In this document: positions 1 through 64,000 of the stretch, piece after piece
Numbering within the stretch: the stretch's first letter is position 1
Layout: the number at the start of each line of letters is the position of its first letter
Assembly (NCBI RefSeq): GCF_012489685.1
Contig: NC_080046.1
Coordinates: forward strand, 41,503,176-41,567,175
Origin: Lotus japonicus
Taxonomy: Eukaryota > Streptophyta > Magnoliopsida > Fabales > Fabaceae
Direction: 5' to 3'
DNA: 64,000 nucleotides
The notes under the pieces: generated by a model
Databases searched by the model: none
What the model was told of the DNA's origin: nothing
What the model saw: only the letters and a program-made list of their open reading frames with translations
Position numbers and translations under genes: made by a program

Positions 1-245
1 AATAGATAGATAGATAGATTAGAGTTAGATAATATTTGATTGATAAGCTAGTGGAGGATGTGAAAAAGAAAAGTTGAAGAGAGTGATATCAATTTTATGA
101 TTTATTAATTCTAGTACAGTAATTACGCTTTGGCCCCACCTTATTCATAAAAAAAAAGGTAGAGTAATTTAAATTTAAATCTATAACTTCCAAATAAGAG
201 CTTTTTTCTATCTCAAAGATTTATCTCTTACTTTTATCAAATTTC
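1..245. other. AT-rich flank, no gene seen
   Basis: Short AT-rich sequence before the LINE insertion, beginning with a GATA-type simple repeat. No coding signal seen. The bases at 246-257 (aatcttctttaa) are the left target-site duplication of the LINE that follows. Confidence 0.6.
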
Positions 246-282
246 AATCTTCTTTAAAAGGCAAACAATCAAACTTGCTTAC

Positions 283-2010
283 ATGGAGGCTTTCTCTGAA
301 GGCGAGAACTCTCGCCGGAAAAACTCGTCGGGCGGGGGGTAAAGAAACTACGAGGTCAACTTTGTTTCGAGAGAAACTCATGGGGGGGTTCGGCATCTCC
401 TCCGGTCAAGAAAGCGCCGCCTAATTGATCAGGGAAAGATGCGTATTGAGTTCTTTAATGGAAACGAGATGTCACCGCAGATCATCACTGACGCGGCAGT
501 AATCAATGAGACGTGCTCCCCTTGGCGGGAGGCGCTAGTACCAGTCTACTAGGGAAGAAGTTGGGCTACAAAACACTGAGGGCAAGGTTGGTGGCCATTT
601 GGAGGCTCTCGGGGGATTTCGACCTCCTAGATATAGACAACGACTTCTATATGGTGCCTGCTGACAGAGCAAAGGTGATGGAGGGAGGGCCATGGATGGT
701 CTTTGACCATTATCTCGTTGTTGCTACCTTGAACAAAGACTTCCTGTCTCCGCTGGCGAAGGTCACGAAGACTCTTGCTTGGATTCGCATCCCTGGGCTA
801 AATGTGGTCTTCTATGAGGAAAGCTTCCTCCTGGGTGTGGCCTTAGCAGTGGGGAAACTTATTCGGGTTGACACGAATACTCTAAACAATGAGAGGCAAA
901 TTTGCTCGGGTTTGTGTTGAACTGGATCTGACGAAACCTGTTATTGGGAAAATATGTATTGAGGGTTACTAAAATAGGGTTGAGTATGAGGGCCTTCATG
1001 TTATTTGCACGAGGTGTGGTTGTTATGGCCATAAGGCGAGAGAATGCAAGGCAACACCTCTGGTAGGATCTCCGTCGAGAAGTGCGACGCAACCACCACA
1101 GTCATCTCTGGTGGCGGGCTCCCAGGCTAACCCTAACTCAGATGGGGAAAGTCAGGCTAACCCTAATTCAGTTATGGAAAGTGCGACACTTGAGGAAGAC
1201 AAGAGTGAGGGCGCGAAAATCCCAGATGTGGATACTATCATGGGGAGTAAATCTCGTGCATTTATTCCGGAACCGTCTCAAGTCAAGGAAGCCATTACTG
1301 TGGAAAAACCAAATCATGCAGCCAATGATGAGATCCCAGGGGAATGGATGGTAATTTCTAAAAATAAACGTGCATCGAAGAATATGGAAAGGCTTGGGAA
1401 TGAGGGGTAAATTATTAAAAAGGACACTGCCAACTCTAATAGTGTGGGGCCAGGAACCCGTGATTCGTTTGGCGATCACACAGTACAGGCCCAAAATCCT
1501 CGTGGCCAAGAGAAGAAAGGATCTCAGGGAGTCCAGCGTGGAGGAGAGAGATTGGACCATGTTCCCAAGGAACCTCTTGTCGCCCATATTCAAGAACCAA
1601 TTCTGGGAGAAAAAGTTTGGATCAAGAAAAGAAAACAGGGCCCTACATCAGAGAAGAATGAGAAAATAAAAACCCTGAATATAAACTTTGTGGTCCCCAC
1701 AGAAGAATTTCATATTGGTGCTAGTGAGTCCAAGCAACAGAAAGATGAGGTGCTGGCAATAAAAGACCGAACGAGAAGTTCTACTACTCCTAGGGGGAAC
1801 AGCTCTGAAAACCATGCTACTTCTTCTTTTATGCAGTTTGAGATTGGTAGAGATGGCTTCCAGGCTGGGCTCTTATCTGGAGATGGACATGGCACAAGAC
1901 CCCTAGATAAAGCTCAACAAGAGCTATTAAAGGTGGGCTTTGAGGATGGGAAGCATACCCAGGAGATGGATATGGAACAGGATCGCGCTCCAAATTTGGC
2001 AGCGGTGTAA
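283..2010 (+). pseudogene. LINE-A ORF1 remnant (DUF4283 + CCHC zinc knuckle)
   Basis: Nucleic-acid-binding ORF1 protein of an L1-type plant LINE. The ATG at 283 is followed by several frames that must be joined by eye. About 513-920 encodes the DUF4283-like domain (key pieces AIWRLSGDFDL and GGPWMVFDHYL). About 1000-1050 encodes a CCHC knuckle, CTRCGCYGHKARECK. The rest, to a stop at 2008-2010, is a low-conservation hydrophilic tail. In-frame stops (for example near 340 and 970) show it is inactive. The domain order matches other plant LINE ORF1 proteins. Confidence 0.75.
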
Positions 2011-2059
2011 CTCTTCTGCGCTCGACACTCGTATTTGTTTATTTGTTTCCTCTGTACAA

Positions 2060-2694
2060 CCATATTTTAAGATTCTTTCTTGGAACGTGTGAGGTGCTGC
2101 GAATGCAGAGTCAAAGAGGAACATGAAGGAGATGGTTCAAAAGCAGAAACTAGATATATGCTTAATCTTGGAGACTCACGTTAGTTTTAGCAGGCTTTAG
2201 TCCGTTTGGATCAGGCTGGGTTATTGTTCTGTTGGCATTGAGGAGGCTAATGGGAACTCAGGATGAATTTGGACTCTAGTCAGGAATGACATCAGAGACA
2301 AGGTTTGTGTTCATGCCACTCACCCACAAGCTATTACAGTGCATATCTCTCTGGGGCCTTCTCACTAGTTCTGTTCAAGTATTTATGCTAGCCTTATCCC
2401 TCCCAATTGACAGTTGCTTTGGGATCATCTGCATGTTGTCTCTGGTGTCTTGCATCAACTCGGGCCCTAGTTGGGGATTTCAACGATATTGTTTCGACCT
2501 ATGAACATTGGGGAGAGGTCTTTTCCCAATCTCGAGCCTGAGCCTTTGCTGACAACATTAATTCTTGTAGCCTGGTGGACTCAGAAGCGTCTAGTTTGCA
2601 GTACACGCGATTTAGAAGATGCCAAATCCAGTTGCCGGTCCAGAAACGCTTAGATAGAGGTTTGGCCTCCTTGAGTTGGCCAAATCCAGCTGTC
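2060..2694 (+). pseudogene. LINE-A ORF2, endonuclease part only
   Basis: Start of ORF2. About 2070-2130 gives an FKILSWNV-like start typical of AP-endonuclease domains of plant LINEs. An LILETHVSF motif follows near 2165, a GDFNDIV motif near 2480, and an RLDRGLASL motif just before the break. Stops and frameshifts interrupt it. The reading breaks off at 2694, exactly where the Copia LTR begins; the RT domain that should follow is not found anywhere in the window. Confidence 0.7.
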
Positions 2695-3162
2695 TGTTGG
2701 TATATGCACTAGTAGCTTAATATTTATATTTAAATATTACAACCTAAGTATGTAAGAGATACCTATAGGGTCACAGGCATAAGATTAGCTCATTAGAAAA
2801 TATATCTTATTGGACAAGCCCATTTGATAAGCTCAATTAAGCTCCAACAAGGATTAAGGTTAGCCTCATTCAGGAGGCTTATAAATAGAGCATGAGATGC
2901 TCAAACCCTTATTAGATATTATACACTCTTGCCTTTGCTAGTACAAAGAGTCGTAAGGGAGATCTAGTGGGAGAATCCGCGTGGACTTCTGTAGAGACAA
3001 GGCTACTAGTGCTTTGTTTGCCCAAACTGTCTTCAAGAGGTAATTCTTATTACCCCTTTACGTGTTTGATTGCAACATGAACTTTGAAACATGCATTTTG
3101 CAAGATCTTCTCATATAGGGAATTTTTTTCCGCTGCGGTAATCAACCGCATGATTCCCTTCA
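2695..3162 (+). repeat. Copia-1 5' LTR
   Basis: 468-bp LTR, TG...CA. It is matched by the copy at 17978-18429. A TATA-like stretch (ggcttataaatagagc, about 2876-2891) sits in a position suiting an LTR promoter. PBS tggtatcagag follows one base after its end. Confidence 0.85.
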
Positions 3163-3356
3163 GTGGTATCAGAGTCTTGCTTGCAAAACATGTTTTGGGT
3201 TTCATGTTTTGGTTTTAAAAGATTGAATTTGTATGTTTTGGGTTTTTGAGAAAATCCCAGCATGTGATATTGTGTTTGAATCAACTGAAATGTTTTTTTA
3301 CAAAAAAAAAATAGAAGATGAACGTGAAGTGTTTACGTTACTGATAATATGTTGAT

Positions 3357-4611
3357 GGCTTAATTGCACTTTTGATCCCTTAAGTATCATGATTGTGCGA
3401 TTTCAATCCCTGATCTTTAAAACGAGCGGTTTGAATCCTAACATTTTCAATTTGTGTAAATTAGGTCCCTCCATATGATTTCCGTCAAATAGATAACAAA
3501 AATTGCATATGTGTCACTCATTAAATGATGTGGATCTGACATTGGGCTCCACTTGAATGCCATGTAAGTAATAAATAAATAAAAGGGAAACTAAAACATA
3601 TATAAAAACTTAAAATTAAATATTGTAAAAAAAACCCCCAAAATCCACAAATCAACCCCACCACCACCGTTCCGCTTCATCTTCTCTCTCCCTCTCACCT
3701 AAATTCCCAATTCCAAGGCTGCAACCTCTTGTGAGGATTAAGGCTCAGTAGCCAATGGAAAGGGGTGAGCACATGGAAAACCTTGGATTCACCAAATTCG
3801 GTCCACCAAATCCGGCCCAAGATCCTCCACGAGAAGTCCCTCATGGTGTGGTTCACGGTGCAGAGCGATGGTTGGGCTACAGTGGCCTTGAGGCAGTGCG
3901 ATGCAGATCTGGGTTGAGGCTTGGTGACCGATGGCGCGGTGGTTCCCAACGGGATGTGCTCTCTGGCCCGCGGCAAACATGGAGGGGTCAACCTCATCGC
4001 CAGTGGTGCTCGAAGGTTGGGGGTTCTCGATGAGGAGATGGTGTCGTGGTGGTGGTTCTGCTGTTGAGGGAGGAGTAAGATCAATTCTGGGCAGAGATGA
4101 GGAGGGATTAGGGATGAGGAGGGATTTAGGTTGAAGTTGTATTTCTGGATTTTTTTCATTTTGGGTTTTTTCACTCAGGAAAACGTTTTTTGGGTTTTGG
4201 GTCTTCTATATTATTCTGCTTCTGGATTTTGCAGTGGTGAAGATGGGGGAGGGAGGAGAGGAGGAGAGATTGAGTTTGGGGCTTTTGTGGTTGAATAGGA
4301 AGTTGGTGAAGATGGAGGAGAAGATGGATTGATGAAGCTTGAAGAAAAAAGAGATTTTTTTTTGATCAGCTGAAGAAGAAGGATGGAAAAAAAAGGGTAA
4401 AAAAAAGTAATGCTTAAGTGGAATAAAATTAATAAATTTTTCTTAATAAAAATGCCATCTCAGCCTTTTCAATTATTAATTGACGGAAATCAGACGAAGG
4501 GACCTGATTTGCACAAATTGAAAATGTTAGGATTCAAATAGCTCGTTTTGAAGATCAGGGATTGAAATCGCACAATCATAATACTTTAGGGACCAAAAGT
4601 GTAATTAAGCC
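3357..4611. mobile_element. 1.26-kb non-autonomous MULE with ~135-bp TIRs
   Basis: Inverted ends GGCTTAATTGCAC (3357) and its counterpart ending gtgtaattaagcc (4611) extend for about 130 bp inward, to about 3490 and 4480. The 9-bp direct repeat tatgttgat flanks both sides (3348-3356 and 4612-4620), as expected for Mutator-like elements. There is no transposase. The inside (about 3660-4130) is much richer in GC than the ends or the host Copia element, so it could be captured gene sequence (Pack-MULE), but I do not recognise a parent gene. It sits in the 5' leader of Copia-1. Confidence 0.85.
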
Positions 4612-4620
4612 TATGTTGAT

Positions 4621-6328
4621 TAATCCAAACCTGGGTTTTGATTATTCACGTCAATTTCTGGGCTATTGAAATTGATTCTAATATATGAAATCCATATCTG
4701 ATTTGTGTCTTTTTCTTAACGGGATTCATATATATACATTGATATATATTGATCATAAAGGTTTCATATAAACTGTTTTTGATTGACATGATTCTATTTT
4801 AATTTAATTGATTCACTTTATTTATATGTGATAATATGGTGACTTGATAACATGTTTACGTGTTTTTAACATGTTTTGATTTATAACATGATGTTATATG
4901 ATAACATGATCTATTTTATATATGTGCTTTTATTCATATATTGAGATGATTAATTTGTACATGTTTTATAATGTTTCGTTCTTATTTCATATGTGATATG
5001 GTTGTTTAAGCCACGATTAGTTTTTGTTCATTTATCAATCGTTAGATCTTTAGGTTGCCGTTACGCAGGACATGAAGAGTTCATGTTTGGGGGCACAAAA
5101 TTAGGGTTCAAGAGTTGAACCCTGGCCGTCATCCTTGGTGCATGAATGGTTCATGCATTTAAGAAAAGATTGGATGTGATCCAATCATTTAATTTGAATA
5201 AGAGATATCATAACTATAATGGTTGTGATTTGATTCATTTTATTTTGATTAATAGATATCATAACTTTAATGGTTATGATTTGGTTGAGATATGTTGGAT
5301 TCAGGCTAATGAAAGGCTTGGTACTTAATTATGTCTGTGTGACTCTCCTCCCTTTCCTAGGAATCTGTATCTTATTCAAATCGTAGATCTTATTCAAAAC
5401 ATAAATGCATTCAAGTCTTAGATCTTGTTCCAATTTTCTAGACGAAAACTCTGTGCTAATCTGCGTAGTGTGATTTTGAATACGCGCTTAATTAATTAAT
5501 TTTATTTAAAACGACAATCTTTAAACAAATCGTATTGCATGGTGAACGGTTATGGCCATAGAATTTTATATTAAAATACAGCTTGTGTGTTGTGCCTTGT
5601 CTCTTTTATATCATTTACTTCTTTCTCTCATCTTTCTTCCCTCGTATTTAAAACGAGGTTTCTTGTCTATACACTTATGTAATTTTCAATACATGGAGAA
5701 GAAGACCTTGGAGATTTTGGAGAACCTCTTGGAGTTTCCATGAAGATTCTATGAGATTAGAATAATAGGCAACTTTGTTTTATATTATTCTTAGGTGGTC
5801 ATAACTATGTCACGTTTAAGTATATGATGCATGCTTATTTAAACAAGACCCTCAATAAATATTAAGTCAATATGTCTGCCAATTAAGTAACACTCATCAA
5901 TGTTAACATCAACATGTGAAGGTCTGCCAAAGCAGGGTGATCTTGTTAATACTAATAAGGCGCGATGGGATAAATGTAATATCCAACTGTTATGTTAATT
6001 GGGCCAGACTTACCTAGGTAAGACCTAGAGGCGATAAGTTGGGCTTAAATTCATGAGATGAATTTGAATAAGAGTTGTTCACCCAGCTAACCAAGAGTTG
6101 TATGAGATGCAATTGGAAAGAGTTTCCTACCTAAATAACCTACTTTTAAGCGATTAGCCAAAACTGACTTAAGTATAGGATAAATATGGATCTTGGCCCA
6201 CTATGTATAAGTTTGATTCAATGAGGGTTGGTTTTATGAGTCAAATAGTGGGAAATATTTAGTTAAAGACCTAATTAAGTATTTTAATTTTGATACTTAC
6301 ACGCATATTTTTCTGTTTATAGATAACC
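4621..6328 (+). other. Copia-1 leader between PBS and gag, non-coding
   Basis: AT-rich leader of Copia-1 after the MULE insertion. A ~30-bp stretch around agatatcataactataatgg is repeated at about 5202 and 5264. No conserved coding signal was seen; small ORFs at 5146-5328 and 5552-5743 look like chance. Confidence 0.55.
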
Positions 6329-7515
6329 ATGTCGAACACATCAAGTAACTTATCGTTGCGATCAATCCTTGAGAAGGAAAGTTGTCAGGAACTAATTTTC
6401 TTGACTGGTATCGAAACTTGAGGATAGTCCTCAAGCAAGAGAAAAAGCAACATGTCCTGGAAGAAGCACTTCCTGAACCCCCCACTGAAGAAGCCCCAGC
6501 TCGTGAGAAAACAGCTTATAAGAAGTTGCAAGACGATGCTTAGATGTTAGCTGTCTCATGCTGGCTTCCATGAACTCTGAGCTTCAAAAGCAACATGAGA
6601 ACATGGAAGCGTATGATATGATCGTGCACTTGAAGAAACTCTATCAAGGGCAAGCTAGGCATGAGCGGTTTGAGGTTTCCAAGAAGCTTTATCAATGTAG
6701 GCTAGCAGAGGGAAGTCCTGTAGGGGCTCATGTACTCAAGATGATTGGGTATGTTGAGAACCTTTAGAGGCTTGGATTCACACTTGGCCAAGAGTTGACT
6801 GTTGATCTTATCTTGCAATCATTGCATGATAGTTTCAATCAATTCATCATGAACTACAACATGAATGAGATTGAGAAAACACTGCCTGAATTGCTTCGCA
6901 TGTTAAGAACTGCTGAGCAAAACATTAATAAAGGAATGGATAAGGTCATTATAATGGTCCTACCCAACAAGGGGAGAGGCAAAGCAAAGATGTCATACAA
7001 GCCCAAAAGTAAGACTTTTGAAAAGGGCAAAGAGAAGCCTAGTGTTTCTGGCTTGAAGCCTACTGGTGTAGTGGCCAAGGAAGGAAAGTGTTTCCATTGT
7101 GATCGAACAAGACATTGGTAGAGGAACTACCCAAAATTCCTAGAGGAGTGCAAGTAGAAGGGAAGTAAGACTTCCACTTCAGGTATTTATGTTATAGAAG
7201 TCAATCTATCTACTTCTGCATCATGGGTATTGGATACTGGATATGGTTCTCACATTTGTACTAATGTGCAGGAACTAAGAAAGAGTAGATCATTAGCAAA
7301 GGGTAAAGTGGACCTACGCGTTAGAAATGGAGCAAGAGTTGCTGTCTTAGCTGTAGGATCCAATTTTTTAACTTTACCCATTGGTTTAGTAATTGAACTA
7401 GAAAATTGCTATTAGGTGCCTGCTATTTCGAAGAATATTATTTCTGTTTCTTGTTTGGACAAGAAGGGTTTTTCATTTGTAATAAAGAACAAAGAAGGAT
7501 ATATGACATTTAAAG
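6329..7515 (+). pseudogene. Copia-1 gag and protease remnant
   Basis: The ATG at 6329 opens a gag reading that shifts frame within about 20 codons and has a stop near 6541. Recognisable parts are a UBN2/retrotrans-gag region (about 6380-6920), a CCHC-like knuckle around 7088-7130 (CFHCDRTRHW, interrupted by a stop), and an aspartic protease with the DTG active-site triplet near 7228 (WVLDTGYGSH). The reading ends abruptly at about 7515, where LINE-B begins. Dead by multiple stops. Confidence 0.8.
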
Positions 7516-7523
7516 AATTCTGA

Positions 7524-10500
7524 ATGAGAGAGAGTAGAGAGAAAAGCTTAGCCAACGAGCTTCCGGCACGGTGGTGGCGGTCATGGAGGCGACCAGCGAG
7601 CAGCTCTGATCGTCAATGGGAGGCGCAACATCCTAATCATCCATATCCTAATTATAGATGGAGATCTACTCGGCTCAGCAGCAACTTTTTGGTTTCGACC
7701 ACTCACGGCAGTGGAAGCATGATGCACGAAGGTTCTCTGGAAACCAGGGTTGGACGTCAAGGTTTGGGGAGCGCTGGAAGTGGCCAGGACGATATGATCA
7801 GCAGCGGAAGGAGTCTATGCCTCGACGGGGGCATGAGGATCGGGATCAGAAAGCCTTTTCCACGGTTTTTTTCGACGGTCTCACCGCCCGGGTTACATAG
7901 GCAAAGGTTAGAGGGGTCTCCTCTAGGGCTGGAAGAGTATTGATAGGCGCTTCAGGATAGCCTTGGTGTATTTTGCAACTACTGATGAAGCATGGCGTGT
8001 TATTCGCTTGAGTAATGGCTTGCGACTGGAGGGCCATTATCAGGTGGTTCGAAAGGCCCGCGAATATCAGCCACCATGTGGACGGAGCGCACAACGACGG
8101 TGGGGTGAAAAAGAAGTGCAGTACCAGATCCAGGGAAGAGTATGGATGCCAAAAGGTAGTACAGTACCCCGTGAGACTTCAGCGAAAGAGGAGAGCCCTT
8201 TGGTAGACCAGGGAATTTCTGTGAATTTCCTAAAAGATTCTCAACGATGGTTTGAAAGATGTGCATATGCAAAGATGCAAGAAGCCCAAAATGTGGAGCA
8301 TCTCAAGAAATATTTCAGCTCCATTGGATTGTTCAACTTTAGACTGATTCATATGGCAGCGAGAGAAATTCTATTAGAGTTTGAGTCAAACCAGGATATG
8401 GCGAAAATAATTAACGAATGCAGTATATTTTTAGAGGAAAAGCTGCACGATTTCAGGCCTTGCTCAGAGTCCTCATTTGTTGTATCGCATTGCATCTGGA
8501 TTAAGGTATGGCAGATTTCAATGGGTTTATGGGGTGAAGAATTCTTTGCAGCGGTAGGAAACAATTTAGGCACATAAATGTGGGTAGATGATGCAACTAT
8601 TTCTAGGGAACGGGTTGATTTTGCAAGGATTTTGGTAGAGATGGCTCATCCACTTCTTCATCCTTTTGTTCAAACTTTTGGGGTCCAAGGCCAGCATTTT
8701 CGAGTCTTGATAGAGAAGGATACCTTCCAGTTTGACTACGGGTGCGTGCCTGCTATGTCGTCGACGCCGATGAGAAGTGAGAAGGATTATCCGTATCCAA
8801 TCGAGGAGGAAGATGATGGTACAATGGATGATGTTGTTCCAACGCAATCTGATTTTTATGAAAAGGACTATGAGTCTGCTGAAGATACAGATTCTGAGGA
8901 GGAAGATGAAGTTCACAGGAACGATAGATTGGAGGGCCTTCTTTCTTTTGGGGATTTATCGTCAGAAACCAGGGAAAGGCCGTCGGCGGTGGGTGGTCAT
9001 GGGGAATCGCCGGCGGTGGTCAGCCCTTTGGAGTCGCCGGCGGCGGAAATTGTGGGAACAGTTAACATGAATTTGAATTCAAACGCTGGTGGGGCTGCCA
9101 TGAATTCAGGAGCAGAAGAGAAGAGCAGTTACAAGAACTCCTTGACTCTTGCTATACGTTGAATGAAATTGAGGTTTGGAGAAGAAATAAAAACGAAGAA
9201 GGAATCATGGTTAAATAAAATAATATCTTGAGTGAAAAAAATTCAAAATCCTATTATCAATTATGCCAGAAGTTATGCGGTTACAAGTTATTCTTTTAAT
9301 TCCCAAGATTTATTTTTGAAATCAACTAATATTTGGACTTTTAATTCATTTTATTGGAACCCACAAAGTATTAATCAGCCACAAGGGTTTGGGACGTGTT
9401 TGGCTCCCTTATTCAGTAAGCAGAATCAGTTTTTTGGTGTCGCGACATCTTTGACAAGTTCGACAACTTTTGAGCAACGTGAAACAAAGGACGTGTTTGT
9501 CCACACAAGTACAAATCAGATAGTAAGGTACAACGTGATCCTTGAACGACAATCCCCTCTTGTTTGCGTTTTTGAAAATCAAGAGACGCCAAAGCTCCCC
9601 TCCTTGGCCCCTTCGTTGAAGGTATGAAAAACGGTAGAAAGAGGGGAGGGTTTGAATAACGTTTTCAGAATAAAACTTCCACCTTAAAGATTTTGGCAAA
9701 TCTTTCGAGAACAAATAAAGTGCTTAAGATAAGAGATAGAAAAGCACACAAGGATTTTATCCTGGTTCACTTGATGAATCACTCAAGCTAATCCAGTCCA
9801 CCCGTTAAGGTGATTTCTTCCTTCTTAGAATGAAGGCAATCCACTAATCAGGTACTTGTTACAACTGCACTTCAAACCTACAAGTGACTAATAATACACT
9901 GACTTAGCTCACACTAAGATTCACTCTCTTAGTCTTCTCTAGGATCCGATCAAACTTGATCTCCTAAAGGTAACTAAACAACTGTTTAAGAAAGAATGTT
10001 TACAAAAAAATTGCTTCTAAAAAGCTAATAGTAAACACAATGAATTCAGATGAAAGAATGCTTAGAAGGTTTGAATATAGCTTGCGCGTGTGAGATTCTT
10101 CCAACCGCATCTTTCAATCTTCAGCCTCTATTTATACTCCAAGGATTAGGGTTTGAACGCTGCATGAGAATGCTACCGTTGGAGGGCAGTTCTGGAAAAT
10201 CCAGCTTCTGCTGTGGCTGAGAATGTTAGGTAGGTCGTCAGGATAGTACATTTTCTTTTGTGCTTTGGAAAGTGACTTGACCTTTAACCTAGTAGACTTC
10301 TGATCAGGGGAATGCTTCATGTTGGAACTTGTGAAGCTCGTTGATCAGAGTCAGAGGGAAGCATGGATCCTCTGACCGTTGTACCTTATGATTCTGAACT
10401 CAGAGGGAAGTACTTGGTCTTCAGAGCCATCTTGCTTCTGGACTTCAGAGTCTCCACTTTTCAGCTTCTGGATCTTCAGAGTCTTCTACACCATCAGATC

Positions 10501-11086
10501 ATCTGAACCTTCAGAGTGTCTGGGTTGTCAGAACGTCTGGATCTTCAGAACTTCAAGTGACTGAGTCCATATCAGAGTTTGTTTGACTTCAGATCTTCTG
10601 AAGCTTTTCTACTGTTCAGAGTGAACATAGATGTTGCGAAAGCGTTGCTTGGGTCACTCTTTAAGCACAGTGCTTCTGATTTGTGTGAGATAAAATTGAG
10701 GTCAGAGCCTGTAAATAGCACACTCAGAAAAACACGTTAGAGTACCATAATTGTTCATACTAAAATGTTAACTTGTAATCATCAAAACATAGAGTTGTAC
10801 TACTCGATCAAAACTTGATCTTACATTCGTGTGATGATTTTTCTCCCTCAGCGTTGCAAGATGTGAAAGAATCCCCAAATACAGATTCCTCAAAGAAGAT
10901 TTCTCAGCGGGGGCGTCCAAAAGGTAGCGAAAATAAACCAAACCCTCTACCTGTCGATTTTTTAGAACCTGTGCAAGGAGAAGATGGAGTGACAACACGG
11001 GCGCAGAGAACTTGGTTGATTGGTAAGCAATTGGGATTGAAATCTCGAGGTTCGGAAGCGTTGATGCTTCGAGGTTTAGAGGCCTA
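7524..11086 (+). pseudogene. LINE-B ORF1 (RRM + DUF4283-like), interrupted by solo LTR
   Basis: ORF1 of a plant LINE. An RRM-like domain spans about 7845-8080 in two frames (FFDGLTARVT, then VYFATTDEAWRVIRLSNG). A DUF4283-like region covers about 8220-8750 (MAAREILLEFES, ISMGLWGEEFFAAVGNNLGT), with a stop at 8575-8577. An acidic linker follows at 8780-8930 (EDTDSEEEDE). The frame runs to 9616, stops at the solo LTR, and resumes at 10831. The C-terminal part has RGRPKGSEN (AT-hook-like) and TRAQRTWLIGKQLGL, ending at TAA 11084-11086. Frameshifts and stops make it non-functional. Confidence 0.7.
9617..10825 (-). mobile_element. Solo LTR of Sirevirus-like Copia-2 in LINE-B ORF1
   Basis: 1,209 bp, TGAAGG...TTACA, nearly the same as the Copia-2 5' LTR at 14702-15913. 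The 5-bp repeat ttcgt lies directly on both sides (9612-9616 and 10826-10830), so this is a stand-alone solo LTR and not one end of the neighbouring Copia-2. LINE-B ORF1 sequence continues across it. The LTR interior is rich in TCAGAG and CTTCTGA motifs. Confidence 0.85.
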
Positions 11087-11194
11087 AATTCGACAGAACC
11101 ATCCTCGTCTCACTTGATATGCCAGGGGAACAGAGGTTATGCTTTTAGGCAAACAGATGGTGTCAGTTAAATTGTCGTGGTCGTGTTGAAAGTT

Positions 11195-11480
11195 GTTGGC
11201 AACTACTGTTGTACATTGTCGTTTATTGTTGCTGCTGCTGCTGTGGGATTTTTATTGTAGCTGAGGCGGGGCTGCTGTTGTTGATGTTGGTTGCGGATGT
11301 TGCTGTTATGCAGATATGTTGTTGTTGGCTGTTGTTGTTCCTGGCTGTGTTTGTTGTTGTGCTGTCTTGCTGTTGTTGAAGTTGTTTATTGTTTATCTAT
11401 GTTGTTGTTTGCTGTTGTTGTCTCATTAAATGTGTTGTTTGCTGTCAAAATAATTGTGTTGTTGCTGTATGTTGTTGGTG
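11195..11480 (+). repeat. TTG/CTG-rich low-complexity spacer of LINE-B
   Basis: Run of gttgttgttgctg-type triplets between the end of LINE-B ORF1 and the Copia-2 junction. The ORF at 11291-11536 is a by-product of this composition (Leu/Val/Cys only). Confidence 0.6.
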
Positions 11481-11735
11481 CGAAAATTGAAGGGTCCTAC
11501 TCTCGCTGTTGCTGGTTAATAAGAGTGGTGTGGTAAGTGATTGCTGGAGATTACCCTGCTGGTGTTTTTGTTGCTGGAGGACATCCATGTTTTGAGGTTT
11601 TATTGTATGCCGGTGGTTTTGATTTTTTATACTGAGTCAAGGGATGTAAGATCATTGTATTCAGGTGCAGAATGGTTGTCCCAAGATTGTGGTACTCTTT
11701 TTCCACAATTCATAAGGAGTCTTATATAGAATTGG

Positions 11736-14628
11736 TCATTTGGGTTTTATATTCTTCCACAATTCATAAGGAGTCTTATTCAGAATTGGTCTCACAGAGA
11801 TTCTGTTCTGAATGTAACATGATGTGTTTAGTGCCTCTGCCCAAAAGTGCTTTGCCATGCCAGTTTCTTGGAGCATGGTTCTAGCCATCTCCTGAAGAGT
11901 TCTGTTCTTCCTCTCAACAACCTTATTTTGTTGAGGAGTTCTGGGACAAGAGAAATCATGTGCAATTCCATAGGAATCAAACAGACTCTCAAACTTGTCA
12001 TTCTTAAACTCTCCACCATGATCACTTCTGACACGCACAATCCTACAAGCCTTCTCGTTTTGCACTTGGGCAATGAAGGTAGAGAACACAGAATGAGACT
12101 CATCCTTGCGGGATAGAAATTTTACCCATGTCCAGCGGCTAAAGTCATCAACAATGACCATCCCATATCTTTTGCCACCTATAGACTCAGTTTTCACTGG
12201 TCCAAACAGGTCGATATGCAGAAGTTTCAACGGCCTTGAGGTTGAGACAACATTCTTTGCCTTAAACGGGACTTTTGTGAATTTGCCTTTCTGACATGCT
12301 TCACAAAGAGCATCTGAAGAGAACTTCAGAGCGGGTAAGCCCCTGACAAGGTTGAGCTTACTCAGCTAAGAAATCTTTCTCATACTGGCATGCCCTAACC
12401 GTCTATGTCATACCCACTGCTCCTCGTTAACAGAAAGAAGGCACTTCACATTCTGAGATTCCAACTCAGATAATCTGATCTTATAAATGTTGTTCTTCCT
12501 CTTGCTGTTAAACAGAATAGAGCCATCGATCTGACTTACAGCCCTACAAGACTTTTGATTGAAAATGACATCATAACCCTTGTCAGCTAATTGACTTATA
12601 GACAATAAGTTGTGAGTTAAGCCATCTACCAATAGAACATTATCAATGCATGGACTACTATCAACACAAATAGTACCAGTACCAACAATTTTACCCTTCT
12701 CGTTGCCACCAAGGCCAACTTCGCCACCAGGCTTAAGTTTTAGCTCTTGGAACATACGTCTTTCTCCCGTCATGTGACGCGAGCATCCACTGTCCAGATA
12801 CCATGATTGGTGTTTCAGTGGAGCGATCAAGGATATCTGCAACATAGATAATCTTATCCTTAGGTACCCACTTTCTGGGTCCTCTCTTGTTAGTTCCCTC
12901 AGAGGTTCTGATCACCTTGGGTTTCTTAACATGATAGTGTAAAGGAATTTTAGCATGATATTTAGACATGGAGAAGGTTCCCTTTTTGAGAGGGGGGTCA
13001 GCAACTTTAACAGGTAAAGGTTCAGGTAATATAGTACCAGAGGGTACAAAATGTTCATATAAAGATTTAGCCTTAGGCATAGGAGGCTCATTTCTACTGG
13101 GTCTAGAATAGCCAATGCCATACATTCCATTTCTCCTTACGCCAGAGATCATTGAAGCCATCATGCTTCTGCCTATGCTTTTAGCCAGGAATCTTTAAAA
13201 GGATTTTTCATATTTAGATTCATTCTTACTATCAGAGACATCACAAGCAACCACTTCTTCTAACTTAGCAATCTGGTTCTTAAGCACAAAGTTAGAATTT
13301 ACTAAAGCATGATTATTATTTTTCATTTCAGAAATAATTTTCTCATGTTCAGCAGAAGTCTTAGAAGTAGCAGAGAAATCCTTTTTCAACTTTTTATGCT
13401 TAGTCAATAAAGAGTTATACTTATCCATAATATCAGACAAAGCATGTTTTAGTTCAGAGGTTGAGAAAGAAGCGAATACCTCATTTTCATCATCTGAGTT
13501 AGGATCTTCCTCTGATGCTGATTCAGAGTTAGTTGCATCTTTTGACTCTGCTTCTTTGTCTTTGACAATAGCCATGAGTCCTTAAACTTCACCATCAGAG
13601 TCAACATCTTCTGACTCTGATTCATCAAAAGTTACCATCAGACTTTTCTTAGTTTTGAAGTGCTTCTTTGGCTTCTTGTCCTTTTTCAGCTTTGGACAAT
13701 CACTCTTGTAGTGTCCGGATTCTTTGCATTCAAAACAAGTGACTTCCTTGATTGAGGACTTCTTCTGGCCAGATGAGGATTCAAACTTTCCTTTGGCCTT
13801 TCCAGAGCCTCTGTATTTGCTCTGCCTGTGCTTTCAGATGCGGTTGAGCCTTTTGGAGATCAGAGTCAGCTCATCTTCATCAGAATCTTCTGATGCTTCT
13901 TCATATTCTTCTGCTTCGGCTTGGAGAGCTTTCGACTTCTCAGATTTGGATTTCAAGGCTATAGACTTCTTCCTCAGATCCTGCATTTCTGAGCGCTTCA
14001 GTTCATGACATTTCAGTATGCTGATGAGTTCTTCTAAACTCATTCGCTCAACATCTCTTGTGAGCTCTATTGAAGTCACTGAAGGCATCCAACTTTCAGG
14101 AAGACTTCTAATAACCCTTATGACATGATCTTTTGTAGTGTAGCTTTTGTTGAGAGGTCTTAATCCAGCTACAAGCAACTGAAATCTGGAAAACATATCC
14201 TCAATGGACTCGTTAGGTTCCATGATGAAGGATTCATACTTCTGAATCAAGGACAACACCTTTGATTCTTTCACTTTCTTGTTTCCTTCATGGGACATTT
14301 TCAAGGATTCAAAGATACTCTTAGCAAACTCACGATCTGTAATCTTCTGGTACTCTTCATAGGAAATAACACTAAGAAGAATAGCTCTAGCTTTGTGGTG
14401 CTGTGAGTAAATCTTCTTTTGCTCAGCAGTCATCTCTGATCTGGAAATCTTCTTGCCATCAGCATCAACTGGACGCTCGTAGCCATCCATAATGATATCC
14501 CAGAGATCTGCGTCGAAGCCCAGAAAGAAACTTTTTATTCTGTCTTTCCAATATTCGAACCTTTGACCATCGAACATAGGAGGCTTTGCATTGTAACCAT
14601 CTTTTTGGGTTTCACTGGTGGTAGCCAT
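11736..14628 (-). pseudogene. Copia-2 gag-protease-integrase polyprotein remnant
   Basis: The gag ATG is at 14628 (minus); the start MATTSETQ and a UBN2-type gag run to about 13834. A CCHC knuckle (CFECKESGHYKSDCPK) lies near 13690-13735. A spacer follows, then protease with the DSG active site near 12790 (WYLDSGCSRHMTG). The GAG-pre-integrase region is at about 12430-12600. The integrase core is at 12230-11736, with HIDLFGPV, VRSDHGGEFKN and a TPQQNKVVERKNRT glutamate motif. Frameshifts and stops separate gag, spacer and pol. Compared with a full polyprotein, RT and RNase H are absent. Confidence 0.8.
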
Positions 14629-14701
14629 TTGTTTTTCACACCGGCCCAGATCACTGAACACTGTTAGGTGTGGTAATCAGAACTTGCGCTCTGATACCAA
14701 T

Positions 14702-15913
14702 TGAAGGTATGAAAAACGATAGAAAGGGGGGGAGTTTGAATAGCGTTTTCAGAATAAAACTTCCCACTTAAGATTTTAAAAAATCTTTCGAGACACAAGT
14801 AAAGTGCTTAAGATAAGAGATGAGAAAAGCACACAAGGATTTTATCCTGGTTCACTTGATGAATCACTCAAGCTAGTCCAGTCCACCCGTGAAGGTGATT
14901 TCTTCCTTCTTATAATGAAGGCAATTCACTAATCAAAGATTTGTTACAACTGCACTTGAAACCTACAAGTGACTAACAATACACTGACTTAGCTCACACT
15001 AAGATTCACTCTCTTAGTCTTCTCTAGGATCCGATCAACCTTGATCTCCTAAAGGTAAACTAAACAACTGTTTAAAAGATATTGTTTACAAAGAGATTGC
15101 GTCTGAAAAGCTTATAGTAAACACAATGAATTCGATGAAGAAAGATTGCTTAGAAGATTTGGATATTGCTTGCACGTATGAGTTTCTTCGAACGCATCTT
15201 TCAGTCTTCTGCCTCTATATATACTCCAAGGATTAGGGTTTGAACATTGCATGGGAATACTACCGTTGGAGGGCAGATCTGGGATTTCCAGCTTCTGTTG
15301 TGGCTGAGAATGTTAGGTTAGGTCGTCAGGATAGTACACTTACTTTTGTACTTTGGATAGTGACGTGACCTTTAACCTTGTTGACTTCTGATCAGAGGAA
15401 TGCTTCGTGTTGGAACTTATGAAGCTTGTTGATCAGAGTCAGAGGAAAGCATGGATCCTCTGACCATTGTGTCTTCTGATTCTGAACTCAGAGGAGAAGT
15501 GCTTGGTCTTCAGAGCCAGTTTGCTTCTGGACTTCATAGACTACACTTTTCAGCTTCTGGATCTTCAGAGTCTTCTAAACCATCAGAGCTTCTGACCTTC
15601 AGAGTGTCTGGGTTATCAGAACGTCTGGATCTTCAGAACTTCAAGTGAGTTGAGTCCACATCAGAGCTTGACTATCTTCAGATCTTCTGAAGCTTTTCTA
15701 CTGTTCAGTTTGAACATAGAGATTGCGAAAGCGTTGCTAGGGTCACTCTTTAAGCAAAGTGCTTCTAATTTGTGTGAGATTAGATCAAGGTCAGAGCCTG
15801 TCATGAACACACTAAGAAAATATGTTAGAGTACCATAATTGTTCATACTAAAACGTTAACTTGTAATCATCAAAACATAGAGTTGTACTACAAGATCAAA
15901 ACTTGATCTTACA
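14702..15913 (-). repeat. Copia-2 5' LTR
   Basis: 1,212-bp LTR, TGAAGG...TTACA, oriented to the minus strand because the PBS lies just below 14702. It matches the solo LTR at 9617-10825. Its outer edge (15913) abuts Copia-1 RT sequence; the next five bases (atgca) have no matching duplicate seen. Confidence 0.85.
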
Positions 15914-17064
15914 ATGCAAACTACAACGATCCATTTATGGATTAAAGCAAGCTTCTAGAAGCTGGAACCTCCGTTTTGATGAAGTTGTACAAAATCTTGG
16001 TTTCATTAAAAATAAGGATAAACCTTGTGTCTACAAAAGGATTAGTGGTTGCACAATTGTTTTTCTAGTTTTGTATGTGGATGACATACTACTGATTGCA
16101 AATGACATTCCTACCCTTCAATCTGTGAAGATTTGGTTAGGAAAGTGTTTTTCCATGAAAGACTTAGGCGAAGCAACCTATGTATTGGGTATTAGGATCT
16201 ATAGAGATAGATCTAAGAGGTTACTTGGTCAAAGTCAAAGTACATACATTGATAAAGTGTTGAAACGATTCAACATGCAAAATCTCAAGAAAGGATCTTT
16301 TGCCTATGTCACATGGAATCAGCCTTTCAAAGGCTCAGTCTCCTTCCAATAAGGAAGAGAGAGAACACATGAGTAAGATTCCATATGCCTCGGTAGTTGG
16401 ATCTATAATGTATGCAATGTTATGTACTCGACCAGATATCTCGTATGCACTAAGCGTAACGAGTAGATACTAGTCAGATCCCGGTGAAGGTCACTGGATT
16501 GCTGTTAAGAATATCCTTAAGTACTTAAGAAGGACTAAGGAGACATTCTTGGTATATGGAGGGGAAGATGAGCTAAGTGTAGTAGGTTACACTGACACTA
16601 GCTTTCAAACTGACAAAGTTGACTCGAGATCGCAATCGGGTTACGTGTTTTATTTAAATGGCGGCGCTGTGAGCTGGAAGAGTTCAAAGCAAGAGACGGT
16701 TGTTGATTCTACCACAGAGGCTGAGTATATTGTTGCTTCAAATGCATCAAAGGAAGCGGTTTGGATCAAGAAGTTCATTATCGAACTTGGTGTGGTTCCT
16801 AGCATCGTGGGTCCAATGAGTCTCTATTATGATAACAATGGAGCCATTGCACAAGCTAAGGAACCTAGATCCCATCAACGATACAAACATGTACTTAGAA
16901 GGTTTCATCTCATTCGAGAAATAATTGGTAGAGGAGAAGTGAAAATATGCAAAGTGCATACTGATGATAATGTTGCTGACCCCTTGACTAAGCCTCTTGC
17001 ACAACAGAAGCATAATAGTCACACTAGCGCAATATGCACTAAGCTTATGCATGATTGGCTCTAG
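15914..17064 (+). pseudogene. Copia-1 RT (C-terminal half) and RNase H remnant
   Basis: Resumption of Copia-1 pol. RT motifs RSIYGLKQASR (about 15928) and LYVDDILL (YVDD catalytic box, about 16071) are clear. A frameshift near 16345 and a stop near 16470 follow. RNase H runs from about 16549 to 17064 with YTDTSFQTD, STTEAEYI and DNNGAI acidic motifs, ending at TAG 17062-17064. The N-terminal half of RT is not present upstream. Confidence 0.85.
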
Positions 17065-17977
17065 TTCTAGTGGGAGATCGTTATTATATGCACTTATATC
17101 CAACATATTCTTGACATATTTCGTTTCATTTTATTATTATTAATAAATGCATTTCAGTTTAATATTTCTATAAATAATATTAACGTCTATGGAATAGTAT
17201 ATACAAATTTGTAAGACGTTGAGTAGTAGACTTAACTATGAGATTCTAAAAAATACTATTCTTAAATGTTGTCCCTAGTCATTATTAATATCTGGGCAAT
17301 ATTAAGACTAGTGCGTGAGTGATTAATGATCTAAATCTCATAGGTCATGGACATGAGATGTCAAGTCTTCACGCGGGCACACATTAAGAGTAATGGGGTG
17401 CTGGACTGACCCACCATGAGAACGTAACATGAATCGTTACGTGAATGTCATAAACGTTCTCATTGTGACAATGGTATATGTAATCTTTTGACTTGAAGTC
17501 ACTACGATTCCTACATGAGTAGTCTTATATTTTAATGTCGTCAAACATTACCCGTAATAAGGTAATTATAAAGACGATTATTGGGTATAGCACGAATCAT
17601 GTGGAGGAATGTGAGTGATGTAGATAGGATTTGTCCCTCCTATGTAACGGGAGTAAATATCTACATGCCACTTGATAGAGTAAGACTTTGAAATGCATGG
17701 TCATGCTCAAAAAGGGTAAATATGAGATATTTATTTCTGGAAAGTCTTCTCGGGTATCGAGGAACATAAATTGAACATACAAGGATGACACATTCATGCC
17801 TTGGTTCAATTAGATATAAGGACAAAGGATTAGATCATATAAAATGCTTGTCAAAAGGTATACTATGTCGGTGCAAGGGCATTCTTAATATTTAGGTCAT
17901 AGTGATGTATTGCTAGATACCGCTCATTATTAGTGATATTAAATATACTTGATTAAGCTCAAGTGCAAGTGAGAGAT
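17065..17977 (+). other. Copia-1 3' non-coding region
   Basis: About 0.9 kb between RNase H and the 3' LTR. It opens with ctagtgggagatcg, which resembles a Copia polypurine tract placed directly after the coding region; a second tract (gtgagagat) sits right before the LTR at 17978. No coding signal. Confidence 0.6.
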
Positions 17978-18429
17978 TGTTGGTATATGTACTAGTAGCT
18001 TAATATTTATATTTAAATATTACAACCTAAGTATGTAAGACATACCTATAGGGTCACACGCATAGGATTAGTCCACTAAAAAAAATCTTATTGGATAAGC
18101 CCAAGTAAGCTCCAACAAGGATTAGGGTTAACCTCATTGAGGAGGCTTATAAATAGAGCATGAGATGCTAAAACCTTTATTAGATATTATACACTCTTGC
18201 CTTTGCTAGTACAAAGAGTCGTAAGGGAGATCTAGTGGGAGAATCCGCGTGGACTACTGTAGAGACAAGGCTACTAGTGCTTTGTTTGCCAAACTGTCTT
18301 CAAGAGGTAATCCTTATTACCCCTTTACGTGTTTGATTGCAACATGAATTTTGAAACAAGCATTTTGCAAGATCTTCTCATATAGGGAATTTTATTCCGC
18401 TGCGGTAATCAACCGCATGATTCCCTTCA
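17978..18429 (+). repeat. Copia-1 3' LTR
   Basis: 452-bp LTR matching 2695-3162, with a ~16-bp deletion relative to it near 18100. Ends CCCTTCA, after which LINE-A ORF2 resumes (gatacttctttctgg). Confidence 0.85.
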
Positions 18430-19315
18430 GATACTTCTTTCTGGTTTAGCTCTTGGTGCAGCTCAGTTCCTTTCTGCCAGGTCGTTCCATTTGTGGATAT
18501 TCATGATCTTGACATTAGAATCTGTGATGTGTGGGATGGAGCAGCGTGGAAGTTGGACAGGTTGTGGACGGGTTTTCGGGAGGAATTTGTTCGGTTATTA
18601 GAAGAGTATCCTGTCAGATTAAATGATCATGTTGAGGACAGAATTCGTTGGACTGGCCATATCTCAAGTGAATACTCGACAACTTCTGGATACTCTTGGC
18701 TTATGCAACAACGTGAGGACTTGGCCTTAGCTGGTTTGAGTATTGACGCTTGTTGGAAGTGGATTTGGAGTGTCAAACTCCCTTTGAAGTGTGTGTTCTT
18801 TATTTGGTTAGTTGTGTTAGAAGCCCTTCCTACTAACAACCTGCGTTTTCGTCGGGGGATGGGTACCTCTGCGAGCTGCTCTCTCTGCAATGGGGGAGAT
18901 GAAATGGTGGTCCACTGCCTTCGTGGTTGTGTTCATGCTATGGACACTTGAGAAAGAGGTGGTTTCGACACGTGTACTGCGCTGTTCCGTTCTGTGGATG
19001 CTCGTCTTGAATCCATGGTCTCATGCAGTCTTCTAACCTGCGAGCAGCTTCCTCTTTGTGGTGGATTTGGAGAGCTAGAAACTCCAAGTGTGTCGCTGGT
19101 ATTTTGATTGCTAGCCAGCATGTTGCGTTGAATATTGCGAGTATGGCCAGCTCCCCACTGCGTTGTATGGAAGCGCACTTTGCATGAATGTGCGATTCTG
19201 AATACCGATGGTAGTGTTATGGGTAGTCCAAGCTGTAGTGGGTTTGGTGGCTGCTTGCGAGAAAACACTAGAAAATGGCTAAGAGGTTACTTTGGGTTCT
19301 ATAATGCTTCCAATT

Positions 19316-19734
19316 GTGGCTTCGTGATTGCTTCACAGTGGTAAATATCAGGAAAGTCCATTATGGTCTATCTTTATACCTGTTGCCTAACTTCTGCTCT
19401 TACGGCCTGTGAACTGTGACACTTTTGCTGCTAAATCGTGCTCCTTTCGCTGATGTTGGGCTCGCTGTGATTGGAATGAGCTACTCTGGCTCGTCGAGAA
19501 TCCCTGATTTGTGTCCACTTTGCGGAAGTGCAGACCTTCTTGTGCTGCTGTCATGTGCGCTCTTATCATTGTTGCTGGTTTTTGCCTTTTGCACGCTGTT
19601 TTGTGCCAGGGATACATATCTATTTATTTTGTTTAGTTGTTGTATGTTAAGTGTTTTGTTAGTAGCTAGTTTTTAGACTTTTGTTGTTGCTGTGCTATTT
19701 GCCTACATTATGTAGGTTGTAACTCAAACTATGT

Positions 19735-19797
<63 letters not shown>

Positions 19798-19810
19798 CTC
19801 TTTTCGAAAA
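19316..19810 (+). mobile_element. Insert in LINE-A RNase H, probably a LINE 3' fragment
   Basis: Interrupts LINE-A RNase H between its first and second halves. It ends with a long TA run, then ttctcttttcg and an A tract, as in 5'-truncated LINE copies. The interior has no domain I recognise, and a convincing TSD was not seen, so the class is a guess. Confidence 0.45.
19741..19795. repeat. (TA)27 microsatellite
   Basis: Uninterrupted TA dinucleotide run of 55 bases, just upstream of the A tract of the insert in LINE-A. Long perfect runs like this are usually length-variable. Confidence 0.95.
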
Positions 19811-20218
19811 AAAAAATATTCTTCATCTTGAATTACTGGCCATTTTTCATGGATTGACGTTAGCATGGGATTGTAATCTTCGTATTATTGAATGCCAATC
19901 GGATTCTTTGGAGGTGGTGTCTCTCGTCAACTCCCCTCCTTCCCTGCGGCATGAGTTTGCTAGTTTGATTTGGGACATCAAGGACCTCATTAGCCCACCT
20001 TGGAGGGTAGAGCTTCATCACATCTTGAGAGAAGGAAATTTTTGTGTTGATTTCCTGGCTAAGCATGGAGCTGCTCATAACCAAGATTTGTAGGTCGTTG
20101 ATATCCCTCTTGAGGGTATGGGCATGTTGCTTTTAGCAGATGCTAGAGGTGTGCCTCACTTGAGGCCTTAGCTGTTTTTCTTTCTTTTTGACATGTACCA
20201 AAAAAAAATCTTCTTTAA

Positions 20219-20995
20219 TTTATCTTATAATCCTAAATTAAAGATAGATGCCAAAGACCATACCAAATTAAAGATACATTCAATAATATTTTGTTTCAAT
20301 AAAAATATTTTATTGACTTTTTATCTTATTAAGATAAGATTTATTCATAAATTCTTAAAATCTAAAATAAAATAAAAATTTAATCAGTCATTTATTTTAT
20401 TTTGATTTGATTTTTTTAAAACAATATTTCGGAATAAATGAGTGGTAGGATTAAGAATCGCTATAAAAATATTTGGGAAATCAAGAAATAAGATAGAAAA
20501 TCTAAAATTCTTAGTTACACCTCTACTAAAAAAAACTATAATAAAATACGTAAGTTGGCAAAGGAGGAAAAAAAAATTGGGTTGTTGCCCCTGCCGGCTC
20601 GTTAGATACCTTAGTTACACCTCTACTCTTAAGGTGACATTTAATCTTAATAGCTTACGAGGGCTATTTAGTACACCAAATAGAAAAAGTAAAAGACAAA
20701 TTTAAAAAAATGCAAATGAAATAAAAGAAAAAGTAAAGATAAATCTATCGAACAAAACCCCTCATTTAAAAATTTGTAGAAGCACGATGAGGCACTCATT
20801 GTTTGATCTATTAAAAATGTTCACTAATTTTTTATTTTTTTTATCAAGGTATCCTCATAAGCAGTCAATTATGAGAATAATTTCTTACGGAGGAAAATCA
20901 CATTGACTAGGAATCGAACCATCGAGCTTATATGTTGAAGAATATTCATAAAATGTTACAAAAATACATACTTCAGCAAGAAATTTGAAACTATA
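20219..20995. other. AT-rich intergenic stretch, nothing recognised
   Basis: Follows the right TSD of LINE-A. A phrase ttagttacacctctact occurs twice (about 20511 and 20612). No gene, TIR or LTR signal could be supported. Confidence 0.5.
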
Positions 20996-21004
20996 TAAAG
21001 TCTT

Positions 21005-21226
21005 GATGACCCCTAATGTGGACCACTTTTAAAGTGGTCTAATTTTAGACTACTTTTTTTAACCTGCTATAATAGGTCAATACATTTTTTTAAAAGAAAT
21101 TTAATATATGACAAATTTTTAATGATATTTTTTCTTAAAAAAAATAATGTATTAACCTGCTATACCCAGTCAAAGTAGGTGGTGTAAAATTACACCACCT
21201 AAAAAAGGTGCATATTAGGTTCTCCC
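21005..21226. mobile_element. 222-bp MULE-type MITE
   Basis: Flanked by the 9-bp repeat taaagtctt (20996-21004 and 21227-21235). Ends are imperfect inverted repeats of ~70 bp: CCTAATGTGGACC on the left against CCTAATATGCACC on the opposite strand at the right, both followed by AACCTGCTATA or its equivalent further in. The 9-bp TSD fits a Mutator-derived MITE. No coding content. Confidence 0.7.
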
Positions 21227-21729
21227 TAAAGTCTTATATGGACATCTGCATCAGTCATCTTCATCCATTGAATGTACAGACTTGTAATTTGTTTTTCCCT
21301 CTACATCTTCCAGCTGGAGGCCCTGTAGCCACACATAAAATAGAAAGCTTGTCAAGCGTACAAGACAAAAAAAAAATCATATTTTTCCGTTGTATATATG
21401 GTTAAAAGTTAAAACAATAAAACTTAAATTAAAAATAAGAAAACGTCCGAGCCACGACCATCACTAGACAACAAATGAGCAAATAAAGTAAGGAAACAAG
21501 TCAAACAAAATTGAAGTCTCCATGAGTTCAAAAAAAAAAAAAGTCTCCATGAAATATCCCCTACATCACTTCTACTAATTAAATTATATATATATTTTAA
21601 AAATTTAATGACTATATTTTTTTAATGTAATAATTATATGTTTTTTTTACACTCCTAGTATATAGAATCCATTTCATCAATAAACTTTAAAAAACATATT
21701 TTGATTTTTATAAATTAATTTAATCAAAT

Positions 21730-21985
21730 GCCAAATTGTTGCTGTCAGTGATGTCAGTGCATATAAATGAATTTCTTATTGAAATCATGATGACTAAATT
21801 TCAAAAAAATCAGTTTATCCATGTCCAACGTGAGAGAAACAATTCAGCAGATTATTTAGCTCGTGAGGGGGCGAGAACGAATGCGGTGTCAAGTGTGGAA
21901 GATGCCTCCTTTCTTTGCTTATGTGTCCCTGTACTTGGATGCAATTAGCTAGTTTTTATGTTTTGTTGTTATTTCCTCCTCTAGC
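21730..21985 (+). mobile_element. LINE RNase H C-terminal fragment
   Basis: The frame at 21736-21948 carries FIHVQRERNNSADYLAREGA, the end of a LINE RNase H domain. The preceding domain is absent. It is followed by a T-rich tail and gcaaaataaaa, so this is a 5'-truncated LINE copy. Confidence 0.6.
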
Positions 21986-22015
21986 AAAATAAAATCTCTT
22001 GTTGAAAGAGATTAA

Positions 22016-22181
22016 TTTTTATGCACCGACAATGTAAAAAGTTTTACAGAGTGATTAAATCACATCAACTTCTATTTCATATTTTAAATATTATTAAATT
22101 TAAAATTAATCATGAGCTAGCAAAATAAGGGATGTGATTGAATGACAGTGTAATATTTATTTACACGGTTAATACATAGAA
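22016..22181. mobile_element. ~166-bp MITE
   Basis: Inverted ends TTTTTATGCACCG and, on the opposite strand, TTTCTATGTATT, extended by matching inner blocks (gttttacagagtg / cactgtaatattt and aatcacatc on both sides). Flanked by ATTAA on both sides. It resembles a MITE common in legume genomes; that family link is from memory. Confidence 0.5.
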
Positions 22182-23187
22182 ATTAAATTTTTTAAATTTA
22201 TATAGGTATTAATATATAAATACCTATATTACAAGAAAACAACATATTTGTCCCCTTAGGATAGCTCAAGTCGTAGGAGCTGAGGGACATATGGTGTAAC
22301 ATCCCGATTTCCGGGTGTCACTTTAGTAACCAAAAATAAACTTTACGCGGAAAACAGGTAATTTTTTTTTCGTTTGATTCTTTTAAATTAAAGCGATAAA
22401 GAATAAAGACATAACCCAACACTAACTAACCAATATACAAATATATACACATGTACAGCCTCAGCTGCTGTGAGACCCAAGATTTTAAGCTTAGAATAAA
22501 TTAGTGAAATTCCTTATTAACGAATAAGTTTGATGTATCGTGAAGGGAAAACCTGAACAAGAGTTTATTGGATGAAATGAATTTATGAAGGAGAAGGTTC
22601 AGGAAAAGTTCAAGGATTTTATCAAAACCGATAAGAGTTATAGCACGACTAATATCCGCCTAAGCCTAGGTCAAAGACACTAGTAAATAGCTAATTTACA
22701 CTTTAGGACGCGATGGAAACTAATTCCAAAAATCTCCAGAGAAATGTTAGAATTTCTCTTATTCGTCTATAAACAAGTATTTCGATGCGAAACCCTGGAA
22801 TGTACGAACGTCAAATTCCAATTCTCGGAAGTTTGCCGAAACGGAATCCCTGATAGTTCAGAAACCCTAAAATCTACGGACGATGAAGACTTTTTGTATT
22901 CGGAGCTTCAAACGAAGATTCCACTCGCGTACACCCATTTCTCTTGATGTTTCCAATCTTTCTTCAGAAGGAAGTTTCTGCATCCAAGGTCAATATCATA
23001 AAGTGCATAAAGTGCATTTTTAATGCCGGTAAGCATTAAAAACAAGCCTCGAAAACCAAAAATCATACTGATATTTCTTTGAAGAATTAGAAGATTCAAC
23101 GGGAAGGATATCGTGTCTAAAATACGTTGGAATCAGTAGGAAAAATCGGAATCGCGAAATAATCATTTTTCCGCATTTTCCAAATCC

Positions 23188-23195
23188 TATAAATA
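23188..23195 (+). promoter_or_regulatory. TATA box of inner solo LTR
   Basis: tataaata about 720 bp from the LTR start, followed by a GAGA-rich stretch (about 23235-23275). The outer LTR has the matching element on the minus strand at 29486-29494, about 690 bp from its own start. Confidence 0.6.
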
Positions 23196-24899
23196 AGTGG
23201 AAAATGAAAAAAAAACAAAAAAATTCTCACCTTTGAGAGAGAGAGGCCGAGAGCTTGAGGAGGAGGAGAGGAAAAGAAGATTTTCGCCGTTTCTTGCCCG
23301 ATCGTTTCGCCGTTCGTTGCTAATCGAAGACATCGAGGTATAGTTACTATCCCTCACTTCTGATCGTCAGATCTGTCGAATTTTTCTATGTTTTTCTGAG
23401 CTCAAAGTTTGGAGCTTTTTGTAAAACTGTCCAAATAAGCTGATTTCAGTGTCTAAACTTATTCCCTGCATGCTCCTGAGCGTGTTCTGCGGATTATATT
23501 TTGTCAGATGTCGACGAAATGCCGCCGGAATCAATTTTTGCACCAAATACCCATTTTTAAGCAAAGTCGCAACCTTTAAGCTGAAAACTATCGACTTGGC
23601 TTAGTGCTAGTAGGATTAATCGTCATAAACGTCGTTGTTGACGTCCCCATCCAATTTGTTTTTCAAAAAATCCAGTTTTGAAATTCTGAGCTAAAAATAT
23701 CGACCAAAATACCCCTGTGTTAGTTTTCGACCCGATAATTTTTCTGAGAGTTTCCCTGGCCTAGATATCGCCTAAGAATACCTAGGAATTGATTTAGATC
23801 GAAGAAAAAGTTCGAAAACCCTATTTTTGAGAGTGGCCGAAACCTATTTGTTAGGGTACCGTGTCCAAAAATAATTTTTGGGTCTCTATGACCTGAGTCA
23901 TTGCGTAGCATTTTCAATTGTCGAAATTTTGGCGCCGGTTTCGTGTCATTCCGAGTTCTGTAGCTCGAGTTATGCACGTTTTAGCGAATAAAGTGTTTTT
24001 GACAAAACCTGAATCGAGTCAAAACTCATCCATTCGGGGGAAGCCCTTCCATTCGTGCCTAAATGTTGTACTCTGAAGTTTCTTGAGCTTTGTCGAACAT
24101 TAGTTAGGATTGTTTCGACTGTATCGACTTGTGTTGATTCATTATTGCCTTGTTTGCTCAAAGGTTCAATTGTGGAAACTTTGGGATTGACTGAACAAGC
24201 TTGTGAGGGAGACCTACACCGCGAGACTGGAACAACTCGAGGTTAGGGCAACTTACTTGCTAGCTAATGCTACTAGGCGTCGATCAATTCGACTAGGTTA
24301 TTGTGTTGATATTGAATATTGCTTTGATTTTGATTACTGCTTGGAATTGAGAAAATGATTTCTGGAGGCTTCGGCCGAATGAACTTATATGAGACGTGTG
24401 TCTCCGTTTTCTGAGAGGCTTCGGCCGTTTACCGGTTTCTGTCTTATCGCTTTCTAGTGGACATGACAGGGTTATGTTTTGCAGCACTGCATTAATGTTT
24501 CATCGCTCAATAGAGCTTGATGTATTTGTGTTTATGATTAAATTGTGCTGACTATATTCGTGCATTTAATGCGACTTTCGAAGTGTGGATTACACTTATC
24601 TTTGTCATGGAAATGACGGGTTTGTATTGGGAATGTTTGATAGGTCGAACCAAGGTTCGAGCCTTTATTGTTTTAGGAATCGAGACCTTCCCGGGGAAAT
24701 TACCTGGGTTTATTGGGATCTTTGTACTTATAGAGTTTTGGAACAAAAGAGAAACGAAACTTGATTTCATAAAAGAAATTCATAATGCATTAACCAAAGA
24801 TAGAACATATTCAAATAGTAATAACAATTTCTTGGAAAAGACTTAGGATGTGAAAATGGTTTGGAAAACGGGAAGGATCGACAATCTAAGTGTGAGGAA

Positions 24900-25260
24900 A
24901 ACTTTGAGTGCGATAGCACCTTTTGTTTCTTTAGTGGTTTATCTAGCCATCCAAAGGATGAGCCAGGGATGATTGGAAAGTCCCCAAGTGCGAGTGCATC
25001 ATCTTTGCTCATTGAGCAGCCTTTTAGCCATCGAGCTGATGAGCTTGAGTAAATTGAAAAGTCATTGAGTGCGAGCAGCATTCCCCTTGTTCGTTGAACA
25101 ACTTATTTGACCATCGAGCTGGTGAGTCAAAGTAACTTGAAAAGTCACTGAATGCCATATGCATTCTTTTGCTCGTTGAGCAGTTTGGTTGGACATCGAG
25201 ACGGTGAGCCAAAGTGACTAGGAAAGTTACCAAGTGCGACTAGCACTTCTTTGTTTACCT
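24900..25260 (+). repeat. ~85-bp tandem repeats in inner solo LTR
   Basis: About four diverged units, each with ttgctc(g)ttgagcag, gccatcgagctg(g)tgagc and gaaagt(c/t)ac(c)aagtgcga-type phrases. Not seen at the same place in the outer LTR. Confidence 0.65.
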
Positions 25261-25384
25261 TAGGGTATTGTAGAGACAATGTACTCTAGCTAGACACGCG
25301 TACCTTGGTGAGGACGTTTCGTTGTTTGGCTAACCATATTGCATTCATGCATACATTCCTTGGAAAGTGTGCTGCTTTCCGAAG

Positions 25385-25545
25385 GGCGATCTCAGATCGG
25401 ACTTCATCGGAGCGAGATGCTTCATTGGAGCAAAATGTTTCACAGGAGCGTGCTGCTTCACAAGAGCGAGATGCTTTACAGAAGTGAGCTTCTTCATAAA
25501 AGCGAGGTGCTTTAGCGGAGCGAGATGCTTGGCTCGTCCCATCCA
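25385..25545 (+). repeat. ~22-bp tandem repeats in inner solo LTR
   Basis: Seven or so units of the form ggagcgagatgcttca (variants at 25410, 25428, 25450, 25470 and onward). This is the position where the outer LTR carries its hairpin array (27652-27849), so the same zone has been amplified with different units in the two copies. Confidence 0.65.
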
Positions 25546-26730
25546 TCGAGATGGTGACATTTTATCCGGATCATCTTTTGAGCATGACATTGCATTGGCA
25601 CGCCATGCACCTAACTATGCTTGTTGATGTTATTGTGATTTGTTGTTGATAAACATCGTTATATATATCTTGATGACTTTATGTTGATAAACATGCTATG
25701 TATCAACCTTAGGGTAGGCAATACATGACTTATATGTATATATACAACATATATATATACCCCATTTATCACATGTTGCTTGTATTATCTATTTTATTCC
25801 GTGAGTTGACCCTAGCGCCTTGGCTTTGTTTGTATGTTTGTATTTGGGCGGTCGGCCTGCTGCCAGGCGTCCGTCAGCCGGTTCGTGATGATTCGTTGTG
25901 CGGGAAAGACCCGGAGCGAAATGACTATTACTGAAGCTGTCGACGAGGACCCGGACTTCATGCCTGATCGAGGAAGGGTCGATGAAAGTAGTGTGGGATA
26001 TGGGTGGATTGAGTCTTTGAGTTGGTTGTTAGTGTCATAGCTCTGATTCGTCATTTGTACTTTTGGGACAGGGTAGTCTCCGACACGTTACTTTCGTGTG
26101 GTTCTCCGTAGTTGGGAATCCCATGGAGTAGTCGGTTGTAGAGGTCTAGAGGCGGCCATTGGGGGCTGACTATTCCTTTCTGTCACTTGTTTAATATTTC
26201 GAACTAATTATGCTTTCTGAAAACTTGTAAACCTTGCCGTCACTGGAGGACACTCGTGACGATGCTTTTAGTTACAGCAGGACTGTAATAGTATTGTATA
26301 TTAATCGCCGTTAATCGCGATTGGGATGAGTCTTTATTTCGACAAGTCTTTTTATTTAAACAAAACGAAAAAAAATACCTGTTTTCCACTTTATTTTATT
26401 TTTGAGTTACTAAAGTGACGCCCCCGAAATCGGGGTGTTACAGCTGCACTCCCATGTCACGCGCACTCGCAGTGACTCCAAAGTAGTGTGCCCGCAGGCA
26501 AATATATACAAACCAGTACTGTACGTGAAAGTATCAAAATACAGTCATCCAAGAGAAATGTCGGCACCCAAAAATGGCCTGAACAAAAGACCCCTATACT
26601 CCGACAGACTCTCTGTGATCCTCCTCAAAAGAACCACACAAAAAGCCACACATCGGGAACCTACCCTGTCCCAAAAAGTAAGACGATCAGAGCTCTACAC
26701 AAAAAAATGACGCTAGCCTAACCTACCCTC

Positions 26731-27438
26731 CTAGTCCAGCTCATAGCTCCTCCTCCTCCTCGTCGCTGCTCGGCGAGTAGCTTCCCCACTGCTCTCGGAG
26801 TCAGAGTCGGAATCCACCGTAATCATCTCGGTGTCCAAGTCCATGACCTCCCTCCTAACTGTCCTGCGCACCGTCCTAGTCGAGCCGGTCTCCACATCCA
26901 CCTCTCCTGTGAGAACATCCTCTTCCACCACCCTAACCAAGGGGTCCACACGATAGCCGTGCGGTGAAGAGAAAGAAAAGAGACGTGAGGCAGATGAGAC
27001 TACAGACTCCCTCCTCGGCCGCACAAGCCTAGAGGACGACGCCACGTCGGTAGGATCAATGGCAGTAGCAGGAGGTGGCGCAACAGGTGCAGCAACAACA
27101 GGCTCAATCTCCGCTGGGTCCTCGTCATCAGAAGATGAAGCAGGAGGTGGTGCAGGTGGTCCTCGACCAGAACCTGGTCCACAGTGAACTGAGGGCGGCA
27201 AGTCAAAGCTCAGCTCCATACGCCGTAGTACTCCTCTCGTCAAGCGTCCACGCTCATCAGTCCGGTCCTCCATGACCCTTCCCATGTACGTCGCTCGGTG
27301 ACCCGCAACATCGATCACCCAAGCGGTGGGGGCATCACGATCCACCAACTCATACCTGATCCCCCCCGAGGGAGAGACCATCGAGAACCAGTCGGCCATC
27401 GACATCTGGCAGCAGGCCGACCGCCCAAACACAAACAT
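26731..27438 (-). CDS. 235-aa ORF inside the outer solo LTR, unknown function
   Basis: An open frame on the LTR's own strand, starting MFVFGRSACCQ and ending RRRSYELD. I do not recognise a domain. The first ~60 residues look folded (WVIDVAGHRATYMGRV). The middle is Pro/Ala/Ser rich with acidic patches (SSSDDEDPAEIEP), and the C-terminal third has an acidic Ser/Asp run (VDSDSDSESSGE) before a basic end. The inner LTR keeps the MFVFGRSACCQ start at 25834 but diverges soon after and stops at 68 codons. The GC-rich composition contrasts with the flanking LTR. It may be a real LTR-encoded product, an exon, or chance; coding status is uncertain. Confidence 0.35.
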   Translation of the reverse strand: MFVFGRSACCQMSMADWFSMVSPSGGIRYELVDRDAPTAWVIDVAGHRATYMGRVMEDRTDERGRLTRGVLRRMELSFDLPPSVHCGPGSGRGPPAPPPASSSDDEDPAEIEPVVAAPVAPPPATAIDPTDVASSSRLVRPRRESVVSSASRLFSFSSPHGYRVDPLVRVVEEDVLTGEVDVETGSTRTVRRTVRREVMDLDTEMITVDSDSDSESSGEATRRAATRRRRSYELD

Positions 27439-27651
27439 GAAACCAAAGCCAAGGCGCTAGGGTCAACTCACGGAATAAAGTAGATATACACTCAACATGT
27501 GATATGGGGTATAGATATATATGTTGTTATATAAACATATAGATAATCCTAGCATGTTATGGCTCTAACAATGCCTCAATAAATCAAACAGCACACATTC
27601 CCAGTCAGAATGAATGTATGCGTGAAATGCAATCAATATGATCCGGATTAT

Positions 27652-27849
27652 GACGCGTTCCCGTTCGCCACAAGTGAAGCATTCCCGTTCTTCACTATGG
27701 ATGAACCATTCCCGTTATTCATCCTTGGTGAACCATTCCCGTTATTCACCGTATGATGAACCATTCCCGTTATTCATCATTAATGCATTGGTGAACCATT
27801 CCCGTTATTCACCAAAAGATGCACAGGTGAACCATTCCCGTTATTCACC
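27652..27849 (-). repeat. Array of short hairpin units with matching stem changes
   Basis: Six clear units plus one degenerate unit share the core attcccgtt inside inverted arms: 27673-27696 (AGTGAA/TTCACT), 27699-27724 (GGATGAA/TTCATCC), 27727-27750 (GGTGAA/TTCACC), 27753-27780 (ATGATGAA/TTCATCAT), 27788-27815 (TTGGTGAA/TTCACCAA) and 27826-27849 (GGTGAA/TTCACC). Arms change together while the loop stays fixed. Confidence 0.85.
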
Positions 27850-27935
27850 CGATTGATGCAATATGGTTAGCCAAACATCGAATCGTCCTCACCACACAAG
27901 CGTTTAGCTCAAACCCAATCTCAAAACAAACCCAA

Positions 27936-28055
27936 GAGTTAGTGTCGGTCAATACAACACAACTCGGAGTTTAGTGTCGGTCAATACAACACAACTCCAA
28001 CAATAAGAGAACCCAAGGGTTTAGTGTCGGTCAATACAACACAACCCCAACAACA
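27936..28055 (-). repeat. Three ~40-bp tandem repeats in outer solo LTR
   Basis: Three copies of ttagtgtcggtcaatacaac with flanking acaac(t/c)c(c/g), at about 27938, 27970 and 28020. Next to the hairpin array. Confidence 0.75.
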
Positions 28056-29485
28056 AGAGTACTTAAAGTACTCGGTGACTTTCAATCGTCACCGTAGCTC
28101 ACCTCAGTGGCTTTCCCCAAGTCCAAAACCCACAACAGAAGTCGACTTTTCCCCGTCTTTCGTAAATATTTTCCCCTTCAGTTTTCCTATGCTTAAACGT
28201 TAATAAAAATTGTTCCAATTCGAATTAGTCAGGTTATGAGTTTATTTCTCAAAGTCTAAGTTTCCCAAGTCTTTAGTTTTCGAAATTCTAATCATTCTAA
28301 TTTTCCAAAAACCCTCCAAAAGAAGTTTCCCGGGGAAAGTCTAAGTATTCCAACGAATGGCTAAGTCTCAAACCCCACATTTGAACTTGCCTAGGGTTGT
28401 TCATCCAACCCGAAATACCAACTTCAATCAGTTCAGAGGTTCCCCACTCCGAAGTCGCGTCAAACGCACAATTCAACAATATCACAATATCACAAGTTAT
28501 GGAAAAACATCATAACATCAACTCATCATCATAATCAACATCAGATAAAGCATAAGTCAAATTTATCGACGCCTATCATGCAGTCATAGCTAATAGTAAG
28601 TTGCCCTAACCTCGAGCTGTTCCAGTCTCGCGATCAAAGGTTCCTTCACTCAAATGCTCTGAAGATCCCAAAGTTCCTTCAACTAAACCTCGGAGAAAAA
28701 CAAAGCAGAATCCAAACAAAATCGATTAGTTCGATCACAATACAACTCACAAACGCTAGACAAAGCATTAAAGCTTCAGAATACAACAATCGGATATGAA
28801 AAGACAAGTTTTCGAAAACGAAACCCCCCCTCATAACATAGCTCTCGGCCAAAAGGGAAAAAGAGCTCCGGCTCTTTTCCTTCGATCAAATCTGTTTACA
28901 AGGTAGTTTAAGGGTAAACTAAGGCAAAGAAACTGTCGGAACAATTTTCGGACGATCGGATCAAAATACGACTGTTCAGGGGCGTTTTGGTCCAAAATAA
29001 AAGCTCAAAATCTCAAAGTTATCAGTTCGGAAAACAAATTTGACAGCAATGATCCTAACGACATCCGTAGCAACAAATCCTAAAGGCACGAAGTCAGATT
29101 ACGACTTTTCGACAATAAAGTTTCGAAATGTGCGACAAAAAAGGTTTTGAAACAGTTTTTCAGATCCTTGACAACTCGATCACAAACGGCGAATACTGAC
29201 GGAGTTTTTAGGCTCTTGGGCACGTAGGGAACATATCCCAACAGAGAAATCAGGAAAAACAGATAGTTTTACAAAAAGCTCAAAACTTTGAGCACAGAAA
29301 CGACTACAGAAAAGCAGTAGAAACGATGATCAGAGGTAAGAATCAAGCTAGTTACCTCGGTACCTTGAAGTAGGAACGAACTGCGCGAAGATCGGTCGAG
29401 TTTCGGCGAAAAATTCTTCTCCTCTCCTCCCCTTGAAGCTCGCGGCCTTAAAGAAAGAAAATGGGAGATATTTTGAATTTTTGAG

Positions 29486-29494
29486 CTATTTATA
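29486..29494 (-). promoter_or_regulatory. TATA box of outer solo LTR
   Basis: Minus-strand tataaatag, about 690 bp from the LTR start, matching the TATA box position in the inner copy. Probably the LTR promoter. Confidence 0.55.
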
Positions 29495-30605
29495 GGAAGG
29501 TGAAATCGCGGGAAAATGAAAATTTCGCGATTCCGATTTTTGTAGCACGTTCACCGAAGAATTCTAAGAGAGATTTTGGCGTCAGAATTCCAGAACTCAA
29601 AACAAATCTCAGACATTTGGGAAAAACGATATCTAAAATCCCAAAAGCGGTGTAAGTTAATCTATCCCGAAAAACTACTTTTTGCTGTGATGGTCAGACG
29701 AAAAAACTTTGTTCTGGAGAAAGATTGGAAACGTCGAAACAAATCTGGTTGCGCAGACGGAAACTTCGTTAGAAGTCTCGAATAGAAAAAGTCTTCATTC
29801 ACTGATTGAATTTAGGGTTTCGAAGCAAAGAAATTAGCGTCGTCGAACATCCAAAAAGTGAATACTATCGTGCGTACAGTCCAGGGTTCCGAAATGAAAC
29901 GCTGGTCGAAGGAAAAATAGAGAGAATCTTTAAATTTTCCAAGGATTCGAAATCTCACTTAAATGTTGCTCTAAAAGCGAAATTAGCCTATTCTGGACAC
30001 GCTCGCCATAAGGCAGGTGTGCAGACGCCTCGCACGAATTCCTACCGCGACTACGCAACATTCCTCAAGCAATTCCTGAACTTTCTTCTTCATTAATCTT
30101 TCTCAAACATCAAACTCCTGTCACGCTTACACTGATTCTACGCGTGAGTCGGAAATTAACTTGTTCTGCAAAATCAGGTCTTACATATGGGTTGGGTAGG
30201 GGAGGTCCAGGGATCGATTCCTGACGGGTGCAATTTATCTTTTCGATGTACCAAAAAAAAAACAACATATTTTCATGCACTAAATTAAAATATAGTAATT
30301 TTGGAAACAATCCTGCACAGTGCATAGTCCCATCCCATGAAATTTTTCCTATTTTGAGTACCTAGATTTATTTTATCGTTAAATAAAAACTGATAAGGTT
30401 CATTTTATAGTTGGAATATTACGCTTATTTAGTACCACAACCGTAGAAACCTAAAATAGTAATGAATCAATTGAAATCGCGGTAAGAAATTTTGCAGTAC
30501 ACGCGCTTTTCGCTCCACCGGGGGTTGGAAATTCACCAACAGTCCAACGTAGTACACTGTCTCTCTCTCTGTCACAACCTGTGTAGTACAACGCAAATTG
30601 ACTCG

Positions 30606-30612
30606 TATAAAT
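30606..30612 (+). promoter_or_regulatory. TATA-like box upstream of ZIP gene
   Basis: tataaat 55 bp before the ZIP ATG (30667), after a CT-rich run at 30561-30572. If used, the leader would be very short and would still contain the out-of-frame ATG at 30626. The stretch 30273-30600 otherwise shows no gene. Confidence 0.4.
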
Positions 30613-30666
30613 CCACCCCAACACCATGCCATTGCCATCTCCGTCGCCGTTCAAATCCTCTTCTCA

Positions 30667-32539
30667 ATGGCTCTCCCTCGCCGCATCCTCTTCTTCTCTG
30701 TTCTCTTCCTTTTCCTCTTCCTCTCTGTTTCCGCTCACAGCGGCCACCACGACGACGACGACGACGGAGACGCCGATGCCGACGGTGCTCCCGACTTACG
30801 CGCGAGGCCGTTGGTTTTGGCGAAGGTGTGGTGTCTGATTGTGATTTTCTTTGCGACGTTTGTGTCTGGGGTTTCGCCGTATGTGTTGAAGTGGAACGAG
30901 GGGTTTCTGGTTTTGGGGACTCAATTTGCTGGTGGGGTGTTTCTGGGAACTGCTATGATGCATTTTCTTAGTGATGCCAATGAGATGTTTGGTGATTTGA
31001 CTGAGAAAGAGTACCCTTTTGCGTTTATGTTGGCTTGTGCGGGATACTTGCTTACCAATCTTGTGGATTGTGTGATTTCATCTATTTTGGCAAAGTCTCG
31101 CCGTGGTGCTGATGTTGAGAGTCAAGGTATTGAGATTTCGATTGGTTGCTTGCTGGTTAAATTGTCATATTGAATTGTTTGCTTTTGAAAACCATGTTTT
31201 CTTTTTTCATGTTTTTGAACAGTAGATTAAATTAGGTGAGGAGATGATCAAAAATGTTTTTGAACAGTGTAATGGGATAAAATACTATAGTTTCATGAAT
31301 TTTAGACTGATTGGTTGAAGTTAGTTGTGTCTTCTGATCATGCAATTCCATTTGATTTTGAAAATCAGTTTTTTTTTCCTGCTCTTGAAGTGTGTTATTA
31401 GTTATTACTATTTGGGATGATATGATTGCAAGGAGCATGATTCTCCTTACATACTAAGATTACAATTTGCATGTACCCCATGTTTTTTGATAGAGATTTC
31501 AAGGTGTAAAGAAAGTTGCCTGTTATGATGATTGAATGCCAGAAAAGAAAACACTGTTTGCTTTATTTCTGTGTGATTGTTTGGGTGATAGTAAGCCAGT
31601 AGTTGACATCAGAATTTCCTTAGTATTGTACTGTACAGGATACTACATGTGTTGTTCTATAGTGGAAATTTTTTAGTTTGTCATCGCTATCTGAGAACAT
31701 AGATTTCGGAACGAAACCTTCTCTCCCGATTTCGTCTCATTCCCGGTTTCACCAATCAAATTGTGTCACGGTGGAATAGGGAATGAGACACTAGATGGGA
31801 ACTGAGATTCTTCATCCATAGATTTCGTGTATTTTCCACCCAAAGCTACTAATTTGAGCTAACGGAATATGCAATTCTGCTAGAGTTTTTCAAACACGCA
31901 CTTAACAAATATGAATCTGTATTTGAACATTCACCTTGTCTAACACAAAGCTACTTAATTTGTTTTCTGGTTGCAGGGGATGAGACAGGCAAAGAAAGTG
32001 GCAATGGTGTTACTTCCCAGTCACAACACCACTCAGGAAACCATCATGCTATTGTATCTGTGAGTTCACTTGGAGACACCATCTTGTTGATTGTTGCCCT
32101 GTGTGCTCACTCAGTATTTGAGGGCTTAGCAATTGGAGTTGCTGAGACAAAAGAAGATGCTTGGAAAGCTTTATGGACAATCTGTCTGCACAAGATATTT
32201 GCAGCCATTGCCATGGGAATTGCTCTCCTCAGGATGATTCCTGATCGCCCCCTAGTGTCTTGTGCAATCTATGCTTTTGCTTTTGCTATCTCCAGTCCAA
32301 TTGGTGTAGCCATTGGAATTATACTAGATGCTACAACACAAGGTCATGTGGCAGATTGGATCTTTGCTATATCAATGGGTCTAGCTTGTGGAGTCTTTGT
32401 CTATGTATCAATTAACCATCTATTGGCAAAAGGGTACGTGCCTCAGAAACCAACAAAGGTTGACTCAGCCTATTTCAAGTTTCTTGCTGTTGTGTTGGGC
32501 GTTGGAGTGATAGCGGTTGTGATGATTTGGGACACTTGA
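30667..32539 (+). CDS. ZIP-family zinc/iron transporter (ZIP2/ZIP11-like)
   Basis: Membrane transporter moving Zn2+ (possibly Fe2+/Mn2+) into the cytosol. Two exons: 30667-31126 and 31977-32539 (intron GT...AG, phase 1), 340 aa, a normal length for plant ZIPs. Residues 1-23 form a signal peptide ([18 protein letters not shown]), followed by an acidic, His-containing stretch ([17 protein letters not shown]). TM1-3 lie in exon 1, including [17 protein letters not shown] short variable loop has His residues (HHSGNHH). Exon 2 holds TM4-8 with the ZIP signature [11 protein letters not shown] and TM5 [11 protein letters not shown], whose His and Glu residues are the known metal ligands. A frame opening at TTG 30598 is not a real start. 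The out-of-frame ATG at 30626 opens a 70-codon frame overlapping this start and could lower translation. Subfamily call is by resemblance only. Confidence 0.92.
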
Positions 32540-32841
32540 AGTCATTCAGAAGCAAGGGTATTATAGTAGCTTAGTTCTGCTCTGGAAATTCCATGATATC
32601 TTTCTCTTTACCCCTACGCAAAATCTTTGTAAGATAGACAAATTGATTAATATTTACACGTTTTGCAAGATAGACAGTTGGATTTGTTTTTAGGACAAAA
32701 GTTACATACAATTTAATGTGTGTAATTTTTACCGTTGATCAAACGGTAGTTCAAGAAATTATCACAATAATAAAATATTAAGATTGTGGGTACTTGGTAG
32801 TGTTATTTTTATAAGCAACACTCAATATTATACTAAGGTAG
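32540..32841. other. 3' flank of ZIP gene, no feature
   Basis: AT-rich 3' UTR and intergenic sequence; a phrase tttgcaagatagaca occurs twice (about 32620 and 32662). Nothing else supported. Confidence 0.5.
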
Positions 32842-34190
32842 CGTTTGGTAGGTGGGAAGGGAACGGAACGGGACACATGAGTTCCGTTCTGTGTTTGTCA
32901 TGTTTTTAATATGGAATGGAACGGGACAAAAGACTCTAGGAACGAGACACTTTAGTTCCCTAAAAAAGGGTGGAACGGAAGGGAACGGAACAGAACACTC
33001 TCTTAAAAAATTTGCAAGTTAAAAAATATTCCTAATTTATATTTGATATTTTATGTATCTAAACAGTTTAAAATCACTTCTAAAATTGAAAGCACTTATT
33101 ATATTTGTAGAAAAAGTTAGATGAAAATCTACTTCAAAAAATCACTGAAAATTAAATCAATTATTTTTTCAAAAGTAAAATCACTTTTTGTAAGCAATGA
33201 TAAACGAGCCAATTAGAGTGCGTTTGATTCAACTTATTTTGGAAAAAAATCACTTTTTAATAAAAAAATCACTTTTAAAATAAAAAAATCAATTTTTTAA
33301 TCAAAATATTATTTTTTGTGTTTGTTTCAGGTGAAGCTGAAAACCGATTATTTAAAACAGTTACTTTATCTTATTATGAAAATCTATGATGATAGATGAG
33401 AGGAGATAATAAAAATGATTTTATTTGAGTAGTCAAACACGAATCAACTTAGTTAAAATAAAATCAATTATTTTTTCAAAAGTAAAATCAGTTTTTGTAA
33501 GCAATGATAAACCAACCAATTAGAGTGCGTTTGATTCAACTTATTTTGGAAAAAAACACTTTTTAATAAAAAAAATCACTTTTAAAATCAAAAAATCACT
33601 TGATAATCAAAATATCACTTTTTGTGTTTGTTTCAGTTGAAGCTGAAAACAGATTATTTGAAATAGTTACTCTAGCTTATCATGAAAATCTATGATGATA
33701 GATGAGAAAAGATAAAAAAAAATTATTTTAATTAGAGTAGTCAAACACGAATCAATTTAATTAAAATAAAATCAATTATTTTTTCAAAAGTAAAATAAGT
33801 TTTTGTAAGCAATGATAAACGAGCCAATTATAGTGCGTTTGTTTCAACTTATTTTGAAAAAATCACTTTTTAATCAATAAAATCACTTTTAAAATCAAAA
33901 AATCACTTTTTTTGTTTGTTTCAGCTGAAGCTGAAAATAGATTATTTGAAACAGTTACTTTAACTTATAATGAAAATCTATGATGATAGATGAGAGGAGA
34001 TAAAAAAAGTGATTTTAAATTGAGTTCAATTTGTTTTCATCAATCAAATATTAAACATGTAGGGTTATATGTGTAATTAAAATCATGGTTATGTTCTATT
34101 TACTTGGAGTTACCAAACACAACACACAGAACATTATTGTCCCGTTCCATCCTGTTTTGTCCCGTTCCGTTCTGTTCTGTCCTTGTTCTT
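32842..34190. repeat. TE-derived block with ggaacggaacgggaca motifs
   Basis: gcgtttggtaggtggg with ggaacggaacgggaca at the left (about 32845-32875) and inverted copies (tgtcccgttccgttctg) at 34138-34185 suggest a DNA-transposon remnant. The terminal order is not a clean inverted repeat, so I cannot set ends or a TSD. It surrounds a tandem repeat (33151-34020). Confidence 0.4.
33151..34020. repeat. Three ~305-bp tandem repeats
   Basis: Three units, each with atcaattattttttcaaaag, gcaatgataaac(g/c)a, agtgcgtttg(a/t)ttcaac and gaaaatctatgatgatagat, starting near 33151, 33460 and 33766. AT-rich, non-coding. Confidence 0.8.
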
Positions 34191-34440
34191 TGGATCACTT
34201 TTGAACTTGTTTACAAGAAATAGCGAACATGAAAAGGAAAGCCCCCCCCCACCCAATTGCTGAGCATGATAATTTGGATTTACAACACAAATTTTATATT
34301 TAAAGTATTTCAATTGTATATATGCTGTTACTAGACTTGGGTAGTTCATAACTCCATATTACAAATAATAATATTATTAATATTATTATTATTTTCATAA
34401 TTATGATAAAAGTAAATAACTGCATAAATCAAACAGATGT

Positions 34441-34889
34441 TATTTACTTGATGGGTTGTACGTTTTCTAGATGATTCTTGCATTTTGCATCTTGAGTTGC
34501 TTGCGATTTTTCATGCCTTGACAATTGCGTGGGGTCGGGGTTAACGTTCTGTGGATTGTCAATCAGACTCTATGGACGCAGAGAAGCTTGTGCATTTGTG
34601 CTTGTTGCGGCCCATCTTTATGCATCACTGATTTGGGACACTAATGAGCTCTTAGGGAGATCTTGGCATGTGGTGCTTCATCATGTTTTAAGAGAGGGGA
34701 ATGCGTGTGCGGGTTTTTTGGAAAAGCATGACGCCATTCAGGATGAAGCTTTCTTGGCTGTGGAGCAGCCTTTGGAGGGCACATGAGTTTACTTCTTTTG
34801 GCTAACGCTTCGGGCGTCACCTCTTTGAAGTCTTAGCCCGGGGTTTCTCAGTTCTTTTTTTCTCTTTATGAGTTTTACAAAAAAAAAAA
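34441..34889 (+). mobile_element. 5'-truncated LINE copy (RNase H end)
   Basis: Flanked by aaacagatgt at 34431-34440 and 34890-34899, the latter directly after an A tract. The inside encodes the end of a LINE RNase H (LHLELL-like start, LIWDTNELLGRSWHVVLHHV, LREGNACAGFLEKHDA), with a stop at 34784-34786. It is related to the RNase H of LINE-A. Confidence 0.85.
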
Positions 34890-35066
34890 AAACAGATGTG
34901 CTTCGGAATCTCTTGGTAAAATGAATTTGATCTCATTGAACATGGAGAAGTCTCTTATATAGTCGAGTTCTCCCTCCAAATTTATAAAATGAAATTAAAA
35001 TTTTAATAATATATTTTTCATCTTGGATTATTTTTTTTACACTCCACCCACCATCTTGGACTATAA

Positions 35067-36089
35067 GGGCTCGTTTGGTGGCCAGAACAGGATAGTATAA
35101 GACAGGATAATAATCATATCTTGTTGTTATCTGTTGTTTGTTGCGCCAGCAGGATGTGATAACACTATCTTGTCTCCTATCCTATTCTGTCAATCATGTG
35201 TAAAAGTTATCCTGATGGGGGAGCTAGGATAGAACAGGATAGGATACCAGTTATATATTTTCTTTCAGTATCCTAACTCCAAATTAATTTATTTTAATAT
35301 TATATAATTTATAATTTATAATAATATTAATTAATAAATATAAAATATTAATTTAACAAAAATAAAAAATAAATAAAATTATTATTCATAAATAGTAAAA
35401 TAGACTACTCACTTACAAATATTGATTTATTTAATAATAGACTAATTTAATATTTTCATCTCCTATTATTTATCTACTTATATAATAATTTAAATATAAA
35501 GTATTTTGAAATAATAACATTTTTAATTTAATTAATTTTTATTGTTTATCACATGTCACAACTAAGTGAAAACCATTGATTACAAATATTTATTTTTTAA
35601 TAATAATAGATTAATTTTCTATTTTCATCTCCTATTATTTAAAACTACTTATCTACTTATATAATAATTTATAATTTAATTATAAAGTACTTTTGAAATA
35701 AAAATATTCTTAATTTAGTTAACTTTTATTGTTAATTATCACGTGTCACAAATAAGTGAAAACAATTGGTTAACTGTATAACTTTATTTAAAATATAGGT
35801 TATCTTCAAAACAATAAAATAGGCTAATTAATAAAATTTAAATTTATTTTATTTATTTTAAAATATAGACTCATTCATGAAAATGCAAAAAAATTAAATT
35901 TAATAGAATGATTAATTTTAAATGTATTTTTTATTCAAATATAAATCTGATACATTTTTCCTTATCATATCCAGTTCTTATCATGTGCACCTCAAACACA
36001 GGATATTATAAAAGTCTATCATGCTCTTATCCTATCATGTTGCTATCATGTTCACATATCATATCTTATCCTGATCACCAAACATCCCC
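35067..36089. mobile_element. 1.0-kb PIF/Harbinger-like non-autonomous element
   Basis: Ends GGGCTCGTTTGGTG (35067) and, on the opposite strand at 36089, GGGGATGTTTGGTG, flanked by taa on both sides (35064-35066 and 36090-36092). The 3-bp TAA duplication and the GTTTGG terminal motif fit PIF/Harbinger. The AT-rich inside contains two ~180-bp direct repeats (about 35405-35585 and 35580-35770). No transposase. Confidence 0.6.
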
Positions 36090-36269
36090 TAAATTTTCTT
36101 TTAACTGCTATGTTCTCATCGGGTTTCTGGGTCGGTACATGATTGTTTTTTCCGACCCGTTAATCAGGCCCAAACTGGAACAGATGCACACTTGCACTCT
36201 CATATCGTGAATCATAAACCCTAACCCCTGAGTTTCCCTTCTCACCTTCTCCTTCTCCACCACTCGGAC

Positions 36270-39200
36270 ATGGCTTCACGGAGACTATTATCGTCTCTAC
36301 TCCGATCACCCCTCACCCGATCTCCGCCGCATTTTCAATCTCCGATCTCTTCCCGGCCATTCTCCTCCCCGAAACTCGCTTCTCCTCCTTCTCCGGCCGC
36401 CGTAAGCATCACTTCATCTCGTTCATTTCCCACATTTTCATTTCATTATAGATTTATACAATTTCATGATGCAGCATAATGTTACAGTATGTACTCGATT
36501 TGCTTATTATGATCCTGAAGTGTGATTCAAAGCAAGCTTGTTAAATTACAGATCATAATATCACCATCAATTATGTATAATATGCTCTGTAATAATATTA
36601 ATATCAATTGATTGAATATTGGATAAATGAAGAAAATGGCATAATTATTTTGAGCAATTTCTTTGGTAGCTGCTTCCATACCTTTTGCTGTGATTTTTCA
36701 TGATTTATTTTGGGATAATGATTCATGGACCGAAAACTATTTTTGACGAAACCAACGAATCAATTTACTTCCGTTTATCTCACTTGATTTTGTTTCACTT
36801 GTAGTTTTGTAACTACCCAAATCTCTTTGACTCATTTCCGAACCACATGTTCGTAAATTTCGTTTCTCAATTCCATTGTAACGTATAGCATTGCTCTTTA
36901 TTTTGTAATAAATTTTTAAAATTTGCATCTTTGTGCTTTATAGTCTAAATAGTGAATTGAAGGGTACTGAACCCTCTCATTTTCAAGGGTGCCGGAGAAA
37001 TGCCCATTATTTAGAGCCTTCAAGTGTTGTGTTGTTTCTGTTGAATATCTGTTTAGATTTAGTTTACTATTAGTCTTATCTCATTGAGATATAGTTTAGA
37101 TTTGTTTCTCTATTTTAGATTAGTATCTATTTAAATAGAGATAATATCTATTTAAATAGAGATAGGTTTAGATAGATTTAGTTTCTTTTTATCTATTTGT
37201 TAGTCTATATATGTTGTAGTCTAGTCAAGTATTATCAATGAAATACAAGTATTATTTTATCAAATTCAAGTTGGTGTCAGAGCGAGTTTCGATCCTACCG
37301 CTGTGAGGGGGCTCCTCCCCCGTGAGCCCCCTCATGGTGACCTTCCAAATCTCTTTGGATTATTTTCACTCGTCCTGTGCTTCCGCGCTTGTTCGTTCTA
37401 GCCTTTTCTTACGGCCTCGTTTCTTTCTGATTATGGTCCCCTTTGTCTTGGAACCCTATTGACCCTTGTTTCTTAATACTTAAAACAACCGCGCCTTCTT
37501 CTTCGGCGCGTGAAGGTAACGCACAAACCTGAACTCGACACGACGACCACATACATGTTCGTCCGTTGTAGTATAGTTGGTCAGGATATTTGGCTCTCCC
37601 TCCTGGTTCTGTTCCAGATGTTGTTTTCTCCAGATTTTCCTTCCTTTAATGCAGTTGCGTGATTGGAAGAAATTGTGGGAATTGATTCAACAATTGTTTA
37701 CTCAAGAATCCTTGATTGGAATGACATAATAATTCTTCACTGCCAGCGAGAGTATTGGTTACATGAAGTGGAAATATGGAATGCCAATGCGTTGGGATGG
37801 TGATATTGGAAGTTTCTGATGATGCCAGAATGAAGCAGTACCATGTGGCTCTTTGGTCCAATCCAGTTCTCAATTAGTGTGTTGGGTTGTTCTAGTTTCT
37901 TGTTTTTGGTTTCTTGGTTTTGGTTGGCACAGTGTGGTTTTGGAGTTGGAAAAGATTTTTGCTCTCTATTAAAGTGGAGAATTGGTTTTGCATTGTGTGG
38001 TTTGTTGGTGTATAAATTTTGGACTATTTTTGGGAATATCTCTCTCCGGCAGCAGCTGCTTCTCAAGTTAATTATATTTGTTACAAGCTATGCATATGAC
38101 ATATATGCGCTAGCTTGAGGGGAAGATCTGAATATTGTTAAATCTTAATTATATTTCTTACAAGCTATGCATATGACATATATGCTATAGTTTGAAGGGA
38201 AGTGTTGGATATTGCTAAATATCCTAATAGAGACCACAGTCAACCACCGCCGACAATCGTTATCCTTGTTGCTGGTTTGGTGGAGGGTGTATTCAAGAAG
38301 TGTTTGGTTGGATCTAATTGTATTGCGCTGCATTGTTCTCGCTGGTCCTATTTGTGTTTCGGCCAGGTTTGGTTTTTAAGGTCCTCTATTTGACGTGTGT
38401 TGTGGCGCCACCGTTAATGGTCGTCCGGTCTTCCTCTTCCAGTTTGGTTTGTGGGTCTGCTGTGTTTTCTCATCTGCGATGTTTCTTGCTGTTTGAGTTC
38501 TTAGTTTGCATCTCATGGTTCGTGATGCTCTTATTATATTGATCTTGGCTGACTTTATGCAATTTGGTTTTGTTTGGTTTTGAAGGTGACAGTGTCACCT
38601 TCGTTTGTTTTGTCTCGATTGTTTGGTTTTCTGGTTTTAGGGCTTCATCTGCAAGTTGCGCTGGCCCACTCTCTAGTTGAGAGTTATTGGTTTTGGTTTT
38701 AGGGCTCTAGCTGCGAGTTGCGCTGGCCCGCTCTCTAATGTTTGAGAGTTGTCTGTGTCAAAGTTGACACCATTGTTTGTCTTAGAAGCCATCAATCGAT
38801 CAACCTCAAGTATGTTTTATTTATGTGTGGTTGTTGTTGGTGAGTTGTTGCTTCAGCCTTGTTTTGTTTTCGGGCGTATTGTTGCTGGTTTTTCGCCCTT
38901 GTTGTTTGCTGACTCAGCTACCCTACGACACTCCAGAAGAATTGGTTTTTGTCTTGCATCAATTTCAGCCAGATCAAGTATGAGAAGTTGTCTTTTGCCT
39001 CCCATGGATTTAGCAGAAGTTCGAAAGATTATTCAATTTGAAGTATGAGAAGTTGGCTTTTATCGCCATGGATTTACTAGAAGTTTGAAAGGTTATTCAA
39101 TTCAGAAATTCGCCAAGACTGTCATTATTAAGGGATATCTATTAAGATAATTTTCTTCTTGGGTTCGATTTGTTACAAGCTTAAAGCTAAGTAAGCTTTA

Positions 39201-41152
39201 GCTTGAGGGGGAGTGTTGAATATCTGTTTAGATTTAGTTTACTATTAGTCTTATCTCATTGAGATATAGTTTAGATTTGTTTCTCTATTTTAGATTAGTA
39301 TCTATTTAAATAGAGATAATATCTATTTAAATAGAGATAGGTTTAGATAGATTTAGTTTCTTTTTATCTATTTGTTAGTCTATATATATTGTAGTCTAGT
39401 CAAGTATTATCAATGAAATACAAGTATTATTTTATCAAATTCAAGTGTTTCATGCTTCTATTTTTCTTGAATCGTATGACCTTGATTTATAGGATATGAG
39501 CTCTTGTGGTGATTGGATATTGGTGTTGTTCTTGTCATGATTTATTGTGCAGGTTAAGATATACCCTCAGACTGAGGCATTCTCAAGATTTGTGTCTGCT
39601 AATGGTTTAGCTTCTGTGCAGGGAATTTCTAAAATGGATCCATTTCGCTGCGTTGCTACGATCGCGCCTTCTTTCTGTAGCAGGTTTATGTCGACGAAGA
39701 TAAACTCTGTTGATTCTTCTCAAGGGAGTTCTGCTCGGGAGCCTGAAGTGCCTGAACGCATCAAATTTAAGAGATTAGATAAAACTGGCAGGCATATCAT
39801 GCAGGCATGTGACTGCTCTGTGTCGTTTTAAACAAGCGTGTTCATTTTGTTATCGTTTGTAAAAATTGTTGATATTTATATTCTTTAGATTTTAGACAAG
39901 GAAGCAGTAGAGGAGGTGAAAGCGCAGAGACAGATGCCTGATATAAAGCCCGGTTATACAGTGCAACTCAAAGTGGTATGGGAGTTTTTATCTGATGATT
40001 TATTCATATTTGTGCTTTGCTTGGTTCCTGTTCATTATAGTGATATGATATTTTGCTCTTTTACGTCTGATATAACAGGAAGTGCCTGAAAACAAGAGGC
40101 GTGTTTCTATTATAAAAGGCATTGTTATTGCTAGGCGTAATGCTGGCCTCAATTCAACATTCAGAATTAGAAGGATGGTGGCTGGGGTTGGCATCGAGAA
40201 TCTATTTCCACTGTGAGTATTACCTTTCCATATTTTTATCTGATCAGCTTTGCAGATATGCTATTTTAATGGGTAAAATAGTTCACTGCTTTCAGTTTTG
40301 TTGGCTTTTGAGGAGGATGCAGTTAAAATTGACTTGCTGAGTATCCACTCGGGGCGATGTTAATTATTTGAAATTCTAGTTGTGGGCTTGTTGTCTGTCT
40401 TTCTTCCGAAGTTTTTTTTAATTAAACTAAATCTCTAAAAAGTTGTGATGTAATCTGGTAAATTTTCATACTATAACCAAGAAAAAATCAGTTTTAGTGC
40501 TTTCTGATTATGTAGAAGGAGTAGCTTAAAAGAGAAGCTATACCATGAAGAGTTCTTTTATCAGAACTTATTCATATGCCTTTTATATTACTTTGAGTTT
40601 AACAAAAGCATTCTTATTGCAATATACATTTTATGTGTTGTTGTGCTTGTTTGTTCACGGGATTCCGTTCAATCTGTTTTCCCCCTTGCATTATCTATTT
40701 GGAAAAAAGTGAATTACTCTCTAAATTTATTTATAACTGTAACAATTAGTTTGGTGTGTATTCAATATTCAGAGATAGTAAATTTTTGTTTCGTTTTGAG
40801 CTTGAGTTTGAGGTGTTTCTGTATGCGCTTTGGATGACTTTTGGGGACTGTACTACTATTTGATGTGTATGCGCTTTCTCTATCCCCCATTTCATCTTGT
40901 CATATGCTTTGTCAATGACCTTTATTTTGGGGTGGCTGAAGAGGGGAGGGTTATGGTGGTGTTGTGATCTTTTAATTTTCAGTTGTTTGTGCTTGTAGTA
41001 GGCATCATATTATTTGGTGCTTAATGACTGAGCTTTGACCTTTGTGTGATAGGTATTCACCAAACATAAAGGAGATAAAGGTGATTGACAAGAAGAAAGT
41101 GAGAAGGGCCAAACTCTACTACCTGAGGGATAGATTGAACTTTAAAAAATAA
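36270..41152 (+). CDS. Organellar (likely mitochondrial) ribosomal protein bL19
   Basis: Large-subunit ribosomal protein of the bacterial L19 family. Five exons: 36270-36401, 39553-39804, 39889-39975, 40079-40212 and 41053-41152, giving 234 aa. Exon 1 encodes a Ser/Arg/Pro-rich N-terminus ([18 protein letters not shown]), a typical mitochondrial presequence. Exon 2 has a second Arg/Ser-rich stretch ([15 protein letters not shown]), then the start of the L19 fold. Exons 3-5 hold the conserved core: [44 protein letters not shown] and [12 protein letters not shown]. Intron 2 (39805-39888) starts with GC, not GT. Intron 1 (3.15 kb) carries an LTR element. The joining of exon 1 to exon 2 is inferred from phase and targeting logic. 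Mitochondrial over plastid is likely but unproven. Confidence 0.85.
37039..39446 (+). mobile_element. Young non-autonomous LTR retrotransposon in bL19 intron 1
   Basis: LTRs at 37039-37271 and 39214-39446 are both 233 bp and differ at one base that I can see (g or a in tctatatat(g/a)ttgtag). They begin TGTTGAATATC and end TTCAAGT; the GT end is unusual. TSD gtttc lies at 37034-37038 and 39447-39451. PBS tggtgtcagagcg follows directly at 37272 and the purine tract gcttgagggggag precedes the right LTR. The 1.94-kb inside has no gag or pol frame, so movement must rely on another element. Same strand as the host gene. Confidence 0.9.
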
Positions 41153-42400
41153 CACTGATCTTCATTCTAGCGGAAATTATTTATGATTCATAATTTTGTT
41201 ATATGTGGTATCTGCGTCTATTCACTGATCATATACTTGCTGCTTTACTGTGCTCAACTATCTTTGCTCAGTGTACCTTACTATGTTGTTTAATTTCAAT
41301 CCTTAGAGCCTGTCATGTTTTTGAAAGGTTAACATGTAAGAGATGCATTCATGTTAAGAATTTCTCAAAGCCATGTTATAATTTGTTTCCCTGATGTATT
41401 GAATCTGAAAAATAGGCTTGCATTTTAGCTGCCTTGTGCTTTTTTTTTTTTGACATTTGGTTAATGAAAAAAAGAAGTAATTCAAATGAGGACAAGAGTT
41501 GTCATGGTGCTTACATGACCGGTCCACATGGGGTTTTCACATGACATTTGATCTTTCTAAAATTACTTTAATCGCTTTTGTTCATTCTCCTCCCATTTTT
41601 CCTTCTTCCACTTCCTCCTCCCATCCAACCTCCACAGCTACCTCCCAACTACCACCCACCTCCACCTCCCCATTTACCTCCACGACCCCTTTCATGGAGG
41701 AAACATGCTTGAAAGGAAGTTACAATAAATATTATTAGGTACAATGTTTTAATTGTCCTCATAAGTGTTTATATATTTTTTATCAAATGGGTTATTTACA
41801 CCTCATTTTTACTTGAAAATATATCTCATTTCTTAAACATAACTTTTTCTTTCCTCTAATTTTCTCTCTCAAACCAAATAACATAAATATGTTATCTCAC
41901 TTTGTTTTTCTCTCAATTTTCTTTCACAATAACGCATTTATTTTTCTAGAATCAATAATTGAAATGTCTTATAAAAAATATGTTTTTAAATAGGTTATCA
42001 AGTCATACTAGACTAGAAAAAAAAGATAAAACCTAATAAATCTATAACATATAACCTAATAAATCTATAACATATAATAGGTTTGCCTTGAGTTTCAAAC
42101 TTTTTAAATAGAGTAATTGTATATTTGGATTTATGTTGAACACAACATAATAAAATCATGCTAATCTCTTGATAGTTAGATTATCTATTTTCCCATTTGC
42201 ATTGACATAAATGAGAAACCAAACATACACTTTTTTTTTAGAATTTTTGTTGAATTCAACATCGATCCACGTTTGAATCAATGTGGATAAATCCTGCTTC
42301 TCGGTTAATGTTTTCAAATGTGTATTTTCTCATTTGTATCAATTTTAACCTTTAAAAGCTATTTACACAAGTTTCTCTCCACAATTAATTTTGGTTTTAA
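41153..42400. other. Intergenic, AT-rich, no gene supported
   Basis: Contains the 3' end region of the bL19 gene, a short direct repeat (acctaataaatctataaca, about 42030 and 42055), and possible MITE debris around 42130-42300 with tttggatttatgttgaa. No element ends were clear. Confidence 0.45.
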
Positions 42401-42995
42401 AAATGGTTATAGAAAATTTTCCAATGATGTACTGAATAATCTATTTAACGAAGCACATCCTTGGACCATTGAAGTGGCTTGGAGAAATATATGCCACGAG
42501 CATGACTTATTTTGCTAATTTCTTAAACCTGAAATGCTAGATAATGATTTTGCATGGGTGCGTATCAGGTGGCACCCTCCTACAGCAGGATTTCTGAAGT
42601 TAAATGTTGATGGCAGCTTTGGTGAGGATGATGGCCATATGGGTGGTAGTGGCTTGATCAGAGACAGTAACAACAGTTGGGTTTGTGGCTTTATGAGTCA
42701 TGCAACATCAGGGAATGCGTTTATAGCGGAAGCATCTGCCCTTCGCGATGACCTCCTAATGGCGTGGAACCATGACACCCGTAACCTTGTTTGTGAAACT
42801 GATTGTAAAGAGCTAGTGGAGCTGTTATTGAAGCGGGATGGGATCAGCTTTCATGGCCAGTTACAGAGATAGAGCTCTAAAGCTTCAGCTGTTGGTCAGT
42901 TATTCTCAAGAGCTTCAAGTGATGTTGCTCCAAGATTCCTTAGGAGCCCCTTAGTTTTTGTTTTTGTAATTTTTGCACTTTTCCGGTGTAACAAA
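42400..42995 (+). mobile_element. LINE remnant with RNase H domain
   Basis: The frame at 42534-42872 reads as RNase H of a plant LINE: FLKLNVDGSFGEDDG (catalytic Asp), FIAEASALRDDL (Glu) and CETDCKELVELLL (Asp). It stops early at 42870-42872. The tail cttttccggtgtaacaaaaaaag resembles a LINE 3' end. Upstream bounds are uncertain. Confidence 0.6.
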
Positions 42996-43311
42996 AAAAG
43001 AATAATTTATTTAAATAATGCATATGAAGTATCTAACACATTCCCCACTCCTATATAACATACCCAAGTGACAAATTCAAAATCCAGCCCAACCTCGCGC
43101 GTTCTCCCAAACCTAAACAACGAAATAAAAGGGGAAAAAAAAGGGGTTTCGTTTCATCATTTCGTGTTTCGAGTTTCTCTCTATCATTCTTCTTCTCCAA
43201 TCCTCATTTTTTGTTGCAATCTGCGACCCTTCATTTTCGTCACCCTCAGATTCTTCAATCCCTCACTCTCAATTTGCATCCCCCAATTTTGGGATTTTAG
43301 GGTTCGAGACG
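42996..43311 (+). promoter_or_regulatory. Promoter and leader of WSS1 gene
   Basis: Upstream region of the WLM gene. It is partly repeated upstream of the paralogue (55479-55676), where caaattcaaaatt, ctctcgcgccttctc and ttcttcaatccctcactct recur. This shows the duplication included promoter and leader. Confidence 0.5.
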
Positions 43312-45530
43312 ATGAACTCAGGCGACCTCAACAAGGTTTGGGAAATCAATGCTCTGAAGAGGAAACCAAGGCCAGAAGAAGCCACAAAAATGCTGGAGAA
43401 GATCGCCAAACAGGTCCAGCCCATCATGCGCAAACACAATTGGAGGGTCAAGCTTCTCTCTGAATTCTGGTGTTCCAAAACTTCCTCTCTTTTTTTTTTT
43501 AATTTTTTTAATTTATTATCGTGCAATTCACTTCAGTTTTGTGTTTCCTATAATGGGTAGTGAAGGAAAATTGAAGTAATGGAGTTAGGGATAGGAAAGT
43601 TTTCAACTTGGAGTTAAAAACCACTGTTCTAATCAACCAACCATTGATAATGTTGTAGCACAATATTAGCAGCTTTTGTGTCTCCTTAGGAACCTGAATT
43701 AAGAACTTGCCCATGTGATTATTGTAGCCCAAGCAATCCGTCGATTCCAACCAGTTTCTTAGTTTTTTTAATTTGAATTTTGCTAATCAAAACAGAAGAT
43801 TATTTTGAGTAGAAACAGTGGTCTTGCTACTCATGCAGCTGTGTGATTTTGCTTTAGTGTAACACTCAAATGAATTTTGATTTTGGCTTGGGCAAGTCTA
43901 TTTTGATTTTCTATTTCTGGTGGAATGACTAAAGAACTTGCCCATGTGGTTGTATTGTAGCCCGAGCAATCCGGCTCTTCTTGGGGTGAATGTAAATGCT
44001 GGTGTAAATGTGAAGTTACGGCTACGGAGACCAAACAGGGATTCAGAATTCTACCCATTTGATGAAGTTCTGGATACAATGCTTCATGAGCTTTGCCATA
44101 ATGCCCACAGCTCTCATAATGCTGCCTTCTACAAGCTCTGGGATCAACTTAGAAAGGTTCTCCTTCTTCCTGTCATTTTGTTATTGACTAGGCAAAATGA
44201 TAATTATCAGATTTCTGGCCTTTTGTGATACAGTCTCTTTGCTTTAGACAATATCCTATTGGATTTTACAGGTCCTTTAGATAATATCTTACAATAGGGC
44301 AATTTTATTAGAATAATGGCTGTAAGTTAAAACATTGATTCACCATTGGTATGATAGATCATAACACTTGTTTACTGATGTAATTCTAGGCAGAAAGTTG
44401 TGTTTTTCTTTCTTAGCAAATTGTTAGATTTGCTTATTTGCTCTCTATCAATCCATTTTACTAATTATGCATAGGAATGTGAAGAGTTGATGGCTAAGGG
44501 AATAACTGGCTCTGGAGACGGGTTTGACGTTCCAGGGAAGCGTTTAGGTGGTAATTCCCGGCAACCTCCACTTTCATCTCTACGTAAAACTGCACTGGCA
44601 GCCGCAGAAAAGCGGTCACGATTGGGATCTCTTCTTCCATCTGGACCGAATCGTCTTGGCGGTGATAGCGCTATAATGGGGGCACTTAGTCCAGCGCAGG
44701 CTGCTGCAATGGCTGCAGAAAGGAGATTACAGGATGACCTATGGTGTGGTTCTCAATCTTGTGAACATTCAGATCATGAAAATGTTAACAATGAATCTGC
44801 TGAGAACATTGTACAGAAGCGGAAAATTGTTGGAAGCTCAAGATTAACAGACAATTCTACTCTACCTTCAGATCAAGTATCTAGAAAAAGAAGTTGTTCT
44901 AAGGACTCAAGTTTACCCGTTCATTCATCTGGTGCCCCGATATTTGTAAATTTAACTGCGGATGCACAAAAAATCGGATCTATCACTGAATATCAAATTG
45001 GATCTCAACAACGAAGTTTTGGATTAGAAAGGATTTCAAATTCTCAATCTGAATCTCAGGCTGGATCTAGTTCTGCAAATTTATCAAGCCTGCCTAGGCT
45101 ACTTTCTGGGGATAATAAAACATTTCATTCCGAAGAATCTGCAATGTGGGAGTGTCCGATGTGCACTCTGTTGAATCAAGTAAGCATCCAAATATACTGC
45201 ATTCTTTCATTGCAGACTATGTCTGTGTTGAGTTTCCTCGTAAAATGTTGTGTTGTGGCTTTATTCATTCTAAAGTATATAATGATCACTATGGTTGTTT
45301 AACATACTGCCTTTTCTAACGCATGTAATGGTGCTGGACCAATGCAGACATTTGCTCCTATATGTGAGTTGTGTGGCACGCAACAACCAAAAGATGTTAC
45401 CACCAAGTACAGCACTTGGTCTTGCAAATTCTGTACCTTGGATAACAGTGTGAAGATGGAGAAATGCTCAGCCTGTGACCAGTGGAGATATTCTCATGGC
45501 CCGCCAATGTCAGTCAACCTGGGTTCCTAA
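43312..45530 (+). CDS. WSS1: WSS1-like WLM metalloprotease with two RanBP2 zinc fingers
   Basis: Member of the WLM/Wss1 family, DNA-dependent proteases that clear DNA-protein crosslinks (known role of the family). Exons: 43312-43469, 43961-44156, 44475-45179 and 45348-45530, giving 413 aa. The WLM domain opens with VWEINALKRKP and holds the zinc-binding active site HELCHNAHSSH (His95, Glu96, His99, His105). Residues ~120-330 are a Ser-rich linker with SPAQAAAMAAERR and a possible SUMO-interacting motif (IFVNLT). Two RanBP2-type fingers follow: Cys345/348/359/362 and Cys379/382/393/396, the first split by the last intron. All catalytic and zinc residues are present and the frame is open, so the gene looks functional. 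A second, decayed copy lies at 55677. Confidence 0.92.
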
Positions 45531-46130
45531 CCTTGGCAATTGACAGAACTGTGTAATTTGCATATTGGACAAATCTAATTCACTTTTGGCTTTAGTCTTC
45601 ACTAATCTGTGCATAACCTTCCATTTATTCTTGGTTCTATCTTCTATATCATGATCACATATATTTTTAAAATTTAACTTTGACATTTGATCTTTAGTTT
45701 TTCTTTGTTATACAATATTTATCTCGTACGAAGGTAGGAATAATAATGGCCAAATGGATAAGGTTTGGATAGGATATAATAATATTTGATTCTATATTCA
45801 CATTTTGAACCTATACCCGTGTGGGTTGGAATTTTTATGCTCATGCTCTTTTATTAGGCACTTATGCATCCATATTCTTACCTATATTATATTTAAACTT
45901 GAATTATCGAGAAAATATAATCCAGTATAATCCAAATTTAAGAGATTTGGCCCGGTTATGTTGGGTCCATAAGGCTTAAGACTTAAGAGTATGTACAGGG
46001 GTACTACAAGGAGTCTCTAGCTCGATTCGTTGTGAAAAGCATATCTTTGGAATTGAGGTTTACTTATGTTGCTCTCTAACTTTTGAAATTTCATTTTCTC
46101 TCCACCATTTTTTTATTAAATTAATTCTTA
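45531..46130. other. Intergenic, nothing recognised
   Basis: 3' flank of WSS1; the first part (ccttccatttattcttggtt...) is repeated downstream of the paralogue near 58440, so it belongs to the duplicated unit. The rest is AT-rich with no signal. Confidence 0.5.
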
Positions 46131-46661
46131 TAGGGCTGACAATTTCCACCTGCATATGGGGATCCCTTTGGGGACTGTCTGTTTTGGGGCCCCAATCTTG
46201 GGGAATTTTTCCCTGTGGGGATGGGGGTGGGGACAAAAATTCCCTCGAGACAAGTTTGGGGATGGGTGGGGATCACCCTCTCCGCCCTGCAGAATCTCCG
46301 CCCGGTATACATAGGTAAAAAATCAATAATAACCTTAATAATAAATTCAATGTTATTTCAACTTCATTATATATTTTCATAGATTTGACATGTTTTATTC
46401 TCATTTGTGGTTTCTATATTTAACTATTTATAGGTCAGGTAGAAATTTATGTATTTTTTATATTTAATTTAGTTTTATTTTATTTTTAATGATGTGTTAG
46501 TGGTCCCCAAGGGGATATGTGGGGGAGGTGGGGATTGTGGATGGAGAGAAAATTCACCCCGCCACGGGGATGGGGAGTGGGGATGGGGACATGAAAGAGA
46601 TGCGGGGACGAGGAGTGGGAAGGCATTCCCTGCCCCCGCCCCGCGCGAATGCCATCCCTAC
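46131..46661. mobile_element. hAT-like non-autonomous element, GGGGATGGGG-rich ends
   Basis: Ends TAGGGCTGACAAT (46131) and, on the opposite strand, TAGGGATGGCATT (46661), with many ggggatgggga motifs on both flanks pointing inward. An AT-rich centre lies at 46310-46500. The G-rich arms can pair with the C-rich ones. I could not find an 8-bp TSD, so the class is uncertain. Confidence 0.45.
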
Positions 46662-47136
46662 TTTTGAGTATGTGACATTAAATGTTAGTATACAGGAGCT
46701 TTACATTGGCGCGCTACACCAAAATTAAACTTATAATTTCCATTTTCTCTAATTTCTTTAATAATTACTTATCTTTCATTACTTAAATTTTCCGCAATGG
46801 AGGCCAACAACAATTGTTAAAAATGATTATGTGAACTTTTAAGATAGAAAGTCCGATTCTTAGAGCATTTTCAGTTCAGTACCTTATGGTGGGATCTTAT
46901 CTTGAGATCACGTATCTTAAATTGTCTTGCATTGGAGCAAACTGATGTCGAGGATTTGAAATCTTATTTACGTTAGTATCATAGCTAAGACATGAGTAAA
47001 GCAAGAATAATAATTTTTTTTTTCTCTTTCATTCATGTGCATCCAGTAAACCCAACCAAAATGTTAAAAAATAAATAATATAAATATATGATATATTGTG
47101 GGACTCAGCGAAAAATGTGCACCCTTACGTTACTAC
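46662..47136. other. Intergenic, possible MITE debris
   Basis: Contains tcttagagcattttcagttcag (about 46859), a phrase type seen at MITE ends, but no matching partner was found. No gene. Confidence 0.4.
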
Positions 47137-47226
47137 TTACTAGTGGGAATTGGGTTTAACACCCCAGCCCTTAGGCTTCCCGCCACACTTAAAGTGGGGA
47201 AATTACCGGAAAGCCTCTGGATTAAT

Positions 47227-47273
47227 ATCGGTAAATGATTTTCCGATACGTATCGGTTTATCATTTCCCGATT
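47227..47273. repeat. Left subterminal palindromes of the MULE
   Basis: Two inverted-repeat motifs: atcggtaaatgattttccga (from 47227) and tcggtttatcatttcccga (from 47252). They match the motif repeated near the right end. Weaker ones follow at 47675-47689 (ggaaaatgtttttcc) and 47701-47715 (gggaaaacatttccc). Confidence 0.75.
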
Positions 47274-48046
47274 CGTATTGATATAACAGCATCAGATAGG
47301 TTTTGAAACACATAATTTTCAAAACCCATTTCCCTCCCCAAATCACTCCCTCTTCAAATCTCTCCCAAACTTGCGTTCCACCACTCCAAGCTTCGGTCCC
47401 ATCATCATCAAAGCTTCCTCAAAGCACCGGAACTCCCATTCCATTACATTCAAAAGGTAAGTTTGATTTTTATTGATTCTCTCACATTGATTGATGATTA
47501 GAGGTAGTTGATGGATTATTAGGTGAATGTTGAACACTAGGGTTGTTGATTATTGATTAGAGGTAGGTTTTATTGACTGAAATGGCATGAAACGGCCATG
47601 GGCACGAGTGGGTCGTTTCCAGTTCTGGTTCTGGATTACTGTAAAATCGAAAAAACATTTTCCGATTCTGTAATGGAAAATGTTTTTCCGATTCTGTAAT
47701 GGGAAAACATTTCCCGATTGTAAACCAGTTTAAGCCAGTTGAAGCCAGTTTTTTTAAGCCAGTTTTTTTTTAGTTTTCCTCCATCTATTGGGCTGAATAT
47801 TTTGTACAAATTTTCAAATATTTTAGTGTCATGACACTGGGAAAGGGTGTTGATGGTATCGGCTTATTAGAACTAGGGAACTTTCTTAATGTTGCATTTT
47901 AGTTATCTAGATTGACAAATTAGAAAGGGTGTTGATGCTATATGAGAGATGTTTGTTGCTATATGAGAGATGTTTGTACAAGTTGTAACTGTTAAAGTTG
48001 TTCAAGTTGTAATTTGATGTTAAATTTGTTTGCTTTTCATAGGAGA

Positions 48047-50324
48047 ATGAAGGGCGGGAGGAAGAGGTCTCGATCTTCTACAGTCGATGATGCAGAGGAT
48101 CGACACGAGCGCTTGCATGCTTCTACGCGGCGCGGCGACCATCGAGCAGCTAGTCAGGCGGTTGAGGCTTCGGCCCCGTCTCCGTCTCCGTCTGCTACTC
48201 CGGCCGGGGCTCCGTCTCCGTGTCCGTCTGCTACAGCTCCGTCAGGTGTCCATCTACTACAGCTCCGTCAGGTACTCCGGCTGAGCCTCAGCCTCATCCT
48301 ACTCCGGTCTCTCCGATGGTTGAGTTACCTCTTGAGGAGACATCTGGCGAGCAGTCTTCTTCGGAGCCCAGTGGCGAGGAGTCTACTTCTGAGACTGCTT
48401 CTGAGGCCAGTGGTGAGGAGGAGGAGCCTCTTATTCTCCAGGAGGAGATTGATGCTGCTGATGTGGTGCCAGAGGAGGGGGCACAGGGCGGTGCGGATGA
48501 CGACCTCATCCAGAGGGTGGCACCGTTTCCCGGGGGGCCTGAGGATCTTTCGCTTCTTGCGCATTATCCTGACCACAAGGCTCCTTGGACGTGGCAGGCA
48601 CTTCTTCGCACAGACCCGCGGTACGTGGACCGTCGGACATTGAGGGTGGCCACTGTTGGGGGGAAGGTATGGAACCTCCCCTGTGATGGCGATTTAGAGG
48701 CCCACACACATGTGCGACAGCTGCTGCAGCAGACGAGTTTGTATCACCTGCCTTGGTGCGGGTTACCGGAGACAGACCCAGCTGTCATACTGGCCCTTGT
48801 TGAGAGATGGCATGAGGAGACGAGTAGCTTCCACATGTCGTTCGGGGAGATGACTATCACCCTGGACGATGTGTCGGCTCTTCTCCATCTTCCCACAGGG
48901 TCGAGGTTCTACACTCCGGGCAGAGGGGAGCGAGATGAGGTTGCAGCGCTCTGCGCCCAGCTCCTGGGAGGATCTGTTGCTGATTATCTGGTTGAGTTTG
49001 AGGCGGCGGGTGGCCAGAACATTCGGTTCATTACTCTGAAGACCATGTACACGTCTGTTATGGATGGTATGTCTTAATCATTACTTTATTAAGTTGTATT
49101 TATTTTTAGCGTATTATTAATAACTGTTAACTTAATTCATTTCATTGTAGAGGGACACTATGAGGATGCTGCTAGGATCTGGCTGGTGAACCAGCTTGGT
49201 GCCACCCTCTTTGCCAGCAAGAGTGGTGGTTACCACACTACTGTCTACTGGATCGGGATGCTTGAGGACCTCGGTCGCGTGTCGGAGTACGTGTGGGGTG
49301 CGATTGCGCTGGCATCGTTGTACGAACAGCTGAGTCGTGCTTCCCGCAGGAAGACAGCGCAGATTGGTGGGTTCACCTCCCTCGTGCTGTCATGGGCGTA
49401 TGAGTACATATCCAGCAGCGTCATTATCAGGACGGAGGTCCCCGGCTACACACAGGACCAGCCTAGGGCGCAGCGGTGGTCCACGTCTCGGATCGCGCAT
49501 TCCGGACTCGATGAGAGACGAGTCATGCTCGATGAGCTTACAGTGGATGATATCACATGGACCCCTTTTGAGGACCATCGAGATGTTCGACAGCGGGATC
49601 CCAGGGCCCTCTATTCCGGCTACATCAGGACACCTTACGGCCGGTCTGTGAGCCGACATCTACCAAAGCGGGTTATGCGCCAGTTTGGCTTCATACAGGA
49701 CATCCCTCGACACCCCTCTGAGATCCAGACGACGGGGTCCCTTGCTGATACCACAGATGCTGCCTATGCTGAGTTTGAGCCGCACCTCCGCCCTCAGGGG
49801 ATACCTGCTACATATCCGGGAGAGGCGGTGGAGGGTTACATGAGGTGGTATAGCAGAGTGTCCCATGTGTTCATCATCCCTGAGGATAGGAGGGAGGAGC
49901 TTAGTGCCGTGGTAAGTTTGGATTCTAAACTTGTATATTATTTTTATTCATTCAATTGTGATTTTTGTTAATGAAATTATTTTTGTATATTATTTTTATG
50001 CAGTCTGCCATACGTAGGGGTGTGGAGTTGTTGGAGCAGTCCCTGGAGGTGTCAGGTGCTCTTGCTCCAGGGACACAGCCCCGAATCCTCACGGAGAGGG
50101 CGCTCGATCTCTTTCGACGGAGTTCCTTCGTTGGTACCCAGGGAGTTGCCTTTTCTGCTATTCGAGGAGCCGCAGCTGCGGGAGGCAGAGCTCGTGGAGG
50201 CAGACCCCGTGGAGGCGGAGCTCGTGGAGGCAGAGCTCGTGGAGAGGGTGATCCTGGAGAGGGTGTTCGTGGAGGTCGAGCTCGTGGACCCAGAGGTCGC
50301 AGGGGGCGGGGTCGGGGAGAGTGA
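48047..50324 (+). pseudogene. Plant mobile domain (PMD) gene with RG-rich tail, one frameshift
   Basis: Encodes a PMD protein (the family of MAIN/MAIL1 and PP7-long forms, many copies of which are transposon-borne). Exons 48047-49066, 49151-49911 and 50004-50324; a 5'-UTR intron (about 47456-48042, gtaagt...cattttcatag-type end) precedes the ATG. The N-terminus is a basic and Pro/Ser/Ala repeat region, then acidic (SGEEEEPLILQEE). The PMD core includes LPWCGLPETDPAVILALVER, FGEMTITLDDVSALLHLPTG and, in exon 2, YWIGMLEDLG. The C-terminal ~55 residues are Gly/Arg/Ala repeats ending RGRRGRGRGE, likely nucleic-acid binding. A 1-nt frameshift inside the PSATAPSG repeats near 48243 separates the start from the core; a polymorphism or sequencing slip is possible. 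Otherwise the frame is open (~700 aa). Confidence 0.8.
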
Positions 50325-50568
50325 TTTTATTACACTTATTATGTGGGATCCATTATTATGTATATGTTAGGACTTTTTATGTTATGTTATGACTCTTGCC
50401 TCGTTTTATTTACATGTGTTATATTTTTAGTCTTAATATTATGACTCTTATAATGAAAAAAACAGAAACAACGACAACATATAAATAATTCAAAGCATGT
50501 ATTAATCCATGACAATAAGTTAAACGGTTACACAATCAAATTAAACATAAGCAACACCGAAAACAAAA

Positions 50569-51326
50569 TTATTCCTCTGTGATATCGATGAAGTCATGGG
50601 GTCCGCAATCTTTTGGGAATACCTTCACTAGGTTGGGCAATGTTATATTAAGATAACAAACAGTTCCTCTAGGTGCAAACACAGCAACCTGCAAGTGAAA
50701 TGTATACTTTAATTAAACCATGCTTAACTGTCCAAAAAATGAAGCAAGTTTCATGTTTAGGTTTCAGACCTTTTGGAGAACGAGAACAGATCCAACAGTT
50801 ATGTCATTCGCAAATTCACTGTGAGTAAAGGCCTTGCGGTGGATGCTAGCATCAACAGCACCCGTGGGGTCCTAAATTTTTGAAATCGTTTGAGAAGTAA
50901 ATAAAAACGGTTAGTCAAGGGGGACCAAAAACAAGGCCTTACAAAAGCAAGGACAAGACATACCTTGAGGGTAACTTTCGCATCTCCAAACCCATTGGGA
51001 GTGCAAGATTTGATAACAGCAACAACATTCTCCACCCTCTCAACGTTCGCTCTCAGAGAGCCCAGCGGAGTGGCTATTCCCCACTCTTGCAGGGCTGATA
51101 GCCAAGCATGTGAGTTGAAATCATGATCGGTTTCGGTTGATCCATGATCTAGCACACGCCTCACGATTTCCTGGGTCGGAATGAGTGGTGTGTTAGGGGT
51201 GGATCTACGGGCATACATGGCAGCCTGGATGGCGCCAGCCGGGCCAGGAATAAGAGGACGAGAGCTGCCAGAGTTGTTGCTTTGACCTTTGCAATGGCGG
51301 AGGAATGGATTTGGGTCTTGTTCCAT
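50569..51326 (-). CDS. HROB: HROB-like OB-fold protein carried by the MULE
   Basis: Resembles the homologous recombination OB-fold protein HROB, which in other eukaryotes works with the MCM8-MCM9 helicase in break repair. Three exons on the minus strand: 51326-50964, 50871-50770 and 50688-50569, all GT-AG, 194 aa, no stops or frameshifts. Residues 26-37 are the conserved IPGPAGAIQAAM motif. About 100-185 form the OB-fold: VIKSCTPNGFGDAKVTLK, DPTGAVDASIHRKAF, VGSVLVLQKVAVF and CYLNITLPNLVKVF. It is shorter than cellular HROB, keeping the motif and OB-fold but little else. The gene sits tail-to-tail with the PMD gene and in line with the transposase gene. I infer capture of a host gene; function in the transposon is unknown. 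Confidence 0.8.
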
Positions 51327-51418
51327 TGTGTAGAATGAGGAGTAAGAAGAAGAGGCAAGACACAATAGACAGGAAGATGAGGAATGAAGAGTAAGAAGAA
51401 GAGGCAAGACACAACAGA

Positions 51419-51426
51419 TATTTATA
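51419..51426 (-). promoter_or_regulatory. TATA box of HROB-like gene
   Basis: Minus-strand tataaata about 93 bp before the ATG at 51326, the usual place for a plant core promoter. Nearby (51345-51415) a ~50-bp stretch with agaagaagaggcaagacaca is duplicated. Confidence 0.6.
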
Positions 51427-51728
51427 GCTCAGGAGTGCGGTCAAAACATTTAAGGTGTACTGGTGGATGGTAGAAGAGTGGTTGGGGCTGGTGGTTGAGA
51501 GTAATGTCAGGGTTGGTGGTGGAGGGTAATGAAAATGAAAATGACAAGAGTACATCAAATTAACATTACCAAAAGTACATCAAATTAACATTACCAAAAG
51601 TACACGCATGAACCTGCCAATCTACGATGATGTCTAGATTTTCATCATCAACAACAACCTGTGATAAGGTCCACATTCTACCAAATTACAGAGAGTTTAC
51701 AAATTAATATTACACAATACAAGAACAT

Positions 51729-54700
51729 TCAATCTGTGGTGATGTCCACATAGTCCGCATGACCACTAAAAGCACCAAGCCAAACTTGGAATTGTGCATC
51801 ATACATGCCTAAACGTGGACCATATAGGTTGCGCCAGTATTTGGAGGCAAGATCAGCGTGCCAATCCCACTGGGGAGCAATAGTCGGCATAGGATGTCCA
51901 GGAGTTAATTGGAGCTGCATTTTAGAGAATAACCATAAAATTAGATAACTTCCACATACAAAAATTAATCGACAAGCTAGTAGGCAACTAAAATATTAGT
52001 GTATTTGGTCAAAATATACCTGTACCCAGTGATTTATCACATGTCCAATAGCTATAACAGTATGCTCATCTCGTAGGCCGACTCCTATCAGTGGAAAGTA
52101 TGTGTTACAACCCATAGAGGATAAGGATACGAGAACCAATTGGTACTTTGTGGCAACAAGGTATCCCATCTCTGGCAGTTGAAACCATTTGTCAGGGGTG
52201 ACCGGGTCACCAATAGGAAGAGTGAGACGATCATGTAAGCCATAAACAACATCTGTGCCCCACATCCTATTATACATTAACACATTGGTCTCAAGTTCTT
52301 GTATCAATGAAGCCCTAACCCAAGGCCAACCGTCCTGACCGGCGGAATGCCCCAGTAATGCAGCAATGGATCTATAGCCACAGTTACCATCATCCTCAAC
52401 ATCTGTAACTGTGTCAATATATGGATGGAGAAAGGCTGGAAAGTTACACATGAAATGGCTTGTATCAGACTTCTTCACACGCTTCTTCCTCTTTGCTGGT
52501 TGTGAAGACTTCTTTTCCTCTTTAATCTTCTTGTCAGTAAGTTCAAACGCTGAAGGATCACGAGTCAAGGATCCTATTGCTCGACCCTTGGGTTGTTTGC
52601 TCTCCTTCAACTTAGCAGTGCGGTTGGACTTTATCCGAAGCTCAGGAGTACATAGTGTACTCCTTTCAGGACAATATATCGCCTGAAGCTTCCTCCTTAC
52701 CATACTCTGCTCTCCAGTATCCAAAGAATGGAAATAACGTGTCAGTGCCTCAACTTCTGGGTGCATCTCTCCATGGTTTAGTCCGCAAATATCTGAGCTG
52801 CCAGTATCTGCAACAGGTACATGCTCCCAACTTAGGCTCTTCCAGAATGGATGAATGGCCTCGTACGGAATCCTCTCATAATCTGCAAGTTCACAGACAT
52901 GTTACATTGAATCACAAATATAAATAATTGGAATTAGTTGACAGGAGAGTGGTTGACCGGTAACCTGCAAGTTGACAACCGCAAGGTAGTCCATGAGTCT
53001 CTCTCAATAAGCAATCGCATCTGCCGCCGCAGGCGCGCATTCTTGTCAGTTCAGCATCAATGAGTTTCAGGCATTTGATTGACACAAATCCCCTAATATT
53101 TGTGTAGAAAGGGGTCTTGAAAAGGTGATCAATTTTATTCATACTGCGCTCAAACGATGCTACTATCTCAGTGTGACGATTGGTGGTCAAACTATGCGAC
53201 GCATCCCATGATGTGGCCAGGTCACCCTTACTGTTCCGCAACATCAACTTCAAGCTGGCATGTGCACCTTCAGCCCTGCAAACCAACAACGCACATGTAA
53301 GAATTAATACTGTAATAATCTATGAAATGAAATACATATAACAAGTCATAACATAATTTTTGTACCTGTTACTTGTTGTTGTTCCAAAATGCATCACATG
53401 ATTTGTCCATGCCTTGGCAAATTTCTGCTTGTGGACCAACCATGTAGTAGAACAATAAGTGGCAAATTTCAACTTGTGTTTATGCTTGCACATGTTAAAC
53501 AATTCAATCCAATGAGCTTCAAATTCTGGAACTGTTGGAGCATCTACCAATTCGGCCCACTTGTCCATAACCTCTTGAGCAAAATCATCCGTGCCAACAT
53601 ACTCTTTGCACTTTGCCAAAACACACTTGTTGATGTGCCACAAGCATAGTAAATGGGTGGTGGTGGGAAGGCTTTGTGAAGCAGCACTCAATAAGGCAAG
53701 ATCTCTGTCCGTCACAATCACTCTAGGCAACCTGGATTGGTCGGAAATCAGAGACTTCATACACTCCAATGCCCAAATGTAGTCATCTGTGGTCTCACTG
53801 CCAATGTAACAGAATGCTATTGAGTATGTTTTATCCGTGGAGGTCAGGCCAACAATCTCGAGCAAGGGTAGTTTGTATTTGCTGGTCTTGTATGTGCAAT
53901 CCATGATCTCACATATGGGAATGTGTTGAAAAGTTTGACGGCATTCGGATGAGCCCAAAATATATCTCTAATCACTTCCGATCCGGGTTCATTTCGTTCG
54001 AAGTGAACATACTTCTCACCGTCCAACTTCTTCAGCAAGTATTGTATCTCTGTCAGTGACCCACGAACGGATTGTCTGAACCGCTTGCAAACACCATAAA
54101 TTTGTTGGATGGTAGTCAAGTTTGAAGGATCTTTTTCCTTCAAGGACGCCAACATCTTTCTAGGTGGAACCCAAGTCTTAGCCTGATTTATCACGTCCTC
54201 CTTCGCCTCACTATTCAGTCGACCAACGTAATTGTGGTCAAGTAGTGACTCAGCTGCGAGATGGATGTGTCTACCGTCCATCACCTTCAACCACCAACCT
54301 GTATCATCTTTCGTACGTCGTCCTTTTAGCCTAAAAGGGCAACCTGTCTTTTGTGTTGACGTTCCTTCAACAAGATCCGGTTCTCTGTAGGGAATATACG
54401 CACCATGCTTCTCACACCCCAGAATGACATATTCTTTTCTTCCCTTCGCACCACTATCAGACTTTGTTGTCACCAAAACAAAATTATTTGCCATAGAAAT
54501 GTCGCGAACCCATTTCATAAGATCATCTTTCAAAGGGAAACGCTGTTTCAGGATAAACAAGGCATAAGGCATAAAACAAGGCATAAACAAAGCAAACAAA
54601 GCATGAAAAAATTTGTGCAATGAGTACCTGATCAGTATGATACAAATGAGAGACATCTATAGATATAATCGGAGGTTCAGCTAGTGATGGTTGCTCCTCT

Positions 54701-54768
54701 GGATTATCATTTTCCAATCCAGCAGCATGTATCAATTGTGATTCACCAAAAAAAAAGGACTCTGTCAT
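51729..54768 (-). pseudogene. FAR1/MULE transposase fused to an OTU protease domain
   Basis: Minus-strand gene with exons 54768-54628, 54542-53366, 53275-52965, 52882-52020 and 51914-51729, plus a 5'-UTR intron (54996-54771); ~892 aa. Order: N-terminal tail; FAR1-type DNA-binding region (WVRDISMANNFVLVTTKSDS, CEKHGAYIPY, KTGCPFRLKGR); MULE transposase core (MDCTYKTSKYKLPLLEIVG, VIVTDRDLAL, HLLCLWHINKCV); SWIM zinc finger (CDCLLRETHGLPCGC); Lys-rich linker (KRKKRVKKS); OTU cysteine protease domain (DVEDDGNCGYRSIAALLG ... NHW) with candidate Asp, Cys (~711) and His (~828). A single 1-nt frameshift near 53911, between FNTFPYV and the MDCTY motif, breaks this copy; the rest is open. The OTU part is joined by splice phase, not a separate gene. 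Confidence 0.85.
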
Positions 54769-55017
54769 CCCTGGAACAAAAACGGTAAATCAATAACCGA
54801 CCCTATTACGGTAAATAAAATTCCGGTACTATAACGGAATATCATAATCCGATACATTAACGGAAAATCATTTACCGATTCAGTTCACGATACAGCAGCC
54901 TAAATTACCAACTTAACTAACTAAACTAACTTCTTAAACTAACAACTAACTACTTAAACTAACTATAAATAAAGTACCAAAGCTAACACCACTTACCAGA
55001 AGTTAAAAGCTTTCCCT

Positions 55018-55075
55018 TGGTGGTGGTGGTGTTGGTGGTGGTGGTGGTGGAAATGTGGAGATGGTGGTGGTGGTG
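55018..55075. repeat. (GGT)n low-complexity run in transposase leader
   Basis: ggtggtggtggtgttggtgg-type triplets in the 5' UTR of the transposase gene; related G-rich runs continue to about 55205. The Pro/Thr-rich frames here are composition artefacts. Confidence 0.75.
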
Positions 55076-55236
55076 GGAAGGTGAAATGTGAGGGAGGAGT
55101 GGAGTAATGGTAGAATAAGGTAGTTTGGGCGAGTTATGGGGGGCTGGTGGGGGGTTGTTGGAGGGAGGAGTAATGGTGGAGGGGTTGGTGGAGGGAGGAG
55201 TAATGGTGAAAAGGTGATCAAACTGCCAGATTACCA

Positions 55237-55398
55237 ATCGGTAAATGATATACCGATATCAATATACGAATCGGTTAATGATTAACCGATATTGTTCTTC
55301 GTGTTCTGGGTAATGGGATAAAAGTGTTCATACTGAGGAACAATAACGGGAAATGATTTACCGATTGGTATTTTGACATCGGCAAATCATTTACCGAT
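55237..55398. repeat. Right subterminal palindromes of the MULE
   Basis: Four inverted-repeat motifs: 55237-55257 (atcggtaaatgatataccga), 55270-55290 (atcggttaatgattaaccga, perfect apart from the centre base), 55345-55366 (acgggaaatgatttaccgat) and 55378-55398 (atcggcaaatcatttaccga). Related, looser motifs (cggtaaatcaataaccg, ccgatacattaacgg, ggaaaatcatttaccg) lie at 54784-54880. Candidate transposase-binding sites. Confidence 0.8.
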
Positions 55399-55478
55399 GG
55401 GTAATTTTGGAATAAAAATAAAGGCTGGGGCGCGTAGCCTAAAGGGTGGGGTGCCAAACCCAAATCCCCTTACTAGTG

Positions 55479-55676
55479 TGTCAGACAAGTTTGTGTTAAT
55501 AAAGCTAGGCAAATTCAAAATTCCGCCTACTCTCGCGCCTTCTCTCAATCTACAGCCTCAAGAACGAAAGAGGTTTTCCCTTCGTCATTCTTAGATTCTT
55601 CAATCCCTCACTCTAAATTCTCCTTACTCTGACTCAATTAACATTCCCTGATTTTGGGATTTCAGGGTTCCGGACG
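55479..55676 (+). other. Leader of the WSS1 paralogue
   Basis: Starts directly after the MULE TSD and matches the leader of the WSS1 gene at 43070-43311 in blocks. The MULE therefore sits immediately upstream of, or inside, this copy's promoter. Confidence 0.55.
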
Positions 55677-58317
55677 ATGAACTCCGGCGGCAGCGGCGGC
55701 GGCGACGTCTACAAGGTTTGGGAAATCAAAACTAACAAGAGGTTGCCAAGGGAACAAGAAGCCAGAAAGTTTTTGGAGGCGATCGCCAAAGCGGTCCAGC
55801 CCATCATGCACAACCACAAATGGAGTGTCAAGCTTCTCTCTGAATTCTGGTTTTCCAAAACTTCCTCTGTTTTTATTTATTATCCATGCAATTAACTTGT
55901 TTTTTGTGTTTCATTTAATGGGTTGTGAACCAAAATTGTAGCCACTGAGTTAGGAGAGGAAAGTTTTCAACTTGGAGTTAAAAACCACTATGCTCTATCT
56001 TTGATAATTTTTTAGTTTAGTTATTTTGGATTGGCTTTTTCATCGGTTAACTTTAGTTAAGTCATATTTAACATTGTGCCAACATGTTTATATTTTACAT
56101 TCATTTGAATGGAATATTGACGTTAAAGTAAGTTAAGTGTGTGTTTGAATTTCTGTTGAACTCAACGTGTTGAAGTCAATGTATCAAAATTTTGCTACTT
56201 TAGTCCACGTTAAACTCAATGTGTGAAATTCTAGTTTCCCCATTGGTGCATTGGTATATGTGAAATCACGCCAAAATAGACATGCACTTACTCTAGGCCA
56301 ACATATCCCCAACTGCTCCATTGAAAATTGTCAAACACATTCATTTTGTAAAACTACTTTATACTAAATCCTCTAAACTTAAATCACATTACATTAACAT
56401 TTAACTCACTTTAATGAAACTCAGTTTTTAAAACTCAAGTTGACATAAACTTAGTTTTGTAAACTTTAATCCAAACATGCACCTAATCTAATTGGGCCCA
56501 GAATTTGTCTTAAGAAGGGGCTGTTGTAAGTACAACGTGTTCAGAGGCAGATTCAGAACAATTTTTTCTTTATTTTTGAATTTGATTTTTTCTAATAAAA
56601 CAGAAGATTAATTTGAATAGAAACACTGGCCTTGCTACTCATGCAGCTGTGTGCTTTTTGCTTAATGAAACGATCAAATGAATTTTGATTTTGACTTGTG
56701 CAAATCTATTCTGGTTTTCTATTTCTTCTGGAATGACTAAAGAATTTTCCCATGTGATTGTATCCCAAGCAATAAGAGGTATTTGGGGTATAATATTGGA
56801 GGTGGTCAACATGTGAAGTTGTGCCTAAGGAGGCTAAAGTGGGATTGGGAGTGGGACCATTGGAAGTTTCTCCCATTTGATGAAGTTCTGGATACGATGC
56901 TTCATGATCTTTGCCATAATGTCCACGGTCCTCGTCATAATGCCGCCTTCTACAAGCTCTTGGATCAACTTACAAAGGTTCTCCTTCTTCCCATGATTTT
57001 GTTTTTGACTATGCAAAATGATCATAATCAGATTTCTGGCCTTTTATAAAGCACTCTCTTTGCTTTAAAGAATCTCCTTTTGGATTTTGTAGGAGCTTTA
57101 GGGAACATCTTACAATAGGGCAATTTTTATTAGAATAATAATGGTTGTAAGTTAAAACATTGGTTCACCAATCACCATTTCTTATGATTGTACAAACCAC
57201 TTGTTTACTGAGGCAAATTGTATGCAGAAAATTGTGCTTTTCTTTCTTAGCAAGTTGTTATGTTTTCTTGATTGATCTCCATCAATCCATGTTAGTTATC
57301 ATGCACAGGAATATGCTGAGTTGAGGCCTAAGGGAATACCTGGCTTTGGAAATAGGTTTGATCTTCCAGGGAATACCTGGCTCTGGAAACAGGTTTTGTT
57401 CTAACTAAACACTTGTTTACTGATGCAAATTCTAGGCAGAAAATTATGTTTTTTTTTTATTTCTTAGCAAGTTGTTATTAGATTTGCTTATTTTCTGTCC
57501 ATCAATCCTTGTTACTAATCATGCACAGGAATTTAATGAGTTCATGGCTGAGGGAATACCTGGCTTTGGAAACTGGTTTGATCTTCCAGGGAGGCGCTTA
57601 GGTGGCTATTCTCCGCAACATCCTTTTTCAGCTGCAGAAAAGTGGTCACAAGTGGGATCTCTTCTTCCGTCCGGACCAAGACCGAAACGTCTAGGCGGTG
57701 ATATTGTTACAATGGAGGCACTTAGTCCAGCACAGGCTGCTGCAATGGCTGCAGAAAGGAGATTACAGGATAACATATGGTGTGGTTGTGAACATTCAGA
57801 TCATGAAGATGAAGATGTTAGCTATGAATCTGCTGAGAATATTGTACATAAGCGGAAAATTGTTGGAAGCACAAAACTAACAAACAATTCTACTCTACCT
57901 TGGGATCAAGTATCTCAAAAAAGAAGTCGTTCTAAGGATTTAATTTTACCCATTCACTCATCTAGTGCCTCAATGTTTATAGATTTAACTGAGGATGAAC
58001 AAGAAGTTGGATCTATCACTCAACATCGAAATTTCGGACTAGAAAGCGTTTCAGATTCCCAATTCAATTCTCAGGCTGGATCTAGTTCTCATTCCGAAGA
58101 ACCTGCAATGTGGGAGTGTCCGATGTGCACTCTGTTGAATATGGTAAGCATCCAAATGTATTGCATTCATTCATTGCATACTTTCTTTATGTTGTTACAT
58201 ATTATGACATGTTGCCTTTTCTAATGCATGTAGACAAGTGCTTCTATATGTGAGTTCTGTGACACACAACAGCCAAAAGATGTTACCACCAAAGTACAAC
58301 AACACTTGGTCTTGTAA
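55677..58317 (+). pseudogene. Decayed WSS1 paralogue (WLM metalloprotease)
   Basis: Tandem copy of the gene at 43312, same exon plan: 55677-55849, 56764-56977, 57529-58143 and 58234-58317. Four lesions or changes: (1) the acceptor before exon 2 reads gattgtat where the intact gene has tattgtag, so the AG is lost; (2) the active site reads HDLCHNVHGPRH, replacing the catalytic Glu by Asp and adding one residue before the third His; (3) a partial extra exon-3 start lies at 57309-57405; (4) a 4-bp net gain in exon 4 shifts the frame and stops it at 58315-58317, removing the second zinc finger. The linker keeps a strong SUMO-interacting motif (MFIDLTEDE). Most likely a pseudogene, though a scaffold-type product cannot be excluded. 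Confidence 0.8.
56137..56482. mobile_element. PIF/Harbinger-like MITE in paralogue intron 1
   Basis: Ends GTGTGTGTTTGAATT and, on the opposite strand, GGTGCATGTTTGGATT, with taa on each side (56134-56136 and 56483-56485). 346 bp, absent from intron 1 of the intact WSS1 gene, so inserted after duplication. Confidence 0.5.
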
Positions 58318-58399
58318 ATTCTGCACCTTGGAAAACAGTGTGAAATTGGAGAAATGCTCAGCCTGTGACCAGTGGAGATATTCTCATGGATGAATTTGA

Positions 58400-59925
58400 T
58401 TCAATTTTGGCTTTAGTCTTCACTAAGTTGTGCATAATCTTCCATTTCTTCTTGGTTTTATCTTCTATATAATGAGCACAAATACTCATAGATAATGGTA
58501 AATTTTACTTTGACATTTGGTCTTTAGTCTCTTTTTTTTTTTTGATAAAGTGGAGGGCCTTGGTCTTTAGTCTTTCGATGTTATTCAATATTTTACTTCA
58601 TATGAATGTAGGAGGAATAATGGCCTAATGGTTAAGATTTGGCTTAAATAAGCTTTTTAGTCCCTCATTTTACTGTTAGATTTGGTTTTGGTTTTTACAA
58701 TCTAATCTAATTTTTATGGTTTTGGTTTCAATTCTCACTATAACTAAATACCTGAGAGCGACATATACACTGCTACGTTTCTAAACCAAATTCTATGTGG
58801 TCTGTTTTGGTCTCAAGTCGCATCGGATAATTAGGTTTTTCAATAAAAAAAAATAGAAAAAAACATTTTATATGATCATTTTTTATTTAAAAGACTCATT
58901 ATCAAAACGGGCTTGACAACAAAATAGGTCATGTAGGATTACTATTGGCACGTAACAATGATGTCGTGACCCTCTATTAGCTTCATCACCATTCACCACA
59001 AAGGCCCTTTGTTAGCAACTTAACATCATCACCTGTTAATATTGAGATATTAAATGGAAATCTTTTTGTTCATACTCCATTTTCACTCACAGTAGGTGCA
59101 AAGAAAAGTTAAAATGATATGAAAGAAAAGTGGAGTGTGAGTAAATCATTACTCTATTAAATGTGAGGACCGAAATCAAAATTATTTGTAAAAGTGTTCT
59201 TACAAAATCTGAGCTAGGTTATGCTCTTGATTCTCTATGCTGACGCACGGTCCATAGGTGATCTTCCGACACGGTGGTGTAGTATTCACATGATGAGGTA
59301 GGTACCTTTAAAGGCACTCGCGTTTGACGCTCAAGTCAACAAGAGAACAATGAGAGAAAAACTCAAAGTCATACAAGAAAAGTGAGATAGAATATGAGCA
59401 ATGCTTATGTAAAAGAACAATCAAATATGTATTTATAGGTGTGACAAGGGTCACACTCAAGGCGTTGTATCTTAATAAAGTCTTTGTATAAGCCTTCCGA
59501 GATAATAGTTGTTTATGAGCAACCTTGCAAATTGCAATGCGTTATAAAGACTTTAGTTGGATGAGAGAAAACTCACTTATGGTCGTCTCGCCTAGCTATC
59601 ATGGAGCCCACTTAATTATAGATCATATGGGCCGTTTCCGACAATATTGAGCTTGATAGCTTTTTAGGCTGAGCGAAACAAAAAGTATGAACCGAAACTA
59701 TTTTTAAATATCACATGTATAATCTACTAAAACAGTCATGTTCGAACCGAAAATGACAAACCTCTTTTATACTAAGTATTTAATTTAACTAAAACTACAA
59801 AATTTAGATGGGGGAGATCAAACAAAAATTCATTGTAAAATGAGTAGTAAAACCTAAAAAGTAAAAACTAAAAATAAAATAAAAAGGTTCATCTCAATCT
59901 TATTTGTCATCTACTCCAGCAAAAC
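58400..59925. other. Intergenic, TE debris
   Basis: Begins with the 3' flank shared with WSS1. ggcttaaataagctttttag at about 58640 and aacctaaaaagt near 59850 look like the worn inverted ends of a DNA element around 59195-59643. No gene seen. Confidence 0.4.
59195..59643 (-). mobile_element. Possible solo LTR
   Basis: On the minus strand it starts TGTCGGAAACGG and ends GTAAGAACA, with a TATA-like tataaata (plus strand tatttata near 59432). Five-base flanks do not match, so there is no TSD support. Low-confidence call from end shape and TATA position. Confidence 0.35.
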
Positions 59926-60019
59926 CAGCAACCAGGGAATTAGATTTCCCACCCCCTGTTTTAGATTTTCCACCCCATTTAAAAGTGGGGAAAAACCAAT
60001 ATTGCCCCTCCGTGTTTTA

Positions 60020-60094
60020 GTCCGAAACTTCAACCTTCGGATCAGTACGAAACTTCATCCTTCGGATTAGTATGAAACTTCAACTTCCGGACAC
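60020..60094. repeat. Three 25-bp subterminal repeats (left)
   Basis: Units at 60020, 60045 and 60070 of the form gtccgaaacttcaaccttcgg. The first can fold as TCCGAA/TTCGGA around a short loop; the others have one-sided changes. Confidence 0.75.
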
Positions 60095-60512
60095 CTCTGA
60101 CAGATTCTACCACCTTTTTCAGCACCATTACTCCATAGCTTCACCTACCTCACCACCATTATGGCCTGCATAAACTCCTCAACCACCCCCCATTTATGGC
60201 TGAACACACTGTTTGGATTGGTCCTCGTGTTATTACCAACTTTGATTTAACATACATAACAGAAGATTGATAATATGATTCATGTTTGTAATGTTGTAAC
60301 CATGTCTGTAACCATATTATTAGCAAGAATATTTTCCTTCAGTATTGTAACGAGGTCTGTTTGTCCCATATTATTGTCACTGCATTTTCACGTTTCTGTC
60401 TTTGTGACAGTATCTGGTTTGAAAGATCCGAATCTTGAAGTTTCATATTAATCCGGTTTTTCAACTCTCGGACGTCTAAAAAAGGGGGGTGGTAAATTTA
60501 ATTATGAAGCAG

Positions 60513-60612
60513 TCCGAAACTTATAGTCCTGGATTGATCCGAAACTTAAAGTCCTGGATTGATCCGAAACTTAAAGTCCTGGATAGATTCGAAACTTAAA
60601 GTCCTGGATAAC
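60513..60612. repeat. Four 25-bp tandem repeats (right half)
   Basis: Units at 60513, 60538, 60563 and 60588 of the form tccgaaacttaaagtcctgg, the same period as on the left. Looser units near 60789-60860 include TCCAGA/TCTGGA arms. Confidence 0.85.
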
Positions 60613-60940
60613 TCTTACCAAGCAGCAGAATGCAGTAAGTTAAGACCAAACCAAAAGGCATATTCATCAATTACAATCTCAACCACCACCACAATTACAA
60701 ACCAAACATTTCAACCCAACAATTCGTTAGGCAAGTCCTCCAAGACGGCCACGACACCGATCATGTTATTTTAACTGTAACTAAAGAATCCGAACTTTTA
60801 ACTCTCGGACTAGTCCAGAACATCAACCTCTGGACTGGTATGGAGGTTTAAGTCCCGGAGGGTAGTCCCGACATTTTTTTAAAAAGGCTAGGGTGGCAAT
60901 TCTAAAACAGGGGGTGGGAAATCTAATTCCCCAGCAACCA

Positions 60941-61796
60941 GGTCCCCACTTCTTTGTAACACCTCCAGCTACATTGGATTCACAAATCCTCCTCTCTGCA
61001 ACTCTCTCTCTTGCCCTTGTCATGTCCATGGCAATTTCAACCCACCCTCTTTCTTCTCTGACCTCACTCCCTCTTCTCCTCCACTCGCTTTCTTCCTCTT
61101 CGGTGCTCTCACAGAACCATCCTCAGCCCAATCTCGAATCTTCCAGGATCAACAACATCAAGTTTACTCCGATTTTGCTGTGAAGTTTCAATCTTTTTGT
61201 TGGAAACTTTGTTTTCCCTCTCTCAATTAGGATACCCACTTCGCCTTTTGGCTGATTTTCACATCTGGAGCTACCAAAAACCCAATAGTTTTGTACCTGT
61301 TGGGGTTTTCAGCATCTGGATCACTTTTCCTGAAGGGTTTGTTTCTGATCTGTTTGTAGATAAAACATTGATTAGAGTTTTCTGTGGCTCTGGTCAACTT
61401 TGGAGGATTTTCGATTTCAGCTGAGGATCATGTCCCTTCTGAGGCTTGTGAGATTGAAATTAGATGCTGTTTTTCTCTGATTGTTTTAGAGGATTTTTCT
61501 TCTTATTGTTAGATATATCTGGTTAGTTAGAGTTTCTATTTGGATCCAGAATCCAGATGAACAAGTACTGTGTTTCTGAGGAATCTGGTTAGTTTTGTGG
61601 AGTTAACATATTTGTGTTTTTCCTGGTAGCTCTTTTTAGGAGTGAGGAAACTGAGGTTGTTCAGAGGGATATTTGTTTGTTATGATGATAGTATGCTAGA
61701 AGATTCTTACCTAATGACTGTGGATTTGACCATTTGCCATTCTTGAAATCAACTTCATCTGGTGTTCTGTTAACTCTTGTTGGTATTCTCCTCAAG
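60941..61796 (+). promoter_or_regulatory. Promoter and long leader of BAH-Agenet gene
   Basis: CT-rich leader-like sequence (61050-61120) directly after the MULE TSD. ATGs at 61020 and 61029 open a 50-residue Ser/Leu-rich frame ending at 61181-61183; I read it as an upstream ORF or an unrelated leader exon, not a gene. A 5'-UTR intron is possible but its ends are unclear. Confidence 0.4.
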
Positions 61797-63924
61797 ATGA
61801 CTGTAAACGATCGCTGTTTCGTGGAATGGAAAGAGCAGTTCGTTTCGCAGGAGCGTGGCAATCGTGTGGTTCACTATTACCTGAAGGATTCTGGTGGGGA
61901 ATCCGTCCTTGCAGTTGTGGGCACTGAGAGGAGTGTTAGACACATGTGCTATGTTGCTGCTGAGGAGTTCCTTGAAATTTGTGGGAAGGAGGGTTGCGTT
62001 CCAGCTGGTTTCAAATGGAGATCTAGAAGAGAGGTGGTGGATTGGCTGACATCAATGCTATCAAAGCAGCTTGTGCAGGGAGAAAGAAGTGGTAAGTTGA
62101 TACTTCTTACTTCTAATATTGCCAGGCGCTTTCATTTATTCTATTTTGGTTATTGTAGGTTGAACCATAATTTGCAAAATAGTATAAGGATGCTATGGCT
62201 TTACAAGCATCAAATATTTTGGATAATGAACGATGATATGTGTTTTTTATGTAAGACAATCATATGGATGTGGTTCAATAAATATTTTGTGGAATTTTCT
62301 GTAAAGGAAGTGCATAATAATGTACAAGCAAATGGATTTTTGGCAAACTTTTATTGTCTTCAATATCTCCGTCATTATCATATTTTTTGTGTGGTTAAAA
62401 GTCTGTTATGCATGAAGTTTGGATCGGAGAGCTCTTTTGCACTGACAATTTTCTTTGATATTGTCTTTATTCTTTCTAATTCCTGTTCTATAGGGGGATA
62501 TTTAGTCCGTCTCTCTACTAGGAATTTTCTTCATTCTAGTCAAATACTTCTTTAATGACTCCTTAAAACCCAGCATATGTTCTCAAGCAGAAAAAATAAT
62601 AGTGGAAGTTCATCTAAGATCTCATTAAACATTCTGTCCCCTTTTCCTTTTGAATTTCAAATCACAGGATCGCCTGGTCATAATTTGGCTCTACCTCATG
62701 AAACCTCAAATGGCTGTGAAAATGATGGTACTGCTCTGTCTGCTCAAATAGCAGATCACAAGGTAAATCCCTTTGTTTCTTTTCCCTTTTTCTTACTTTC
62801 TCTATTTCCCTTTATCGTGTTTCTACTAAATGTTCTTAACATGCACATACTTGTCTTTCTCAGGACATTCTATTGAGTAACTGCAAATTGTCCACTTCAG
62901 ACATTGTTTGGTCAGGAGTTGCGTGGACATGTGGAAAACAACTGAAGCATTATCCTGCCTTTTGCAGGAATGGCATCAAAATAGCGGTGCGGAGCCCTTG
63001 AACTAATATGCATCCTTAACAAAAAAAAATTTGACCTGCTCAAAAGAAGTTTCATTTTTTACATGAGCAAAATATTGATTTGACATTTTCAATGTTTCTG
63101 ATGTCCAGATTCAATCCTTTGTTTTTGTAATGGGAAAGGAAGAGAAACATTTTGTGGCTTATTTAGAGGATATGTATGAAGACAGGAGGGGGCAGAAAAA
63201 GGTTAAAGTCAGGTGGTTTCACCACAATCAGGAAGTCAAGGGTGCAATTCCTGTCCGGAATCCTCACCCTCGGGAAGTTTTTATCACGTCTTATTCTCAA
63301 GTCATCAGTGCAGAGTGTGTTGATGGTCTTGCCACAGTCTTAACTCGTGAACACTATGAAAGATGCATGCCCTATTTTTCTCCCACTTCAACAGACAGAA
63401 TACATTTGTGCTTTAGACAATTTAAAGGCAACAAAGTTAAGCCCTTTGACCTGAGTAAACTGCGTGGCTATTATGCTCAATCAGTTCTTTCTTGCTTGCA
63501 CCTTGATTCTAACCAGAAGCCAGAGAAGAGCAACAACCTTGCAAGAGAAGATGAGGATTTGGGCGTAGGTGATGATGCAAAGTTGGGAGCCAAGAGGAGC
63601 AGAAGTGATAGGGGGTCTCCTCAGTCTCGGATTGGTCGGCGGGGAGTTAGGAAGTTAATTAGAAGTGAGCAAATGATGGTACACGAGATGTTCCAGGTTG
63701 TAAATTATGGTAGCCCAGATCAGAGATTGCTTTCTCTGAAACAGATTGAATTCCAACCTTGGAATAACCCCACATACAAGGTTGATGACAAGATAGAGTT
63801 GCTCTGTCAGGATAGTGGCATCAGAGGTTGCTGGTTCAGGTGCACAGTTGTGCAGGTAGCCCGGAAACAGTTGAAAGTTCAATATGATGATGTTCAGGAT
63901 GAAGATGGAAGTGAAAATCTTCAG
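61797..63924 (+). CDS. BAH and Agenet domain protein, 3' end beyond window
   Basis: Chromatin-associated protein of the plant BAH-Agenet type. Both domains are known readers of histone tails, so a nuclear role in gene silencing or activation is likely but inferred. Exons seen: 61797-62091, 62668-62762, 62864-62986 and 63109-63924, all GT-AG and in phase (443 residues so far), with a donor (gtataa) at 63925, so the gene continues. Exon 1 encodes MTVNDRCFVEWKEQFVSQER. The BAH domain starts in exon 3 (DIVWSGVAWTCGKQLKHY) and fills the first half of exon 4 (HFVAYLEDMYEDRRGQKKVK, VRWFHHNQEV, HPREVFITSYSQVISAECVD). A basic linker (KRSRSDRGSPQSR) leads to an Agenet/Tudor-like domain (YKVDDKIELLCQDSGIRGCW). 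The frame open upstream to 61734 begins with TTG; the first ATG in it is 61797. Confidence 0.88.
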
Positions 63925-64000
63925 GTATAATTAATCTCTTGAGGTCTTCTAACTTCATTTTTTTATATTAGTACTTGGTGCTATGTTTAAATATGTACAT

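Follow-up and report, generated by a model that had tools for sequence, protein, structure and literature searches.

Does a plant transposon that carries several genes carry a coordinated set, and which of its genes are new to such an element? The question is raised by a Mutator-like element (MULE) of Lotus japonicus, which lies in a window of 64,000 nucleotides of contig NC_080046.1, the whole stretch of DNA analysed here. The first-pass annotation had credited this element with four distinct accessory activities, namely PMD, an HROB-like OB-fold, SWIM and OTU. Only the HROB-like gene stands as a new partner. Since SWIM belongs to an ordinary transposase, the pairing with PMD is known and the OTU region is fused to the transposase, the proposed set shrinks to this one gene; PMD and OTU domains are already known on transposons, and HROB is the novel component.

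A complete three-gene element and its copies

The complete MULE spans positions 47145-55468 of the window (8.3 kb). As had been claimed from the letters, its ends are defined by a target-site duplication (TSD) and terminal inverted repeats: the 9-bp TSD CTTACTAGT is identical on both sides (47136-47144 and 55469-55477), and the imperfect repeats of about 44 bp, on the plus strand at 47145-47188 (beginning GGGAATTGGGTTTAACACCCC) and on the minus strand at 55425-55468, align with each other. Inside lie three spliced genes, encoding a PMD protein (plus strand), an HROB-like OB-fold protein (minus strand) and a transposase-OTU fusion (minus strand), with the HROB gene placed between the other two. 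The annotators' two frameshifts were also found, near 48247 in the PMD gene and near 53917 in the transposase gene of the window copy. Near both ends there are arrays of a 17-bp palindrome, CGGNAAATSATTTNCCG; a pattern search found five copies at 47229-47716 (0-2 mismatches) and eight more at 54783-55396 (0-3 mismatches), the first four of these spaced 26 bp apart. All 13 matches in the window (up to three mismatches) fall inside the MULE where shuffles expect 1.6, with a pattern composed post hoc from repeats already seen. These copies are likely to be protein-binding sites. Elsewhere in the window, blastn found no second copy of the element (E<=1e-3), and neither an Rfam scan nor a tRNA scan of the window gave a match.

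The PMD gene (48047-50324, plus strand; coding exons 48047-49066, 49151-49911 and 50004-50324) has a 5'UTR intron, read by eye, at about 47456-48042. Its product has an RGG-rich tail and matches Pfam PF10536 (6.4e-47, profile positions 16-346 of 347); the protein probably acts on chromatin or silencing. In plants, MULE transposases are usually accompanied by PMD, and in the passages drawn on here (as for the other papers cited below), a PMD gene beside a MULE transposase, often antisense to it, has been described before (PMC6446971; Ikeda et al. 2017, PMC5418596). The same plant elements share with ours a MULE transposase, whose SWIM-type motif is SWIM-like in ours, the 9-bp TSD and the PMD gene on the opposite strand, but those passages report no HROB gene, whereas the Lotus element has a third gene in between.

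The transposase-OTU gene (51729-54768, minus strand) has exons 54768-54628, 54542-53366, 53275-52965, 52882-52020 and 51914-51729. The second of these (53366-54542, minus strand) encodes the N-terminal region and most of the DDE core, and the following exon encodes its E. In the spliced product the DDE residues, which we take to be catalytic, are the D of IMDCTYK, the D of VTDRD and the E of NRAEGAH, and the Pfam MULE transposase domain PF10551 is matched at 5e-23 on the read-through product and at 9.4e-24 on one exon piece. The N-terminal region matches AFT/FAR1-type DNA-binding domains in relatives, with AFT reaching only 0.03 in the window. A SWIM-like motif, CDC...LPCGC, has Cys in place of the last His of CxCx(n)CxH, and neither SWIM nor Ulp1 of Pfam was matched by the window products at E<=1. 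The C-terminal region (51729-52460, minus strand, one intron) has an OTU fold, an assignment settled by fold only, and is a putative deubiquitinase; in the spliced product, Cys 711 of DGNC and His 828 of NHW are presumably its catalytic residues. No match to it by sequence was found in Pfam (PF02338, E<=10) or in PDB; this OTU branch may fall outside the range that the PF02338 profile covers. In a pattern search of 22 relatives, 17 have the Cys, two have Ser or Tyr and three went unmatched, among them P0122, which by eye has NGNC. With its DNA-binding N-terminus, DDE core, SWIM-like motif and OTU fold, this transposase would cut and insert the element.

Other multi-gene or fused designs offer partial parallels. 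Among plant MULEs, the VANDAL elements, which encode VANC and KIU/Kaonashi (Ulp1), likewise have several genes, the additional ones acting in the element's service, and have captured a protease-type domain, but they are non-TIR and carry VANC and Ulp1, whereas the Lotus element has TIRs, PMD, HROB and OTU (PMC13317346). Ginger1 also fuses OTU (or Ulp1) to the transposase C-terminus, a fusion for which its authors proposed a link to DNA repair; its transposase, unlike ours, is Gypsy-integrase-like and unrelated, and the elements tabled there are from animals (PMC2836005).

Across the Lotus genome, at least 40 copies, scored out of 401 first-look candidates, match the transposase exon at 99-100%, and 20 copies besides that of the window were fetched whole for inspection of ends and genes. 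Sixteen of the 20 have perfect 9-bp TSDs, all different, and the other four match at 5-6 of 9 positions; the element ends are the same in most and damaged in three. The first-pass annotation had looked for support to further copies with intact ends and the three genes in one order, and the genome provides them: 15 of the 20, all near full length, hold the three genes in the same order. These repeated copies and distinct TSDs refute the reading that three unrelated neighbours were brought together by chance or by an assembly artefact, the probability of which we consider negligible. The closest pair of copies shows one difference over 8,346 sites. Among the 16 near-full-length copies (window included), six have all three frames open and nine an open transposase gene. 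The family is young and recently active, and it is probably autonomous.

HROB is missing, wholly or in part, from its expected place in 14 of the 40 copies, so it is dispensable in cis; all five HROB-deficient copies seen whole (5/20) are internal deletions. Database cluster members from Lotus, summed by hand with isoforms and fragments included, number 66 for HROB, 229 for PMD and 233 for the transposase, and the smaller HROB number counts against the role proposed for HROB below.

The HROB-like gene and its ancestry

The HROB-like gene (50569-51326, minus strand; exons 51326-50964, 50871-50770 and 50688-50569) has an open frame in the window copy and encodes a protein of 194 aa with an IPGPAGAxQAAM motif and an OB-fold. 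It matches the Pfam HROB profile PF15072 at 1.3e-29 over its complete length (85/85); against PDB sequences, only three chance-level matches were found. In the predicted protein P0019, exon 1 of the transposase is joined to exons 2-3 of HROB, which may point to read-through transcription. The OB-fold assignment agrees with the predicted structure of the 94% identical P0001, in which the OB part has a mean pLDDT of about 90-96. Among the 50 listed of 1213 matches to this model, most are OB-fold proteins (RPA1, LysRS, HIN-200, SSB), with low whole-model TM-scores (0.30-0.41).

In the tree, the Lotus HROB copies form one clade (support 100/99) within legume HROBs, and sequence comparison places the origin of the third gene in the host recombination factor HROB, through one capture within legumes. 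It shares with HROB/MCM8IP/C17orf53 the HROB domain and the conserved motif upstream of it (PMC7290032, PMC11055865, PMC10400076). Unlike them, the transposon form is short, multi-copy and mobile, and has been trimmed to this motif and the OB-fold: all seven aligned Lotus rows, window included, lack the acidic N-terminal stretch WExLDVDDSDL and the PQWTDEQLDELFAFD tail at the C-terminus that fuller plant HROBs possess. We file the gene as HROB-derived and not as the host HROB orthologue itself. What is left corresponds, by analogy, to about the region of human HROB that activates the MCM8-MCM9 helicase. HROB has apparently been retained in two lineages of transposase that share about 50% identity, as P0122 (transposase) and P0013 (HROB) are the products of LOC130736031 and LOC130736032, on contigs of equal length, an apparent linkage in a second lineage of the transposase tree.

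An independent multiplication of HROB is seen in Tanacetum and Artemisia, and its capture by transposons may thus have happened more than once. Six Tanacetum HROB rows are named 'MuDR, MULE transposase domain protein', and the Tanacetum proteins P0064, P0085 and P0092 have a common N-terminal stretch; the idea that this is a MuDR N-terminus found no support in Pfam. A match between P0058 and P0108 (E 0.004) was regarded as chance.

Selection on the three genes

HROB is open in 23 of the 26 copies that hold it. Its shared changes in these 26 copies, few as they are (seven), comprise one replacement and six synonymous changes (p=0.002, with 73% replacement expected), and those in 16 copies none and six (p=3.8e-4); private changes look neutral. 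Pairwise pN/pS is 0.23 for HROB, 0.56 for PMD and 0.60 for transposase-OTU. Between subfamilies, HROB changes are fewer at alignment columns where other plants are conserved (14/74 vs 49/113, p=5e-4), and a second comparison likewise finds conserved columns avoided (12/74 vs 48/113, p=2e-4). The stop-free test of HROB is weak (P 0.07-0.32), and the HROB genes of P0002 and P0003 resemble neutral decay. Applied to PMD, with the window set against P0097 or P0098, the conserved-column test falls short of significance (p=0.10 and 0.23). Shared changes in the whole transposase-OTU gene (20N:10S, p=0.19) depart significantly from expectation only before the OTU part (7N:8S, p=0.019); the OTU part itself (13N:2S, pairwise pN/pS 1.73) shows no sign of purifying selection among the members of the young family and is conserved between subfamilies. 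The purifying selection expected by the annotators on each gene is thus borne out by shared changes for HROB, PMD and the transposase before OTU, but not for the OTU part within the family.

The three genes are conserved across copies, HROB is short of replacements among both shared and between-subfamily differences, and on these sequence comparisons HROB appears to be kept working by selection. Could HROB and PMD nevertheless be cargo picked up by accident, in the manner of Pack-MULEs? Capture of gene fragments is frequent among MULEs, and Pack-MULEs likewise hold a host gene between MULE ends (PMC13317346), and the HROB-deficient copies would fit such a reading. The annotators would have called the cargo accidental had copies lacked PMD or HROB, or had these genes decayed neutrally; the many HROB-deficient copies lean that way, yet the open frames and shared changes of HROB overturn that verdict. 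Because copies with all three genes exist and their shared changes are constrained, the presence of HROB and PMD in the spreading lineages does not seem a matter of accident. The depletion of shared replacements in both genes, the apparent linkage of HROB to two transposase lineages, and the PMD and transposase frames that stay open at about 50-75% identity (in proteins predicted by genome annotation, which favours open ones) make this reading very improbable. Moreover, Pack-MULEs are non-autonomous and lack a transposase of their own; here the transposase gene is present, and the cargo is under selection and apparently old in the lineage.

Possible roles of a transposon-borne HROB

The gain of MULE copies during cut-out is thought to rely on host gap repair. 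Our results suggest that this MULE helps to run the repair of its own breaks, and we give about even chances to the proposal that its trimmed HROB promotes long-tract gap repair after excision. The small protein would bind host MCM8-MCM9 and stimulate long-tract repair synthesis at the excision gap; the sister or homolog would serve as template for restoring the 8.3-kb element, so that net copy number would rise, and aborted repair would yield internal-deletion copies like the five seen. The three genes may also act jointly on chromatin, repair and ubiquitin-based control, as the first-pass annotation conjectured. In published work, the C-terminal part of human HROB (391-580) activates MCM8/9 (PMC10400076), the OB-fold is required for helicase stimulation and plants are predicted to retain the MCM8 contact (PMC11055865), and the damage done by loss of HROB falls above all on long-tract gene conversion (PMC7290032). 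The bolder form of this proposal, a cut-and-paste transposon with its own recombination co-factor, in which HROB drives MCM8-MCM9 self-copying into the gap as effective copy-and-paste, is possible, though we rate it somewhat short of even.

Internal deletions are also common in DNA transposons without HROB, and their commonness there counts against the proposed repair role.

The same trimming could instead have made a competitive inhibitor, which occupies MCM8-MCM9 and steers breaks away from host recombination. The lost N-terminal stretch and C-terminal tail speak for it, as acidic motifs in the N-terminal third of human HROB bind RPA1 (PMC7290032) and the plant acidic stretch may do likewise; we consider it unlikely, as the transposon form keeps the motif together with the OB-fold, which jointly activate the human helicase (PMC10400076), and not a binding motif alone. 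It is similarly doubtful that the OB-fold protein has been given a new use, binding DNA or RNA in partnership with the transposase or PMD (in end binding, target choice or anti-silencing), with no link to MCM8-MCM9. The nearest solved folds among the matches listed are nucleic-acid-binding OB-folds (RPA1, lysyl-tRNA synthetase, HIN-200, telomere-end proteins), and the palindrome arrays could be bound; however, OB-folds look alike whatever their ligand, and the IPGPAGA motif has been kept upstream of the fold.

If the gap-repair proposal is true, a selected HROB borne by a transposon would make the dependence of MULEs on gap repair testable through one gene, and transposons would be seen to adopt post-RAD51 recombination factors, beyond anti-silencing and protease genes. 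The trimmed protein is a natural minimal HROB for the biochemistry of MCM8-MCM9, and the family, in a model legume, offers copies one base apart together with copies in which all frames are open.

An element of three spliced genes and its copies

The bounded element proposed by the first-pass annotation is borne out. It spans 47145-55468, is flanked by 9-bp duplications CTTACTAGT and ends in imperfect inverted repeats of about 44 bp, whose alignment score of 108 compares with a maximum of 48 in 300 shuffles. The palindrome CGGNAAATSATTTNCCG occurs near the ends in 13 copies with at most 3 mismatches, four of them at an exact spacing of 26 bp, and 13/13 matches of the 64-kb window fall within the element (1.6 expected), for a pattern drawn up only after the repeats had been noticed. 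PMD, on the plus strand, is followed by and convergent with two minus-strand genes, the HROB-like gene and the transposase-OTU gene, the latter adjoining the right end. All three genes are spliced and two have one frameshift each, as annotated at first; these are PMD and the transposase, and the HROB frame is open. The closest database proteins to their products come from Lotus japonicus itself (94-97%). The PMD C-terminus (about 50181-50321) is an RGG-rich tail, which could bind RNA; the listed Lotus transposon PMDs (four) each have 7-9 RGG or GRG, the other listed legume PMDs (ten) 0-2.

About 209 bp downstream of the element is the ATG (55677) of a stretch (55677-58224) that, judged by eye, resembles a WLM-domain stretch at 44475-45302 (Pfam, 6e-7). 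The two look like a tandem pair, and two pieces of the second, one in a frame other than that of the ATG, gave no Pfam match. The window also holds Copia-type retrotransposon pieces (gag, integrase; 11736-14676, Pfam), an ORF with BAH and Agenet domains (63079-63930, Pfam) and a ZIP zinc transporter ORF (30553-32539), with its ZIP domain at 31853-32539 by Pfam and its first piece (30553-31173) assigned by eye.

The family numbers at least 40 copies including the window's (the best 40 of 401 candidates), at 99-100% over the 645-base transposase exon. Among the 39 others, 20 were analysed as whole copies and 19 over the expected HROB region only. The expectation of further copies with the same genes in the same order held: 15 of the 20 are nearly full-length and carry the three genes in that order, and perfect, mutually different 9-bp duplications flank 16. 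Copies lacking PMD or HROB, regarded beforehand as a sign of accidental cargo, do exist: five of the 20 (L013, L014, L015, L021 and L028) are internal deletions that have lost HROB together with some or all of PMD, and four of these also the transposase 3' part. Across the 16 near-full-length copies (window included), the frame is open in 10 for PMD, 9 for transposase-OTU, 14 for HROB and 6 for all three. HROB is near complete in 26 of the 40 copies (open in 23 of them), partial in 3 and not found in the expected region of 11; where that region alone was covered, the gene may instead be displaced. A single difference over 8,346 sites separates L016 from L020, which sit on different chromosomes, so the family has moved recently. 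The database protein P0019 represents another copy, because it apparently lies on contig C3 and the window is on C6. Three copies (L010, L012 and L024) form a sister group to the remaining ones, with which they share about 95% identity; their first ~560 bases are just 75% alike the window's left end, which indicates a different left end with the same gene set.

Selection on HROB, PMD and the transposase

Over all pairs of the 16 copies, pN/pS was 0.23 for HROB, 0.56 for PMD and 0.60 for transposase-OTU (1.73 for the OTU part alone). Against a neutral expectation derived from the spectrum of mutations in the family's noncoding sequence, variants present in at least two of these copies were 0N:6S in HROB (p=3.8e-4), 53N:38S in PMD (p=0.005), 20N:10S in the whole transposase-OTU (p=0.19) and 7N:8S in the transposase before OTU (p=0.019). 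Purifying selection, which at first was to count as support if seen on each gene, is seen in HROB, PMD and the transposase before OTU; in the OTU part (51729-52460) the signal is absent (13N:2S), unlike the rest of the gene, which suggests relaxed or changing selection there. Ser or Tyr replaces the OTU Cys in 2 of the 22 relatives searched (P0124 and P0139). Singletons were compatible with neutrality for every gene, and in the 26 HROB copies shared variants ran 1N:6S (p=0.002) and singletons 25:10. Constrained shared variants together with neutral singletons are what would be expected if transposing lineages are under selection and single copies decay.

When Lotus subfamilies are compared, substitutions in HROB spare the columns that are conserved among 15 other plant HROBs (window vs P0004, p=5e-4; window vs P0006, p=2e-4; P0004 vs P0006, p=0.03), with small numbers and with 'host' rows picked by name and length, not locus; inside the window's own subfamily they show no such avoidance. 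Transposase and OTU changes between the window and other subfamilies likewise avoid conserved columns (p at most 2e-6; in the transposase part p runs from 2.5e-8 down to 1e-18). PMD changes do so for the window against P0104 (p 1e-3) and P0105 (p 1e-6) and not against P0097 and P0098, and further PMD pairs are mixed. Neutral evolution would be expected to yield about 8 stops for PMD at 72-74% identity and 10 stops for the transposase at 75%, in a comparison based on annotators' protein models, which are biased toward open frames.

Capture and trimming of HROB

In a tree of 38 rows (the window and 37 picked from 93 database matches, rooted on Wolffia and Ananas), the seven Lotus HROB rows form one clade (100/99) nested in legume HROBs, where its neighbours, at moderate support (87/78), are Sesbania and Trifolium. 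This single clade argues for one capture, which, judging by the gene's introns, would have been at the DNA level. At the N-terminus the Lotus rows are without the WExLDVDDSDL stretch and at the C-terminus without the PQWTDEQLDELFAFD tail; they retain the IPGPAGAxQAAM region and the OB-fold. Judging by its position, the plant IPGPAG motif probably corresponds to the human MCM8-9-binding motif.

The transposase P0122 (LOC130736031), which shares about 50% identity with that of the window, and the HROB protein P0013 (LOC130736032) have consecutive locus numbers on contigs of equal length and are apparent neighbours. In a quick tree a single clade unites the five closest Lotus transposases, and its deepest split is flanked by P0122 and P0118, the window's type; since HROB is apparently linked to transposases on both sides, it probably joined the element before that split. 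Several predicted proteins run across gene boundaries: P0019 fuses transposase exon 1 to HROB exons 2-3, P0096 continues from PMD into antisense HROB exon 2, and P0101 combines PMD with sequence lying between HROB and the transposase. A MULE transposase of Trifolium subterraneum, P0150, has a tail readable as PMD-core antisense (22-27 of 35 positions compatible with nine PMDs; 18-21 in shuffles), which suggests that the pairing of transposase and antisense PMD is older than Lotus, with HROB joining later.

HROB-like genes are multi-copy in Tanacetum and Artemisia as well (among P0034-P0092). Six of these rows carry the database name 'transposase, MuDR, MULE transposase domain protein', the five in the tree form a separate clade within Asteraceae, and P0064, P0085 and P0092 have an N-terminal stretch in common.

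A possible role in refilling the excision gap

Parts of this gene set have precedents. A table in PMC6446971 places PMD in MULEs, often antisense, and passages of PMC5418596 describe MULEs that have captured PMD-C genes, with fusions in grasses and Amborella, and propose anti-silencing; a passage of PMC2836005 describes Ginger1 transposases with OTU or Ulp1 and suggests a repair role. Among the open-licence papers listed we found no report of OTU on plant MULEs, proteins that databases name 'PKS-NRPS hybrid synthetase cheA-like'; nor did those listed, or a word search of a 2026 gene-capture review, yield one of HROB in a transposon. The observation behind the initial reading of a coordinated cargo for chromatin, repair and anti-ubiquitin functions was right and the reading itself half right; HROB is the new part.

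PMD may act on chromatin or silencing, and the OTU fold may remove ubiquitin from the transposase or repair factors. For HROB, a section of PMC10400076 identifies the human C-terminal part (391-580, motif and OB-fold) as the MCM8/9 activator, and passages of PMC11055865 state that stimulation requires the OB-fold and that most plants have MCM8 and MCM9; according to parts of PMC7290032, two acidic HROB motifs bind RPA1, and HROB loss hurts long-tract gene conversion especially. Excision of the transposon would leave a double-strand gap at the donor site, and refilling 8.3 kb would require long-tract synthesis. Beyond its demonstrated presence, ancestry, trimming, conservation and constraint, the transposon's HROB may bind MCM8-MCM9, possibly acting in trans, and, if activating, would favour the long-tract synthesis that refills the gap.
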